Shown: one piece after another, positions 1-51,550 of the stretch
How the letters are laid out: every line of letters starts with the position of its first letter
How positions within the stretch are numbered: position 1 is the first letter of the stretch
NCBI GenBank assembly: GCA_017535315.1
Contig: JAFXUD010000061.1
Span: 1 to 51,550, forward strand
Length of the DNA stretch: 51,550 bases
Direction of reading: 5' to 3'
Source: Victivallales bacterium
GTDB lineage: Bacteria > Verrucomicrobiota > Lentisphaeria > Oligosphaerales > Oligosphaeraceae
Program-made: the position numbers and the translations under genes
Notes under the pieces: model-generated
Databases searched by the model: none
Seen by the model: the letters and a program-made list of their open reading frames with translations, nothing else
Told to the model about the DNA's origin: nothing

Positions 1-182
1 CAATTAGCAATTAGCAATTAGCAATTTAGTGGATACTGTTCTTTACAATACGCGTAACATTCAAATAGCCAATTTGCAATTGCTAATTGCTAATTGCTAA
101 TTGCAAATCAATAATTAATAATTGCTAATTGCTAATTGCTAATTATAGACCATTAACCACTAACCCCTAACCACTAACCACT
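1..182. repeat. Inverted 7-bp-unit AT-rich repeats before ettA
   Basis: Positions 1-27 are tandem copies of the heptamer TTAGCAA. Positions 72-103 and 123-145 carry the reverse complement (TTGCTAA) in tandem, so the RNA could fold into a long imperfect hairpin. Positions 151-182 form a second, unrelated heptamer array (unit AACCACT, about four copies) that runs right up to the ettA start codon. No gene is visible. The same TTAGCAA/TTGCTAA arms flank the repeat element at 40525-40757. Confidence 0.8.
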
Positions 183-1796
183 ATGGCACCGACTTTCGTA
201 TTTCAGATGCAGAACATGACCAAGATGTTTGGTGACAGGGTTGTTCTGCGCAACTTCAACCTCTCCTTCTATCTCGGCGCGAAAATCGGCATCGTGGGCG
301 AAAACGGTGCTGGGAAGTCAACCCTGCTAAAGATCATGGCTGGCATTGACAAGGAGATTCAAGGGACCGCGCAGATTACCAAAGGCTGTCGCGCCCTGCT
401 GGTGCCGCAGGAGCCACGTCTTGATCCAACATTGGATGTGCGCGGAAACCTCCAGACCGCCATGAAATACATCACCGACCTGATTGACCGCTACGACGAG
501 GTGATGGCGAAGATGGGAGATGACTTGACCGAGAAGGAGCAGGAGAAGCTCAACGACGAATTCGATTTTCTGCAAGGCGAAATCGACCGTCTGGATGGTT
601 GGAACATCGACCACCTTCTTGAAATTGCAGCATCTGCGCTGACGCTGCCTCCCATGGACGCCGATGTCTCAAAACTTTCTGGCGGTGAACGGCGTCGCGT
701 GGCACTTTGCCAGGCGCTGCTCAACAAGCCAGATTTGCTGTTGCTTGACGAACCTACCAACCACCTAGACGCGGAGGCCATCAGCTGGCTGGAGAAAGAG
801 CTGCGCGAGTTCCCTGGCACGGTGATTATCGTCACTCACGATCGCTACTTCCTGGACCGCATTACCAAGTGGATTTTGGAAATAGAGGATGGCCGTGGCA
901 TCCCCTTCGAGGGCAACTACTCCTCGTGGCTCAAACAGAAGCAGGAGATGCTGCGCATCATCGAGAAGAAAGAGACGCGCCGCCAGCAGGTGCTGGCGCA
1001 GGAACTTGCCTGGATCAACTCCTCTGTGGCGGCACGCCATCAGAAAAACCAGGCGCGTGTCAAGCGCTACCAAGAGCTGGCTTCGCAGAAGTTCGACCTT
1101 GCGAAGGACGACTACTCCATCCAGATTCCGCCTGGCCCGCGCCTCGGTAACAAGGTTCTGATTGTGGAGAACCTCTGCAAGGGCTTCAACGGCAGGCAGC
1201 TCATCAAGAACTGCAGCTTCACCATGCCAGCGGGAGCGGTGGTGGGCGTCATCGGTCCGAACGGCACGGGCAAGACCACACTTTTCCGCATGATTGTCGG
1301 GGAGGAGAAGCCCGACAGCGGTACTATCACCATCGGTGAAACCGTACAGCTCTCCTACGTTGACCAGAACCGCGACGCCCTGAATGACGACAACACGGTT
1401 TTCGAGGAGGTTTCTGGCGGCGAGGAGGAGATTATGCTGGCGGACCGCAAGATGAACTCGCGTGCCTATCTCTCCCGTTTCAACTTCCGCGGCACCCAGC
1501 AGCAGATGAAGGTCGGGTTGCTTTCAGGCGGCGAGCGGAACCGCGTCCATCTGGCGAAACTACTGAAGAGTGGTGGAAACCTGCTGCTTCTGGACGAACC
1601 CACCAACGACCTGGACGTCAATACGATGCGCGTGCTTGAAAACGCCATCATGGACTTCCCTGGCTGCGTCATGGTCATCAGCCACGACCGCTTCTTCCTG
1701 AACCGCATCTGCTCACATCTGCTGGTATTCAAGCCAGACAACACCGTTGCCTTCTTCGAGGGTGACTTTGAGGACTATGAGGCGATGCAGAAATAA
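183..1796 (+). CDS. ettA: ABC-F ATPase, EttA-type translational throttle
   Basis: A 537-residue soluble protein with two ABC cassettes and no membrane segments. The first has Walker A GENGAGKST (39-47), signature LSGGER (165-170) and DEPTNHLD (189-196). The second has GPNGTGKT (358-365), LSGGER (447-452) and DEPTNDLD (471-478). The charged linker at about 241-310 matches the position of the P-site tRNA-interaction motif, and IPPGPRLGNKV before domain 2 is typical of EttA. Family knowledge: EttA binds the ribosomal E site and gates the first peptide bond according to ATP/ADP. Length is close to E. coli EttA (555). No Shine-Dalgarno is visible; a heptamer array directly precedes the ATG, so an internal start (Met9 or Met12) is possible. 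Confidence 0.9.
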   Translation: MAPTFVFQMQNMTKMFGDRVVLRNFNLSFYLGAKIGIVGENGAGKSTLLKIMAGIDKEIQGTAQITKGCRALLVPQEPRLDPTLDVRGNLQTAMKYITDLIDRYDEVMAKMGDDLTEKEQEKLNDEFDFLQGEIDRLDGWNIDHLLEIAASALTLPPMDADVSKLSGGERRRVALCQALLNKPDLLLLDEPTNHLDAEAISWLEKELREFPGTVIIVTHDRYFLDRITKWILEIEDGRGIPFEGNYSSWLKQKQEMLRIIEKKETRRQQVLAQELAWINSSVAARHQKNQARVKRYQELASQKFDLAKDDYSIQIPPGPRLGNKVLIVENLCKGFNGRQLIKNCSFTMPAGAVVGVIGPNGTGKTTLFRMIVGEEKPDSGTITIGETVQLSYVDQNRDALNDDNTVFEEVSGGEEEIMLADRKMNSRAYLSRFNFRGTQQQMKVGLLSGGERNRVHLAKLLKSGGNLLLLDEPTNDLDVNTMRVLENAIMDFPGCVMVISHDRFFLNRICSHLLVFKPDNTVAFFEGDFEDYEAMQK

Positions 1797-1822
1797 AGAA
1801 TAGATTTTTAAAATTATGCCTC

Positions 1823-2416
1823 TTATTCTTCTCTCTGGGAACAGAGTGTTTTGATTCTATATGCCAGATGTCGTACAGGTGTGCCCTCTGCTAGCCATTG
1901 GAGTTCGAAGTCGGTCTTGATGTCGGAGATGTCGGAGATGGCGTCGGGCACAGGGGAGAGAAAGGGGAGTTGGGAGAGCATCTTTTGCCAATCCTCAAAG
2001 TAGGGTGCATTGTCCGTGGAAAGGTGGAGAATGCCTCCTGGCTTCAGAACACGCTTCAGAGAGCATAGGAAGGCGGTGCAGATGACGCGCCGCCCTTTGC
2101 CTTTATCCTTCGGCCAGGGGTCGGGACATAGGATGTGAATACGGTCAATGGAGGCAGGGGGCAACTGGAATTCAGCCAGCTGACCGCTTTCCGCGCGAAG
2201 CAGGATGACATTCTGGAGCTTGCGTTTTTCCACCTTCATATTGAGTTTGCGAAGGCGGCCAAGCATGACATCCGATGCAAGGACAAGCCTGTCGGGGAAG
2301 CGCTTTGCCAGTTCAAGCGTGAACTTCCCACGCCCGCAGCCCATATCCAACTCAACGAAAGGGTACTGTGGTGGTAGGAGAGGCTGCCTATAGTCGTTGG
2401 TCAGGATGTCGATCAT
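1823..2416 (-). CDS. trmB: tRNA (guanine-N7)-methyltransferase TrmB
   Basis: A 197-residue class I SAM methyltransferase. ELDMGCGRGKF at 22-32 is the SAM-binding motif I, and PDPWPKDKGKGRR at 98-110 matches the TrmB signature that holds the catalytic Asp and substrate-binding residues. TrmB methylates G46 in the variable loop of tRNAs. It is short for the family because the N-terminal extension of many TrmB proteins is missing; the start follows the core fold immediately. It converges with ettA with a 26-bp gap. A 9-bp-unit hairpin lies upstream. Confidence 0.9.
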   Translation of the reverse strand: MIDILTNDYRQPLLPPQYPFVELDMGCGRGKFTLELAKRFPDRLVLASDVMLGRLRKLNMKVEKRKLQNVILLRAESGQLAEFQLPPASIDRIHILCPDPWPKDKGKGRRVICTAFLCSLKRVLKPGGILHLSTDNAPYFEDWQKMLSQLPFLSPVPDAISDISDIKTDFELQWLAEGTPVRHLAYRIKTLCSQREE

Positions 2417-2449
2417 TGCTGATAGTTGGTTGGATACTCCTGAATTAAC

Positions 2450-2562
2450 ATTTAATGGGACAGGAGGGACGAACTATGCAAGGAGAAGTCTCTGAAGCGC
2501 TTTTGCTGTCGCTCCCCTCTCTCGTCCCTCCCGTCTCTCTCGTCCCTCCCGTCCCTTTTTAG
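2450..2562. repeat. Hairpin built of 9-bp tandem units (copy 1)
   Basis: The left arm at 2458-2476 (GGGACAGGAGGGACG) faces a right arm at 2515-2561 made of tandem 9-mers of the type CTCGTCCCT/CCCGTCCCT. The element sits just after the aminotransferase stop codon (minus strand) and before trmB. Its border, CTGAATTAACATTTRATGGG, recurs at 6252. A role in transcription termination or 3'-end protection is inferred from position and fold. Confidence 0.7.
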
Positions 2563-2570
2563 TGCCATCG

Positions 2571-3749
2571 TTACCGCTTGGCTACAAACTCGCCGATGCG
2601 CCTGATGGCCTCTTCAATCTCGTCCATGGCGGTGGCATACGAGCAGCGGACAAATCCTTCGCCGCAAGGGCCGAAGGCGGTCCCTGGTACCACCGCCACA
2701 TGCTTTTCTTTGAGTAGGGTCATGGCGAAATCCATGGAGTTCATTCCAGTTGAGCGGATACAGGGGAATACATAGAATGCTCCACGGGGCATAAAGCAAT
2801 TCAACCCCAGTTCATTCAGTCCTTTGACGATGACATTGCGACGCTGCTCATACTCCACGCGCATTTTTTCGCGTTCGACTGCTCCGTTCTGAAGCGCCTC
2901 CAATGCGGCGGCCTGCGCAAGACTTGGTGCGCAAAGCATGGAATACTGGTGAATCTTCATCATGGCATCGATGATGGGATGGGGGCCGCAGGCATAGCCG
3001 AGACGGAAGCCCGTCATGGCGAAGGCCTTGCTCATGCCATTGAGAAGAACTGTGCGCTCCTTCATTCCTGGCAGCGATGCGATGCATGGTGAACGTGGAA
3101 CATAACTAAGTTCCTCATAGATTTCATCACTGATGACCAGCAGGTCGTGGCGAATGGCGAAGTCCGCAAGTCGCTTTTTATCCTCGATGGTCAGTCCTGC
3201 ACCCGTTGGATTGTTGGGGTAGTTGAGTAGCAAAGCCTTTGTCTTTGGGGTGACCTTCTTCTCAAGTTCCGCGATATCCAGCACGAAATCATCCTTTTCG
3301 TATGTCTGGACGGCAACGGGAATGGCATGGGTCATGCGGATGGTGGGCGCGTAGGAGACATAGCACGGCTCGTGGTAGAGCACTTCGTCTCCTGGATTGA
3401 GGATGGCGCGCATGAGGATGTCAAGCGCCTCGCTGACACCGACTGTGACGATGCATTCGCTGACAGGATCGTATGAGCCATTGAAGTTTTCCTCGACGTA
3501 TTTGCAGATGGCTTTGCGCAGACGCAGGTCGCCGAGGTTGGAGGTGTAACTGGTATAGCCCTTGTTCAGCGCATAGATGGAGGCCTCGCGGATGTGCCAT
3601 GGAGTGTCGAAATCGGGTTCGCCGATTCCCAGGGAGATGACTTCGTCCATTGTGCAGACGATGTCGAAGAAGTCGCGTATGCCGCTTTTGGGGAGGGACG
3701 CGATATGGTCAGCAATCCATTTGTTATGGGACAATTTTGAGTCGTTCAT
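2571..3749 (-). CDS. PLP-dependent class I/II aminotransferase
   Basis: A 392-residue fold-type I aminotransferase. GEPDFDTP (43-50), NYPNNPTG (176-183), SDEIYEEL (207-214) and MSKAFAMTGFRLGY (239-252) are all present; Lys241 is the expected Schiff-base lysine and Asp208 the pyridine-nitrogen partner. The family transfers amino groups from amino acids to 2-oxo acids; the substrate cannot be read from sequence. Its start lies inside the end of the upstream Lrp-type regulator (26-bp overlap), so the two are co-transcribed and probably translationally coupled. That pairing suggests the regulator senses the amino acid handled here. Confidence 0.88.
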   Translation of the reverse strand: MNDSKLSHNKWIADHIASLPKSGIRDFFDIVCTMDEVISLGIGEPDFDTPWHIREASIYALNKGYTSYTSNLGDLRLRKAICKYVEENFNGSYDPVSECIVTVGVSEALDILMRAILNPGDEVLYHEPCYVSYAPTIRMTHAIPVAVQTYEKDDFVLDIAELEKKVTPKTKALLLNYPNNPTGAGLTIEDKKRLADFAIRHDLLVISDEIYEELSYVPRSPCIASLPGMKERTVLLNGMSKAFAMTGFRLGYACGPHPIIDAMMKIHQYSMLCAPSLAQAAALEALQNGAVEREKMRVEYEQRRNVIVKGLNELGLNCFMPRGAFYVFPCIRSTGMNSMDFAMTLLKEKHVAVVPGTAFGPCGEGFVRCSYATAMDEIEEAIRRIGEFVAKR

Positions 3750-4218
3750 GTTTTTCTTCTCTTGCGAACTGTACGCCTGATTCCTTGTATTTCTTCAACA
3801 AAAAGTAGGTGGCGCAGGACTTGACGCCGTCCTGCGAGGCGAGTTTGCCTGCCACGAAGGAGGCGACTGCCTGAAGAGAATCCCCAACTACCTCCAGCCG
3901 CAAATCATATTTGCCTGACACCAGATAGGCTGAGCGGACTTCGGGAAAACGCGCGAGGCGTTCGGCAACGTTGTCAAATCCCGTATCACGCTCTGGCTGA
4001 ATTGCGACTTCGATGATGGCCCGCACCTCGTTGGATTCAGCCTCGTCACTGACGATGGCCGTATATCCCACGATGGTGCGCTCTTTTTCCAGTTCCGCGA
4101 TGGTAGCCAATACTTCCCCTTCCGATGCGCCTAGCCTATCTGCCATCTCCTTGGCGGAGAAGCGGGCATTGCGTTTCAGAAGAGACAAAACCTCTTTCTT
4201 TAATGTTTTCTTTTCCAT
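3724..4218 (-). CDS. Lrp/AsnC-family transcriptional regulator
   Basis: A 164-residue protein with an N-terminal winged helix (about 5-55: LLKRNARFSAKEMADRLG, then LEKERTIVGYTAIV) and a C-terminal RAM/effector domain (about 65-145: IIEVAIQPE, VRSAYLVSGKYDLRLEV). Lrp/AsnC proteins assemble as dimers to octamers and respond to amino acids. It is first in a two-gene unit with the aminotransferase and probably controls its own operon. The C-terminal tail rich in Lys/Glu overlaps the aminotransferase start, so it may be partly constrained by the overlap. Confidence 0.87.
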   Translation of the reverse strand: MEKKTLKKEVLSLLKRNARFSAKEMADRLGASEGEVLATIAELEKERTIVGYTAIVSDEAESNEVRAIIEVAIQPERDTGFDNVAERLARFPEVRSAYLVSGKYDLRLEVVGDSLQAVASFVAGKLASQDGVKSCATYFLLKKYKESGVQFAREEKHERLKIVP

Positions 4219-4252
4219 AGTATTATACCTGTTACAGCAAGCAGACTGATGG

Positions 4253-4909
4253 TTATTTTACGGGAACCTTGAGTTGCTGGCCGAGATAGATGGTGTCGGA
4301 TTTCAGATTGTTGAGTTTTTTGATTTCGGCGACAGTGGTTTTGGCGGCAGAGGCAATTCCGCTGAGGGAATCGCCTTTCTGCACGGTAATGGTGACGAAT
4401 TGGGCAGGGGCAGGAGCCTTGGGGGCGTTTTTGTCAATTTCACTTGCGATGATTTTGCTGAAGTTCTCAAGTTCGAGCCGTCTGGCCTCGCGTTCCTTGT
4501 CAATGGTTCCGCTGAGTTCAGTCATTCTGGCACGCCAGTTCTTATCGACGTCGGCGGAGCGCTTGTCCATCTCATCAAGCAGTGACTGGAGTTCCTTGAT
4601 CTGGGCCTCTTTTCGGATGTTGTCCTGTTCCAGGCCGAGGATGCGCGCGGTGAGGAGCTTCTGCTCCTCGCGGAGAGCGTCCATGTCGGCGCGAAGCCCC
4701 GCAAGTTCGCGATTGGGTTGTGGAGGGGCTGGCTCCTCGACCACGTTGCTGACCATCATTCTGCGCGGTGGTTCAGGTGCAGGCTGCTGTTGTTGATAGG
4801 GGGAGGGGCCTCCATTGCCAAGAACGGGTTCTGTTTCACCCCAGTTCGCACAGCCACTGACTATGATTGCCAGACCGCAACCAAACGCTCCAAGTTTTGT
4901 GAGTTTCAT
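4253..4909 (-). CDS. LysM-domain lipoprotein with coiled coil
   Basis: A 218-residue envelope lipoprotein. The signal peptide ends in lipobox VSGC with Cys20 as the lipidation site. A Pro/Gln-rich tether (about 30-70) leads into a long coiled coil (about 70-150, regular Leu/Glu/Arg heptads), and a LysM peptidoglycan-binding domain forms the end (about 170-217, VQKGDSLSGIASAAKTTVAE). It probably links membrane and cell wall. GAGGAG lies upstream of the ATG. It has a 34-bp gap to the Lrp gene on the same strand and diverges from rsmB. Confidence 0.85.
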   Translation of the reverse strand: MKLTKLGAFGCGLAIIVSGCANWGETEPVLGNGGPSPYQQQQPAPEPPRRMMVSNVVEEPAPPQPNRELAGLRADMDALREEQKLLTARILGLEQDNIRKEAQIKELQSLLDEMDKRSADVDKNWRARMTELSGTIDKEREARRLELENFSKIIASEIDKNAPKAPAPAQFVTITVQKGDSLSGIASAAKTTVAEIKKLNNLKSDTIYLGQQLKVPVK

Positions 4910-4942
4910 TGTGTTCTCCTCTCTGATTATAGTGTGATTCAG

Positions 4943-4970
4943 TTCAAAATGTATATAGCGAGATTATATT
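4943..4970 (+). promoter_or_regulatory. Candidate promoter of rsmB
   Basis: TTCAAA (4943-4948), a 16-nt spacer, then TATATT (4965-4970). It matches the -10 and spacing seen at other promoters in this window. The predicted leader to the GTG start at 5028 is about 50 nt. Confidence 0.4.
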
Positions 4971-5027
4971 ATATAGTGTTTTTGCGGAAATTCCATACGC
5001 TATGTTACAATAAAAGGGCAATAGCAG

Positions 5028-6260
5028 GTGAAAAACAGTATATTGGAGCAGTCATTGGTGGATGTGTTCGGGGCTTTGGAGGAGGGCAGGGCGCTGCCCC
5101 CGTCCAATAAGCTCGGTCATCGTTTGCTTTTGACGATATACAGGCATGCACTGGGTATTGACTGGCTTATCGAATCACGCCGCACTGGCAGAGTGCGGAG
5201 ACGTGCCCGCAATGTGCTCTGCTGGGCGATTGCCGAGATTCTCTGGATGGATGGCGTTGTCGGAGAGGCTGTGACAGACGTGGCCGTGGGCTATGTCAAG
5301 AGGCGATATTCCAGTAGTGACGCCGCCTTTGTCAATGCCTTTCTGCGTCGGCTTCTGGAGGATTTCCACAAGTCAGGTCTGGAGGGGCTTCTGGAGGATG
5401 CACCGCCGAATATCCGCTATGAAATACCAGATTTGCTGTGGAAACGCTGGCTGAAACAGTACGGAATAGAAGAAAGTGCACGCATGGCCAGCGTGCTTCA
5501 GTTGCCAGCCAAGACGATTCTGCGCCTACGGAACTGGCCGCCGCAGGAGGTGAATATACCAGAGTGGCTTGTCCCAGTGAATGCACCTGCTTGGGCACCT
5601 TGGGCGGTATTGTTTGCGCCTGCCGATAACAAAAAAGGACTGGATGATATAATGGGCACTGAAAAAAGCCCGTTTTACATTCAGGACATGGCAACGCTTT
5701 TAGCACCTTCCTTGCTGGCTCCACAGGAAGGCGAACGTGTGGCAGACCTATGCGCGGCTCCTGGCGGAAAGTCGCTTGTGCTTGGCGAAATGCTCAAAGG
5801 CACTGGCAGTCTTTTCTGCGCCGACAGGTCGGAGGCAAAACTGCCGCGCCTGAGGCAGAATCTCTGGTCGCTGCCCAATGTGGAGATTGCTGCATTGGAT
5901 GCTGCTAGTCATGCCTTTCAGGAGGCTTCCTTTGATGCCATTCTGCTGGATGTCCCCTGCTCCAATACAGGGGTGATACGAAGAAAACCCGATGTGCGCG
6001 AGGCCTTTTCAACACAACGCCTGACCGAAGTGATGGAGATTCAGAGACGGATTCTGGACAATGTGGCGCACGCCGTGAAGCCAGGCGGACGCCTGGTCTA
6101 TTCTACATGCAGCATCGAGGCGGACGAGAACCAGATTCAGGTTCAGGATTTCTTGAAGCGACACCCCGATTTCACGCTTGTCCAAGAACAGGCACTGCTG
6201 CCTACCCCCGACCATGATGGAGCCTACGCCGCTTTGATGAAGCGAAGACTACTGAATTAA
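5028..6260 (+). CDS. rsmB: 16S rRNA m5C967 methyltransferase RsmB (Sun/NOP2 family)
   Basis: A 410-residue protein with an N-terminal NusB-like RNA-binding domain (about 1-130) and a C-terminal Rossmann methyltransferase. DLCAAPGGKS (240-249) binds SAM. Cys311 (VPCSNTG) and Cys361 (YSTCS) are the two cysteines used by RNA m5C methyltransferases for release and catalysis. RsmB methylates C967 of 16S rRNA. The start is GTG preceded by AGCAGG. The last codons and the TAA stop fall inside the conserved border of a repeat hairpin, so the element appears to supply the end of the gene. Confidence 0.9.
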   Translation: MKNSILEQSLVDVFGALEEGRALPPSNKLGHRLLLTIYRHALGIDWLIESRRTGRVRRRARNVLCWAIAEILWMDGVVGEAVTDVAVGYVKRRYSSSDAAFVNAFLRRLLEDFHKSGLEGLLEDAPPNIRYEIPDLLWKRWLKQYGIEESARMASVLQLPAKTILRLRNWPPQEVNIPEWLVPVNAPAWAPWAVLFAPADNKKGLDDIMGTEKSPFYIQDMATLLAPSLLAPQEGERVADLCAAPGGKSLVLGEMLKGTGSLFCADRSEAKLPRLRQNLWSLPNVEIAALDAASHAFQEASFDAILLDVPCSNTGVIRRKPDVREAFSTQRLTEVMEIQRRILDNVAHAVKPGGRLVYSTCSIEADENQIQVQDFLKRHPDFTLVQEQALLPTPDHDGAYAALMKRRLLN

Positions 6261-6378
6261 CATTTGATGGGACATGAGGGACGGGAGGGATGGGAGCGAC
6301 GGGGAGGGCACGGAAATAGGCTTCTTTTTTCGTGCCCTCCCCGTCGCTCCAGTCCCTCCCGTCGCTCCCGTCCCTTGG
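6252..6378. repeat. Hairpin built of 9-bp tandem units (copy 2), convergent genes
   Basis: The left arm (6268-6312) is tandem 9-mers such as GGGACGGGA, GGGATGGGA and GCGACGGGG; the right arm (6341-6376) is their complement (GTCGCTCCA, GTCCCTCCC, GTCGCTCCC). The loop contains CTTCTTTTTTCG. It lies between the convergent rsmB and M55 genes and could terminate both. The left border matches copy 1 at 2450 over about 30 bp. Confidence 0.75.
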
Positions 6379-6400
6379 AAATTTGCCACTCCCACCAGCC

Positions 6401-7255
6401 CTAGAACACGAGTCCTTTCCACTTGGGCGTGATGCCGTATTTCTTGTTGTGGATGCCAGGTGCCCAGCCGCAGTATTGCGCGAAGATGTCAATGATATTG
6501 TCGGCCTTGGTCTGGACCATGTTGTGGGCGATGCGTTCCCAGCCGCGCATCTCGTAGCCGCATGCGGAGTTTTCGCACATGAGCTCCAGCCTGAATACAT
6601 AGTGTTTGGATGTGGGCAGCACCTTGTACTTCTTAATGTTCTTTACGGCCTTTTCGGCGGCCTTGCGCAAATCCGCCTGAACATCGGCGGGGTTGCGGTC
6701 GATGACGGTGTAGCGGGAGATGCCCTTTTTGGTTGCCACGGTGGTGACATCTGGCATCAGGGCCTTTGCCTCACGGCAGGCGGCAACATCGCCGCCGACA
6801 AGAATCGTGGGGACCTTGAAGTAGGAGGCGATGCGCGATTCCATGCCGATTTCGCCGATGAGTTCGTCGTTCAGCCACATGTTGCAGACTCCGTGGCTGT
6901 TGAAGCTGTGGCACATGTAGCCATCAGGGGTGCCTTGGAGCGCATGGGCACCTATCTGGATGATGGCGTCAAAACTGGCGTCACAGAAGCAGGCTGGGTG
7001 CATGGGGCCACCAATGGTGCCGAGCATCGCGGGCGCCTGCAGTTTCATGATGTCGATGGAGTTGCTGCCGCCATGTCCGTCCCATACAACGATTTCATCG
7101 GCGCCGCCTGCGACCAGTCCCTGGACGGTGGCGTTGACCTCGTCAACCAGTGCCTGGCAGGCTATGGGGAGGTTCACGGTTTTGTTGCCGACGGAGTCGG
7201 CGCGTCCGTTGATACCGCTGGGACCTTCCAGGTCCGTCATAATCATGATTTTCAT
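6401..7255 (-). CDS. M55-family D-aminopeptidase (DppA-like), copy A
   Basis: A zinc-dependent peptidase of the DppA family. With the start at 7255 the ligand pattern matches B. subtilis DppA: Asp8 and Glu10 (TDLEG), His61 (DGHGG), His104 (IGAHALQGT), Glu135 (GEIG); His116 is a plausible catalytic residue. DppA hydrolyses D-Ala-containing dipeptides; the substrate here is unknown. GAGGAA lies 8 nt before this ATG, whereas an upstream in-frame ATG at 7276 contains that Shine-Dalgarno within its own codons, so 7255 is preferred. It is 26 bp downstream of the Nudix gene, probably one transcript. A paralogue lies at 9310-10104. Confidence 0.88.
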   Translation of the reverse strand: MKIMIMTDLEGPSGINGRADSVGNKTVNLPIACQALVDEVNATVQGLVAGGADEIVVWDGHGGSNSIDIMKLQAPAMLGTIGGPMHPACFCDASFDAIIQIGAHALQGTPDGYMCHSFNSHGVCNMWLNDELIGEIGMESRIASYFKVPTILVGGDVAACREAKALMPDVTTVATKKGISRYTVIDRNPADVQADLRKAAEKAVKNIKKYKVLPTSKHYVFRLELMCENSACGYEMRGWERIAHNMVQTKADNIIDIFAQYCGWAPGIHNKKYGITPKWKGLVF

Positions 7256-7281
7256 TGCTTGTTCCTCATTACACAAATAGA

Positions 7282-7776
7282 TTATATTCTGATACAGGAC
7301 CAGGATACGGGATTGTCATGGTCGTAGGGGAGATAGCCGTGGAAGGGACGCGGGTTGTCATCGAAGACGAGAGGCAGAAAATAGCGGTCGCCTGGCCACA
7401 TGGGGAAATCCATGATCTTTTCACGCGGAACCCACTGGAGGGGGCCTTCGTTGCTAGAGGCGGCGGGCGTTCCCTTGAAGGCGGTCACGAGAAAGATGAA
7501 GGCGAACCAGTCTTCGCCTTTCGGGCCGAAGTTGGTCCAGTTGACGGTCCCGCGAAGGGACATTTCCGTCACCTCGATGCCTGCTTCCTCGCGGATTTCG
7601 CGAATCATGCAGGTCGCGATGTCCTCGCCTGGCTCCATATGTCCGCCCAGCCCGTTGTATTTTCCGAACTGCTCATCGTCCTTTCGGAAGACGCGATAGG
7701 TCATGAGAACCTGTTTCTTGTCTGGCGAAAGGACATAGCCGAGCGTGCTTAAAATGGGGCAGTAGTTCTTGGACAT
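7282..7776 (-). CDS. Nudix hydrolase (MutT/8-oxo-dGTPase-like)
   Basis: A 164-residue protein with a complete Nudix box: Gly45, Glu51, then REIREEAGI (59-67), which matches Gx5Ex7REUxEExGU. WNGLGG-type lead-in (YNGLGGH, 41-46) and a C-terminal half with PLVF and Trp residues fit MutT/NudG-like enzymes that act on nucleoside triphosphates or related pyrophosphates. The exact substrate is not readable. It is followed closely by the M55 peptidase. The hairpin and MITE-like element upstream separate it from manC. Confidence 0.85.
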   Translation of the reverse strand: MSKNYCPILSTLGYVLSPDKKQVLMTYRVFRKDDEQFGKYNGLGGHMEPGEDIATCMIREIREEAGIEVTEMSLRGTVNWTNFGPKGEDWFAFIFLVTAFKGTPAASSNEGPLQWVPREKIMDFPMWPGDRYFLPLVFDDNPRPFHGYLPYDHDNPVSWSCIRI

Positions 7777-7792
7777 GAGCGTTTAGAGATTA

Positions 7793-7826
7793 TTCAAAAC
7801 TAGCGCATTTCGATACTAGTTTTGAA
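7793..7826. repeat. Stem-loop next to the MITE-like element
   Basis: Perfect 11-bp arms TTCAAAACTAG (7793-7803) and CTAGTTTTGAA (7816-7826) with a 12-nt loop. The same motif family (GAGGTAATTTC, AAAACTAGCGC) forms the hairpin at 11811-11845. The part GAAATTACCTC now lies beyond the mobile element, at 8115-8125, so the original hairpin was interrupted by the insertion. Confidence 0.65.
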
Positions 7827-7828
7827 AT

Positions 7829-8111
7829 GGGAATTATATACTTGAGTTTCCTGATGACATTATCCTTCATTGGTCGATGGCCAGGATGCGCCTTGCCGCT
7901 TCGCTGCGCTACGCGGCAAGGCTCAAGAGGACTGGGGTGGGCATCTGACCGTGGGTTTCGCTTCGCCGCTGTCGCGGCTTCGCTCCACCCACGGCTATGC
8001 TCTTGCCGCCGCTTACGCGGCTTCGCTCCACCCACCGCTATGCTTCTGCTGCCGCTACGCGGCTCTTCTTTGTTGGTAAGGTCCAATCGGCAACTAAAGT
8101 ATATAATTCCC
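7829..8111. mobile_element. MITE-like element, copy 1 (longest, 283 bp)
   Basis: Terminal inverted repeats GGGAATTATATACTTGAG and CTAAAGTATATAATTCCC, with a single mismatch. The element is flanked by a perfect 8-bp duplication TTTGAAAT (7821-7828 and 8112-8119). The inside holds GC-rich nested hairpins (CGTGGGT/ACCCACG and TGCGCCTTGCCGC-type arms) and no credible gene. Compared with copies 2 and 3 it is inverted and carries an extra internal duplication of about 40 bp. No transposase is in the window, so it would need one in trans. Confidence 0.85.
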
Positions 8112-8126
8112 TTTGAAATTACCTCG

Positions 8127-9218
8127 TTATATTTGCTTGGCCCCTCTGTCTTTCAAGGTGAGCACCAGTTTTTTGACCTCCTGCGCACGGTTCTTGGGAA
8201 TGACGAGCACGGCGTCCTGGTTGACGATGACCACGACGTCGTCCATGCCCAGGACGCTGACGGCCATCTTGTCTGCTCCGCAGGCATTGTAGATGATGCT
8301 GTTGTTGGTGTCGATGAGAACAGGGTCGCCGACAGTGACGTTTCCAGCACCGTCCAACGGGAAGGTGCGCTCAATGGAATCCCATGAGCCGAGGTCGTCC
8401 CACACGAATTTGCCAGGCACGACATAGACATGCTTTGCCTTTTCCATCAGAGCATAGTCGATGGAGATGTTTGGGAGGGCGTCGAATATCTTTGCTGCTC
8501 GGTCAGGGGAGTTTTCAAGGAGTGCGTCCGTGAGGTCCTCCAAGGTTTCCGCCATGACGGGATTGGCTTTGCCAAACTCGTTCTGGAAGGAGGAGAGACG
8601 CCAGAAGAACATTCCGCTGTTCCAGAAGTATCTGCCCGAAGCGACGTACTTGATGGCATCATCGCGATTCGGCTTTTCGCGGAAGCAGACGACGGGGAGC
8701 ATGGAGGAATCGTATTTGCCAGAATTGTCGGCGACCTCAATGTAACCGTAGCCTGTTTCGGGGCGGACTGGCTGGATTCCGATGGTGACCAGCCCATCCT
8801 GCTGCTCGGCACACTCCATGGCGGCGCGGACAGCCTCCACAAAGGGGGTCGTGTCTGGGATGCGGTGGTCGGCTGTCAGTACGCCCATCGTGACCTCTTC
8901 AGGGGAAAGCTTTGTCTTGGCGAGAATGTTGGCGGCCGCGTAGATGAGGCAGCCAGCGGTGTTGCGCTTGCTGGGTTCCGCGATGATGTTTTCCTCTGGG
9001 ATTTCCAGGCCTGCATTGCAGATGGCTTCGCGAAGATGCTGGGAAGTGGCGATGTAGATGTTTTCAGGAGGGACAATGGCCGTGCTGCGTTCAACCGCCT
9101 CCTCCAGAAGCGACTGTCCGCTGCCAGAGAGGGTCAGAAGCTGCTTGGGATGGTTGAATCTGGACAAAGGCCAGAAACGCTCGCCTGTGCCGCCTGCCAT
9201 GATTACAATCACTTTCAT
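8127..9218 (-). CDS. manC: Mannose-1-phosphate guanylyltransferase
   Basis: A 363-residue nucleotidyltransferase. MAGGTGERFWPLSR near the N-terminus (followed by PKQ) is the pyrophosphorylase signature, and FVWDDLGSWDS is the sugar-phosphate motif typical of ManC/RfbM. It makes GDP-mannose from mannose-1-phosphate and GTP for surface glycans. It lacks the phosphomannose isomerase domain of long bifunctional forms. The start at 9218 is supported by AGGAGG 7 nt upstream; an in-frame ATG at 9305 would add 29 residues with no similarity to the family. Minus-strand neighbours are the second M55 peptidase upstream and the MITE-like element downstream. Confidence 0.9.
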   Translation of the reverse strand: MKVIVIMAGGTGERFWPLSRFNHPKQLLTLSGSGQSLLEEAVERSTAIVPPENIYIATSQHLREAICNAGLEIPEENIIAEPSKRNTAGCLIYAAANILAKTKLSPEEVTMGVLTADHRIPDTTPFVEAVRAAMECAEQQDGLVTIGIQPVRPETGYGYIEVADNSGKYDSSMLPVVCFREKPNRDDAIKYVASGRYFWNSGMFFWRLSSFQNEFGKANPVMAETLEDLTDALLENSPDRAAKIFDALPNISIDYALMEKAKHVYVVPGKFVWDDLGSWDSIERTFPLDGAGNVTVGDPVLIDTNNSIIYNACGADKMAVSVLGMDDVVVIVNQDAVLVIPKNRAQEVKKLVLTLKDRGAKQI

Positions 9219-9309
9219 ATTTAACCTCCTGGTTTGTGCGTTTCTAGTGTCGAATAAACGAGTGTGCGGGCTTACTATAGCTGGAATAAGGAAAAAGTCT
9301 AGCAATTCC

Positions 9310-10104
9310 CTACCACATCTGCAAAAAAACTTGTTCGACAGAAGGCTTGGTGACCTCGTAGGTTCTGGCGTCGATGATTTTGTAGGGTTCTTTGTGGGGA
9401 ACTTGGCCGCGTTCCATCAGTTCAACACGGAACGTGCAGGGATAGGTCGGCTTGTAAACAGGAATCGTGCCATTCTGGAAGGCCGTGATGGCTTCCACCG
9501 CCTTGTCGTGAATCAGCTTATGAGTGACGGCTAGCGGCGGGAAGAAACCGCCGAAGCATGAGTAGGCCTTTTTCACCTCAGCTGTGACGATTTCGGGCAT
9601 CTGCGCTCTCGCCTCTGCACATGCTTTGTCATCGCCCGTCACCAAGATGCAGGGCACGTTATATTCGGCGGCGGCGTATGCGAGAACACCAATTTCGCCG
9701 ATGGGTGCCCCATTGAGCCAGCAGTTCTGATAGGAGGCACTGGAAAAGGAGTGCTCCAGGATGGCGTTGGCGGTGCCTGCCATCGCATGGGAGCCGACCT
9801 GCATGAAGGCATCGTACTCCTTGAGTATCTTGAAGCGCTCCTCCAGCATGGGACCGTCGATGAAGTTTGCACGGTCGTCGATGTCACGGCGCTTCAGGTT
9901 GCCGCCGCCACCATGGCCATCCCGTACGGTGACGACATCTGCACCCGCATCGAAGCAGCCCGCAACGCAGGCATTGATGTCCTCGGCTAGAAGCTTGCGT
10001 GCCTCAGCCACCAGATCAGGCCGATTCAGGGCCCCTTTGATGTATTCCGCGCGGCCCACGCCGCTGACGCCTTCCAAATCCGTGTTGATGAATATTCGTA
10101 ACAT
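9310..10104 (-). CDS. M55-family D-aminopeptidase (DppA-like), copy B
   Basis: A 264-residue paralogue of the protein at 6401-7255. The zinc ligands are conserved: Asp9 and Glu11 (TDLEG), His64 (DGHGG), His106 (VGSHAMAG), Glu137 (GEIG). AAAGGAG lies 7 nt before the ATG. Two diverged DppA-like enzymes within 4 kb suggest use or recycling of different D-amino-acid peptides, perhaps from peptidoglycan; no dipeptide transporter is nearby. It follows gpmI (51-bp gap with a small hairpin). Confidence 0.87.
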   Translation of the reverse strand: MLRIFINTDLEGVSGVGRAEYIKGALNRPDLVAEARKLLAEDINACVAGCFDAGADVVTVRDGHGGGGNLKRRDIDDRANFIDGPMLEERFKILKEYDAFMQVGSHAMAGTANAILEHSFSSASYQNCWLNGAPIGEIGVLAYAAAEYNVPCILVTGDDKACAEARAQMPEIVTAEVKKAYSCFGGFFPPLAVTHKLIHDKAVEAITAFQNGTIPVYKPTYPCTFRVELMERGQVPHKEPYKIIDARTYEVTKPSVEQVFLQMW

Positions 10105-10123
10105 GGTAACTCCTTTGGTTAAT

Positions 10124-10141
10124 CGCGGGCTTGAGCCCGCG
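10124..10141. other. Short GC hairpin after gpmI
   Basis: CGCGGGCT and AGCCCGCG separated by 2 nt, between the gpmI stop and the start of the M55 peptidase. There is no T-tract. Probably an mRNA-stability or attenuation hairpin. Confidence 0.5.
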
Positions 10142-10155
10142 GCACAGAACAGGTG

Positions 10156-11799
10156 CTAGTGCTGCAGCACGCTGGAATCGTAATCGACGGGAGCGTCGTA
10201 GCCAAGCAGGTTGATGCAGGTGGCCGCGATGGAGCTGATGCCGAGGCCCGACTTGAGCTCCTTGATGTAGTCGCCCTTGAACTCGGGGTCATAGACGATG
10301 CAGGGGACGGGGTTCAGCGAGTGGGCGGTCTTGACCTTCTTCACGCCGTTCTCAGATGGGATGGAGCCGTCCTTCTTGTGTTCGTACATGTCATCGGCGT
10401 TGCCGTGGTCTGCGGTGATGACTAAGACGCCGCCGACCTTGTCAACCGCCTTTTTGATTCTGGCGATGCAGAGGTCAACGGCCTCCACGCCGATTTGTAC
10501 CGCCTGATAGACGCCTGTGTGCCCTACCATGTCGCCGTTGGGGAAGTTGCAGCGGATGAAATCATACTTGCCAGAGAGGATGCCATCGACCACCACATCG
10601 GTGATTTCGGCGCCCTTCATCCAGGGGCGTTGCTCGAAGGGCACTACATCGGAGGGAACTTCCACGTACTCCTCCAGTTTGTCATCGATTTTGCCAGAGC
10701 GGTTGCCGTTGTAGAAGTAGGTGACGTGGCCGTACTTTTGCGTCTCTGAACATGCCAGTGTGCGGAGACCCAGGGCAGCCAGGTACTCGCCGCTTACACG
10801 ATCGATGGAGGGTGGGCTGGTCAGGTAGCGTTTTGGAACGTGGAGGTCGCCGTCGTACTCCATCATGCCCGCATAGACCACGTCGGGTCTGCGGACGCGG
10901 TCGAAGTGGCTGAAATCATCCTGCTCGAAGGCGGCGGTGATTTCCAGGGCGCGGTCGCCGCGGAAGTTGAAATAGACCACGCTATCGCCGTCTTCGATGG
11001 TGCCAACGGGCTTGCCGTTCTCGGCAATGACGAATGCCCCGAGGTCCTGGTCGATGGCTCCTGTCTCCTTGCGGAGGGTCTCGATGGCCTCCTGTGCGCT
11101 GGCGAATTGGCGTCCCTCGCCAAGGACATGGGTCTTCCAGCCGCGCTCGACCATCGGCCAGTTGGCATTGTAGCGGTCCATCGTGATGAACATGCGTCCG
11201 CCGCCAGAGGCGATACGGGCATCGCAGCCCTTGGTGCGGAGGTCGGCCAGGAACGCCTCAAAGGGGATGACGTAGTCCAATGCGGAGGTTTCGCCGACGT
11301 CACGTCCGTCCAGCAGGATGTGGACACGGATTTTGGCGATGCCTTCGGCTACTGCCTCGGTCATCATTGCCTTCAGGTGGTCGATGTGGGAGTGGACGTT
11401 GCCGTCCGAGAAGAGCCCGATGAAGTGGAGAGTAGATTTCTTCGCAAGCACATTGCCTGCAATGTCCTTCCAGGCCTGCCCCTGGAACATCTTGCCAGAG
11501 TTGATGGAGCTGCTGACCAGCTTGGCACCCTGGTCGAAGACGCGCCCCGAGCCGATGGCGTTGTGGCCGACTTCGGAGTTGCCCATGTCGGCGTCGCTGG
11601 GGAGGCCGACGGCCTGTCCGTGGGCCTTGAGGCGGGTGTTGGGGCAGTTTGCAAGCATCCAGTCCAGCGTAGGCTTGTAGGCGGAGGCGACCGCGTCACC
11701 TTCCGTGTATTTGCCAAAGCCGACGCCATCCATGATGACCAGAACAACGGGACCGCGGCGCCCTTGGAACCACGCCGCCTTTGAAAGCTTTTCTACCAT
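10156..11799 (-). CDS. gpmI: 2,3-bisphosphoglycerate-independent phosphoglycerate mutase
   Basis: A 547-residue glycolytic enzyme of the alkaline-phosphatase superfamily that interconverts 3- and 2-phosphoglycerate using two Mn2+. VLVIMDGVGFG (19-29) gives the first metal Asp24, and DMGNSEVGH (71-79) contains the phospho-accepting Ser75. ITADHGNADDMY near the C-terminus supplies further metal ligands. Slightly longer than the usual 510-515 residues. AAAGGAG lies before the ATG. The 5' leader overlaps the hairpin at 11811-11845, whose lower arm reaches within 14 nt of the start codon. Confidence 0.93.
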   Translation of the reverse strand: MVEKLSKAAWFQGRRGPVVLVIMDGVGFGKYTEGDAVASAYKPTLDWMLANCPNTRLKAHGQAVGLPSDADMGNSEVGHNAIGSGRVFDQGAKLVSSSINSGKMFQGQAWKDIAGNVLAKKSTLHFIGLFSDGNVHSHIDHLKAMMTEAVAEGIAKIRVHILLDGRDVGETSALDYVIPFEAFLADLRTKGCDARIASGGGRMFITMDRYNANWPMVERGWKTHVLGEGRQFASAQEAIETLRKETGAIDQDLGAFVIAENGKPVGTIEDGDSVVYFNFRGDRALEITAAFEQDDFSHFDRVRRPDVVYAGMMEYDGDLHVPKRYLTSPPSIDRVSGEYLAALGLRTLACSETQKYGHVTYFYNGNRSGKIDDKLEEYVEVPSDVVPFEQRPWMKGAEITDVVVDGILSGKYDFIRCNFPNGDMVGHTGVYQAVQIGVEAVDLCIARIKKAVDKVGGVLVITADHGNADDMYEHKKDGSIPSENGVKKVKTAHSLNPVPCIVYDPEFKGDYIKELKSGLGISSIAATCINLLGYDAPVDYDSSVLQH

Positions 11800-11810
11800 T
11801 GATTCTCCTT

Positions 11811-11845
11811 TGAGGTAATTTCAAAACTAGCGCGAAATTACCTCA
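11811..11845. promoter_or_regulatory. Hairpin spanning the eamA stop and the gpmI leader
   Basis: Perfect 12-bp arms TGAGGTAATTTC (11811-11822) and GAAATTACCTCA (11834-11845) around an 11-nt loop. The loop carries the EamA gene's TAG stop (11827-11829), and the arm nearest gpmI ends beside its Shine-Dalgarno. It shares sequence with the split hairpin at 7793-8125. It could affect coupling between the two genes. Confidence 0.6.
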
Positions 11846-12765
11846 TTTGATTTCGATTCTGACCGACGGAGCATCAATCCCACGCCAATCACAATCAACA
11901 CTATTGCCACAATTGCAAACACAGACACTTTTTCATGGAGCAGCAGCACGGAGGAGGTGACCGCCAATGCCGCCGAGACATACCCCAACGCCCCGAGCTC
12001 GCCTGGTGACACGTATTTCAGTGCCATATACCAGAGCCCTTCTGCCAGCCCGTATGAAAGAGCCCCCAGGTAGAGGGCACCCGTCCAGGCGCGCACGGAA
12101 AGCGACAGATTCAGCCCCCCATTCCAAATCATCGTCACGGGGACGACGATGGCGACGGCAATCAGGAAGAGCACTTCCGTGCAGAGAAGCCCGCCGTATT
12201 TGTTAGAGACGCGGTCCCCGAACACGGTGAAGACGGCCCAGCAGATGCCGCTGGCGAAGGCCATCAGGTCGCCTGTCAGCATGGAGGCGTCCTTTGCGAA
12301 CATGTCCTCGCCCTTGCAGAGGAAGAGAATCAGCACTCCTGCGAAGCCAATCACCATGCCTGCGAACTTCCCTCGTGTACACGCCTCGCGTCCAACCAGC
12401 CATGAGATGAGGAAGGTGGTGATGGGCGAGGTGTTCGCCATCAGGGAGGAGCGTGAGGCTGTGGTGTATTTGACGGACCAGAAGACCAGCACGCCTTCGC
12501 CAACCATTCCAATCAGCCCCAGCAGCAACAGTACCTTCCACTCCGTGCGCACCATATCCACTGCCTTCGCGCGGTTTTCACGCTTGAGCAGGACAGGGGA
12601 CATCACGATGGCGGCAAGGATGAAACGCAGGGCCGAGAAGTTCAGCGGCTCCACGGAATCCTCTTCATAGCCAAAAAGCAGACGCGACAAAGGGTAGAAC
12701 ATCCCCCAGATGAACGTGGCCGCCAGACCAAGGCTGATGCCCTTTATCGTGTTGTGGTGTGTCAT
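11827..12765 (-). CDS. EamA/DMT-family transporter
   Basis: A 312-residue inner-membrane protein with about ten hydrophobic helices in two EamA repeats. GLAATFIWGMFYPLSRLL (13-30) opens repeat 1 and GDLMAFASGICWAVFTVFGD (about 170-190) opens repeat 2, both typical drug/metabolite transporter starts. The family exports amino acids or other small metabolites; substrate unknown. The last codons fall in a palindromic element (11811-11845) that runs into the gpmI leader 27 bp away, so the two genes probably share a transcript. Confidence 0.85.
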   Translation of the reverse strand: MTHHNTIKGISLGLAATFIWGMFYPLSRLLFGYEEDSVEPLNFSALRFILAAIVMSPVLLKRENRAKAVDMVRTEWKVLLLLGLIGMVGEGVLVFWSVKYTTASRSSLMANTSPITTFLISWLVGREACTRGKFAGMVIGFAGVLILFLCKGEDMFAKDASMLTGDLMAFASGICWAVFTVFGDRVSNKYGGLLCTEVLFLIAVAIVVPVTMIWNGGLNLSLSVRAWTGALYLGALSYGLAEGLWYMALKYVSPGELGALGYVSAALAVTSSVLLLHEKVSVFAIVAIVLIVIGVGLMLRRSESKSNEVISR

Positions 12766-12946
12766 TATTTCTCTGCGAAAACTATCGATTTAAAACACAC
12801 AAAATTTAGCATAAAACCTGAACAATTCAAACTGGTGCACGCAAATGGATTCACGAATTGTTTGGTGGTTATTCAGGTGGGCAATGGTGTCATGTATAGC
12901 GAGCTAATTAAGAATGCTGAATATGTATAGGTTGATATCTGCGTGG

Positions 12947-12974
12947 TTGCAAACGCACCTTGGCAAGATATATT
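12947..12974 (+). promoter_or_regulatory. Candidate promoter of the glycyl radical enzyme
   Basis: TTGCAA (12947-12952), 16-nt spacer, TATATT (12969-12974); leader of about 60 nt to the ATG at 13044. The rest of the gap 12766-12946 is AT-rich with no recognisable feature. Confidence 0.5.
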
Positions 12975-13043
12975 ATTTGAATAGGAAAATGACATGGCCT
13001 TGGGACACATGTCTTTGTACATATTTCCTTGGAGAATCTCCAA

Positions 13044-15227
13044 ATGACATATAGAGCTCTTCCAGTCACACAGAACACGCTGAAGCTTCGGGAAGAATAC
13101 CTAAGTTCGCCAGTGGCGCAGGAGGATAATCCGTATATTGACCGCAGATTCCGCCATTTCTGCACGGGGGACCGCTGGCTGAGCCTGGGCTTTCTTGAAG
13201 GGTATCTGGCTGCGGAAAAGGCGCCAACCACGAAGCGCAGACGCGCTATGGCGGAGGCAGCCGAGCTGTATGCCCAGGAGCCCGAGTTCTACGAGCATGA
13301 ATTGCTGGCGGGGCATGTCTATTTCCCCGAATACACCCCAGAACAGCGCAAACGCTATGACGAGCTTGTCGAGATGTTCCGCATGTCGCCTATTTCGCTG
13401 GCGATAAACTCCCCGCGCACCAGCCATCTGGGAGTGGATCTCGACAAGCTCCTGCGTGTCGGGCTGAATGGAGTCATTGCGGAAATCAACCGGAAGCTGG
13501 GCGAGCTTGACATGAGGGACGAGAACGTCTATCCCGATATGGAGGTCCTGCGGAAATACGACTACTACCATTCGTGCCTGCTGGAGCTTGAGGCGCTGCT
13601 TGATCTGGAACGGCGATATGCGGCCAAGGCACGGGAACTGGCTGCAACCGCCTCGCCGCAGCGTGCAAGTCAGCTTCTGCGCATGGCCAATGCGCTGGAC
13701 AAGGTGCCAGCCGAGCCCGCGAGGGGCTTTTTCGATGCGCTGCAAAGCGTCCAGTTCTTTTTGGGGACCTTGTTTGGCCTCTACACCCTGAACCGTCCCG
13801 ACCGCTATCTCTACCCCTATTATGAAGCTGACTTGAAGAGCGGTGCCATCACGCGGGAGGAGGCACAGGAGTTGATTGACAATTTCTGCCTGCAAGTCTC
13901 CACTCGTGTCTTCACGCGCGCGGCGTGCGGCTTCATCGTCGGCGGGCAGAACGCAGATGGCTCGCTTGTGGAGAACGACCTGACATATATGTTCCTCACC
14001 GCACTGGACCATATCCAGATGCCCGACCCGAACGGCGCATTAGCCGTGAACGAGAAGACCAGCGACGAGATTCTTTCCTATGCGCGCGAGGTCCTTTCGC
14101 ATGGCACAACGCATCCAGCCTTCTACAACGATAACGCGATTGTGGATTCCCTCGTGAAGTACGGCGTCGATAGGGCGGAGGCGGTGAACTACATTCACAC
14201 GACCTGCGCGGAAATCTCCGTCGTCGGCAAGACCAGGGCGCACACCACCTCCTCTAGCATCGCGATGCCGCAGCTTCTCGGTATTGTGCTAGAGAGCTGT
14301 GACGACTCAACCTGTTTTGAAGCGATTCAAAGCGGGTTGCTTGACCTGCTTCGTGCAAAACTGTCCGAATGCAACTTCAACTACCTGATGCGTGTGCTTG
14401 AGGCAGGACGGAACAGCTATGACTACATCCGCACAAGCGTGCTGGTTGATGACTGCATCGAACGTGGCAGAGACCTTTTTGACGGTGGTGCCAAGTACTG
14501 CTTCCTCCAGCCGATTCTGATTGGCTTCTCGACCTGCGTCGATTCACTTGTCGCCATCAGGACGCTTGTCTATGAGGAGAAGCACCTCACGCTTTCTGCC
14601 TTCAAAAAGATTGTTGCAGAGGATTATGCAGGCCACGAAGCTCTGCGCCAGTACATTGTCAACAAGTTGCCCCATTACGGCAACGATGACGCTTCTGCCG
14701 ACGAGATGGCAGTCTGGCTCGGCGAGGCCATTCGCAGGCTGTTTGAAGGCGGCAGGATAATGGCGGCGAAAATCATGATGCCCGGCACCTTCTCCTACAT
14801 CAGCCATGCGAAAAAGGGCCGCTTGGACGGGGCCAGCTATGACGGCAGGCACGCCCATACCTCCTATTCGGATGGCTGTGGTCCCGTGCAGGGGCGGGAT
14901 GTCAATGGCCCAACAGCCATGCTCCTATCCATGACCAAATGGGATCAGCGCAAGTTCTTGGCGGGCATGGTCATCAACATGAAGTTCTCCCCCGAGCACC
15001 TTACGGAGGCCCACAATGCCGCTTTCGTCGCCATGTTGCGCACCTTCATACAGCGCGGGGGCATGGAAATGCAGGTGAACGCCGTTGACCGCAAGACCCT
15101 GTTGGACGCGCAAATCCACCCCGAGGCGCACCGAGACCTCGTCGTGCGGATTGGTGGCTTCAGCGACTATTTCGTTCGCCTAATTCCCGAACTGCAGAAT
15201 GAGATTATCGCAAGGACAGAGTACTGA
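13044..15227 (+). CDS. Glycyl radical enzyme (PFL/dehydratase superfamily), substrate unknown
   Basis: A 727-residue catalytic subunit. RIGGFSDYF 26 residues from the C-terminus is the glycyl radical loop, with Gly705 as the expected radical site. TTCAEISVVGK contains the thiyl Cys388 followed by Glu390; a single Cys with CxE is the pattern of diol/choline/hydroxyproline-type enzymes rather than true PFL, which has Cys-Cys. The N-terminal half shows the PFL-like barrel. No radical-SAM activase is in the window, so it must be activated in trans. An in-frame TTG at 13029 precedes this ATG; GGAG sits 9 nt before 13044, which favours the ATG. The Shine-Dalgarno is part of an inverted repeat (13029-13043). 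Confidence 0.85.
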   Translation: MTYRALPVTQNTLKLREEYLSSPVAQEDNPYIDRRFRHFCTGDRWLSLGFLEGYLAAEKAPTTKRRRAMAEAAELYAQEPEFYEHELLAGHVYFPEYTPEQRKRYDELVEMFRMSPISLAINSPRTSHLGVDLDKLLRVGLNGVIAEINRKLGELDMRDENVYPDMEVLRKYDYYHSCLLELEALLDLERRYAAKARELAATASPQRASQLLRMANALDKVPAEPARGFFDALQSVQFFLGTLFGLYTLNRPDRYLYPYYEADLKSGAITREEAQELIDNFCLQVSTRVFTRAACGFIVGGQNADGSLVENDLTYMFLTALDHIQMPDPNGALAVNEKTSDEILSYAREVLSHGTTHPAFYNDNAIVDSLVKYGVDRAEAVNYIHTTCAEISVVGKTRAHTTSSSIAMPQLLGIVLESCDDSTCFEAIQSGLLDLLRAKLSECNFNYLMRVLEAGRNSYDYIRTSVLVDDCIERGRDLFDGGAKYCFLQPILIGFSTCVDSLVAIRTLVYEEKHLTLSAFKKIVAEDYAGHEALRQYIVNKLPHYGNDDASADEMAVWLGEAIRRLFEGGRIMAAKIMMPGTFSYISHAKKGRLDGASYDGRHAHTSYSDGCGPVQGRDVNGPTAMLLSMTKWDQRKFLAGMVINMKFSPEHLTEAHNAAFVAMLRTFIQRGGMEMQVNAVDRKTLLDAQIHPEAHRDLVVRIGGFSDYFVRLIPELQNEIIARTEY

Positions 15228-15376
15228 TTCCAATTCAAAATCAAATATAACCCCATCGCACCGCTGAAGAGGGGCGATAGGCGAATCATTTCGGCGGGAC
15301 GCAGATCTGCAAGCGCAAAGCCAATTTCCTTTAGTGTTGTAACTGGCGTTTTGCCTGATGAATCAATCAAAACAGC

Positions 15377-16090
15377 ATGAGAATTGGTATTATCACTGAT
15401 TTGCATTATTCGATGACGCGGAACACGGCGTGCCCGATGCGTGACGGCGAAAAAGCCTGCGTACTGCTGGAGGCGGCTTTGAAGCAATTGTGTTCAATAG
15501 CCCCAGATGTGCTGCTGGTCGGCGGTGATTTAGTGAACGACCCGAATGAGGTGGGATTGCTTGACACTCTGGCGGCTATCCTCGAAAAATCGCCATGCCC
15601 GTATATTGCGATTCCAGGGAACCACGATCCTATGCCCGAGGTATTCTACAAGCACATTCCCAAGGTGCCTGAGTTTCTGGACATCAGCGGCATCCGCATA
15701 CTCCCTTTCCCCGAGGATGCACAGACCGATGGATACAACGCAAGACGGTCGGAGGATTCGTTGAAACGTCAGGAGCAGCTCTCTAAAGGAGATTTTCCTT
15801 GTGTGAGTTTTCAACATGTCCCGCTGTTTCCGCCAGGTACTATGAACTCACTTTACCATTACGACAATTCCGAGGAGATTTACTCTCGTTGTGGCGACAA
15901 GATGGCACTAACTATAAGTGGGCATTTCCACTTTGGATGCATGCCGCTTTGCAATGCGTCTGGATTCGCCGTGATTGCGCCAGCTCTTTGCGAGAGAAAC
16001 TATCCGTTTGTACTCTTGGAACTGGACAACAGAGCTTGTTTGTTGTCTTATTCCATACACTATGTTGGAATAACCGATTCAATAGATTGA
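15377..16090 (+). CDS. Calcineurin-like metallophosphoesterase
   Basis: A 237-residue phosphoesterase with all five metal-binding motifs in order: DLH (8-10), GDLVND (about 50-55), GNHD (about 82-85), QHVP (about 145-148) and SGHFHFG (about 180-186). The family hydrolyses phosphomono- or diesters with a di-metal centre; substrate unknown. It lies 149 bp downstream of the glycyl radical enzyme on the same strand and may be co-transcribed. The 149-bp gap holds no supported gene, although one frame stays open and ends in an ATGA overlap with this start. No signal peptide, so it is cytoplasmic. Confidence 0.85.
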   Translation: MRIGIITDLHYSMTRNTACPMRDGEKACVLLEAALKQLCSIAPDVLLVGGDLVNDPNEVGLLDTLAAILEKSPCPYIAIPGNHDPMPEVFYKHIPKVPEFLDISGIRILPFPEDAQTDGYNARRSEDSLKRQEQLSKGDFPCVSFQHVPLFPPGTMNSLYHYDNSEEIYSRCGDKMALTISGHFHFGCMPLCNASGFAVIAPALCERNYPFVLLELDNRACLLSYSIHYVGITDSID

Positions 16091-16175
16091 CAAAATGCCG
16101 CAGATTGATATAACGCCACGTTGTGGTTGCGCACGGAGTGAGCGAAATGTTTGGTAGAAAGTTGCATATGGTAAA

Positions 16176-16760
16176 TCAATTGATGTCGGTGTCGAGGGCG
16201 TCGCTGTAGATGACGAGGCTTTTGGCGTAGGTGCAGCCAGGGCAGAGTTCGACGCGGTGGGGGATGTTTGCCTTCATGTAGAGCGTGTCGCCTGAGTGCA
16301 TCTCGCGTGGGGAGCTGTCGTCGTAAAGATAATAGCGGATGCTGCCTTCGAGCAGGATGAAGAACTCCTCGGAATCGTGCATGAGGAAATCACGCGGTGC
16401 GCCTGGTGTGTATTCGATAATAAACGGGTCCATTTTGCGCCCAATCTGCGGAAAGGCGAGGGCCATGTAGCGGATGCCGTACTGGTCGCCGTCGTCGCGC
16501 CGCAGCTCCTGCCCTTCGTCGATGCGCCCGAAGGTGTAGGGGGTCTCGGTCTTTTCGCCGTCGGCGAAAAGCTGGCTGAGGGGCAGGGCGAGTGCCTCCG
16601 AGATACGAATGAGGGTCTTCAGGGAGGGTGTCTGGCGGAAGTTCTCGATTTGCGAGATGAAGCCCTTGCTGAAGCCGCTGCGCTTCGCCAGCTGTTCGAC
16701 GGTAAGCCCCTGCGCCTGGCGGACTTTACGGATGGCTTGGGATATTTCTAGTAGGTTCAT
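16176..16760 (-). CDS. XRE-family regulator with C-terminal cupin domain
   Basis: A 194-residue protein. Residues 6-60 are a helix-turn-helix (LTVEQLAKRSGFSKGFISQIE), and residues about 110-180 form a cupin barrel (HDSEEFFILLEGSIRYYL, SGDTLYMKANIPHRVE). HTH-cupin regulators bind a small ligand in the barrel and often control neighbouring catabolic genes. It lies downstream, on the same strand, of the DUF1667/FAD/GlpA-like operon, so that operon is a candidate target. The upstream region is unusual: a G/C palindrome at 16772-16806 and a 33-copy heptamer array. Confidence 0.87.
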   Translation of the reverse strand: MNLLEISQAIRKVRQAQGLTVEQLAKRSGFSKGFISQIENFRQTPSLKTLIRISEALALPLSQLFADGEKTETPYTFGRIDEGQELRRDDGDQYGIRYMALAFPQIGRKMDPFIIEYTPGAPRDFLMHDSEEFFILLEGSIRYYLYDDSSPREMHSGDTLYMKANIPHRVELCPGCTYAKSLVIYSDALDTDIN

Positions 16761-16771
16761 AATGTGTTTTT

Positions 16772-16806
16772 ACGAACGGCGGGGGCTACGCCCCCCGAAC
16801 CCCCTG
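16772..16806. repeat. G/C palindromic repeat, copy A
   Basis: CGAACGGCGGGGGCTACGCC followed by CCCCGAACCCCCT: a hairpin GGGGGC (781-786) / GCCCCC (790-795) plus a trailing C5 run. It starts 12 bp upstream of the XRE-cupin start codon. Related copies lie at 20319-20352 and, as three tandem units, at 21401-21517. Confidence 0.7.
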
Positions 16807-16811
16807 CAGGA

Positions 16812-17075
16812 GGACTTAGGACGTGGGACGCTGGACGCGGGACGTGGGACGCGGGACTTAGGACGCGGGACGCGGGACGCGGGACGTGGGACGCGGGACG
16901 TGGGACGTGGGACGTGGGACGTGGGACGTGGGACGTGGGACGCGGGACGTGGGACGTGGGACGTGGGACGCGGGACGTGGGACGTGGGACGTGGGACGCG
17001 GGACGTGGGACGTGGGACTTAGGACGTGGGACGTGGGACGTGGGACGGAATGTCCTAAGTCCAGCGTCCTAAGTC
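16812..17075. repeat. Tandem array of 33 heptamers with a short inverted arm
   Basis: Thirty-three consecutive 7-bp units (16812-17042), mostly GGACGTG or GGACGCG with occasional GGACTTA or GGACGCT, without one break in phase. Positions 17053-17075 contain three units in reverse complement (TCCTAAG, TCCAGCG, TCCTAAG). The array begins right after the DUF1667 stop codon. It has no stop codons on the plus strand and makes long false reading frames of seven-residue repeats. Not a CRISPR: no spacers. Confidence 0.92.
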
Positions 17076-17079
17076 TCCG

Positions 17080-17433
17080 CTATCGGCAGGATTCAGTGGC
17101 GACAACGTGGATGCCAGAGCCGTCAATGTCTTCAAGAATGGTGTCACCGCAGTGGACAGGGGGTGTCACGGTCATTTTATAGAGACGGTTGAGCAATGGG
17201 GCGATGGCGGCCTTCGGGAAGGGGGCGCTGGTTTTCACGGGAAGCCAGGGCAATTGTTCACTGGTGGTGTGGACGACGGCGGTGACGACGCGCCGTGGAT
17301 TCGTCATCTCCTGCTTGGCATAGGATTCGCCACGTGGACAGGAGTTGCCGCGGACAGTGATGGTCTCGCCTTCCATTTCGATTTCGAGACGGCAGCCGCG
17401 CGGGCAGCCGATGCATATAAGGGATTTTTTCAT
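17080..17433 (-). CDS. DUF1667 protein (Cys-rich redox partner)
   Basis: A 117-residue protein that starts with CIGCPRGC (Cys7, Cys10, Cys14) and a fourth Cys at 32 (NSCPRG), a pattern suited to an iron-sulfur or zinc site. The DUF1667 family is usually encoded beside a GlpA-like dehydrogenase and an FAD/NAD(P) oxidoreductase, as here, and is thought to pass electrons between them; no direct biochemical role is established. GAGGAGG precedes the ATG. It is last in the three-gene operon (13-bp gap upstream). Confidence 0.87.
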   Translation of the reverse strand: MKKSLICIGCPRGCRLEIEMEGETITVRGNSCPRGESYAKQEMTNPRRVVTAVVHTTSEQLPWLPVKTSAPFPKAAIAPLLNRLYKMTVTPPVHCGDTILEDIDGSGIHVVATESCR

Positions 17434-17446
17434 GGCAATAACCTCC

Positions 17447-18703
17447 TCAGCGTGTGGCAGTGTCCTGCAGGTGGAAGGTAATGGGGGCGTGCCCCAGCAA
17501 CTCGCCTGGCAGGGTGACGGAAATCATCTCGGCGGGACGTACAAACCGCAGTTTTTTCTCCCAGATGGTCTTGCCTTCGCTTTCCGCACGCAGAAGAGCC
17601 TCGTCCGCTATAATGAGCGGACGGAAGGAGAAGTTGGTTGTGGCACCTGGCGTATGAAAGGCGGGCACGACATACTTCAGATTGGAGCCGACTTCATTGC
17701 CCACCTTTTCTGCAGACGGTGCACCGTCCAGGCGCGCCAGGACACAGTGCGCCATACGCGTTGCCTCCTCGGAGACGAAATCAACGAGGTCATGGACATG
17801 GAGGACATTTCCAGCCGAGAAGATGCCCGAAACGCTGGTTTCGTAGTTGGCATCGACGAGCGGGCCGCCCGTGTCACGGTCCAGGAGGACACCTGCTTGT
17901 TGCGCCAGTTCCGTTTCGGGAATCAGGCCGACTGAGTAGAGGAGGGTGTCGCACTCAAGCGTGAACGAGCGGGACATGTCGGGTTCGCCATGGTTGAGCG
18001 GTGCGACCTCGACGCCTTCGACGCGGTCGCGTCCGATGATGCGCGTGACGGAGTGCTCCAGCCAGAGCGGGATGCCGAAATCCTCCAGGCACTGCGCGAT
18101 GTTTCGCGCCAGGCCTGACGGATGCGGCATGATTTCCACGACACCCTTGACCTCCATGCCGCTCCACTTGAGGCGGCGCGCCATGATGAGGCCGATGTCG
18201 CCAGAGCCGACGATGACGGCGGTCTTGCCTGGCAGACAGCCTTCGAGATTGAGCAGCTTCTGTGCGGAGCCTGCGGTGAAGACGCCAGCGGGGCGTGTGC
18301 CAGGTGTGGCGATGTTGCCTCGGTTGCGTTCGCGGCAGCCCATCGCAAGGACGATGGCGTCAGCGTGGACCTTGCGAACGCCGTCCGCTGCGGAGAGAAG
18401 CACCAGCGTGAATTCGCCCATCATGTCGATTTGGATGTCGGTAACGGTGCAGCCGAGGGCGAAGGAGGCACCTGCTTTTTGTGCGGCGATGGTGGCACGT
18501 TCCGCGTATTCGGGACCAGTCAGTTCCTCATGGTAGTATTTCAGGCCGAAGCCGCTATGGATGCACTGGCGCAGGATGCCGCCAGGAAAATCCTCGCGGT
18601 CGATGACCAGGGCCTTGCGTCCTGCAGCGGCGATGACGGTTGCGGCGGCAAGTCCCGCTGCGCCTGCGCCGATGACGGCGACATCAACTTTTTCCTCTTT
18701 CAT
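17447..18703 (-). CDS. FAD/NAD(P)-dependent oxidoreductase (operon partner of GlpA-like)
   Basis: A 418-residue pyridine-nucleotide-disulfide-type flavoprotein. VAVIGAGAAGLAAAT (8-22) binds FAD, and a second Rossmann motif VIVGSGDIGLIMARR (about 163-177) should bind NAD(P). Its start overlaps the end of the GlpA-like gene by 4 bp (ATGA), and DUF1667 follows after 13 bp, so the three are translated together. Known from the gene set: these trios are annotated as anaerobic glycerol-3-phosphate or 2-hydroxyacid oxidation systems. The substrate here is inferred only. Confidence 0.86.
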   Translation of the reverse strand: MKEEKVDVAVIGAGAAGLAAATVIAAAGRKALVIDREDFPGGILRQCIHSGFGLKYYHEELTGPEYAERATIAAQKAGASFALGCTVTDIQIDMMGEFTLVLLSAADGVRKVHADAIVLAMGCRERNRGNIATPGTRPAGVFTAGSAQKLLNLEGCLPGKTAVIVGSGDIGLIMARRLKWSGMEVKGVVEIMPHPSGLARNIAQCLEDFGIPLWLEHSVTRIIGRDRVEGVEVAPLNHGEPDMSRSFTLECDTLLYSVGLIPETELAQQAGVLLDRDTGGPLVDANYETSVSGIFSAGNVLHVHDLVDFVSEEATRMAHCVLARLDGAPSAEKVGNEVGSNLKYVVPAFHTPGATTNFSFRPLIIADEALLRAESEGKTIWEKKLRFVRPAEMISVTLPGELLGHAPITFHLQDTATR

Positions 18704-20148
18704 AGACGCACCTCCAAATCACCTAGTGTTCCGTAAAGAATGCGGCTGCTCCCACCGCGTTTCGTCAGCTCCTGCATGGGGATTCCACTTTCGCGGCTGA
18801 TGATTTTCAGGATTTTCGCAGAGCAGAAGCCACCTTGGCAGCGGCCCATGCCTGCGCGGGTGTAGAACTTGACACCATCGACGGTAGTATGGCCCTTGCG
18901 GACAGCCTCCACGATTTCCGCTTCAGAGATTTTCTCGCAGCGGCAGATGATGTGGGTCCAGGCAGGGTCTTCATCGTGGAGCTTGTCAAGGTTTTCGATG
19001 GTTTCATGCCGTGCCTCGTGGCGTGGCGATAATTCGTATTCAATGTGGAGCTTCTCCATCAGGCGAAGGCCCTCGCCCTTAAGCAAGTCCTTGACGTATT
19101 CGCCGATGGCGGGGGAGGCGGTGAGCCCAGGGGACTGGATGCCCGCTACTTGGATGAAGGCGGGGGCTTTCTGCGAGGGGGCGATGTAGAAATCTTCCGT
19201 GTCCAGTACGGGGCGGAGACCCGCGAAAGAGGTGATGAGGTCGCGGTGGCTGATGCCGTTGACCATGCTGCGCACCTGGTCGAGGATACGCCGCAGGTGC
19301 GCGGAGGTGGTCTCCGTGTCGAGCTTGTCGTCAACAGGGTCTGCGGTGGGGCCGATCATCGTGGTGCCCTCGGAGGTTGGGATGACGAGCACGCCCTTGG
19401 AGTGCTTTGTTGGCACGGGGAAGATCACGTGGGATGGGCAGCCCTTGCTGGAACGGTCCAGCAGGTACTCTTCGCCCTTGCGCGGATGGATGCGGAACTC
19501 CTCACCGCCGCAGGAGCGGGAGACTTCGTCGGCAAAGAGGCCTGCGGCATTGACCACATATCGCGCTTCCACGATGCCGCCGTCGGCAGCAGTGAGCCTC
19601 CAGTGGTCGCCAAGGTATTCACCCTTCGTGAGGTGCCAGTTGCAGAGCAGCTCGGTGCCGTTGCGCACGGCGAACTCGACCAGTGAGAAGACGTAGCGGT
19701 AGGGTTCGACGGTGCCGCCACCTGGGCAGTAGAAGCCGCCGACCACCTCGGAGTTGAGCTTGGGCTCCAGGGCCAGCATCCGCTCGTGGCTGCACATTTC
19801 CAGGTTCGTGACTCCGTTGGCGATTCCTTGGTTATAGAGCTTGCGCACCTGGGACATCTCCTCTTCGCTGAACGCCGCAACCAAAATGCCACATCGCTTG
19901 AAGGGGAAGCCCAGCTCGTGGTGCAACTTCTCGAACATCAGGTTGCCGCGTATCTCCAGGCGTGCCTTCAGGCTGCTGACAGGGTGGTGGAAGCCTCCGT
20001 GCACGATGCCAGAGTTGGCTTTGGAGACACCGAAGCCGACATCCGCCGCCTTCTCCAGCAGGATGGTCTTCAGCTCGTAGCGGGACAGCTGCCAGGCCGT
20101 TGCCGCGCCTGACACACCCGCACCAATGATGGCTACATCGTAAATCAT
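18700..20148 (-). CDS. GlpA/LhgO-like FAD-dependent dehydrogenase with BFD-type [2Fe-2S] domain
   Basis: A 482-residue flavoprotein. AIIGAGVSGAATAWQLSR at the N-terminus binds FAD; the body resembles D-amino-acid oxidase/glycerol-3-phosphate dehydrogenases (KANSGIVHGGFH). The C-terminal 80 residues carry CRC and, about 30 residues later, GRCQGGFC, the four-Cys pattern of bacterioferritin-associated-ferredoxin-like [2Fe-2S] domains. It heads the operon with the second flavoprotein and DUF1667. A promoter with direct-repeat operator candidates lies upstream (20188-20236). Glycerol-3-phosphate is the likeliest substrate by family, but L-2-hydroxyglutarate-type acids are possible. Confidence 0.86.
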   Translation of the reverse strand: MIYDVAIIGAGVSGAATAWQLSRYELKTILLEKAADVGFGVSKANSGIVHGGFHHPVSSLKARLEIRGNLMFEKLHHELGFPFKRCGILVAAFSEEEMSQVRKLYNQGIANGVTNLEMCSHERMLALEPKLNSEVVGGFYCPGGGTVEPYRYVFSLVEFAVRNGTELLCNWHLTKGEYLGDHWRLTAADGGIVEARYVVNAAGLFADEVSRSCGGEEFRIHPRKGEEYLLDRSSKGCPSHVIFPVPTKHSKGVLVIPTSEGTTMIGPTADPVDDKLDTETTSAHLRRILDQVRSMVNGISHRDLITSFAGLRPVLDTEDFYIAPSQKAPAFIQVAGIQSPGLTASPAIGEYVKDLLKGEGLRLMEKLHIEYELSPRHEARHETIENLDKLHDEDPAWTHIICRCEKISEAEIVEAVRKGHTTVDGVKFYTRAGMGRCQGGFCSAKILKIISRESGIPMQELTKRGGSSRILYGTLGDLEVRL

Positions 20149-20187
20149 TGTTGCCGATTCCTAATGGGTTATGATGGAATACATGGA

Positions 20188-20236
20188 TTGTTTACTTTTT
20201 TGTTTACTAATATAAAACAAACAAATTACTTTGCAA
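20188..20236 (-). promoter_or_regulatory. Promoter and direct-repeat operator candidate for the GlpA-like operon
   Basis: On the minus strand TTGCAA (20231-20236), 16-nt spacer, TATATT (20209-20214). Just downstream, on the plus strand, TTGTTTACT occurs twice, 12 bp apart (20188-20196 and 20200-20208), where a repressor would cover the transcription start. The XRE-cupin protein is a candidate binder. Confidence 0.45.
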
Positions 20237-20285
20237 GTGGGAAAATGAATAATGAAAGGAAAAAAGCGGGTGGTGGGTTTTATTT

Positions 20286-20313
20286 TTGAAGTTTTAGGGG
20301 TATTTTATATAAG
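20286..20313 (+). promoter_or_regulatory. Candidate promoter of the U32-like gene
   Basis: TTGAAG (20286-20291), 16-nt spacer, TATAAG (20308-20313). The G/C palindrome copy B would lie in the leader of the transcript. Confidence 0.4.
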
Positions 20314-20318
20314 GAATA

Positions 20319-20352
20319 CGAACGACGGGGGGCTGCCGCCCCCCGACCCCCT
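20319..20352. repeat. G/C palindromic repeat, copy B
   Basis: CGAACGACGGGGGGC, loop TGCC, GCCCCCC then GACCCCCT. Perfect 7-bp stem 20327-20333 / 20338-20344. It ends 8 bp before the start codon of the U32-like gene, so it could fold over the ribosome-binding region, where no Shine-Dalgarno is visible. Confidence 0.7.
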
Positions 20353-20359
20353 ATAAAGA

Positions 20360-21391
20360 ATGAAAGAACAGCAACCATCAAAGAACTTATCAGTCGGCTA
20401 TTTTTACAACGAGCCGTTTCAGGCAAGTTGTGAGCCGTGGCTTTCCCGCATACGGGAGGTGTTCTTTGCGTGGCCAGGGGTGTTGTCGTGTCGTCCTGCA
20501 CCCGAGTTTACGGAAGAGGTACGCCAGCGGCTGTTTGACGATTTGCGGTGGTGCCGCAGCAAGGGAATTCTGCTGGATACGCTTTTCAACTGCAACTGCT
20601 ATGGTGATTTGGCGATAAGCCCCGATTTGGCGGATATTGTCACCAATGTGCTTGAAGAGATGGGGCGCGAGGAGGTTTTCCCAGAAATCGTGACGACGAC
20701 CTCGCCCTTCATCGCGACAGTGATACGGCAGCACTTCCCTGACATCCGCATCCGCGCATCTGTGAACCTACGGGTTCACGGCACCATCGGTTTCGAGGCG
20801 GTGACGGAGCTTTTCGACGAGTTTTACGTGAGTCGCGAGCACCAGCGCGAATGGCCGTATATACGGCATGTCGCGGCATGGGCGAAGCAGCACGGCAAGC
20901 TGCTGGGAATGCAGGTGAACAGCGGCTGCTTGCGCGAATGTCCCTTTCAGACCTTCCACGACAACCTTCATGGTCACAACCGAATACGACAGTCCGAGGT
21001 TGGAAAGCAATTCGACTTTTCCGTGTTCCGCTGCCAGACGCATTACGGGCGGGATAAGCAATATGAGGACATTCTGCGTGCCACATGGGTACGCCCCGAG
21101 GATGTTCCCTTGTGGGAACCCTATATTTCCGTGTTCAAGATTGCCACGCGGCGCATAGCCAATCCAGGCAGGATTCTGGCTGCGTATGCTTCCTATAATT
21201 ATGACGGCAACCTGCTGGAACTGCTGGATCCCATCCACGCCAACTGCTTCGCCCCCTATATTATCGACAACAAGAGCTTCCCACAGGACTGGGCCACCAG
21301 CGGCATCGGGGCTGCCTGCGCGGAAAACTGCACCCACTGCGGGCGATGCACCGAAGTGTTCAGGCTGGTGCATAAGAAAACGCAGGGGTAG
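20360..21391 (+). CDS. U32-peptidase-like protein with Cys clusters
   Basis: A 343-residue protein that I assign tentatively to the U32 (collagenase-like/UbiU-UbiV) superfamily. It has a TIM-barrel-like run of strands (LLDTLFNCNCYGD, IRIRASVNLRVHG, FDEFYVSREH, LLGMQVNSGCLRECPFQ) and the NSGCLRECPF cysteines. The C-terminus adds CAENCTHCGRC, four closely spaced cysteines that could hold a [4Fe-4S] cluster. U32 proteins with such clusters act in RNA or quinone hydroxylation rather than proteolysis; no substrate can be given. The gene stands alone, bracketed by G/C palindromes on both sides. No clear Shine-Dalgarno. Confidence 0.55.
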   Translation: MKEQQPSKNLSVGYFYNEPFQASCEPWLSRIREVFFAWPGVLSCRPAPEFTEEVRQRLFDDLRWCRSKGILLDTLFNCNCYGDLAISPDLADIVTNVLEEMGREEVFPEIVTTTSPFIATVIRQHFPDIRIRASVNLRVHGTIGFEAVTELFDEFYVSREHQREWPYIRHVAAWAKQHGKLLGMQVNSGCLRECPFQTFHDNLHGHNRIRQSEVGKQFDFSVFRCQTHYGRDKQYEDILRATWVRPEDVPLWEPYISVFKIATRRIANPGRILAAYASYNYDGNLLELLDPIHANCFAPYIIDNKSFPQDWATSGIGAACAENCTHCGRCTEVFRLVHKKTQG

Positions 21392-21400
21392 ATCATCAGG

Positions 21401-21517
21401 GCGCCAAAGGACGGGGGGAAGCCCCCCGCGCCCCCCTGGGCGCCAAAGGACGGGGGGAAGCCCCCCGCGCCCCCTGGACGCCAACGGACGGGGGGTAGCC
21501 CCCGAACCCCCTCCCCC
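21401..21517. repeat. Three tandem G/C palindromic units (copy C)
   Basis: Three units of about 38 bp (starting near 21401, 21440 and 21478), each with a GGGGGG...CCCCCC hairpin and a trailing C-run. Units 1 and 2 differ by about one base; unit 3 resembles copies A and B more. They fill the space between the convergent U32-like gene and the ABC ATPase gene, whose TAG stop touches the array. Confidence 0.85.
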
Positions 21518-22261
21518 CTAGACAATGATGGGCTTGCCCGTAGTGGGGTGGGGCGTGAAGGTGAAGGTGGTGTCGTAGAGTGCGGCGAGGGTTTCCTGCG
21601 TCATGATTTTGGCTGGGGGCAGGTTGTAGAGCAGGTGCCCCTGTTTAAGCGCGAGGATGGTATCGGCGCAGGCGGTGGCGGCATTGATGTTGTGGGAGAC
21701 GGCGATAATCGTGAGGCCGTCCTGTTTGAGCTGCGCGAGTAGCGTGCGGATTTCGCTTTGATATTTCGGGTCGAGGAAGGCGGTTGGTTCGTCCAGAAGA
21801 AGGATGGGGGCGTTCTGCGCCAGGGCGGCTGCGATGAAGAGCTTTTGGGTTTCGCCACCAGAGAGGGTGTCGATGCGACGTTCTTTCAGGTGCGAAAGTC
21901 CCGTGCGTTCCAGGGCAGCTGTGATGGCAGTGCTGTTTTCCTTGTCCCAAGCATATTGGCTCATTGCCATGAAGTCGGTGATGGTAAAGGGTGGCAGGGT
22001 GGTAGTCTGTTGCGGGACGTAGGCGATGGCACGTGCAAGCTCGCGGTGACTGTATGCGCGGATGGAACGCCCTTGGAGGGTCATATCCCCTGTCCAGTGG
22101 CTATGGAGCATGGCAAGGCATTTGAGCAAGGTGGATTTCCCTGCACCATTCGGGCCGATGATGGCCGTGAAGCTGTTTTGCGGGATTGCAAAGGAGACGT
22201 CGTGCAGGATGGCAGCGTCGTCCAGTTTCAGGGAGAGGTTATGTACGTCGATGGCGTTCAC
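21518..22261 (-). CDS. ABC transporter ATPase, FecE/BtuD-like (orphan)
   Basis: A 247-residue ATPase. Walker A GPNGAGKST (about 37-45), Q-loop VPQQT, signature LSGGETQK, Walker B ILLLDEPTAFLD and switch SHN are present. Sequence style (CLAMLHSHWTG, RIDTLSGGETQKLFIAAALAQ) is nearest to iron-chelate/cobalamin importers. There is no FecCD permease or binding protein here. Instead the gene overlaps by 4 bp the end of an AEC-type permease gene, so it is translationally coupled to it. Either the ATPase partners a permease elsewhere, or the pair is a remnant of a larger operon. Confidence 0.85.
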   Translation of the reverse strand: MNAIDVHNLSLKLDDAAILHDVSFAIPQNSFTAIIGPNGAGKSTLLKCLAMLHSHWTGDMTLQGRSIRAYSHRELARAIAYVPQQTTTLPPFTITDFMAMSQYAWDKENSTAITAALERTGLSHLKERRIDTLSGGETQKLFIAAALAQNAPILLLDEPTAFLDPKYQSEIRTLLAQLKQDGLTIIAVSHNINAATACADTILALKQGHLLYNLPPAKIMTQETLAALYDTTFTFTPHPTTGKPIIV

Positions 22262-23220
22262 AATAGTGTTAGTATTGCCATCCAGAACGGGATGGTTAGG
22301 ATACCTACCAGGTGGGTCAGGAGGACGGATGCGGCGGCTGTTTCCGTGTCGGCTGAGAAGAAGTCGCTCAGGGTGACGCTGGCGATGGAGGAGGGCATGA
22401 CGGCGATGATGGCGAGGATGCTCCGTGCTTCTGCATCAAAGGGAAGGAGGTAGATGGCCGCCAGGCAAAGCGCGGGCACGACGAGCAGACGCATGGGAAC
22501 TAGGAAGAACTGGAGGCCACGGAATAGGGTCTTGCAGTCGAGCTCCATCATACGGCTGCCCGCGACAATCATCGCGATGGCGACGGTGCCAGCTCCAAAG
22601 AGCTGCGTGGTCCCCATGAGGGTGGAGCCAAGTTCCGAGAAGATGCTGCCAGGCGAGGGTGTCCAGGGAAGGTATTCGCGGAGGGCTAGCACCACGATGG
22701 AGAGTAAGACGGCTATCATCGGCATGTTCAAAAGATTCTTCAACTGCTTGAGGCTGAAGCCGCCAGAGATGGCGACGACGCCAAAGGTCCATACGGCGAT
22801 TTCAGAGCCGATGGTGGAAAGAGAGAGCAGCCCGACGCCTGCGTCGCCGTAAGCCTGCATAATGAGAGGCAACGGCAGAAAGACGTAGTTGTTGACGGTA
22901 CACAGAAAGTGAAACATGCGTCTTTCGCCTGGCGTGTTCTTCTTCAGGAAAAGCAGGGCGATGGTGCCTGCCAAAAAGCCAAGGCCCATAATGAGGATGG
23001 TGCCTGCAGGGAGCGTCCAGCGGGCGACGATGCCCGTCAGGGTGAAATTGCCGACCAGGGAGGCGAAGACCGCTGCGGGATAGATGAAGTTGGTGGAGAG
23101 GAAGGAGAGGCAGCGGGTGGAATCGGAGTTGAGCACCCCACGCTTGCGCGCCAAAGCCCCTGCGCAAATCATCAGGCAGAGCGCCAGTACGCGAATGAGG
23201 ATGAGGAGGAAGGAGTGCAT
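22258..23220 (-). CDS. AEC-family permease (auxin efflux carrier type)
   Basis: A 320-residue membrane protein with about ten transmembrane helices in two halves. ALARKRGVLNSDSTRCLSFL and the NFIYPAAVFASLV segment near the N-terminus, and CTVNNYVFLPLPLIMQAYG in the middle (the conserved N-x-x-x-x-P crossover region), are typical of AEC/malonate-efflux-like carriers. These carriers normally work without an ATPase. The coding end overlaps the following ABC ATPase gene by 4 bp. Substrate unknown; family members export carboxylates or similar anions. Confidence 0.82.
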   Translation of the reverse strand: MHSFLLILIRVLALCLMICAGALARKRGVLNSDSTRCLSFLSTNFIYPAAVFASLVGNFTLTGIVARWTLPAGTILIMGLGFLAGTIALLFLKKNTPGERRMFHFLCTVNNYVFLPLPLIMQAYGDAGVGLLSLSTIGSEIAVWTFGVVAISGGFSLKQLKNLLNMPMIAVLLSIVVLALREYLPWTPSPGSIFSELGSTLMGTTQLFGAGTVAIAMIVAGSRMMELDCKTLFRGLQFFLVPMRLLVVPALCLAAIYLLPFDAEARSILAIIAVMPSSIASVTLSDFFSADTETAAASVLLTHLVGILTIPFWMAILTLL

Positions 23221-23242
23221 TGTTGGGGGGCAGGTGGCTGAA

Positions 23243-23308
23243 GCGATAAAAGCGATGGAAGGGATAAAAGCGATTCGCTTATATCCCTTCCATCGCTTTT
23301 ATCCCTTT
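23243..23308. repeat. Hairpin built of 9-bp tandem units (copy 3)
   Basis: Tandem units GCGATAAAA, GCGATGGAA and GGGATAAAA (23247-23273) face their complement TTATATCCC, TTCCATCGC and TTTTATCCC (23280-23306). It lies directly after the uxaC stop codon and before the AEC gene (both minus strand). The unit sequence differs from copies 1, 2 and 4, but the 9-bp period and the inverted layout are the same. A fragment recurs at 43575-43598. Confidence 0.75.
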
Positions 23309-23331
23309 TGGTGGTATGGAGCTATGGAGGC

Positions 23332-24702
23332 CTAGAACCCGAAGAGGGCCTTAGGCCTGTTGTAGGCGAGGTTGATGACGAGCTGTTCAGCCACGGAGTA
23401 GGGGATTTGACCGCGATCGACCATGGCGCCGATGGTGCGGGACATGGTGCGGCGGAACATCTCGTGGCGCGAGCTGTAGCTCATGATCTTGCGGGAGTCG
23501 GAGACCATGCCAGACATATTGGAGAGAACATCGACGGAGCCGACATACTCCAGCTGGCGCTGCATCCCGATGAAGGAGTCGTTGAGCCACCAGGCGAGGC
23601 CCAGGCAGGTGGTTGCGCCGAAAGCGCGGGTGAGCTGTGCGAGGGTTGCGTTGTGGTTCGGGTGCATATTGTAGAGGACGACCTTGAGTCTGCTGTCGAA
23701 GCGGTTGAGCAACGGGAGCAGGGGCTCGATGTAGGAGGTCTCGTGGTCGCCGATGTCGCCGCCTGTGTCGGGGCCGAGGGTCTTGTAGAGGACGTCGCGC
23801 ACGTCGCGGATGGCGCCGATGTGCATCTGGAAGACCCAGTTCTTCTGCGCGTCCAGCTCCGCCACTTCATTGAGGAAGTAGGACATATAGGCGATGGTGT
23901 CCTCCTTGGAGAGGGGCTTGCCTGCGAGGGCGCGCTTGAATATCTCGTCGGCCTTTTCGGCGGGCACCTGGTAGGACCACGGGATGTTCAGGCCGTGGTC
24001 GCTGGCCTTGCAGCCAACGGTCGCAAAGAAGTCGTGCGCCTTCTTGAGGGCGGCCATCATGTCGGCGATGCAGGTGATTTCCATGTCCCAGCGTTTGCCG
24101 AGGGCGGCGACGTAGGCGGGCCAGTCGGACTTGAAGATGTTCATCGCCTTATCGGGGCGGAAGGTGGGGCGGACGCGTCCCGCGAGCCTGGATGATGCGA
24201 GTGCCTTGTGGTACTCAAGGGTGTCCAGGGGGTCGTCGGTGGAGCACATCGCCTCGACGTTCATTGCAAGGATGAGGCTCTGCTGTGACATGGCGGGCGT
24301 GGCGAGCATCGCCTTGGTCTTGTCCCAGATGGCCTGCGCGTTGTCGGCGTTGATGAGCTCCTCGATGCCGAAGCGGCGCTTCAGGTCGAGGTGGATCCAC
24401 TCGTAGGTGGGATTGCCTGCGATTTCGGGGAAGGCTTTTGCGACGGCCATCCACTTGTCGTAGTTGCTGGTGGTCTTGCCAGTGAGCAGCTCCTCGGGGA
24501 CGTTGCATTTGCGGAAGCATTCCCAGACATAGTGGTCCGTGGCGGCTTCTGCCTCCCAGATGTCGGTGAAGTTGCGGTCCTCGCTAAGGGACTTGACGTC
24601 GCAGTGGTTGTGGGCGTCGATGATGGGCAGGTCCTTGATGGCTGCGTAGAGGTCCTCGGAGGAGGTGCTGTCCAGCAGGTAGTGTGCGTCTAAAAATGCC
24701 AT
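23332..24702 (-). CDS. uxaC: Glucuronate isomerase (UxaC family)
   Basis: A 456-residue metal-dependent TIM-barrel enzyme that isomerises glucuronate to fructuronate (or galacturonate to tagaturonate), the first step of hexuronate breakdown. IIDAHNHCD (27-35) gives the HxH metal site (His31, His33), FQMHIGAIRD is the central barrel motif, and GLAWWLND and RHEMFRR are family marks. Length matches the usual 460-470. GGAGGAG precedes the ATG. It is 18 bp from the Gfo/Idh gene upstream, so the two are one operon with the glycosidase-like gene. Confidence 0.9.
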   Translation of the reverse strand: MAFLDAHYLLDSTSSEDLYAAIKDLPIIDAHNHCDVKSLSEDRNFTDIWEAEAATDHYVWECFRKCNVPEELLTGKTTSNYDKWMAVAKAFPEIAGNPTYEWIHLDLKRRFGIEELINADNAQAIWDKTKAMLATPAMSQQSLILAMNVEAMCSTDDPLDTLEYHKALASSRLAGRVRPTFRPDKAMNIFKSDWPAYVAALGKRWDMEITCIADMMAALKKAHDFFATVGCKASDHGLNIPWSYQVPAEKADEIFKRALAGKPLSKEDTIAYMSYFLNEVAELDAQKNWVFQMHIGAIRDVRDVLYKTLGPDTGGDIGDHETSYIEPLLPLLNRFDSRLKVVLYNMHPNHNATLAQLTRAFGATTCLGLAWWLNDSFIGMQRQLEYVGSVDVLSNMSGMVSDSRKIMSYSSRHEMFRRTMSRTIGAMVDRGQIPYSVAEQLVINLAYNRPKALFGF

Positions 24703-24720
24703 TTGATTCTCCTCCGTTTA

Positions 24721-25824
24721 TCATTTCATACGTGTCCTGCAAGCCCGTGGAACGTCGATTTTCACTTTGGGCGGGACGTTCTGGACCTTAGTGATTTTGC
24801 CAGTCTTGGCGCATTCCATGCAGGCGACGACGGCGGCGAGGGCCTTGTAGCCCTTGAGGCCGTCAAACGGGGGCTCCATGTCATTGAGGATGCATTCGAC
24901 GAAGAGGTCTGGGATGCCGCTGGAGACCTGGACGGTGTTGGTGGCGACGGCTCCGACCTTGTAGAGGGATTCCGTGCCGTCCGCGCCAAAGACCTCGACC
25001 TGGTAGTCGGGGTTGGCGCCGAGAACCATGCGTCCCTTGGTGCCGATGATGGTGGTGGAGTTATCTTCGCCGCCGTAGAAGGTCCAGCTGGCGGTGAGCT
25101 GTCCGATGACGCCATTGGCCATCTTGAGGATGCAGACGGCGTTGTCATCGACGGTGATGGGCTTGCCCTTTTCGTTCTTCTTGTCCATGGTGGCGATGAA
25201 GGCAGCGACCTCGTCAATGTCAGTGCCCAGCAGGAAGGGGATGAGGTAGGCTTTGTGGACGCCCAGGTCGCCCATGGAGCCGACGTATGCCTTTTCCTTC
25301 TTGAAGAACCAGGTGTGGTTGCCCTTGTCCTGCGACCAGGTTTCGGGACCGCCGTGGCAGAAGGAGGTGCGGAAGGTGAGGACATCGCCGATGATGCCTT
25401 CCTTGATGAGTTTCTTGGCCTTCAGGTGTGGGGCCATGAGGCACTGGTTGTGGCCGATCATCAGTTTCTTTCCCATCGCCTTGGCGGTTTCGATCATCTT
25501 GGCGGCGTCTTCAAGCGTGGTAGCCATGGGCTTCTCGCAGAGGACGTGCTTGCCTGCCTTGAGGGCGGCGATGGTGAGGCGGGCGTGCTCGCTATTGGGG
25601 GTGGCGACGACGATGGCGTCCAGGCTCTTGTCGTTGATGAGTTCCTCTTCGGAGGAGGCGACCTTCTTGATGCCATAGGTTTTTGCCAGGCTTTCCGCGC
25701 GGCTCTTGATGGGGTCATAGACGGCGACCAGCTCTGCATCTTCGTTGGTTGAAAGTTCCAGCGCGTGGCGGTGGATGACGATGCTGCCTGCGCCAAGGAA
25801 TCCGAATCTCACTTTTTTGGACAT
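24721..25824 (-). CDS. Gfo/Idh/MocA-family oxidoreductase
   Basis: A 367-residue NAD(P)-dependent sugar or inositol dehydrogenase-like protein. GFLGAGSI (8-15) is the Rossmann nucleotide motif and CEKPMA (96-101) is the family signature with catalytic Lys98. The C-terminal beta-sheet domain carries MGDLGVHKAYL, with the usual Asp and His of the active site. Substrate unknown; its place between uxaC and a glycosidase-like gene points to a uronate or its derivative. Spacing to uxaC is 18 bp and to the upstream gene 36 bp. Confidence 0.87.
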   Translation of the reverse strand: MSKKVRFGFLGAGSIVIHRHALELSTNEDAELVAVYDPIKSRAESLAKTYGIKKVASSEEELINDKSLDAIVVATPNSEHARLTIAALKAGKHVLCEKPMATTLEDAAKMIETAKAMGKKLMIGHNQCLMAPHLKAKKLIKEGIIGDVLTFRTSFCHGGPETWSQDKGNHTWFFKKEKAYVGSMGDLGVHKAYLIPFLLGTDIDEVAAFIATMDKKNEKGKPITVDDNAVCILKMANGVIGQLTASWTFYGGEDNSTTIIGTKGRMVLGANPDYQVEVFGADGTESLYKVGAVATNTVQVSSGIPDLFVECILNDMEPPFDGLKGYKALAAVVACMECAKTGKITKVQNVPPKVKIDVPRACRTRMK

Positions 25825-25860
25825 GATTGTCTCCTGCGGTTGGGGTGTTGGGTTGGATTA

Positions 25861-26745
25861 TTATTTGGATTTAAAGAATCTTTGGAAGAGGTCGAGGAGG
25901 GTTCCGTTGTATTCGGCGGTGGCGTTATCGCAGATACCCTGTTGGTTTCCGCCGCAGTAGAAGACCGTCACCTTGCTGTCCTTCTCGATGAATTCCGCAT
26001 CGGATGCATTGATTTCATAGACGGATGGGTGCTTGCGAGGGTAGGGGCGGTGGCCATAGTCGGGGAAGAGGATGGGGCGCGTGCCTTCCTCCCAGTTAAC
26101 GAGGTCCTTGGAGCGCGCGATGCAGGTGTCATAGTTCATGGCGCGGGTTTCCTCGTTGATGAACTCGTTGACGTAAGTGATGTAGAAAAAGCCATCCAGG
26201 TAGTAGAGAGCGGGGCCCCCGACGTATTTCTTGTCGCCATAAATGGGCTTGTCAAGCAGTTTCCAGTGGACGAGGTCGGTGGATTCAAGGAAACGGAAGG
26301 TGAAGGGGGGGTAGCACTTGTCATCGGTTTCGAAGAGCATGATATAGCGTTTGCCGTCAAAGGCAATGGCGTTGTTAAAGACGCGCCCCTGATCATAGTG
26401 GAAAATATGTACGGGCTTGCTCCAGTGGCGAAGGTCCTTTGAGCAGGTCATGGCGATGGTGTCGCCTCTCCAGGTGGCGTTGTTGCCGACGTAGGTGCCA
26501 TAGCAGTAGCATGTCCCGTTGGCGACGTAGGCGTAGATGAAGTAGTGCTCATCGAGGATATGGGCAATTTCCTTGCCTGTTTTGCGTTCTACGATGACGG
26601 CGTGATCTGGTTTCCCCTTGGGCTGTGCGCCATTGATGGCTGAGACATTGAAGAGGCAGTAGTCCTTGCCTTTGAAGGCAAAGGGCGTCGTCTCGCCAAT
26701 GTGGTGCTTGAAGTGACAGATATTCTGCCAGATATTGCGGTCCAT
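25861..26745 (-). CDS. Five-bladed beta-propeller glycosidase-like protein (GH43/GH117-like)
   Basis: A 294-residue protein with repeated propeller-blade motifs: TCSKDLRHWSKPVHI, FLESTDLVHWKLLDK and IARSKDLVNWEEGTR, each with the S-x-D-x-x-x-W pattern common to GH32/43/68/117/130 clans. No signal peptide, so it acts in the cytoplasm on imported oligosaccharides, or on a small glycoside. The exact GH family and substrate are uncertain. GAGG precedes the ATG. It leads the operon with the Gfo/Idh and UxaC genes, so release of a uronate-containing sugar is a fair guess. The gap to the DUF1573 gene upstream is very small. Confidence 0.6.
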   Translation of the reverse strand: MDRNIWQNICHFKHHIGETTPFAFKGKDYCLFNVSAINGAQPKGKPDHAVIVERKTGKEIAHILDEHYFIYAYVANGTCYCYGTYVGNNATWRGDTIAMTCSKDLRHWSKPVHIFHYDQGRVFNNAIAFDGKRYIMLFETDDKCYPPFTFRFLESTDLVHWKLLDKPIYGDKKYVGGPALYYLDGFFYITYVNEFINEETRAMNYDTCIARSKDLVNWEEGTRPILFPDYGHRPYPRKHPSVYEINASDAEFIEKDSKVTVFYCGGNQQGICDNATAEYNGTLLDLFQRFFKSK

Positions 26746-27948
26746 TTATTTAACCTCGAAATAAAAAAAGCCAAATGGTTTATTTTTGTATTGAAATATA
26801 GCTCGGAATTCGGCAGACTCGTTTTTCAAAAACTGTGGTTCCAACATGAAATGTGCTTTGATACCGTCTGTATCAGGAAGTAAGGTGATTTTCACTCCTG
26901 CTGGGAGAGTTTGTGTGGAAATATCCTTGATAAACGCCAGCCAGGATTCTGGTTTGTCTAAAGGACGTACCTTTTCCTCATCGTCGCGAACAGGAAGATT
27001 TGCGATTGGAATTGTTGGTTTATTTTGTCTGCGAAAGGACCTGCGATCATGCACATTGGATTGAAAAGAACGGAGAGTTATTGGAACGTCGAACTCAAGT
27101 GTGTCATCTTGAATTTTTTCTCGCTTGACGCTCTTGTTTTTCATCAGCAAGACAAAATGGACACCTTGGGGTTTGCCTAAGACCACGACTTGGAGAGGAC
27201 CGTAGTTTGGGATTCCTTCGACGCCAATTTCGAGTATCTCCTTGATGACATTAATGGGGAAAGGGGATTTTGGGGTAATTTCCAGGAGAAAATCCTGTGG
27301 TGAGCTTTGCGTGATGGCCAGATTGAAGAATCTATTGTTTTCTGGTGCTTTCAAGGCCAGTTTTTCCTGTGGGAAAACTGATTTGATATGGATAGACCTT
27401 TTCCAGGACGATACGTCTCCAATGAACTCTCCCAGGTCGATGACTTGAGCTGGCTCGAAGGAGAACATATTTTTCACCGTGCCCATTACTGATGCAAAGG
27501 TGGGAGGAAAATCTTCTGTCCTTACGATTATTTTTCTTTCAAAATCATTGTCGTCGTCTTTTTGTAGAATTTTGGCGTCAAGGGTAAAATTAAGTTTCAA
27601 GGTATTTCCTGGTGACAGAAGGATGTCATTATAGGTGTCGAGTTTCAGACAAGAGCAGTTGCCGCGGATGGAAACGATTTTTACTGGCTTGTCAGAGATG
27701 TTTTTCAACGTGCCTGACAAAGGAAGAACTTCTCTGTCCATGATGGTTATTTTTTTCAGGGCATCTCCCTCCAGCAAGGTCAACGGATAAATGGCAGGGT
27801 CGGGATGCGTTTGGAGGAGGTTTTCCAGTTTGTTCGATTGTTTAGGGTGTGCCATATTCTCTTCCTCATTTTGTGAAAACAAGGTAGGAAAGAAGAGAAA
27901 AAGACTGACAACGCAAAGATGCAAGCTAAAGTGAGTAGATGTATGCAT
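26746..27948 (-). CDS. Secreted DUF1573-domain protein
   Basis: A 400-residue exported protein. The start at 27948 gives a signal peptide (hydrophobic LHLCVVSLFLFFPTLFSQ). An in-frame ATG at 28065 would overlap the giant gene by 98 bp and bury the signal peptide, so it is rejected. Residues about 55-160 match DUF1573 (LSGTLKNISDKPVKIVSIRG then NCSCLKLD, the CxC site); the rest is beta-rich with no family I recognise. DUF1573 is an Ig-like fold of unknown function found in secreted proteins of Bacteroidetes and PVC bacteria. It starts 20 bp after the giant gene's stop, so it is in the same operon. Confidence 0.72.
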   Translation of the reverse strand: MHTSTHFSLHLCVVSLFLFFPTLFSQNEEENMAHPKQSNKLENLLQTHPDPAIYPLTLLEGDALKKITIMDREVLPLSGTLKNISDKPVKIVSIRGNCSCLKLDTYNDILLSPGNTLKLNFTLDAKILQKDDDNDFERKIIVRTEDFPPTFASVMGTVKNMFSFEPAQVIDLGEFIGDVSSWKRSIHIKSVFPQEKLALKAPENNRFFNLAITQSSPQDFLLEITPKSPFPINVIKEILEIGVEGIPNYGPLQVVVLGKPQGVHFVLLMKNKSVKREKIQDDTLEFDVPITLRSFQSNVHDRRSFRRQNKPTIPIANLPVRDDEEKVRPLDKPESWLAFIKDISTQTLPAGVKITLLPDTDGIKAHFMLEPQFLKNESAEFRAIFQYKNKPFGFFYFEVK

Positions 27949-27967
27949 ATTATTTGTGTTTGGATTG

Positions 27968-30900
27968 TTATTTTGCTTTTTTGTAGATGAAAACACCCTT
28001 GGACGGAGGAGGCAGTTCTTCTTCGACATGTGAGAAAGAACCGTTTTCAAAAGTCCACAATTCAAGGTCTGTTGTGTCTGTCGGAACAGCTCCCATCGTC
28101 CATCCTTCTAGAATTTCTTTTTCATCATAAACTTGGACAGGTGTTCCACTGAATGAGAGGGTGAATTCATCAGAATTGGATGGAATATAAAGCCAGTAGG
28201 CTTGTCCAGCGAGCAGCTTCTTGGAGATGACGTAGGTCTTCGCCTGGTCATCAAATGTAAACATGGTCGGAAGGGGATTGATTGTCTGGGCTGCAATGGC
28301 CATGTTGTGGGGAACAGCGATGAGATTCCAGCCTTGAGACAGCAAATAATCCTTGTCATTTGCGTCCGTGCTATAGGTGGTGGTGACAGTTCCTATGGTA
28401 TTTTCAATGCGGTTAATGGGGCTTTCCGTGTAAAAGACGGTATTGCCATTGGAATCATTGCCGCAAAGCGCAAGCGCTGAGAAGAACCATGGAGTGGATT
28501 GGTCGAGTGCATCGAATGTTGTGGAGGTGTTTTCCATGTATTTGCAGAACAGTTTTCCGTTGTCCAGCCGTTGGTAGAAAATGTAAGCAGGGGCTGCGGA
28601 TGATTCAACTTGGAGGGATTCGCCATTGGGTAGCAAATTCAAAGGTGTTTCTTTGAATTGTTCTTCTGGGAAGAGACGGACGGTGTAGATTTTGTCATTG
28701 AAGGTAAAACAACCATAAGCGACGGCGATGTTCTCGTCAATGCTGCAACACGCAACTGTTGTTGGGACAAAGATACCAGAAATCTCAACAGATGTTCTGG
28801 ATATTTCGTTGGTGGCATCATCGCAGACGAGGAGAACTAGTTCTCCTGTAAAGAGACCATTTTTCTGGTTGACAATCATCGTGGTGGAGTTGTCTATGCA
28901 GAGGCCCGATGTAAGTGGCGTGAAGTAGTCCCCCGTTTCATCAACATGTTCCCGCATGGGGATTGCGGAGGGAACGATGATGTTTGCGTCATCGACATAA
29001 TCCGAGACAAAGAGGAACTCCTCTGTACTAGTGTGCTGGGAAATTGACAGGCCAGGCGTATAGATGGTACCGCAGGGAAGGAGTGTCATGGTTTGCCCCA
29101 TGTTATCCGTGTAAAGATTCTTAATCAAACCGCATCCTGAAACCCAGGTACTGACGGCGCCGTCTGTGCGTTTACTTGGACGAACGACATCCAGCGCTCC
29201 TCTAATACTTCCTTCATATCCTTCTGTTTGATTTCCAAAGAGGGGGAGGAAATAGGGGAGTTTGGCGAAGCTGGTGCTCTCATCGCCATCCCAATAGAGG
29301 CAAGATTGGGTTGTGAAGTTGCCAGTTCCATAGAGATTGATGTCAATTTGCGCTGTAGCATCCTCTGAGATGTGTATTTGCATCCAGCCGAGAGAAATGC
29401 CTTGTACATCCGTATCCTGGCGGATGACGACATTGTAGGTGCCTGCATATTGTTCCGCATCAACATTGGTGACTGGCAGGAGTTCTCCTGTGTAGATGTG
29501 GTTTTGTTCTGTTTGGATGATGACTGCGCCTGAACCATCTTCTAGAATGGTTGCGGAGAGGACAGAGAAATCTGAAAGAGTGCAGTTCAAGGAAAGAGTG
29601 TAGTTGGAGGCGTTGAACTCCCAGTAGGGTACATTTGCGGTGGCGATGGTGTCCTGAGTATTGAAGGAAAGTGTCAGCGAACCATTGTCGTTTTTGGAGA
29701 TAAACAGCGTGCCGTCGATGCTGGTAGTAGTGCTATTTTCACGCATGAGAGGGGCGATGAAGGCTTTTGTTTCGACGGCCTCAAAGGTTGTTGCCTCAAT
29801 AGATATTGCGAGGGTGATGGTATCAGTGGTTTTACTGCCTTGTTTGAGGGAAAGCGTTACCAGCGCTTCTGAGAGTATTTCCGTTGGAGAACCATGGATT
29901 CGAATATAGGTTTTATCGTCGGGGATTTCATAATTCAGGCCATTTGGGAGGGTGGTTTTGGTGATTTTCATGCTGGCAGTCGGGCAGACAGGAATAAGGA
30001 TGCTGTTGTAAAGTCCTTTGTAGAGGGTTAAGCTGGTTTGCTCTAACCTTGGAAGGAATAGGGGAGTGGTGGCAAGTTTAACGGTGGTGGCGCTGTTTCC
30101 ACTGATGAGGCAGGTGTTGTCCTCTTTTTGGCGGATTTCCACGATGAAATCCTTGGTTCCGCTCCAGGAAGTCGAGGCAGGAATGTTTAGTTGGACGGAA
30201 ATGGCACTGGTAGTTGTTTCCTTGTTATTCCATGAGAAGTCTGTCCATTCACATGCCTCAAAATAGTCGGTGGAAGCAGGGGATTCCGTCGAAGGTCTGA
30301 CGCGGTACTGGAAGACCAGTTCCTTGTCATTTTGCTGTTGCAAATCGAGCCAGACGGGGATTTCCACGCTTTGGCTGGTATGGGGAACTGCAATTACTGT
30401 TTCAGGGAGGGAGACATAGGCCGTGATATCTCCTTCCATTAAATAGTAAATGTCGATTTCCGCCATTGATTTTTGATTTTGAACCTCTATGCAGAGCCAG
30501 GCAGAGGTGTTTTCCTGCGTTTTTGGGGTAAACACAAAGGGGATGCCCATTAGCAGCGAACCTGCCTCCAAGACAAAACGGTTTTCTCCCAGGAGGTCAT
30601 AGACGGAAACGGTGGCGGTGGCTTCTATATCGGCATCATCGGATTGGATGTAGAAGAACCAGGAGGTGCCGTCTATCGGGAAGTTGGCCCAGTAGGTGTC
30701 ATTGTGGTCTCCTACATAGGCGGTTGCGGACGAGTCATCAGGGTCGAGGATTTCCAGAGATGTCGTGCGGTCGTTGACGGATTCAGAATAATCGACATCA
30801 AACAGATCATTGAAAAGGGTAAGGGCGTCCAACGTCTCTTCCACGGTAATGTTCACATACATATCATCTGGTTCAGGATTTGGATAGTAGGGGAAGCGTC

Positions 30901-33900
30901 CGACTGGCTCCAGTTCATAGCTGCCCCGCGTATTGGCCTTGACTCTGCAAAAGACAAGGGTTGGATAGGGGATGGCGCCCTTTTCCCAGCCAGTTTTTGC
31001 AACGTTATGCAGGGAGAGTTTTTCCTGCCATTCGCGGTTGTCCTTGAGTTTTGCTTTCATTATGTCGTCAGTGATTGAATTTGTCGCGCGATAGCCGTCG
31101 GTCTCTGTAAGCAGGCATGGCCCTGTCGAATCATCGGCGGAACGAAGGCGGAAGTCAAAGTTGATGGCATAGTAGCTGGAGATGGCCTCTGCAAAATCAG
31201 GCGTAGAAAGGACGTTCTGCTCCAGGCAGACGCATTTAGGGCACCAAGTGACGGCACCGAAGTAGGCTAGGACGGGGGTATTTGTCTTGTAAGCCGCTGC
31301 AAGAGCCGCCTCCGTATCCATGGTCCATTTGCCTTTCTGCGCGCCTGTCCAGGCGGGATTGGTGATGTATCCAACTTCGGGGGTGGATTTTGTCTCGTGG
31401 ATGCGCATGGAGAAGGTGGCGGCATTTGTGGTAGCGGTGCCTTTTGCCACTATTCGAATGAAGAAAAGAGCTGTTTTATTTTCTGAAGTGGGGATGTCAA
31501 AGTGGAAATTGCCGCTGAGATAGTCATATGTCTTGTCCTTGAAGGTGGCGATGGCTGGTTCGACAGGTTTATTTGTTTTGGTGTTGCTTCCAAATACGTC
31601 AATGGTATAGGTGAGATTGCCAGAGGCTGCGCTGAGGTCTCTGGCATACATACTGAAGCGCTGTCCCGTGCGTCCTGTGAATTTGTACCATTTTTCCGTG
31701 CTTTTTCCCTTGAAGGTTACGGGCCCCATCTTCACAATGGCATCCGCTGATTTTGCTGGCTTGTAAGTCGTGTTGTAAATGGTTCCGAGGTCGGTTGCGT
31801 TTTCGTAGCCAGTCGGCCCTGTGGCGGGGGGTGTGAGCGTTTCCCAGGCCTGGTTTGGGAAGCAGGCCTTTATCTGCTTGCTGAAGGTGGTAGGGCTCCA
31901 GGATTTCTCTGCACCATTGGCGATGCCCATGAAGGTTTTGTCAGCCTGGTAGCTTCCAATAAAGTACTCGTTAAGCTTGGTACTTTTGAGGGGATCAACC
32001 TGATCGGGCTTAAAGGCATTTGAATCGACAGTCGTACAATTTGCCCCCTCTTTAACCTTGAATAGATAAACATGCGGGGCTCCGCTGTAGTAGGCATCGT
32101 ATCCTGACCGATATGCCATGTTGGTGTACAAGAGAAGGTTGTTGTTGCGGGTGGCGCAGACGACGATTTTGTTTTCCTTGACAAAATTCTTAAACGTAGA
32201 GGTATTCAGGATTAGTTTGTCAAAGTTATCGCAGTGAGCACACGGATCCATGGAGGCAACCAGGAGAAGCGGTCTATTGTTAGCCAAAGCATAGCCTTTT
32301 GCCTTGGCAATGCCATCATAGTTGAAATAGACGCCAAGCCAGTCGCTTTCGTTGCCTGGATCAACAGGGTCATCGGGATCGTCAGGGTCATCGGGATTGT
32401 CAGGATTGTCGGGATCGTCAGGATCGTCAGGATCGTCGGGATCATCGGGATCATCGGGGGTAATGCCTGAATCGATACTCTTCCAATATTGATTTGGGAA
32501 ACAGGCCTTTATCTGCTTGATAAAGGTGGAGGGACTCCAGGATTTCTCTGCACCATTGGCGATGCCCATGAAGGTCCTGTCAGCCTGGTAGCTTCCAATG
32601 AAGTACTCGTTAAGGTTGGTACTCTTGAGGGGATCGACCTGATCGGGCTTAAAGGCATTTGAATCGACGGTCGTGTAATTTGCCCCCGCTTTGACCTTGA
32701 ACAGATAGACATGCGGGGCCCCACTGAAGTAGGCGTTGTATCCTGATCGATATGCCATGTTGGTGTACAAAAGAAGGTTGTTGTCGCGTGTGGCGCAGAC
32801 GACGATTTTGTTTTCCTTGACAAAATTCTTAAACGTGGAGGTATTCAGGATTAGTTTGTCAAAGTTGTCGCAATGCGAACAAGGATCCATGGATGCAATC
32901 AGGAGAAGCGGTCTTTTGTTGGCCAGGGCATAGCGTTTTGCATTGGCAATGTCTTTATAGCCGAAATAGACGCCAAGCCACTCGCTTTCTTTGCCTGGAT
33001 CAATCGGGTCCTCGGGATCTTCGGGGTCCTCGGGATCATCAGGGTCTTCAGGGTACTCAGGATCTTCAGGGTCTTCGGGATCCTCGGGGTCTTCGGGATC
33101 CTCGGGGTCGTCAATAATTCCTGAATCAATGCTTTCCCAATACTTATTTGGAAAACATGCTTTTATCTGATTGATGAATGTGGAGGGATTCCAGGCACTC
33201 TCTGCACCATTGGCGATGCCCATGAAGGTTCTGTCGGCCTGATAGCTTCCAATGAAGTACTCGTTAAGCTTGGTACTCTTAAGGGGATCGACTTGGTCAG
33301 GCTTAAAGGCATTTGAATCGACAGTCGTGCAATTTGCCCCCGCTTTGACCTTGAACAGGTAAACATGCGGAGCCCCGCTGAAGTAGGCATCGTATCCTGA
33401 CCGATATGCCATATTAGTGTACAGAAGAAGGTTGTTGTTGCGTGTGGAGCAAACGACGATTTGGTTTTCCTTGACAAAATTCTTAAACGTGGAAGTATCC
33501 ATGATTCGTTCATCAAAGTTGTCGCAGTGCGAACATGGATCCATGGATGCAATCAAAAGAAGCGGTCTATTGTTGGCGAGGGCATAGGCTTTGGCCTTGG
33601 CAATGTCTTTATAGTCGAAATAGACACCTAGCCAGTCGCTATTGTTACCAGGATCATCAGGATCTTCGGGATCCTCGGGATCCTCGGGATCTTCGGGATC
33701 CTCGGGATCCTCGGGATCGTCCTCGGTACGGGGGGTCCATTTTACCCAATCCAGCCAGACGCGATTAAAGCATTGGATGATTGCATTATATTCGGCAAGA
33801 TCTTCCTTGTACCATTCAGTGTCACCGTCATAATCGGCTTTTACTGGTTTTTCAGGACCATCTGCGATATAGGAGCCTGAATCGGAATCACAGTATGGCA

Positions 33901-34555
33901 GATCTTTTTCAAAAACGATCATAATTTCGTGATTATCTGTTCCCTTGTATCTCCCTTGGGTGGCCTTTCCTTTTGGAATGGTAATTTCCGCGCGGTTCTG
34001 ATGCTCATACTCGCTTGTATAAGACCAGTCATCCATAGGATCCGAATAACCAGTTGCTTCAAAATCGGTATTTGCGTCAAAGAAATCGTCATCCCTATCT
34101 ACATAGACCTTAATGCCATCTCCCTGTTCAGAACATGTCTTGTAGAAGAAGGAGAAGGTACCAGGGCCATTGACTTTGAAGACCAGGCGTGCTTCCTGGG
34201 CATCGCTGCTGGCCGAGAGCGATGTCGGAAGATCGGAACGCAGGCAGGAACCTCCGTTTACCGGGTAGGTGGAATACTTTGAGTTGTCGCTAGAAGAGGA
34301 CTGAACCACCCAACCACCGCTGCTTTCAGAATACTTGGGGATTCCATTGTTATACACATAATTGTATTCATACCAGTCATCGTCATTATACTTTTTTGTA
34401 GAATAAACCCGTTTGCAAAAGCTTTCCAAGGTGATTCCTGTCTGTCCACTTAAATCCAGTGCGTTTATGATATCGTTCTTGGTCACTCCCAAAAGGTTGC
34501 TTTCGCACATTAAAAGGAAAAGAAAAAAGCATCCAGCAAAAAAGCTTTTTTTCAT
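27968..34555 (-). CDS. Giant secreted protein with multiple thioredoxin-like domains and Asp-Pro-Glu linkers
   Basis: 2195 residues. Signal peptide 1-23 (KKSFFAGCFFLFLLM). Residues about 24-270 are a module shared with the protein at 38443. Three near-identical thioredoxin-like domains follow (about 303-478, 520-698, 733-905), with redox motifs CSHC, CSHC and CAHC, each preceded by a linker of repeated DPE or DPD. A prepeptidase-like beta domain (about 915-1045) leads to a fourth thioredoxin-like domain with WCPKC near 1105. The rest is beta-rich, ending in a GWNLIAVP...WTFENGSF module. A start at 34675 also exists with a strong AAGGAGG overlapping the foldase stop; it would add 40 residues before the signal peptide. 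I prefer 34555 because the paralogue begins directly with its signal peptide. Confidence 0.75.
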   Translation of the reverse strand: MKKSFFAGCFFLFLLMCESNLLGVTKNDIINALDLSGQTGITLESFCKRVYSTKKYNDDDWYEYNYVYNNGIPKYSESSGGWVVQSSSSDNSKYSTYPVNGGSCLRSDLPTSLSASSDAQEARLVFKVNGPGTFSFFYKTCSEQGDGIKVYVDRDDDFFDANTDFEATGYSDPMDDWSYTSEYEHQNRAEITIPKGKATQGRYKGTDNHEIMIVFEKDLPYCDSDSGSYIADGPEKPVKADYDGDTEWYKEDLAEYNAIIQCFNRVWLDWVKWTPRTEDDPEDPEDPEDPEDPEDPEDPDDPGNNSDWLGVYFDYKDIAKAKAYALANNRPLLLIASMDPCSHCDNFDERIMDTSTFKNFVKENQIVVCSTRNNNLLLYTNMAYRSGYDAYFSGAPHVYLFKVKAGANCTTVDSNAFKPDQVDPLKSTKLNEYFIGSYQADRTFMGIANGAESAWNPSTFINQIKACFPNKYWESIDSGIIDDPEDPEDPEDPEDPEDPEYPEDPDDPEDPEDPEDPIDPGKESEWLGVYFGYKDIANAKRYALANKRPLLLIASMDPCSHCDNFDKLILNTSTFKNFVKENKIVVCATRDNNLLLYTNMAYRSGYNAYFSGAPHVYLFKVKAGANYTTVDSNAFKPDQVDPLKSTNLNEYFIGSYQADRTFMGIANGAEKSWSPSTFIKQIKACFPNQYWKSIDSGITPDDPDDPDDPDDPDDPDNPDNPDDPDDPDDPVDPGNESDWLGVYFNYDGIAKAKGYALANNRPLLLVASMDPCAHCDNFDKLILNTSTFKNFVKENKIVVCATRNNNLLLYTNMAYRSGYDAYYSGAPHVYLFKVKEGANCTTVDSNAFKPDQVDPLKSTKLNEYFIGSYQADKTFMGIANGAEKSWSPTTFSKQIKACFPNQAWETLTPPATGPTGYENATDLGTIYNTTYKPAKSADAIVKMGPVTFKGKSTEKWYKFTGRTGQRFSMYARDLSAASGNLTYTIDVFGSNTKTNKPVEPAIATFKDKTYDYLSGNFHFDIPTSENKTALFFIRIVAKGTATTNAATFSMRIHETKSTPEVGYITNPAWTGAQKGKWTMDTEAALAAAYKTNTPVLAYFGAVTWCPKCVCLEQNVLSTPDFAEAISSYYAINFDFRLRSADDSTGPCLLTETDGYRATNSITDDIMKAKLKDNREWQEKLSLHNVAKTGWEKGAIPYPTLVFCRVKANTRGSYELEPVGRFPYYPNPEPDDMYVNITVEETLDALTLFNDLFDVDYSESVNDRTTSLEILDPDDSSATAYVGDHNDTYWANFPIDGTSWFFYIQSDDADIEATATVSVYDLLGENRFVLEAGSLLMGIPFVFTPKTQENTSAWLCIEVQNQKSMAEIDIYYLMEGDITAYVSLPETVIAVPHTSQSVEIPVWLDLQQQNDKELVFQYRVRPSTESPASTDYFEACEWTDFSWNNKETTTSAISVQLNIPASTSWSGTKDFIVEIRQKEDNTCLISGNSATTVKLATTPLFLPRLEQTSLTLYKGLYNSILIPVCPTASMKITKTTLPNGLNYEIPDDKTYIRIHGSPTEILSEALVTLSLKQGSKTTDTITLAISIEATTFEAVETKAFIAPLMRENSTTTSIDGTLFISKNDNGSLTLSFNTQDTIATANVPYWEFNASNYTLSLNCTLSDFSVLSATILEDGSGAVIIQTEQNHIYTGELLPVTNVDAEQYAGTYNVVIRQDTDVQGISLGWMQIHISEDATAQIDINLYGTGNFTTQSCLYWDGDESTSFAKLPYFLPLFGNQTEGYEGSIRGALDVVRPSKRTDGAVSTWVSGCGLIKNLYTDNMGQTMTLLPCGTIYTPGLSISQHTSTEEFLFVSDYVDDANIIVPSAIPMREHVDETGDYFTPLTSGLCIDNSTTMIVNQKNGLFTGELVLLVCDDATNEISRTSVEISGIFVPTTVACCSIDENIAVAYGCFTFNDKIYTVRLFPEEQFKETPLNLLPNGESLQVESSAAPAYIFYQRLDNGKLFCKYMENTSTTFDALDQSTPWFFSALALCGNDSNGNTVFYTESPINRIENTIGTVTTTYSTDANDKDYLLSQGWNLIAVPHNMAIAAQTINPLPTMFTFDDQAKTYVISKKLLAGQAYWLYIPSNSDEFTLSFSGTPVQVYDEKEILEGWTMGAVPTDTTDLELWTFENGSFSHVEEELPPPSKGVFIYKKAK
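31840..33722. repeat. Three in-frame tandem repeats of about 640-650 bp
   Basis: DNA repeats at about 33120-33646, 32462-32995 and 31840-32356 encode the three thioredoxin-like domains. Separators at 33651-33722, 32995-33115 and 32356-32460 are runs of GAT-CCC-GAG-type codons (DPE/DPD). Long stretches are identical at the DNA level between copies, including synonymous positions, which indicates recent duplication or gene conversion. Confidence 0.9.
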
Positions 34556-34680
34556 TGTTTTCCATCCTGATAAAGTGGTGGTGTTATGCATATTGGTGTA
34601 CTCCGCGGGAAGGGGTTTTGGAGCTTTTGTTTCTGACAGCATCTGGTATTTCAATTTATGGACGAGTTGAGTCATATCGG

Positions 34681-35829
34681 TTATTCCTCCTTCTTGGTCT
34701 CGCTCTGCGATGAATTGGGCGATGAAGATGAAACCATGGGCTTTTTCCAGAGCCCCTCAGGAAAAAGAGGGGTTTTCACGGCATAGTCCAAAGACATCTT
34801 ATAGATATATTCATCAATGGCGGCTTTTTGTTTGAGCGGGGTCAGCTTCTCTCGAATAGCTTCCTTATCCTTGAGATTCTCTGTCTCCCCCAACTTGCCG
34901 CATAGAATCTGGGCAACACGCAGTTTTTCAGGTGCATCAGCCGTTTCTGGAGGGATGGAGCGTAGGACTTTCATGATACGGTAGGCGGAAGATGTCTCCA
35001 GCATGGGGGTGACATCGCCGACTTTCCAATTGAATTCTTTGATTTCATTGACTTCGGCCAATTCTTCACGGGTGAAATCATACTTCAATTCTCCACCCCA
35101 TTCGGCTTCTACGCCCTCTGAATATTCTTTGGCGAGTTTTTTGAAACCCTCGTTTGTTTGCAAGTCAGGATCCTGAGCAAGCTTTTGCATCGCTTCCCTT
35201 CGCTCAACGTTTAAGCCGTCTATGCCTTGCTTGACAGCTTTCTTGTAGCGAATGTAGAGATCAATTTCCTCGTCTGTTAACTGAATGTTTTCAAATAGTT
35301 TTTCACTGAGGTACATGACATTGATGAGCTCATCAAAGGATACATTGAGAAGATTGGGTGAAACCATCTCAAAGGAAGCCATGTATTGAGACAAGGATTT
35401 GTATTTGCTTTGTTTATCCGCCTTGAGATTAGTCTCTATGTCTGATTCAATCTTCTTGCGTGCCTCTGTGTCAGGGATTAATTCAAGCTTTTTAGCCTCC
35501 ATGACGAACATTCGTCGGGCAACCAGTTTCTGCATTATCGTGCGTATAGCGTCTCCTGTAGAAGTCTTGTTTGCACTTTCGCTGGTATTGAGAGATTCTA
35601 CAAGTGGTTGGATATGCGGGTAGAGTTCCCGCCAACTGGCGGTTTTGCCGTCAATCTCCAGCACGATGGAATCAGGCTGGAGTTTTTCAATTGTGTTTTT
35701 TAAATCCGCTTCTGTTGTTTGATGATGGGGTTCTGATATAGGGGCGACGGCGGGCTCTGTCGATTGTGTATGTACAAGAGAGAGTGGAAAAGCGATGCTT
35801 ACAAGGAGTAAAGCGTGAATATATTTCAT
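34681..35829 (-). CDS. Secreted parvulin-type peptidylprolyl isomerase (SurA/PrsA-like foldase)
   Basis: A 382-residue exported chaperone. Signal peptide 1-21 (HALLLVSIAFPLSLVHTQS). Residues about 55-190 are a helical SurA-N-like chaperone region. Residues about 200-300 form the parvulin domain, with AEWGGELKYDF and WKVGDVTPMLETSSAYRIMKVL matching the GGDLG and G-x-I-S-P-V motifs. It acts in the periplasm. It sits immediately upstream of the giant secreted protein and its last codons supply a Shine-Dalgarno for that reading frame, so it is probably a dedicated foldase for it. Promoter at 35880-35907. Confidence 0.85.
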   Translation of the reverse strand: MKYIHALLLVSIAFPLSLVHTQSTEPAVAPISEPHHQTTEADLKNTIEKLQPDSIVLEIDGKTASWRELYPHIQPLVESLNTSESANKTSTGDAIRTIMQKLVARRMFVMEAKKLELIPDTEARKKIESDIETNLKADKQSKYKSLSQYMASFEMVSPNLLNVSFDELINVMYLSEKLFENIQLTDEEIDLYIRYKKAVKQGIDGLNVERREAMQKLAQDPDLQTNEGFKKLAKEYSEGVEAEWGGELKYDFTREELAEVNEIKEFNWKVGDVTPMLETSSAYRIMKVLRSIPPETADAPEKLRVAQILCGKLGETENLKDKEAIREKLTPLKQKAAIDEYIYKMSLDYAVKTPLFPEGLWKKPMVSSSSPNSSQSETKKEE

Positions 35830-35879
35830 AGCCGTGGAGGTATTGAGACAGAGTATTGAACAATCTTTACAATATTAAT

Positions 35880-35907
35880 AATATAAGAACCAAGAGGAAA
35901 AAAACAA
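35880..35907 (-). promoter_or_regulatory. Candidate promoter of the foldase-giant-DUF1573 operon
   Basis: Minus strand TTGTTT (35902-35907), 16-nt spacer, TATATT (35880-35885); leader of about 45 nt to the ATG at 35829. Confidence 0.45.
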
Positions 35908-35969
35908 GTAGTCGAGTAGTCTTTTTTTTGTTTTTGTTATTTTTTTTCCTGCTTCATGTTTTACGTTCT

Positions 35970-36028
35970 TTATGAGCAACTTCATAACGCTTCCCATTGT
36001 GTTTTTTCCGATTTTAAGTTGCTCATAA
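35970..36028. promoter_or_regulatory. 13-bp perfect inverted repeat between divergent operons
   Basis: TTATGAGCAACTT (35970-35982) and AAGTTGCTCATAA (36016-36028) with 33 nt between. It lies between the foldase promoter and the tandem promoters of the 36411 gene. It may be an operator for both directions or a terminator-like fold. Confidence 0.5.
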
Positions 36029-36029
36029 C

Positions 36030-36206
36030 AAAAAAACGCAAAAAAATATCAAAAAAAGTCTTTTTTTTGCAAAAACGTATTTGACAATGTGGAAATGATG
36101 CTTAAATTATTTACAGTTTTGTCTATGAATATCAAAAAAATGCAAAAAAATGGAATTTTTTGAGGTTTTTTGTTTGACATAGTGCAAAATGTGTTTATCT
36201 TATAAT
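36030..36206 (+). promoter_or_regulatory. Two tandem promoters, each behind phased A-tracts
   Basis: P1: TTGACA (36081-36086), 16 nt, TAAATT (36103-36108). P2: TTGACA (36174-36179), 16 nt, TATCTT (36196-36201). A7 tracts centred near 36033, 36043 and 36054 precede P1; A or T tracts centred near 36137, 36147, 36158 and 36168 precede P2. Spacing of 10-11 bp gives intrinsic curvature. This is the strongest promoter region in the window. Confidence 0.6.
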
Positions 36207-36209
36207 AAT

Positions 36210-36410
36210 TCTAAAAAAAGGACGCATAGTTTGAACATAAGCTTCTTTAACCGTTTGACAGTTGAAGCTGTCTTGCGAAAGGAGGATGCAAACACATAGT
36301 CAGGTAGCTCATTTTTTCAGGTTCAGGTTTTTTGAAAATTTCGTGTAAACAATAAATGCTACCCCGAAAGGGGTGGATGAGAGAGTACAAGTAAAACAAA
36401 AGGAACAAAA
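36210..36410 (+). promoter_or_regulatory. Long structured 5' leader of the small secreted protein
   Basis: About 200 nt between P2 and the ATG. It contains a hairpin GACAG/CTGTC (36257-36272), a site AAAGGAGG directly followed by ATG and a 20-codon frame (36285-36347, spacing too short to be efficient), and a hairpin CCCC-GAAA-GGGG (36362-36373) shortly before the true ribosome-binding site AAAGGAA. Confidence 0.45.
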
Positions 36411-37304
36411 ATGAAAAAGCTCATTGCTGCAATCGTGATTGCCTCCATCGGTGCTGCTTTCGCAGATCCGTACTATGTGTATGACTACAAGGCCTCCATC
36501 AAGCGCCTTGACATCAGCGCCAAGTATGTGAGCAAAACCGCCGACGTTACCCAGAAATACAGTGTCAAGAGCGACACCATCCAGGGCTATGTCACTGTGC
36601 CCGTCTGCAAAAACTGCACTGGAACCCTTGATACCAGCATTGGCATTAAGGATGACGGCTATGCCTATCTGACCATGAAAGGCAACAGCAAGAATGTCAG
36701 CGGGAAGGAATACGCTGTCCTGAAGGCCCCCATCAAGGCCTCTATCGGTGTGTTCGGTGGCGAACAGTACATGAATGGTAAGATTGTTGATGACAAAAAG
36801 GTCAACAAGGCTTGGATGTCCTTGGATTTCCCGCTGTCCGTCGCACAGTTTGACACTGCGCTCCTCGTTGCGAAGAAAGATGTCAGCGCTGGCGTTCCTC
36901 TGGCCTTCTTGGGCCTCACCAACCTCGGTGAAAATGCTGACCGCGTGGATGTCCAGAACACTGGTTTTGGTACTGCCAAAGTTCAGAAGAGCAGCGTCTT
37001 TGATTTCTGCGAAGGCGAGACCACCAATTCCTGCCTCTCCGTTGCCTCCATCAGTGGTACCCTGGTTGGCTATCCCCTCTACATGGGTGCTTGCCTCCAC
37101 AGACCGATGTGGGATCTCTGCAATGTCAGTGCTGCTGGCGAGGTTCCGGATGCCGTTATCTGCGGTTCCTGGTCTCTTAAGTTCAACAAGGCTTTGACGG
37201 ACAAATATGCAGAAAAGGGCGAGGCCGCCATTCTGGATAAGTTCAAAACCTCGAAGTATGTTGAAATCGATGCATCTGGTGCTTTCGTTTCTTCTTCCAA
37301 ATAA
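36411..37304 (+). CDS. Probably abundant secreted protein of unknown function
   Basis: A 297-residue protein with a clear signal peptide (KKLIAAIVIASIGAAFA, cleavage before Asp19). I do not recognise the family. The mature part is rich in Lys, Asp, Gly and beta-strand patterns and has several Cys (CKNCTG near 67-70, FCEGETTNSCLS, ACLHRP, LCNVS, VICGS), enough for disulfides or metal binding. Tandem promoters with curved DNA, a structured leader, a strong terminator and C-ending codons that differ from the AT-richer neighbours all suggest very high expression. A surface-layer or envelope structural protein, or a heavily secreted factor, is inferred. Confidence 0.8.
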   Translation: MKKLIAAIVIASIGAAFADPYYVYDYKASIKRLDISAKYVSKTADVTQKYSVKSDTIQGYVTVPVCKNCTGTLDTSIGIKDDGYAYLTMKGNSKNVSGKEYAVLKAPIKASIGVFGGEQYMNGKIVDDKKVNKAWMSLDFPLSVAQFDTALLVAKKDVSAGVPLAFLGLTNLGENADRVDVQNTGFGTAKVQKSSVFDFCEGETTNSCLSVASISGTLVGYPLYMGACLHRPMWDLCNVSAAGEVPDAVICGSWSLKFNKALTDKYAEKGEAAILDKFKTSKYVEIDASGAFVSSSK

Positions 37305-37340
37305 TCAAGTAAGTGCTACGATTTCTTGATTAACGCACCA

Positions 37341-37401
37341 AGACTGATAGTCTAGACTATCAGTCTAAAAGAGGGGTCAATTGCATTGGCCCCTCTTTTT
37401 T
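37341..37401 (+). terminator. 26-bp perfect palindrome followed by an intrinsic terminator
   Basis: 37341-37366 is a perfect 26-bp palindrome centred on TCTAGA. Next comes AAGAGGGGTCAA (37369-37380), loop TTGCA, TTGGCCCCTCTT (37386-37397), then a run of T (to 37401). This is a 12-bp stem with one G-U pair, a classic rho-independent terminator. The palindrome would protect the 3' end. Confidence 0.88.
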
Positions 37402-37411
37402 GATTATGCTA

Positions 37412-37587
37412 TGTTCCCCAAGAGAGTCGTTTTTTAAAGGCCGTGGTGCGGTCAGTGCATGAAGTGCACGACAATCGAAGACCAATGCTTCGCGCCCGTT
37501 AGAGGCTGCCGCATTGGGGAGCCTCCAGATAATTCGCGCCTGTGGGGGCACAACAAAAAACTATTCTGTTTCCTACCTTGGGGAACA
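37412..37587. other. Possible structured RNA or repeat element of about 176 bp
   Basis: Nested long-range complementarity: TGTTCCCCAAG (37412-37422) with CTTGGGGAACA (37577-37587), and GTTTTTT (37429-37435) with AAAAAAC (37555-37561). Inside are hairpins GTGCA/TGCAC near 37456 and GAGGCT/AGCCTC near 37502-37524. The overall rod shape with closed ends recalls small RNAs such as 6S RNA, but I see no conserved 6S motif and the strand is unknown. No credible protein. This fills most of the gap 37402-37636. Confidence 0.3.
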
Positions 37588-37636
37588 GAGCGTTCAACTT
37601 AATTGTATTAACTCTAGCTGAAGAACTGGATGTAAT

Positions 37637-38398
37637 ATGTTTTTGCACAAAAACAATTTGTCTTTTGTTTTCCTTTTTGGAATTATCATTCTTGCATTGC
37701 TTTTTCTTCTGAATAAACAGAATCACGAATCTGAAGTAGTGAAAGGAGGTAGTGATGAGCCGATTCAGAATACCAAAACCGAATCTCAGGAGAATACTGT
37801 GCTAGGAAGCAATACCGAGATAAACCAGGAGAAACCAAGGGGAGAACGTGATGCGGGAATAACTTATGAGGAAAAGAAACGCCAGAAGCTTGAAAGCCTG
37901 CAGGCTTTGCTTGATGACGAGGAAAAACATGATGAGGCTTTGAAGCTGGCTTTGTCAATGGTGGATAAGGGGGATGCAGAACAAAAACTTGCGGCAATAG
38001 AGACATTCAACTGGATTGGTGGCCATGAGGCCAAAATGGCTCTAGTGGCTCTTCTGGATTATGGTGGTATTGTCAGTGAGAATGCTACCAGTTCTTTGAT
38101 ACATCTTTTCCAGGAAGATGCTCAGGATTCGGAAAGGACATTTGATGAAGAGGCCTTTATCGCAGCGTTGGATAAAATGGAGGAAACGGAAAGAGACGCT
38201 TTGTTTGTCATGTTGAATGGATATCCAGTGGAAACAGCTGCGCCTGTCCTGATTAATCTAATGGATTCTCAGAATGAAGCTCTCCGCAATCAGGTTTTTG
38301 AAACATTTGAGAGCATGGCGGAGGGGACGGAGATTACAAGCAAAGCAGATGCGGAAGAATGGCTTAAGAAATTTCTTGCGGAGAGCAAAGAGGATTAA
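37637..38398 (+). CDS. Membrane-anchored HEAT-like helical repeat protein
   Basis: A 253-residue protein. One N-terminal transmembrane segment (about 9-26, SFVFLFGIIILALLFLL) is followed by a charged, disordered tether (27-85) and a C-terminal helical region with HEAT-type repeats (LKLALSMVDKGDAEQKLAA, AKMALVALLDYGG, APVLINLMDSQNEALRNQV). The helical part would lie outside the membrane, in the periplasm. Such scaffolds bind other proteins; no function can be assigned. It lies 44 bp upstream of the 693-residue secreted protein on the same strand and is probably co-transcribed with it. Confidence 0.68.
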   Translation: MFLHKNNLSFVFLFGIIILALLFLLNKQNHESEVVKGGSDEPIQNTKTESQENTVLGSNTEINQEKPRGERDAGITYEEKKRQKLESLQALLDDEEKHDEALKLALSMVDKGDAEQKLAAIETFNWIGGHEAKMALVALLDYGGIVSENATSSLIHLFQEDAQDSERTFDEEAFIAALDKMEETERDALFVMLNGYPVETAAPVLINLMDSQNEALRNQVFETFESMAEGTEITSKADAEEWLKKFLAESKED

Positions 38399-38442
38399 AG
38401 CAGGGACTTTTAGATTGGGTATAGAGATTTCAGGGGTAAAAA

Positions 38443-40524
38443 ATGACTAGACGCCAGATAGTAGCATTGTTGCTTTCCATCTCCATTTATTCTCTATACG
38501 CGGTTAATATCAATGACGTATCTGAGGCGTTGGATTTGACGGGACAGTCAGGGGTCGAACTGGTCAGTTTCAGCAAGCGCGTGTATAATGTGACTTACGA
38601 CAACGAGTGGGAGGAGTATGACTATGTTTATGATGCCAATGAGGAGCCAACCTATAAGGATACAGACAATACAGGATGGGTTGTGCAGTCTTCAGATAAG
38701 GAGCATAGCAAATATTCCACCTATCCCATAAAGGGGAGTTCCTGCCTGCGCTCGGGCTTGCCTACAGAGCTAAAGAAGGGTAGCGATGCCCAGGAGGCAC
38801 GCCTTGTCTTTAGAGTTTATGGTCCAGGTAGATTCTCTTTCTTTTATAAAACCTCCTGTGATGAGTCAGATCAGCTTGTGGTATATGTCGATGGAGAACT
38901 GTCCTTTTTCAGTGAATCAGGCTATGGGGAGAATAGCGAGTATAATTGGAGCTATCAAGTCGATGACCAAACAGGAGAGGAGATAGAGGTTGAAAACCAT
39001 GCTGAAATCAATCTGGATGGGGGAAAGGCGACATCTGGACCCTATGAGGATACCTTTTATCACGAGATAGTGATTGTCTTTGAAAAGGATTTGCCAAGGA
39101 CCGACTGGGATGGAAACTACCTTCCTGATGGTCCAGAAAAACCAGACAAAAGCTGGTATGAAGATGATGATGATGGATATAAGGAGGCGTTAGCTGACTA
39201 CAATGCGCAAATGAAACTTTTCTTCAACTCCGTTTGGATTGATTGGGTGCAATGGACTCCGTTAGCCATTACTCTTGAATTGAATGATATTAAAGAGCCT
39301 CTCTATGATGAAGATGGGGAAATAATGTATGATGCGGATGGGAATGTCATGTATAAGGAAATACTGGACGAGGAGGGAAACTACCTGGATGAGGCAAAAA
39401 TAGTGTTGTCTTCAGATGCCCCTGACGTGGGGTATTCTGTGAGATACACGCTTGACGGGAGCGACCCCACAAGTAGTTCGACAGAGTTTAATTATGAAGA
39501 GGACACCTATCTGACACTGACGCAATCTTGCACGCTGAAGGCGGCCATCTTCGTTGGTGAAATAATCGATACAACGGTTGGTATTGTTTCCAAAGAGGTG
39601 ACTATCAAGGCAACGGCGCCATCCCTGGAGCAGGATGCCGAGCATTCCACGGATACTGCTTTTGTGTTCAAGGCGACGAATCAATATGCGGACAACATTA
39701 TCGTCTATACGATGGACGGGACTGAGCCGATGGAGAAAAGCACAGTTTATGATGCGGAAACAGGTATTGTCATCGAAAATACATGCACAGTTAAGGCTAG
39801 ATGCGTGCGTGAAGGTGTTCTTGCCAGTGAGGTAGTCTCAAAGACCGTGGAAAGACTGCCCGCACCGATTTATCGACTTTTAGACGCTGACGGCGTGGAG
39901 GAGCCGAATGGCGTGACAACGGGAAGCGAGCTGACGCTTGAAGCGGACAATTCTTCTGGAACTCTTAAATATGGCACTTCTGAAACAGATATCACGGAAG
40001 ACTTCCCTGATGATGGGCTTCTGGTCGGTATTGGAAAGACATATTATCTGCGAAATGTCGAAGACGGCAAACTCTCCAGCTTGATTGTCTGCGTGCAGGT
40101 GAAGAAGGCCGATACGACAATTGTATTTGGCGAGGGTGACTATGCGTTGGAACTGGGCTGGAATCTGGTGAGTTTCCCGATTGACATGACATCCACTAGC
40201 AGTCAGGCTCTGCTAAAAAAGTGGACTTTCTTTGGATACAATTCCGATGTGCGATGCTATCAACATATGACGACGATTAAGCCTGGTTGCGGCTACTGGG
40301 TGTTTCGGAAAACTGCGGACGAAACTGGCGGCGTCGAATTGAACGGATGCGTGGCCACCGAAACGGCAACGGGAGGTGCTGGTTGGAATCTTTTAGGCCT
40401 TGTGAAGGGGCAGGACTCCTTTGGGAGCAATGAGGTTTGGAGCTTCTCGAATGGTGCTTTTTGTCCACTGAAGAGCGATGAAAAGCCGAGTCAGTGGAAA
40501 GGGTATATGGTGAGATTCCAGTAA
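38443..40524 (+). CDS. Secreted protein, paralogue of the giant protein's terminal modules
   Basis: A 693-residue exported protein. Signal peptide 1-21 (IVALLLSISIYSLYA). Residues about 22-275 align with the N-terminal module of the giant protein (NDxxxALDLxGQxG, GWVVQSS, KYSTYP, SDAQEARLVF, GPGxFSFFYKT, VWxDWVxWTP). Two chitobiase-type C-terminal/Fn3-like domains follow (VRYTLDGSDPTSSS near 325, IIVYTMDGTEP near 420). The last 150 residues repeat the GWNLVSFP...WSFSNGAF module, which may anchor or sort the protein. AGGGG precedes the ATG. A repeat element begins right after the stop. Confidence 0.78.
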   Translation: MTRRQIVALLLSISIYSLYAVNINDVSEALDLTGQSGVELVSFSKRVYNVTYDNEWEEYDYVYDANEEPTYKDTDNTGWVVQSSDKEHSKYSTYPIKGSSCLRSGLPTELKKGSDAQEARLVFRVYGPGRFSFFYKTSCDESDQLVVYVDGELSFFSESGYGENSEYNWSYQVDDQTGEEIEVENHAEINLDGGKATSGPYEDTFYHEIVIVFEKDLPRTDWDGNYLPDGPEKPDKSWYEDDDDGYKEALADYNAQMKLFFNSVWIDWVQWTPLAITLELNDIKEPLYDEDGEIMYDADGNVMYKEILDEEGNYLDEAKIVLSSDAPDVGYSVRYTLDGSDPTSSSTEFNYEEDTYLTLTQSCTLKAAIFVGEIIDTTVGIVSKEVTIKATAPSLEQDAEHSTDTAFVFKATNQYADNIIVYTMDGTEPMEKSTVYDAETGIVIENTCTVKARCVREGVLASEVVSKTVERLPAPIYRLLDADGVEEPNGVTTGSELTLEADNSSGTLKYGTSETDITEDFPDDGLLVGIGKTYYLRNVEDGKLSSLIVCVQVKKADTTIVFGEGDYALELGWNLVSFPIDMTSTSSQALLKKWTFFGYNSDVRCYQHMTTIKPGCGYWVFRKTADETGGVELNGCVATETATGGAGWNLLGLVKGQDSFGSNEVWSFSNGAFCPLKSDEKPSQWKGYMVRFQ

Positions 40525-40757
40525 AGGCAATTAGCAATTTGCAATTATTAAGAAGGGTAAGCCGCGTAGCGGCGAAAGAGCATAGCCGTGGGTGGCGCGA
40601 AGCCGCGAAAGCGGCGAAGCGAAACCCACGGGCAAGCAATACCCCAGTTCCTTTTGCGCCTTGCCGCGTAGCGAAGCGGCAAGGCGCAGAAAATCTGGCA
40701 TCCTGTGCCTATTGACATCCTCCTGCTGAATAGTTACATTGATAATTGCTAATTAAA
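40525..40757. repeat. Hairpin-rich repeat (core related to the MITE-like elements)
   Basis: Starts right after a stop codon. AATTAGCAATTTGCAATTAT (40527-40546) and ATAATTGCTAATT (40743-40755) form inverted ends made of the same heptamer as positions 1-182. The GC-rich core (40561-40690) shares the CGTGGGT/ACCCACG and TGCGCCTTGCCGC/GCGGCAAGGCGCA hairpins with the MITE-like elements but lacks their GGGAATTATATAC ends. The remainder to 40924 holds the rpsU promoter and leader. Confidence 0.75.
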
Positions 40758-40812
40758 GCGGTGAGGGATGACGCTTTTTTTCGCATTTTCAAAGTTTTTG
40801 CGACATTGCGAG

Positions 40813-40840
40813 TTGCATAGAAAGAAAATGATGCTATATT
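40813..40840 (+). promoter_or_regulatory. Promoter of rpsU
   Basis: TTGCAT (40813-40818), 16-nt spacer ending in TGC (extended -10), TATATT (40835-40840). The leader of about 80 nt ends with AAAGGGGGTG before the start codon. Confidence 0.55.
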
Positions 40841-40924
40841 AAGTCAGTTTTTCACTGAACCTGAAAACTACCTGCATAAACCATAAACCATCCAAGCCTG
40901 TCGAAAGGGGGTGAATAAATAAAA

Positions 40925-41086
40925 ATGACTGACATCAAATGCCGCAAAGGTGAACCGATTGAACGCGCCCTCAGACGTCTGAAAAAGAAGCTGGACAAAG
41001 AGGGAACGTTGAAGGAACTGCGCAATCGTAGGCACTACGAGAAGCCCAGCGAGGTCAAAAGGCGTGAGAGTAAACGCTCACACTAA
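40925..41086 (+). CDS. rpsU: 30S ribosomal protein S21
   Basis: A 53-residue, strongly basic protein. It begins [20 protein letters not shown] and continues [23 protein letters not shown], the diagnostic S21 pattern: conserved GEP-IE-ALRR-K and R-R-(H/Y)-YEKPS. S21 sits on the platform of the 30S subunit and helps mRNA selection near the anti-Shine-Dalgarno. The start has a purine-rich AAAGGGGGTG about 12 nt upstream. It is a monocistronic unit with its own promoter and terminator. Confidence 0.95.
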
Positions 41087-41113
41087 TTGATGTCGCGTTC
41101 CGTAAATACACAG

Positions 41114-41147
41114 AAGACCGCCTGTTTTTGCAGGTGGTCTTTTTTTT
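41114..41147 (+). terminator. Rho-independent terminator of rpsU
   Basis: GACCGCCTG (41116-41124), loop TTTTTG, CAGGTGGTC (41131-41139) then eight T. The stem is 9 bp with one G-U pair, extended by two A-T pairs. Confidence 0.9.
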
Positions 41148-41177
41148 GTTGTTGTAATCGTACTTTGCTAATGCGAC

Positions 41178-41205
41178 TGGAAATTGAGGCTGGTTAACGT
41201 ATATT
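41178..41205 (+). promoter_or_regulatory. Candidate promoter of the MetF-MetV/tsaE unit
   Basis: TGGAAA (41178-41183), 16-nt spacer, TATATT (41200-41205). The transcript leader would contain the TCTAGA 9-bp repeats. Confidence 0.4.
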
Positions 41206-41226
41206 ATGAAAGTGGAATAATAAGTG

Positions 41227-41280
41227 CTCTAGAAGCTCTAGAAGTTCTAGAAGCTCTAGAAAATGCTAGAATATCTAGAA
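41227..41280. repeat. Six 9-bp units with TCTAGA in the leader
   Basis: CTCTAGAAG, CTCTAGAAG, TTCTAGAAG, CTCTAGAAA, ATGCTAGAA, TATCTAGAA in tandem, between the promoter and the GGGGGGAG ribosome-binding site of the MetF-MetV gene. Each unit is a partial palindrome, so units can pair with each other. The period equals that of the GGGACGGGA hairpins. Confidence 0.85.
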
Positions 41281-41299
41281 TGGGGGGAGTAAATCAACA

Positions 41300-42706
41300 A
41301 TGGGACAGTCAGAACAGCAGTTGGAATTGAATCTGAACGGAGACAGGCGTTTTGCCGACAAGCTGAAGAATGCTTCGTTTTTCATGATTATGGAGCTGCA
41401 TCCCCGTAGCCGCATGGAAAAAGCGGGGCTTGATGAACTCTTCAAGTTCATCATGGACGATTCGCGTGTATTTGCGACTGCGGTGACGGATCGATGGAAT
41501 GACACGCCTGTCGAGCATTCTATGGAATTGGCGGAGAGTGCAAAGGCCTTGACGGGCAAACCCGTTTTGGCCCTGCTCTCTGGAAAAAACCGCTCTTTTG
41601 AAGAGATTGGTAAGACTTTGGCCAATTACAGGCGCATGGGCGTCCGTGATTTCCTTGCGGTCACTGGCAATTACCTTGACGACGGGCGGGATGGCGTACG
41701 AAATGACTTCCCTGGCAAATATACGGATGCAGTCGATATTGTCCGCCTGGGATTGCAGTCTGGGGACGCCTGCATCGGGTGTGCGGTCAACCCATTCCGA
41801 TACATCCCTGAGGAGTTGTTCGGACAATATACGAAGCTTATCCGCAAGATCAACAACGGGGCTTCATTCGTTGTGGCACAGGGTGGCTGGGATATGAAGA
41901 AATACCAGGAAGTGCTGTGGTTTTTGCGCTCCCGTGAGCTGTTTGTGCCGATGGTCGCAAGGCTGTTTGTGCTGGAGAAGCCCGAGGAAAGGCTTGCCTC
42001 CAATTTGCTGTTCCCTGGCGTGCAGCTGCCACTTTCCTTGATGTCTCAACTAGAACAGGAGCAAGAACTCGATTCAGAGACATTTTTCACGGCACAGGCG
42101 AAGCGCGCCGCCTTTATGGCTGCAGGCTGCCAGTTGATGGGATACAGCGGCATTCAGGTCGCAGGACTGCATGGCGTGCGCGAGTTGGAGACCTTCCTGG
42201 ATTTGTTCGATGGCATGCAGACGCTCTATCCCACCTACAATGCATGGGCGAAGGCATGGCAGGAGCGTTATTCGGGGGTGAACTTTGTGCCCTATGCGCC
42301 TGTCTTCTCCAATCAGGTTCCGTTCTACCTGTATAATGCACTTCTGGATCCGCGATACTCCCAGTTCGACACGGGTTATGCGGTGCCGTCTGAAATAAAG
42401 ATTGCCTTGCCTTCACTAGCCGACCGCGTGCAGTCCAGTCTGGTGGATCCAGATACCCCTGAATGGATCAAAAAGACTGTCACCCACTGGACTGGCAAGG
42501 AGAAGCTGAATCCAGATACCCTGACGCATTGCCTTGGGCTGGAAAACTCCTCCTGCCCGAAACGGCTAACCCAGGGCCCCTGTGGCGGCGCCAAGGCCGA
42601 CGGGATATGCGAGGCCAGCGGTGAACCTTGCTTTTTCCAGAGAATCACGCGCCTGGCGGTCTGGAGCCATCAACTGGAATACATGGAAGATTCCAATCAG
42701 GAATAA
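41300..42706 (+). CDS. MetF-MetV fusion: methylenetetrahydrofolate reductase with MTHFR_C domain
   Basis: A 468-residue protein. Residues about 20-310 resemble the MetF TIM barrel (FFMIMELHPRSR, VRDFLAVTGNYLDDG, IGCAVNPFRY, QGGWDMKK). Residues about 420-445 carry CPKRLTQGPCGGAKADGICE, the Cys-rich signature of the MetV-type MTHFR C-terminal domain that in acetogens is a separate zinc/iron-sulfur subunit. So the two subunits are fused in one chain, and the enzyme may take electrons from a ferredoxin- or NAD-linked partner. The start has GGGGGGAG 10 nt upstream, after the TCTAGA repeats. tsaE follows after 6 bp. Confidence 0.8.
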   Translation: MGQSEQQLELNLNGDRRFADKLKNASFFMIMELHPRSRMEKAGLDELFKFIMDDSRVFATAVTDRWNDTPVEHSMELAESAKALTGKPVLALLSGKNRSFEEIGKTLANYRRMGVRDFLAVTGNYLDDGRDGVRNDFPGKYTDAVDIVRLGLQSGDACIGCAVNPFRYIPEELFGQYTKLIRKINNGASFVVAQGGWDMKKYQEVLWFLRSRELFVPMVARLFVLEKPEERLASNLLFPGVQLPLSLMSQLEQEQELDSETFFTAQAKRAAFMAAGCQLMGYSGIQVAGLHGVRELETFLDLFDGMQTLYPTYNAWAKAWQERYSGVNFVPYAPVFSNQVPFYLYNALLDPRYSQFDTGYAVPSEIKIALPSLADRVQSSLVDPDTPEWIKKTVTHWTGKEKLNPDTLTHCLGLENSSCPKRLTQGPCGGAKADGICEASGEPCFFQRITRLAVWSHQLEYMEDSNQE

Positions 42707-42712
42707 TTGGAG

Positions 42713-43201
42713 ATGCTGTATAGTTCGTCAGAGGAGGCGACGCTTGAACTGGGCGTCAGGGTTGCATCAAGGCTTTCTTGGGGGCAGACGCTCGCGCTTT
42801 ACGGTGACCTTGGGGCGGGAAAAACCGTTTTCAGCCGAGGAATTGCACGCGGGCTGGGTGTGACAGAAGCCATCACCAGCCCCACCTTCACCATTGTGCA
42901 GGAATATAGGCTTCCTGAACGCCATTTCCTTTTTCACCTGGACATGTACCGCATCGACAATGAGGAGGCCGCCTTGGCCTTTGGAATCGAGGATTTCCTT
43001 TTTGCTCCAGATGCCGTTACGGTAGTCGAGTGGCCCGAACGCATCAAGGGATTGCTGCCCGAAGAGGATACCCTGTTTGTTTCACTGGAGCATAAGGGGG
43101 AGGCGTTGCGGCAAATCACGCTGCCTGATACTTTGGAGCAGGTCCTGCTGAAGGATGGCCTGCCTGAGGGTATCAAGCCTGTTGTGTGCGCCGCGCTTTA
43201 G
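42713..43201 (+). CDS. tsaE: tRNA threonylcarbamoyladenosine biosynthesis ATPase TsaE
   Basis: A 162-residue P-loop ATPase. GDLGAGKT (31-38) is the Walker A motif, SPTF (about 57-60) is the switch region, and HLDMYRID (about 74-81) with VVEWPERI (about 101-108) are TsaE signatures. TsaE works with TsaB and TsaD to place t6A at position 37 of ANN-decoding tRNAs. The frame is also open from a TTG at 42707; ATG at 42713 is preferred because it has AGGA 10 nt upstream. It is followed by MITE-like copy 2 and a bidirectional terminator. Confidence 0.9.
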   Translation: MLYSSSEEATLELGVRVASRLSWGQTLALYGDLGAGKTVFSRGIARGLGVTEAITSPTFTIVQEYRLPERHFLFHLDMYRIDNEEAALAFGIEDFLFAPDAVTVVEWPERIKGLLPEEDTLFVSLEHKGEALRQITLPDTLEQVLLKDGLPEGIKPVVCAAL

Positions 43202-43271
43202 TGTGGCGGCGTGCCATGCTTTCCCGACGTTGAGCGGCAGGCACAGGACAGCTGGTGCGTGGAAAAAGAAA

Positions 43272-43522
43272 GGGAATTATATACTTTAGTTGCCGATTGG
43301 ACTTTACCCACAGAGAAGAGTCGCGTAGAGCCGCGTAAGCGGCGGCAAGAGCATAGCCGTGGGTAGAGCGAAGCCGCGACAGCGGCGAAGCGAAACCCAC
43401 GGTCAGATGCCCACCCCAGTCCCCGTGCGCCTTGCCGCGTAGTGCAGCGAAGCGGCAAGGCGCATCCAGGCCATCGACCAATGAAGGATAATGTCATCAG
43501 GAAACTCAAATATATAATTCCC
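43272..43522. mobile_element. MITE-like element, copy 2 (251 bp)
   Basis: Ends GGGAATTATATACTTTAG and CTCAAATATATAATTCCC. Flanks AAAAGAAA (43264-43271) and AAAAGCAA (43523-43530) match 7 of 8, an imperfect target duplication. Opposite orientation to copy 1. Internal hairpins CGTGGGT/ACCCACG and TGCGCCTTGCCGC/GCGGCAAGGCGCA. The right flank is the left foot of a terminator hairpin. No coding content. Confidence 0.85.
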
Positions 43523-43574
43523 AAAAGCAAGGGGCGAAAGGTGTTCAAAAACCGCCTTTCGCCCCTTGCTTTTT
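43523..43574. terminator. Bidirectional terminator between tsaE and the oxidoreductase operon
   Basis: Perfect 19-bp arms AAAAGCAAGGGGCGAAAGG (43523-43541) and its complement (43555-43573) with a 13-nt loop. A-tract on one side and T-tract on the other make it work in both directions. 43575-43598 is a fragment of the 9-bp-unit repeat seen at 23243. Confidence 0.9.
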
Positions 43575-43615
43575 CGCTTATATCGCTTTTATCCCTTTAG
43601 GGGGTGTCTTTGTCT

Positions 43616-45043
43616 TTACTTCACGTTCTCGCGCACCCACTTCCTCGCATATTCGAGGACTTCGATGTTCATCGGGATGAGTTTCGGCTTCTTGGCGAAC
43701 TGCGCCTCCAGTGCGCGCTTAAAGGCCTCTGCGGGGAGGCGAGTGATGCCCAGCTCCAGCATAACGCCGAACATGATGGTGTTGGCCCCCTTGGGATTGC
43801 CAGCTGCATCGGCCAGATCCTGCGCAGGGACTGCCACGCCACGGACGCCTTCGGGTATTTCCACATCGCCCATGATGGAATCGTACATGATGGTGCCGCC
43901 AGGAACCACGTCGTTCTTGAACTTCTCAAGAGACGGCCTGTTGAGGGCGACCAGCAGGTTGGGGTGATAGACGACGGGCGAGCCGATGGTCTCGCCAGAG
44001 ACGATGACGGAGCAGTTGGAGGTGCCGCCGCGCTGTTCTGGACCATACGAAGGATACCACGAAACCTGTTTGCCGACTGCCTGGGCTGCTGCCGTGAGCA
44101 TCGTGCCGAGGCTCAGGACGCCCTGGCCGCCGAAACCAGAAATCTTCACTTGGGCTTCGCCGAAGTTCGGGTCGTCGTTCTCCTGCGTGGCGGGCAGGGA
44201 GGCCAGGTCGAAGGCCTTCGCCAGCGCCTCGTCCGTGAAATCGCTCTTGGCACGCTCGATGGGCTGCGCCTCTTCGGTGCGGTCGCGGAAGTTCTGGATG
44301 GGGAACTCCTTGGCCATCTCCTCGTTGATCCACTCGTTGTTCAGAACAGAGGACTTGCCCAGGTTGGTGGGGCAGGGGGAGAGGACTTCGACGAAGGTGT
44401 AGCCCTTGCCTTCCTTCTGAATCTGCAACGCCTTGCGGATGGCAGCGCGGGCCCCGCGGATGTGCTTCGGGTCGGAGAGTGCAACGCGCTCCACGAACAC
44501 AGGGGCCTTCAGGCTGCTGATGAGCTCGCACATGTGCAGGGGGTAGCCCTGGGTCATGGGGTCGCGCCCATCGGGGCAGGTGACGGTCTTCTCGCCAACG
44601 AGCGTGGTGGGGGCCATCTGGCCGCCTGTCATGCCATAGACGGTGTTGTTCACGAAGAAGACGGCGATTTTCTCGCCGCGGTTGGCTGCCTGAAGGGTCT
44701 CGTTGAGGCCGATAGAGGCCAGGTCGCCATCGCCCTGGTAGGAGATGACAACCTTGTCCGTCGCGCGGGAGACGCCTGTGGCGACGGCGGGCGCGCGCCC
44801 GTGGGCAACCTGAATGTTGCCGCAGTCGAAGTAGTAGTAGGCGAAGACGGCGCAGCCGACAGGGCTGATCATCACCGCACGGTCCTGGAGCTCCAGGTCA
44901 GCGAGGGCTTCGCCAATGAGTTTGTGGAGGACGCCGTGCCCGCAGCCAGGGCAGTAGTGGGTGGCGGAGGGGGCGGGGTTGTTCTCACCCTTGCGGGGGA
45001 ACTTGTCATATATGCCTTTTGTACGAATGATTCTTTCTGTCAT
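43616..45043 (-). CDS. 2-oxoacid:ferredoxin oxidoreductase, fused beta (TPP) and gamma subunits
   Basis: A 475-residue fusion. Residues 1-about 275 are the thiamine-diphosphate beta subunit ([11 protein letters not shown] near 29-38, [27 protein letters not shown]); residues 298-475 are the gamma subunit ([27 protein letters not shown]). With alpha and a ferredoxin it oxidatively decarboxylates a 2-oxoacid to acyl-CoA, reducing ferredoxin. Family best fits are VorAC/KorBC types (branched-chain or 2-oxoglutarate); pyruvate is less likely. In most bacteria beta and gamma are separate. Last gene of the operon; gap to alpha 27 bp. Confidence 0.9.
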
Positions 45044-45070
45044 GGTCTTATCCTCGTGATGGTAGCAGGG

Positions 45071-46120
45071 TTACTTTGCAAGGGCATGGATTTTGTCCAT
45101 CACCTGGTCGAGGGTAATGAGGTTGCCGCCGAGGCGGCTGACCAGTTCGACGGGGCGAGAGCAATTGATGGCGAGGCGCACATCGTCGGCCATCTGGCCG
45201 TTGCTCATCTCGACGCTGATGAAGGAGGCGCCCTTGTCGGCGAGGGCCTTCAACTGCTTCTTCGGGAACGGGGAGAGGGTGATGGGGCGGAAGAGCCCGA
45301 CCTTGATGCCCTCCTTGCGTGCCGTGTCCATTGCGGTTTTGGCGATGCGGGAGCTGATGCCGTAGGCGACGAGGACGATGTCGGCGTCGTCCGTGGCGGT
45401 CTGCTGGCAGCGCGTCTCCGCCTCAGCGATCTTCGCGTATTTTTCCTGAAGACGGTTGTTGAAGGTCTCGAGCTGCTGGAAGTCGAGGAAGATGCTGGTG
45501 ACGAGGTTCTTGCGCGTCTCTGGCGTGCCTGCGACTGCCCACGAGGTATCGATGGTGGGCTGGACAGCCTTCTCGGGGAAGGTGAAGGATTCCATAAGCT
45601 GGCCCATCACGCCGTCGGCCAGCACGTAGGTGGGTGTGCGCCACTTGAAGGCCAGGTCGAAGGCCAGCATGGTCAGGTCGCACATCTCCTGGACACTGTT
45701 GGGCGCTAGAACGATGGGCTTGTAGTTGCCGTGGCCGCCGCCCTTGACAACCTGGTTGTAGTCGCCCTGCTCGGGACCGATGTTGCCCAGGCCAGGCCCT
45801 GCGCGCATGATGTCAACGATGACGCAGGGAAGTTCTGCGCCAGCCATATAGGAGATGCCTTCCTGCATCAGGCTGATGCCTGGGCCAGAGGAGGCGGTGA
45901 AGACTCTGTGACCTGTGGAGGCGGCACCATAGCACATGTTGATGGAGGCCTCTTCTGATTCTGCCTGGACGAACTTGCGTCCCAGTTTCGGATAGTACTT
46001 GGAGGCTTCGTGGAGCACTTCGCTGGCGGGTGTGATGGGGTATCCGAAGTAGCAGTCGGAACCCGCGTACAACGCGCCAATAACCACGGCCGTGTTTCCT
46101 TTTACCAGTTTTTTTGCCAT
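45071..46120 (-). CDS. 2-oxoacid:ferredoxin oxidoreductase alpha subunit (VorB/KorA type)
   Basis: A 349-residue subunit. [17 protein letters not shown] (27-43) and the [19 protein letters not shown] segment (about 53-70, with the conserved Glu) form the pyrimidine-binding half of the TPP site. [16 protein letters not shown] and [16 protein letters not shown] are family marks. The sequence is close to VorB of 3-methyl-2-oxobutanoate:ferredoxin oxidoreductases; with butyrate kinase nearby, branched-chain 2-oxoacids are a sensible substrate guess. It lies between the ferredoxin (40 bp upstream) and the beta-gamma fusion. Confidence 0.9.
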
Positions 46121-46160
46121 ACTCTTTTGCCTTATGTGAATCGGTTAGTTGAAAGACGTG

Positions 46161-46391
46161 TTATTTGGCTGGGATGTGAATCTCAAGCGCGTGCGGTTCG
46201 GGGCATGTATAGAAGCAGGTGGCGCATCCAATGCAGCCTTCACCAGCGTAAACGGCGGCCTTGTAGCCGCGGGCGTTCAGCACGTTGCCGATGGAAAGCA
46301 CCTTCTTGGGGCAGGCGTCAACGCAGCGCCCGCAGGATTTGCATTCCAGGCTGTTGATGACAGGGTAAGGTTTTGTTTTGTCGATTTCCAT
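46161..46391 (-). CDS. 2[4Fe-4S] ferredoxin subunit (VorD/KorD type)
   Basis: A 76-residue ferredoxin with two CxxCxxCxxxC(P) sets: CKSCGRCVDACP and CIGCATCFYTCP. It is the electron-accepting delta subunit of the 2-oxoacid oxidoreductase encoded downstream. The start at 46391 has GAGGAG 10 nt upstream; the ATG at 46409 would place that site inside its own codons, so it is rejected. First gene of the operon, with its own promoter. Confidence 0.9.
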   Translation of the reverse strand: MEIDKTKPYPVINSLECKSCGRCVDACPKKVLSIGNVLNARGYKAAVYAGEGCIGCATCFYTCPEPHALEIHIPAK

Positions 46392-46447
46392 TGAGAAAAA
46401 ACTCCTCATTGTCTTGGGAGGAATGGTCTCCTCCCATATTTCCTTGC

Positions 46448-46503
46448 GTCTATGGTCATAAAAACATAGACCATTAATATAGCATATTTTTAAGATATTT
46501 CAC
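46448..46503 (-). promoter_or_regulatory. Promoter and leader hairpin of the 2-oxoacid oxidoreductase operon
   Basis: Minus strand GTGAAA (46498-46503), 16-nt spacer ending in TGC, TATATT (46476-46481). The early leader can fold GTCTATG (46448-46454) with CATAGAC (46465-46471), which may stabilise the mRNA 5' end. Confidence 0.5.
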
Positions 46504-46534
46504 CACATGGAGGGGATATTGGCGGGGAAGGGGG

Positions 46535-46655
46535 GAATAGGGACGGGAGAGACGGGAGGGACTGGAGGGACAGACAGAAAGGACAATGAATTGTCTTAAG
46601 ACTCTTCTCCATCTTTCCTGTCCCTCACGTCCCTCCTGTCCCTCCCGTCCCTTTT
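46535..46655. repeat. Hairpin built of 9-bp tandem units (copy 4)
   Basis: Left arm GGGACGGGA, GAGACGGGA, GGGACTGGA, GGGACAGAC (46541-46576); right arm CTTTCCTGT, CCCTCACGT, CCCTCCTGT, CCCTCCCGT, CCC (46612-46653). The loop region has a small palindrome AATTGTCTTAAGAC. It begins 18 bp after the pta stop (minus strand) and ends before the ferredoxin promoter. Confidence 0.75.
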
Positions 46656-46670
46656 AAGCTCTAAAGACCA

Positions 46671-47666
46671 TCACCCCTGAGCCTGTACGGCCGTCAGGGC
46701 GACCGTTGCGACGATGTCATCGACGGAGCAGCCGCGGGACAGGTCGTTGCACGGCTTTGCAAGCCCCTGCAGGACGGCGTATGCCTCTGCGCCGCCAATG
46801 CGCTGCGTCAGTTTGTAGCCGATGTTTCCTGCCTGCAGATCGGGGAATATCAATACATTGGCATATCCAGCAACAGGACTTCCCTTGGCCTTGGATGCGC
46901 CAATCTCGGGTATCAGGGCCGCGTCAAGCTGCAGTTCGCCGTCCAGGGCCAGATTGGGTGCCAGTTCATGGGCGATGCGGGTTGCCTCCTGGACCTTGGT
47001 CACCAGCTCATGCTTGGCGCTTCCCTTGGTGGAGAAGGAGAGAAGCGCGACCTTGGGTTCTTCAATGCCGCACAGGGTACGGGCTGTCTCCGCGGCTGAG
47101 ACGGCGATGTGCGCCAGCTCCTCAGCGGTGGGGCAGGGGACTACGACGCAGTCGGAGTACACCAGCAGGCCTTTGTGTCCCAGGCTCTTGTTGGGGCAGT
47201 CCAGCAGGAAGCTGGATGACACCACCTTAATGCCAGGCTTTGTCTTGATGATTTGCAGGGCAGGGCGGAGCATGTCCCCCGTCGTGTGGACGGCACCTGA
47301 AACAAGCCCGTCCGCATCGTCCAATTTGACCATCATGATGCCGTAATACATCGGATCCTGCACAAGTTTCGCCGCCTGCTCCTCGGTTACTCCCTTTGCC
47401 TTGCGCAGTTCATAGAGGCTTTGCGCGTATGCGGAGGCCTTGGGGTTGTCCAGCGGGTTGATAATCTCAATGCCACCAATATCAACGCCCGCATTGTCCG
47501 CAACGGTTTTGATGCGGTCGGGCGCGCCTAGGAGAATGGGGGTTGCAAGCTTTTCCTTCAGAAGCTTTGCCGCCGCCTGGACGGTGCGCGGCTCATCTCC
47601 CTCAGGCAGGACGATTCTCTTGATGCATTGACGGGCTTTAACCTTGACTTGGTCGATTATTCCCAT
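46671..47666 (-). CDS. pta: Phosphate acetyltransferase
   Basis: A 331-residue Pta (short form, without the N-terminal domains of E. coli Pta). SFSTKGSAKHELVTKVQEAT and the C-terminal GSPVAGYANVLIFPDLQAGN with GYKLTQRIGGAEAYA are diagnostic. It converts acyl-CoA and phosphate to acyl-phosphate. Paired here with butyrate kinase rather than acetate kinase, so it may also serve butyryl- or branched acyl-CoA. GAGGA precedes the ATG. The reading frame stays open upstream to 47930 through MITE-like copy 3; those 88 residues are not part of the gene. Confidence 0.92.
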   Translation of the reverse strand: MGIIDQVKVKARQCIKRIVLPEGDEPRTVQAAAKLLKEKLATPILLGAPDRIKTVADNAGVDIGGIEIINPLDNPKASAYAQSLYELRKAKGVTEEQAAKLVQDPMYYGIMMVKLDDADGLVSGAVHTTGDMLRPALQIIKTKPGIKVVSSSFLLDCPNKSLGHKGLLVYSDCVVVPCPTAEELAHIAVSAAETARTLCGIEEPKVALLSFSTKGSAKHELVTKVQEATRIAHELAPNLALDGELQLDAALIPEIGASKAKGSPVAGYANVLIFPDLQAGNIGYKLTQRIGGAEAYAVLQGLAKPCNDLSRGCSVDDIVATVALTAVQAQG

Positions 47667-47720
47667 GGTCTTCCTCGCTTTGTTGAAAATATACAGGTTG
47701 GATAAGGAACTGGCGATGAC

Positions 47721-47751
47721 GCCTGCATCACAGATGCAGGCTGCTTTTTTT
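47721..47751 (+). terminator. Terminator-like hairpin pointing against the operon
   Basis: GCCTGCATC (47721-47729), loop ACA, GATGCAGGC (47733-47741), TGC, then seven T (47745-47751). It would stop plus-strand transcripts, although pta and buk are both on the minus strand, so it may block antisense transcription. MITE-like copy 3 starts directly after its T-tract. Confidence 0.6.
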
Positions 47752-47753
47752 GG

Positions 47754-47992
47754 GGGAATTATATACTTTAGTTGCCGATTGGACTTTACCCACAGAGAAG
47801 AGCCGCGTAAGCGGCGGCAAGAGCATAGCCGTGGGTAGAGCGAAGCCGCGATAGCGGCGAAGCGAAACCCACGGTCAGATGCCCACCCAAGTCCCCGTGC
47901 GCCTTGCCGCATAGCGCAGCGAAGCGGCAAGGCGCATCCAGGCCATCGAGCAATGAAGGATATGTCATCAGGAAACTCAAGTATATAATTCC
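47754..47992. mobile_element. MITE-like element, copy 3 (239 bp)
   Basis: Ends GGGAATTATATACTTTAG and CTCAAGTATATAATTCC. Nearly identical to copy 2 along its length. The target duplication is unclear: TTTTTTGG precedes the element and recurs at 47998-48005, but 5 bp (TTTTG) intervene. It lies between buk and pta, against the terminator hairpin. No coding content. Confidence 0.82.
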
Positions 47993-48009
47993 TTTTGTTT
48001 TTTGGGGTA

Positions 48010-49134
48010 TCAGAGCCCGATGGAGGCGAAACCCTGCCAGACGGGTTTGCCCGAGTAGGTCAAAATCGGCGCCTCGCCACGCAGTGCCCTGAGGACTGAC
48101 AGTGCCAGGGCATCCTGCTCCATTTCACCTGGATAGACGCTGATCGGGGCAATCCATCCGCAGTGCTTCTGGATGCCGTCCGTTATATCCTGGAAACGCA
48201 TCAGGCCGCCTGTCAGCAGGATGCCATCGACCTTTCCGCAGAGAACCGCACTCATCTCCCCGATTTGCTTGCATATCTGGTAGATCATCGTGTTCCACAC
48301 GAGTGACGCCTTTGGGTCGCCTTTTTCAACTTGTTTGTGAATGACGTCCGAATCTGCTGTGCCAAAGAGGCTGACGAAGCCGCCTGCCCTGGAGCACATC
48401 AGTCGTGCCTCCTTTACAGAATGTGCGTCAATGTAGTCCAGAAGCGCCAGGACTGGCACGCTGCCGATGCGGGTTGGCGTGAAGGCTCCCTCGCCGTCTG
48501 CGCCCATATTGCCGTCAACCATGCGTCCATGGTCGTGGGCGCTGACGGTTATGCCGCCGTCGATGTGGGCCACGATGAAATTGCATTCCTCGTAGCGTCG
48601 CCCCAGTTTTGCCGCGTGGAACTCTGCGACGGCCTTCTGGTTGAGAACATGGGAGTGGGAGGTGCGATAGACCCCCTTGATGCCCGTGAGGCGGGCGTAG
48701 TCGCTGTATTCATCCACGTTGGTTGGGTTCAGGGTGTAGGCATTGCGGCCAAATTCCTGTGCGAACTTCCAAGCCAGCATGACTCCCAGTTTTGCAGGAT
48801 GTTCGCTGCCGCCGACGGCGGCGACTGTGTCATCATACAGGCGTTGGTCAACGGTCGTCACGCCGCCAGGCTGTGAATAGGCGCTTCCGCCGCGCCCGAC
48901 GAACACGTCGATTTCCGCTGGTGAAACGCCGTAGTCCTTGAGCATGTCAAGGATGACCTGATAGCGGAATGGGATCTGGTCGTTAACATGGGGATATTGC
49001 AGGAGAATCGGCGCATCATGGAAAACGCTTTTCTCGAAAAGGGAGGTCTCATTCTCGTAAAGGCTGACTTTTGTTGAGGTGGAACCTGGATTAATAACGA
49101 GTATTTTTATCTTTTGTTCAGTTTGTGCGTCCAT
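48010..49134 (-). CDS. buk: Butyrate kinase
   Basis: A 374-residue member of the acetokinase family. ILVINPGSTSTKVSLYENE (11-29) binds phosphate, and IVAHIDGGITVSAHDHGRMV and GILLTGGLM are typical Buk motifs; GEGAFTPTRIG matches butyrate rather than acetate kinase. It makes ATP and butyrate (or isobutyrate/isovalerate) from the acyl-phosphate. Expected length about 355; this has an N-terminal extension of about nine residues. First of the fermentation genes on the minus strand; MITE-like copy 3 separates it from pta. Confidence 0.92.
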   Translation of the reverse strand: MDAQTEQKIKILVINPGSTSTKVSLYENETSLFEKSVFHDAPILLQYPHVNDQIPFRYQVILDMLKDYGVSPAEIDVFVGRGGSAYSQPGGVTTVDQRLYDDTVAAVGGSEHPAKLGVMLAWKFAQEFGRNAYTLNPTNVDEYSDYARLTGIKGVYRTSHSHVLNQKAVAEFHAAKLGRRYEECNFIVAHIDGGITVSAHDHGRMVDGNMGADGEGAFTPTRIGSVPVLALLDYIDAHSVKEARLMCSRAGGFVSLFGTADSDVIHKQVEKGDPKASLVWNTMIYQICKQIGEMSAVLCGKVDGILLTGGLMRFQDITDGIQKHCGWIAPISVYPGEMEQDALALSVLRALRGEAPILTYSGKPVWQGFASIGL

Positions 49135-49177
49135 TGTGATTGTCCCAAGCCTGTTTAATTCATTTCCCCCATAATAA

Positions 49178-49205
49178 AATATAGCATATTGGACGCTTTT
49201 TTCCA
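49178..49205 (-). promoter_or_regulatory. Candidate promoter of buk
   Basis: Minus strand TGGAAA (49200-49205), 16-nt spacer ending in TGC, TATATT (49178-49183). Leader of about 40 nt. Confidence 0.45.
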
Positions 49206-49235
49206 GCTTATCTGCTGAAATGTCTCACCTATTGA

Positions 49236-49378
49236 AAAGCGCCGTAGGCGCGATAAAACCTAGGCTTGGGTGGAGCGAGCGCCTTTGACGCGAGCGAAAC
49301 CCACGGGCAGGCGACACCCCAGTTCCTTTGCGCCGTGCCGCATAGCGTTGCGAAGCGGCAAGGCGCAGAAAAGCCAGC
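49236..49378. repeat. Hairpin-rich repeat, diverged core copy
   Basis: GCGCC-GTA-GGCGC (49239-49251), a CCCACGGGCAGG segment and TGCGCCGTGCCGC/GCGGCAAGGCGCA-type arms (49329-49367) align with the core at 40561-40690 and, more loosely, with the MITE-like elements. It lacks the GGGAATTATATAC ends. It lies in the 378-bp gap between buk and tmRNA, together with the promoters of both. Confidence 0.7.
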
Positions 49379-49446
49379 GGGTATTATCAATCGCTGAGGG
49401 ATTACTGTCTGCTGGAAAATTTTAGCGTTATTTTTGACATATTGAT

Positions 49447-49474
49447 TTGACTTTTGAGCATTTGTAGATATATT
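49447..49474 (+). promoter_or_regulatory. Promoter of ssrA
   Basis: TTGACT (49447-49452), 16-nt spacer, TATATT (49469-49474). The transcript would start near 49481, about 30 nt before the mature tmRNA end, and be trimmed by RNase P. Confidence 0.6.
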
Positions 49475-49512
49475 ATAGCCCATCGTTTCGCTTCATAACG
49501 AAATTGATTATT

Positions 49513-49865
49513 GGGGACGAAATGGTTTCGACTGTCTAGGCAGATCGTAGGTCGCATGCGGAGGATGATCGTTGGCCTCCTTAATCATCGGTCAAAAAAA
49601 TAACTGCGAACAACGAACTCGCACTCGCGGCTTGAACCCGCGACGTCTTTACCTTGATGCCTAATATAGGATAAAGGCGAACGCATTAGGCTGGTTCAAC
49701 GACCGTGCACACGGGTCTGAGAACAAGAACTAACAGAGTGCTGCTTCCGCGGAGGTGTGCGTACACCACCAATCCCGTGGACTAAGACTAAATCGCGTAC
49801 TAAGCATGTAGAAGCCTGCAGGAAGTTTACTCAGGACGCGGGTTCAACTCCCGCCGTCTCCACCA
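49513..49865 (+). ncRNA. ssrA: Transfer-messenger RNA (tmRNA)
   Basis: A 353-nt tmRNA that rescues stalled ribosomes. The acceptor stem GGGGACG (49513-49519) pairs with CGTCTCC (49855-49861), followed by discriminator A and an encoded CCA (49863-49865). The T-arm GGTTCAACTCC precedes the 3' acceptor strand. The tag frame reads GCG AAC AAC GAA CTC GCA CTC GCG GCT TGA, giving the peptide ANNELALAA, which has the LAA ending recognised by ClpXP-type proteases. It is a one-piece, unpermuted form. The 3' end is a common integration site; island-like DNA begins just after it. Confidence 0.96.
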
Positions 49866-49879
49866 TTCAGACAGAGAAT

Positions 49880-49915
49880 GCCCCGTGAAGTCCAACCCAC
49901 TTCACGGGGCTTGTC
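49880..49915 (+). terminator. Terminator of ssrA
   Basis: GCCCCGTGAAG (49880-49890), 9-nt loop, CTTCACGGGGC (49900-49910), then TTGTCATTT. A perfect 11-bp stem with a weak T-tract. Confidence 0.8.
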
Positions 49916-50499
49916 ATTTCCGCACAATCTCCCTCAAACTAGGCGACTTACGGCTTTTTCTCCCGCCGTTCTCTCGGTTCTTTGGAGAAAGCAGAAACCT
50001 CCCAAAAAGCCGAAGATTTTACGCAAGTCCTCAAGTCTTTTCTCTGCCTTTCAGGACTTGAGTCCAACCCTCTCTCTCGCACTTAAGATGCAGAAAATAA
50101 GAGTTTTATGAAAAATGGCAGAGAAAAAGTTCCAAACAACGGAGATGCGACATTTGTTCGGTGCGAACTTTGAACACCAAGTCCTGAAGATTTTTCTCCG
50201 CCGAGAACGCCAACAAGTTCAAAATAAACGGTTTATTTCAGGACTTGACAAGGCATGAGTTACAGCGTCCTACCATTTGAAAGGATAGAACCCGCGTCCT
50301 GAAAAGACCAATTTTCAGCCAAAATTAGAGAATATCAAACATCGTACAAATGCGATAGCGCTGACGGAAGAAAGGAACTGGTAGCATAAGAATGAGCGAA
50401 AACGGCCCAATGCTATGGTAAAGAGGCGATTGAACGGTATATTTTAGTATGTAGCGAATAAGTCATGAAAAAAGTGCATAGTTGACTGGGTACTGATTT
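49916..50499. other. Repeat-rich non-coding stretch next to ssrA (island edge)
   Basis: No recognised gene. CTCCCGCCGT from the tmRNA 3' end recurs in direct orientation at 49960-49969. GAACCCGCGTCCTGA (50288-50302) is the reverse complement of the tmRNA T-arm segment at 49831-49845. The motif AGGACTTG occurs in both orientations near 50025, 50061, 50180 and 50243. Small frames at 50115-50258 (47 aa) and 50255-50302 (15 aa, ATGA overlap) have no family I know. The pattern suggests remnants of integration and rearrangement at ssrA. Confidence 0.55.
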
Positions 50500-51162
50500 A
50501 TGAACGATAATCCTGATTTTTGGCCAATGTGGGGCGCACTTGCAACAGCAGCAAGCGCGATAGCAACCTTTATGGCTGCATTCGTTGCTTTGTGGCAATC
50601 AAAGCTGACCCTGAAGAAAAACATAAAAGTCGAACTCAAGAATGCACATACTCTGCCAGAACTTAAGTATTATCTTGAGATTGACATATCAAACCACGGT
50701 CAGAAAGACATTGTTATTGAAAGTTGGTCTTGGGAATTCCGTGATAAAGGCACTGTCTTTATCCCCAATGGATTGTGCCGCTGCATAGCATTAGGAGATA
50801 TTGTTGCATTGCCATTTGTTTTGAAAAGTGAGAATAACCTCAAAATAATGTTACCTATTGAGCATTTGATTATTATACTGCCGTACACAACGGTTTACTT
50901 TGAATATCACGCACTTGGAGCGATTATATATTTGAAAACGACTGAGATTTTGACCAGCATTAGTGCCTTTATGGTGGCCATTAAATCAATGGTGGGAAGT
51001 TCCGGCCGTCAGCGCGTACAACAAGATGTTCTGGAAAATCTTGAACTTGTATTACCGGATTATGAAACTCAGGTCCACGTAGGCAAAGTTCTTTCAGCCT
51101 TTGACGACAAAATTGAGCTGAATACTCAGATAAACCATAATTTGGAGGGGATCGCCGCATGA
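50500..51162 (+). pseudogene. Chimeric reading frame: small membrane protein fused to an HsdS C-terminal fragment
   Basis: A 220-residue frame. Residues 8-33 are one transmembrane segment (WGALATAASAIATFMAAFVAL), and 40-145 a soluble beta-rich part of unknown family. From about residue 165 the sequence changes to GSSGRQRVQQDVLENLELVL, then AKVLSAFDDKIELNTQINHNLEG-like text (here GKVLSAFDDKIELNTQINHN), the conserved end of type I restriction specificity subunits. An HsdS should be about 400 residues with two target-recognition domains, so only its tail remains. The likeliest reading is a deletion that fused two island genes. The N-terminal part alone could be functional. Confidence 0.6.
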
Positions 51163-51236
51163 AAATTGTTATCGTGACAATTTTTATGGCTTTGTGCCTG
51201 CTTCCTGCTTATGGAAACCATAATTTGTGGAGATGA
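51159..51236 (+). CDS. Very short signal-peptide-like reading frame
   Basis: Twenty-five codons, overlapping the chimeric frame's stop by ATGA: MKIVIVTIFMALCLLPAYGN and five more residues. It looks like a bare signal peptide. AAACCATAATTTG occurs at both its upstream side (51132-51144) and its end (51214-51226), so the segment may be a small insertion between duplicated ends. GGAGGGG precedes the ATG. Coding status is doubtful. Confidence 0.3.
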   Translation: MKIVIVTIFMALCLLPAYGNHNLWR

Positions 51237-51240
51237 TAAG

Positions 51241-51550
51241 ATGGTCAATATTACAGATGTAAAACAGATTCTTCAACTCGTGATAGATGCCGAGATTAAA
51301 GTCTTTCTTGATGGTGGCTGGGGGGTAGACGCGTTGCTTGGACATCAGTCAAGAGTCCATAACGATATTGATATTTTTGTAGAAAAGAAAGATTATCAGA
51401 ACTTTATAGAGATAATGAAAGCTAATGACTTTTATGAGATTAAGATGGACTATACAACATTGAACCATACTGTATGGAAAGATGCGAAAAACAGGATTGT
51501 TGATTTGCATTGTTTTGAATATACGGGCGAAGGTGAAATTCTTTATGAGG
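51241..51550 (+). CDS. Lincosamide/aminoglycoside nucleotidyltransferase-like protein (partial)
   Basis: About 103 residues before the window ends. VFLDGGWGVDALLG (about 21-34) followed by HNDIDIFV (about 40-47) gives the GG-W-x-x-D and D-x-D pattern of LnuA/ANT(2'')-type nucleotidyltransferases; the two Asp of DID bind the catalytic Mg2+. Members adenylylate lincosamides or aminoglycosides, but many homologues have other or unknown substrates, so resistance cannot be claimed. GGAG lies 10 nt upstream. It sits in island-like DNA beside ssrA. The C-terminal half is beyond the window. Confidence 0.72.
   Translation, partial: MVNITDVKQILQLVIDAEIKVFLDGGWGVDALLGHQSRVHNDIDIFVEKKDYQNFIEIMKANDFYEIKMDYTTLNHTVWKDAKNRIVDLHCFEYTGEGEILYE

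Follow-up and report, generated by a model that had tools for sequence, protein, structure and literature searches.

The window, that is, the whole stretch of 51,550 nucleotides analysed on contig JAFXUD010000061.1 of a Victivallales bacterium (the host), contains three copies of an element with inverted-repeat ends, hereafter family A. Copy 1 (7829-8111, plus strand) is a long form of 283 bp, the long-form consensus having 284 bp, and lies between two identical target duplications, TTTGAAAT, at 7821-7828 and 8112-8119. Copy 2 (43272-43522, minus strand, 251 bp) is flanked by AAAAGAAA (43264-43271) and AAAAGCAA (43523-43530), a 7/8 match. Copy 3 (47754-47993, minus strand, 240 bp) follows a hairpin and T tract, and no duplication was recognisable in its 8-bp flanks (TTTTTTGG/TTTGTTTT). 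An earlier note on this DNA had described the three elements, their ends and the duplications of copies 1 and 2; all were found again in the window sequence, except that copy 3 is one base longer than thought, ending at 47993 with a T instead of a C. The stem-loop placed beside each copy was likewise present: copy 1 resides inside a palindrome, and hairpins of -24.3 and -14.5 kcal/mol adjoin copies 2 and 3, respectively. The interior of copy 1 bears a hairpin core (7887-8022, plus strand) made up of a first hairpin and a module (7949-8022, plus strand), in which a CCGTGGGT...ACCCACGG stem is followed by a GCCGC/GCGGC hairpin; the module also occurs in flanks of Y1 transposase genes. In copy 3 the core spans 47801-47936 on the minus strand. 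The three mechanical ORFs crossing copies 1 and 2 were without any Pfam family. The fourth ORF, at copy 3, represents a gene for a phosphate acetyl/butyryl transferase with a Pfam match beginning at residue 91, thus only the over-long start of this ORF reaches the element.

The palindrome around copy 1 (7793-7826, arms 7793-7803 and 7816-7826) is a member of a GAGGTAATTTC...GAAATTACCTC repeat family, for which 27 matches with two mismatches or fewer were counted in the stretches read, compared to 0 for a shuffled control. Copy 1 and a copy on C1 have the identical insertion position within this repeat. The palindrome also exists uninterrupted, with one intact member in the window at 11812-11844, and these members serve as paralogous empty sites for both copies. 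Two further MITEs in the window have other ends and a core as in family A. A degenerate copy of family B with GTAACTATTCAGAAGG-type ends occupies 40541-40737 (minus strand; core at 40560-40688, minus strand), and an element of family C with GTAATCCCTCAGCGATTGATA-type ends, one of them degenerate, occupies 49217-49405 (minus strand; flanks TATCTGCT/TGTCTGCT; core at 49243-49367, minus strand). The family C element is about 110 bases away from the tmRNA gene at 49513-49865, the sole Rfam match in the window that reached the gathering score.

The host assembly comprises 4,905,040 bases in 96 contigs and is 95.6 % complete. When up to two mismatches were allowed, the 15-bp tip of family A, GGGAATTATATACTT, matched 108 + 105 times in it and the reversed control 1 + 2 times; with 213 tips against 3 the family suggested by the window copies is real and beyond chance. 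The family numbers about a hundred copies in this genome. The window and 72 stretches around listed places, in total 675,658 bases, were read and the tips paired by script. This sample yielded 75 paired family A elements; 25 unpaired tips were excluded from the counts, several of which were located at contig ends, belonged to hybrids or came from copies whose other end had decayed. Among the 75, the element at C25:21515-21926 contains another element, and that on C70 pairs with a decayed tip. The core class comprised 56 copies (241-bp consensus, identity 0.78-0.98) and the long class 12 (284 bp), while 7 copies belonged to neither; two elements of about 103 bp in the host lack the core. Family A elements are short, have no transposase gene, end in terminal inverted repeats, occur in many copies and are flanked by target duplications, hence they are MITEs. 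Each tip contains an outward TATAAT, for which visual inspection gave no -35 match. The copies on C48 and C69 were considered as proof of a rearrangement, which was rejected since their common flank extends over only some tens of bases.

Target duplications of 8 bp were exact in 22 of the 75 pairs and had at most one mismatch in 47, whereas each of the remaining lengths between 4 and 11 gave 0-4 exact flank matches. As a control, left flanks were paired with the right flanks of other copies in 2000 shuffles; exact matches then averaged 0.6, with a maximum of 4, and matches with at most one mismatch averaged 3.0. The 8-bp duplications of family A exceed chance. In 18 of the 75 copies the two flanks differ at three or more of the 8 positions. 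Target 8-mers were obtained by removing the element and one duplicate in silico. They contained on average 6.93 A/T of 8 versus 4.42 in intergenic DNA, and 64 % of them had at least six of one base versus 4.2 % of intergenic 8-mers. As a general rule, the target of family A is an A/T tract.

The earlier note had proposed a preference for terminators. Hairpins were scored with our own script at 73 of 74 sites, one being too near the stretch end. A hairpin of -8 kcal/mol or stronger adjoined the tract at 14 of the 73 sites, compared to 322 of 4000 random intergenic positions (8 %, p = 0.002) and 271 of 4311 composition-matched positions (6 %, p = 0.0002); without the three window copies the count was 12 of 70 (p = 0.013 and 0.0015, respectively). 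Hairpins of -15 kcal/mol or stronger adjoined 10 of the 73 sites, 90 of the 4000 random and 155 of the 4311 composition-matched positions, and 9 of 70 sites without the window copies. Such an enrichment would be expected if terminators, i.e., hairpin plus T tract, were targeted as structures. However, four fifths of the copies (59 of 73) lack a hairpin of -8 kcal/mol or stronger, for which reason terminator-specific insertion was rejected, and A/T tracts without hairpins are freely used, also between divergent genes: with ORFs of at least 120 amino acids as genes, 21 sites were divergent, 21 tandem, 11 convergent, 15 within an ORF (mostly at its extreme edge) and 6 of unknown context. We regard a targeting of terminator structures as unlikely. 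With insertion governed by the A/T tract, the elements can pile up at transcription terminators without terminator recognition, and terminator T-tracts may be one common source of A/T tracts in the GC-rich host genome. The preference noted before consequently persists as an enrichment and not as the general rule.

It had also been supposed that the element spreads without damaging genes. ORF interiors held 3 of 74 sites versus 34.5 expected for 8-mers of equal composition, the genes in this count being long ORFs chosen by script rather than a proper gene call; but selection against gene hits explains the scarcity inside genes as well as target choice does. At the junctions of T tract and GGG tip an extra G was observed, mostly on one side. 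In copies with the T tract on the left, an extra G on the tract side prevailed over an extra C on the other side in 21 versus 8 of 29 unequal pairs; this asymmetry may be biological or may stem from assembly error.

Transposases with matching ends were found outside the host. A scan for GGGAATTATATACTTNNGTT over 84,980 species genomes yielded 26 stretches, with Victivallales or Lentisphaeria MAGs as the source of nine, which suggests the order to which the host belongs; viral contigs yielded none. The long elements L166 (2958 bp) and L175 (1973 bp) are bounded by family A-type tips and each by a perfect 8-bp duplication. Their transposases scored above the cut-offs for DDE_Tnp_IS1595 and Zn_ribbon_IS1595 and also above the NCBIfam IS1595 cut-off. 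Among the 29 genomes of the host's family, tips with at most one mismatch were present in 10 (166 in the host, 20 in the next best genome) and the IS1595 domain in 2. An intact element, L211:1014-4647, belongs to this family of genomes; it is 3634 bp long, has a perfect inverted repeat of 22 bp and encodes DDE_Tnp_IS1595 and Zn_ribbon_IS1595. Its tip differs at 2 of 15 bases from that of family A, and its 8-bp flanks (AAAAGTTG/AAATATAT) do not match each other. Between its ends L211 holds further ORFs besides the transposase, possibly passenger genes. Judged from these sequences, the ends of family A are shared with the autonomous IS1595-family elements L166, L175 and L211. Duplications of 8 bp are made by several DDE families, e.g., ISL3 and IS256, any of which could in principle have provided the ends, but all three autonomous elements with near-identical ends encode IS1595-family transposases, and an origin from another DDE family is extremely improbable.

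The earlier reading of family A as a non-autonomous transposon with 8-bp duplications therefore holds on a genome-wide count, and the type of transposase can now be named as IS1595. A transposase gene with the same ends, which that reading called for, is present intact elsewhere but not in the host assembly, where the IS1595 transposase domain had 0 matches in the 96 contigs. Because of this absence, mobilisation by an IS1595 transposase in trans is what we infer. An IS1595-family DDE transposase would recognise the GGGAATTATATACTT ends, cut A/T tracts with an 8-bp stagger and move family A in trans; the current mobility of the family in the host is putative.

The core is not confined to family A. 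The consensus sequences of families A and B have about 135 nt in common, with a score of 140 versus a shuffled maximum of 28. The GTAACTATTCAGAAGG ends of family B were represented in the host by 75 + 66 tips at up to two mismatches, the control by 0 + 1. Duplications of 8 bp were exact in 7 of 27 family B copies and had at most one mismatch in 14 of 27, with none exact at 5-7 or 9-11 bp. IS66 elements are characterised by ends starting with GTAA and by 8-bp duplications. Family B displays both features, and no IS66 DDE domain was detected in the host genome. Family C has few copies: two pairs with GTAATCCCTCAGCGATTGATA ends were recovered, both with the core, the window pair with a 7/8 duplication and the other without one. 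In the stretches read, 115 non-overlapping modules were counted, of which 64 were located between two family A ends, a share biased upwards by the choice of stretches around A ends, and 9 had no known end within 160 bases. Three unambiguous hybrids combine one A end with one B end (C38:43949-44317, C69:54801-55025 and C80:96949-97174). They were tried as transposition products and rejected, having no 8-bp duplication (four or more mismatches), which makes recombination in the shared core the likelier origin. The remaining A/B end pairs consist either of two adjacent elements or of ends that match by chance.

A search with the 132-nt core in the 29 genomes of the host's family gave matches in 10; in most genomes outside the host genus they covered the 3' half, i.e., the module. 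Four genomes without any family A tip, G020, G022, G023 and G025, contain the module, and in G020 it is organised in arrays with variant units. Y1_Tnp matches were present in 22 of the 29 genomes. Modules flanked 8 of 17 Y1 loci read, in each case with at least one module no more than 160 bases away from the Y1 domain, and were lacking at 9; four of the eight had been preselected for a known module, and among the 13 other loci the module was present in four. Among 30 shorter Y1 loci three had modules, all three belonging to the eight. The eight module-flanked Y1 proteins, which represent four genera of the host's family, group in a single clade of a tree of 32 rows (support 100/99; none of 500 shuffles was as low), some rows outside the clade being long or poorly aligned. 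Since other Y1 genes with a similar motif had no module, the link is to this one clade only.

Two of the eight genes are in the host, on C78 and C58. At the first (L295), modules flank the gene in inverted orientation, on the minus strand at one side and on the plus strand at the other. The modules on C78 agree with the family A consensus module in 66, 62 and 65 of 74 aligned columns. Around the second gene (L296, C58:15300-18087), 13 overlapping matches of a variant module form inverted groups. By eye, the motifs of the two proteins are DHIH, WQ and YIKNQEQHH (L295) and DHIH, WQ and YIFNQAVHH (L296). Both proteins were below the NCBIfam cut-offs for IS200 and for REP-associated transposases, the latter model giving 19.5 and 22.7 bits where its cut-off is 80. 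Searching the PDB with the sequence of the host Y1 protein returned nothing, and no GTAG/GTGG tag was seen by eye at the hairpin foot in the module sequences.

MITEs commonly arise as internal deletions of an IS. The hairpin interior might accordingly be native to an IS1595-type parent, with the MITE as its internal-deletion derivative and the likeness to the Y1 repeat secondary. Against such a parentage, L211 and L175 gave no match to the module, and the single match in L166 was not the module on inspection. The module furthermore occurs in the four tip-less genomes, in the arrays of G020 and beside Y1 genes, and the core is part of family B and, on few copies, of family C. A native interior is very unlikely.

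A set of 28 modules from five genera, hand-picked from the loci at hand, was inspected for covariation. Standard pairs made up 93.7 % of the pair cells, and compensatory changes were counted in 38 cells versus 13.1 in shuffled sets and at most 12 in slid versions; all three helices of the core module contained them. Conservation of this kind is also what a functional RNA or a terminator kept by the host would display, the transposon ends then being incidental. Yet REPs, which are palindromic mobile repeats, are described with compensatory changes too in the accessible part of PMC2817692. In addition, no Rfam family except tmRNA reached the gathering score in the window, and family A copies occur in both orientations (44 one way, 31 the other) and in all gene contexts. 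A host-maintained RNA is a highly improbable explanation of the core.

Taken as a whole, we are fairly confident that family A is a MITE moved by IS1595 to A/T tracts and that its interior is a captured Y1-associated hairpin unit, carried as cargo in several MITE families. The interior would then be no IS1595 leftover but a unit of the dispersed repeat that flanks a small Y1 (HUH) transposase clade close to 'subclass 1.2'. Captured between DDE-type ends, this unit would have been disseminated as cargo of at least two MITE families, and probably of three. The family A elements look like chimeras of two transposition systems. The sharing of the core between families is a plain observation; the direction, a capture of the unit by the MITEs, and any action of Y1 proteins on the hairpin unit are inferred. 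We advance only tentatively, and with considerable doubt, a cargo with two engines, where a subclass 1.2-like HUH/Y1 enzyme would keep the dispersed palindrome and at least two DDE types would move the MITEs. If this were true, the exchange of ends around one core would represent a class of non-autonomous element that is modular, and the Y1 proteins of the 'REP-less' subclass 1.2 would have a dispersed substrate. MITEs and REP-type palindromes are normally seen as distinct bacterial repeats with distinct enzymes. Here, one hairpin unit is found beside HUH-type genes, in stand-alone arrays of one relative and within DDE-type MITEs whose ends are of at least two kinds, probably three; thus it becomes possible to trace where a MITE interior came from.

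A literature search, with most subscription papers outside its reach, retrieved no paper that deals with MITEs in Victivallales, with an IS1595-derived MITE containing a core of this type or with a REP-type unit located within DDE MITEs. The following comparisons refer to the accessible parts of the cited papers. The IS1595 family comprises the groups ISPna2, ISH4, IS1595, ISSod11, ISNwi, ISNha5 and IS1016 (PMC8101967), and its member ISApl4 prefers A/T-rich 8-bp repeats (PMC12561309). Family A resembles it in the 8-bp duplications, the ends starting with G and, as for ISApl4, the A/T-rich targets (PMC12561309), but has no transposase, and its interior hairpins are missing from the autonomous relatives. 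Like the bacterial MITEs covered in the available text of PMC10969869, family A is short and gene-less, has inverted repeats and duplications, lies between genes and forms stem-loops. It departs from that description in its GC-rich interior, which corresponds to an HUH-transposase-associated repeat and recurs in MITEs with unrelated ends. With REP/BIME/RAYT systems, as far as the passages seen of PMC2817692 and PMC3733652 portray them, the module shares the dispersed palindrome, the inverted arrangement around a Y1 gene, the compensatory changes and, in one relative, the arrays. It differs in lacking the GTAG/GTGG foot tag, in its size of about 74 nt with two hairpins and in its presence inside DDE-type MITEs, and the associated transposase is below the NCBIfam REP cut-off. 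The TnpA-Y1 proteins of subclass 1.2 are characterised, in the portion of PMC6006769 consulted, by DH[IV]H, WQ and Y---Q--HH motifs and about 148 amino acids, without REPs and generally without terminal structures. The module-flanked Y1 proteins are similar in their length of about 150 amino acids, the DHIH, WQ and Y---Q--HH motifs and the low copy number; unlike subclass 1.2 as depicted there, their clade is flanked by a dispersed hairpin unit.

Follow-up and report, generated by a model that had tools for sequence, protein, structure and literature searches.

The 51,550-nt window that we analyzed (positions 1 to 51,550 of contig JAFXUD010000061.1 from a Victivallales gut bacterium of the little-known family Oligosphaeraceae) carries a locus in which a parvulin-type peptidyl-prolyl isomerase (PPI), a giant multi-thioredoxin protein, and a DUF1573-like protein are encoded one after another. 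The order PPI-giant-DUF1573 is kept in nearly every family relative with a sufficiently long contig. The locus is a real, conserved, and coherent system in which known kinds of parts stand in a new arrangement. We propose, on an even balance of confidence, that it constitutes a dedicated thiol-disulfide relay of the envelope that is linked to protein folding, with a neighboring secreted protein carrying conserved cysteines (here termed CysP) as its putative main client. The three-gene unit comprises the following features:

34681..35829, minus strand: exported parvulin-type PPI of 382 aa, SurA_N-like plus PPIC (PF00639, PF13624, and orthologues adjoining the giant gene in relatives)
27968..34675 (alternative ATG at 34555), minus strand: giant multi-thioredoxin protein of 2195-2235 aa (open reading frame, Pfam, alignment, and fold model)
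33651..33718, minus strand: EDP linker preceding repeat 1, a tandem 9/27-bp array
33116..33637, minus strand: Thioredoxin_7 repeat 1, CSHC codons at 33524-33535
33004-33109 and 32358-32452, minus strand: further linker arrays of the giant, in tandem
32462..32983, minus strand: Thioredoxin_7 repeat 2, CSHC codons at 32870-32881, 88% identity to repeat 1
31835..32344, minus strand: Thioredoxin_7 repeat 3, CAHC codons at 32231-32242, 85% identity to repeat 1, covered by the fold model
31154..31327, minus strand: core of thioredoxin domain 4, C-x-x-C of WCPKC at codons 31232-31243 (Pfam, alignment, and match to structure 2ju5)
26746..27948, minus strand: DUF1573-like exported protein of 400 aa, with PF07610 below cut-off and an invariant CxC at codons 27649-27657

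The initial annotation, made from the letters of the window, had proposed a parvulin-type foldase, a secreted protein of ~2200 residues with four thioredoxin-like domains, and a DUF1573 protein, and most of this anatomy was borne out. The foldase matches the PPIC rotamase profile PF00639 (E = 6e-7; 30.8 bits versus a curated cut-off of 21.7) and PF13624 (E = 1e-4). The giant contains four stretches of Thioredoxin_7 (PF13899; E = 1e-31; 109 bits versus a cut-off of 27), with the CxxC motifs CSHC, CSHC, CAHC, and WCPKC. From the N to the C terminus, it consists of a signal peptide-like start, an N-terminal domain, three thioredoxin repeats, a beta-sandwich, the fourth thioredoxin domain, and a long C-terminal region ending in two "GWN"-type modules. 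Repeats 1 to 3 are near-identical (85-88% over 170 aa) and are connected by EDP/DDP linkers encoded by the 9/27-bp arrays. The Asp-Pro-Glu linkers that had been described thus apply to these three repeats, whereas the fourth domain is preceded by the beta-sandwich. The third protein yielded a PF07610 match of E = 1e-4 (22.3 bits versus a cut-off of 26.1) and is therefore named DUF1573-like only; its CxC (CSC at residues 98-100) is kept across 20 aligned orthologues. The three genes are indeed consecutive on one strand, with the reported gaps of 5-125 bp, a range accounted for by two plausible ATGs of the giant. The first (34675) has a strong Shine-Dalgarno sequence (AAGGAGGA) and lies 5 bp past the parvulin stop, giving a 2235-aa open reading frame; the alternative (34555), which gives the upper value of 125 bp, stands immediately 5' of the signal peptide-like MKKSFFAGCFFLFLL. 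The range originally assigned to the operon (31840-35829) needs correction: besides the parvulin gene, it holds no more than the N-terminal ~40% of the giant, and all three genes together span 26746-35829.

Structure prediction supported the thioredoxin assignment. A fold model of 511 residues covering repeat 3 and domain 4 (pLDDT 83.8) contains two thioredoxin-like regions on either side of the beta-sandwich; around each CxxC, strands and helices alternate as they should in a thioredoxin fold. In Foldseek comparisons, the thioredoxin part of the model matched DsbD-gamma crystal structures (target-based TM of 0.5-0.6), and the beta-sandwich matched CUB, carbohydrate-binding, and collagen-binding domains. 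The nearest solved structures by sequence are the Chlamydia-type disulfide isomerase DsbH (2ju5; E = 8e-8 with domain 4) and the PDI-family protein AGR3; a PDB sequence search with the thioredoxin repeats alone gave weak matches only, and the giant scored 45.1 bits against the DsbH NCBIfam equivalog, far from its cut-off of 190. The WCPxC motif and cis-Pro position of domain 4 are invariant in 22 aligned sequences (W385, C386, P387, C389, and P479 in alignment numbering). Taken together, motifs, alignment, and model place the CxxC at a helix start, within a thioredoxin fold that has the cis-Pro position, in the thioredoxin domains of the giant.

The giants of relatives typically combine one constant WCPxC domain with one to four variable xCxxC repeats; some giants have no CxxC in the WCPxC domain, and such giants adjoin a second giant. 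Repeat identity is 46-92% within genomes versus a mean of 25% between genomes, which indicates that the copies have been repeatedly made or homogenized, as expected for a multi-headed catalyst with an adjustable number of heads. A single thioredoxin repeat used as a query against the contigs of relatives produced no match, because the repeat diverges too fast.

The source genome (4.9 Mb in 96 contigs) belongs to a Lentisphaerota family that includes the cultured isolate Oligosphaera ethanolica DSM 24202. Among 60 relatives, we identified homologues of the giant in 23, of the parvulin in 19, of the DUF1573-like protein in 23, and of CysP in 18, nearly all from Oligosphaeraceae. The PPI-giant-DUF1573 order was found in the window genome and nine relatives, and two others have the same order with one or two additional genes inserted. 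In another relative, the parvulin and giant genes were seen, and its record has the DUF1573 gene between the giant and X530, a membrane protein gene described below. The contigs of six further genomes stop within the locus, with the matching parts present. The initial annotation would have been refuted by a gene order conserved in no relative, a condition that fails, as the order is conserved across the family, including O. ethanolica, in which CysP, HEAT, PPI, giant, DUF1573, and X530 form one strand-consistent array. Among named records, the closest is a metagenome-assembled genome (MAG) of a "Victivallales" bacterium from goat rumen, whose X530 is 82% identical.

Horizontal acquisition, suggested by the low G+C content of the locus (0.466 versus 0.555), was rejected as a general property, as most relatives differ little. 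A GH43/130-like gene (25861-26745), which lies 0 bp from the DUF1573-like gene, was not counted as a locus member, being without an evident signal peptide and not having been seen at this position in relatives. An Rfam search returned tmRNA only.

In most family genomes, CysP and then a HEAT-repeat gene lie upstream of the parvulin gene. In the window, these two genes are on the opposite strand, divergent from the parvulin gene across a 581-bp spacer, and the region contains the following features:

36174..36201, plus strand: promoter-like site upstream of CysP, TTGACA-16-TATCTT, a consensus match only
36411..37304, plus strand: CysP, secreted protein of 297 aa and proposed main client, with six conserved cysteines (C66, C69, C200, C208, C228, and C237)
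37367..37399, plus strand: strong intrinsic terminator-like hairpin of 15 pairs, 3' of CysP
37637..38398, plus strand: HEAT-repeat protein with an N-terminal membrane anchor (PF13646 at 2e-5, just under cut-off; synteny)
38443..40524, plus strand: exported 693-aa paralogue sharing its N-terminal domain with the giant (53% identity), followed by CHB_HEX_C/Fn3_assoc and GWN-type modules

The initial annotation had raised the possibility that a small cysteine-rich secreted protein encoded next door is a substrate, and this suggestion gains support from strict co-location, single copy number, conserved cysteines, and codon adaptation. CysP begins with a signal peptide-like segment, occurs once per genome, and is found at the locus wherever the contig allows; its profile was detected in 11 of 289 genomes of the phylum, 10 of them in Oligosphaeraceae. 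In 18 sequences, five of its cysteines are invariant and C208 is nearly so. Its codon adaptation index (CAI) of 0.772 (rank 26 of 191) falls within the range of ribosomal proteins (0.71-0.79), and those of the PPI, giant, HEAT, paralogue, and X530 genes are 0.585-0.689. By this correlative measure, CysP looks like an abundant product and the remaining locus genes like low-abundance machinery. CysP matched nothing in Pfam or NCBIfam. Its model, of moderate quality (pLDDT 69.8), is predicted to be mostly beta; because Foldseek gave no match at E <= 0.001 (the best were porin-like barrels with TM < 0.25), we claim no fold. The HEAT-repeat gene is kept between CysP and the parvulin gene in relatives, and the 693-aa paralogue is present at or close to the locus in several of them. 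These two genes and X530, which is the next gene in relatives, extend the system beyond what had originally been described.

X530 is a protein of ~530 aa found at 15 family loci, usually directly after DUF1573. Two thioredoxin-like domains, each with an invariant extracytoplasmic CxxC, are followed by a polytopic domain whose NPC and CTG cysteines are likewise invariant. In the window genome, the gene is off-locus on contig 22, amid unrelated genes, and its product is 51% identical to the Oligosphaera protein; a separate classical DsbD is encoded on contig 68. When X530 was compared by profile with DsbD proteins from the same order (n = 21), E was 1.3e-5 (probability 80.6%), with both membrane cysteines aligned. 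When DsbD was compared with 11 X530 sequences, the probability was 6%, rising to 81% once distant X530 sequences were added. The X530 of the window genome is missed by the Pfam models PF02683 (DsbD_TM) and PF13386 (DsbD_2), so the transport function rests on this remote match. A PDB sequence search with X530 returned chance matches only. We consider X530 a putative DsbD/CcdA-like electron carrier.

X530 proteins are widespread, and their pairing with DUF1573 extends beyond the family into unrelated phyla. In a scan that retained 80 of 569 confirmed X530 loci, 14 of the 67 loci outside Oligosphaeraceae had, among the matches listed, a DUF1573 gene within 4 kb of X530. The two genes share a strand in 12 of these 14 cases, and no DUF1573 gene occurs in the 361 kb farther out; with random placement over 764 kb, the probability of all 14 matches falling near X530 is ~1e-4. 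Those of the neighboring DUF1573 proteins that were tested clearly belong to PF07610, and two of them score above the cut-off of the OS_HP2 (seleno)protein family. A selenocysteine (Sec) standing in for one Cys is common at catalytic redox sites. PMC9312934 tabulates selenoproteins of both DUF1573, where the motif is UGC, and Thioredoxin_7, where it is CxxU. Given this Sec form, it is plausible that the DUF1573 CxC is redox-active. In the literature searched, DUF1573 is rarely mentioned (selenoprotein reviews list it in tables only), and we found no description of the whole assembly or of a pairing of DUF1573 with an X530-type membrane protein. A broader and more tentative reading, to which we give somewhat less than even credence, is that DUF1573 and X530-type proteins represent a widespread undescribed extracytoplasmic thiol relay in many phyla, from which Oligosphaeraceae would have built a larger, multi-thioredoxin foldase dedicated to a single abundant exported protein that bears cysteines. 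If the proposed system is real, DUF1573, a widespread uncharacterized family with selenoprotein members, would gain a function as the partner of a DsbD-like carrier. The locus would also offer a bacterial case of a PDI-like foldase that combines several thioredoxin domains, has a prolyl isomerase of its own, and comes with a candidate client, in a family with a cultured isolate, O. ethanolica, in which it could be tested.

In DsbD/CcdA systems, electrons from cytoplasmic thioredoxin reach thioredoxin-fold proteins outside the cytoplasm, where these reduce or isomerize disulfides, and parvulins accelerate prolyl isomerization of exported proteins. Together with the locus anatomy (i.e., domain identities, conserved active sites, gene order, and co-distribution, all evident at the sequence level), this background leads us to infer a route from X530 to the DUF1573 protein and/or the giant and on to CysP. 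The direction of electron flow, the client, its abundance, and the cellular location would then be as follows. X530 would take reducing equivalents out of the cytoplasm and hand them to the CxC of the DUF1573 protein and/or to the giant, which may act as a multi-headed disulfide reductase or isomerase, PDI- or DsbC-like in effect, with its domains on flexible linkers. The giant and the DUF1573 protein would reduce or isomerize the disulfides of CysP, a putatively abundant secreted protein with three conserved putative cysteine pairs, and the parvulin would isomerize prolines of the same clients. The membrane-anchored HEAT-repeat protein is a probable scaffold, and the N-terminal-domain paralogues may be additional clients or partners. 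A VKOR-type oxidase, sought as the oxidizing partner, was found in none of 29 family genomes.

Other functions would also be compatible with parts of this evidence. CcdA is part of the pneumococcal Etrx-MsrAB2 system. O. ethanolica is an anaerobe, in keeping with a role in redox repair or defense, in which the relay would, during oxidative stress, reduce envelope proteins that have become sulfenylated or disulfide-bonded, and CysP would be no specific client. The component logic, a CcdA-like carrier plus surface thioredoxins, is that of the pneumococcal system; PMC3914529 describes the surface thioredoxins Etrx with MsrAB2. We consider this role unlikely, since no Msr, peroxiredoxin, or catalase-like gene was recognized at the examined loci and the strict linkage to CysP and the parvulin would be left unexplained. 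Alternatively, the giant and the paralogues that share its N-terminal domain may serve as surface building blocks, the giant itself being structural, with thioredoxin domains that make or rearrange cross-links among surface subunits such as CysP. The N-terminal domain common to the giant and its neighboring paralogue, the GWN-type modules that by eye end both, the acidic linkers, the homogenized repeats, and the resemblance of the beta-sandwich to CUB and carbohydrate-binding modules would all suit an adhesin or surface structure; however, the conserved catalytic CxxC and cis-Pro and the low codon adaptation of the giant, which speaks against an abundant structural protein, make this rather improbable.

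Cytochrome c maturation is a common role of CcdA-like carriers that have a dedicated thioredoxin, and X530 has a weak ArsG-family match. The thioredoxins could keep cysteines in their reduced state in a client that binds haem or a metal, in a CcmG/ResA- or Scs-like manner, but CysP has CKNCT and no His after the CxxC in aligned relatives (i.e., it is not CxxCH), and no haem lyase, cytochrome, or metal gene was recognized at the loci, so that we regard this function as very improbable. The initial annotation had also envisaged action on host or diet proteins, with the giant released to reduce their disulfides. The proteins appear exported, and goat-rumen and horse-faecal MAGs are among the close relatives; however, the locus is also present in O. 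ethanolica DSM 24202 and in the ADurb.Bin082 and Sandtown MAGs, whose names carry no pointer to an animal host, no digestive or host-directed enzyme is conserved at the locus, and a membrane electron source implies action near the cell. What stands of the original extracellular oxidoreductase with its own chaperone is a secreted or envelope redox/foldase system, argued for by the conserved order and the thioredoxin folds; the host- or diet-directed part is unsupported and has the slimmest chance of all.

The envelope relay proposed here resembles DsbD/CcdA transporters with extracytoplasmic partners (DsbC, ScsC, and Etrx) in that X530 combines a two-cysteine transmembrane domain with thioredoxin-like domains and is paired with CxxC proteins. 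It differs in the two N-terminal thioredoxin-like domains of X530, in NPC/CTG replacing the DsbD motifs, and in its partners, one the multi-thioredoxin giant and the other a DUF1573 protein. DsbH and AGR proteins are the closest sequence matches to the thioredoxin domains of the giant; DsbH is a single domain of ~150 aa, whereas the giant carries its four domains alongside other modules. Like PDI, the giant has several thioredoxin domains per chain, many with CxHC-type sites, but its domain order differs, its copy number is variable (1-4), and its repeats are recently duplicated or homogenized. The PPI shares a SurA_N-like region and one PPIC domain with PrsA/SurA parvulins, yet is a family-specific orthologue tied to the locus. 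The DUF1573-like protein has the Ig-like domain with CxC of DUF1573/OS_HP2 (seleno)proteins (UGC in the Sec form; PMC9312934), from which it differs by its divergence and its Pfam score below cut-off; no Sec was seen. By analogy, the system would work like a DsbD-DsbC or CcdA-thioredoxin relay joined to a PDI-like multi-domain foldase.

In the genome of the window (G000), the gene for X530, a protein of ~530 aa with two thioredoxin-like CxxC domains and a DsbD/CcdA-like membrane domain, is separate from the locus, and the slot that X530 fills in relatives is held here by a GH43/GH130-like gene that lies 0 bp from the DUF1573 gene and has no obvious signal peptide.

G000:C22:35842-37332, X530 gene, DsbD-like (L128, L129)
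Window 25861-26745 (-), GH43/GH130-like gene

The neighbors of the relocated X530 gene are IMP-cyclohydrolase-like and ceramidase-like genes. X530 is likewise unaccompanied by a DUF1573 gene throughout the 6.5 kb of the closest MAG record (L132), and its relocation may thus be genus-wide.

The same genome encodes a second giant, with one xCxxC and one WCPHC thioredoxin, which stands alone on its contig without parvulin or DUF1573.

G000:C49:224073-228245, second giant, shorter (about 1430 aa; L075)

The giant at 27968-34675 and the paralogue at 38443-40524 have in common a C-terminal module type with a "GWN" motif (GWNLIAVP and GWNLVSFP), which is possibly a surface-anchoring domain.

The G+C content of the locus (window 26000-42000) is low (0.43-0.50; flanks, about 0.55-0.62), a dip absent from most relatives. 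The sole Rfam match in the window is a tmRNA.

Window 49513-49865 (+), tmRNA, tag ANNELALAA (Rfam)

DUF1573 genes also adjoin X530-type proteins in Poribacteria, Atribacterota, WOR-3, and others (L146-L205). The X530-type protein and the DUF1573 gene form a general, uncharacterized pairing.
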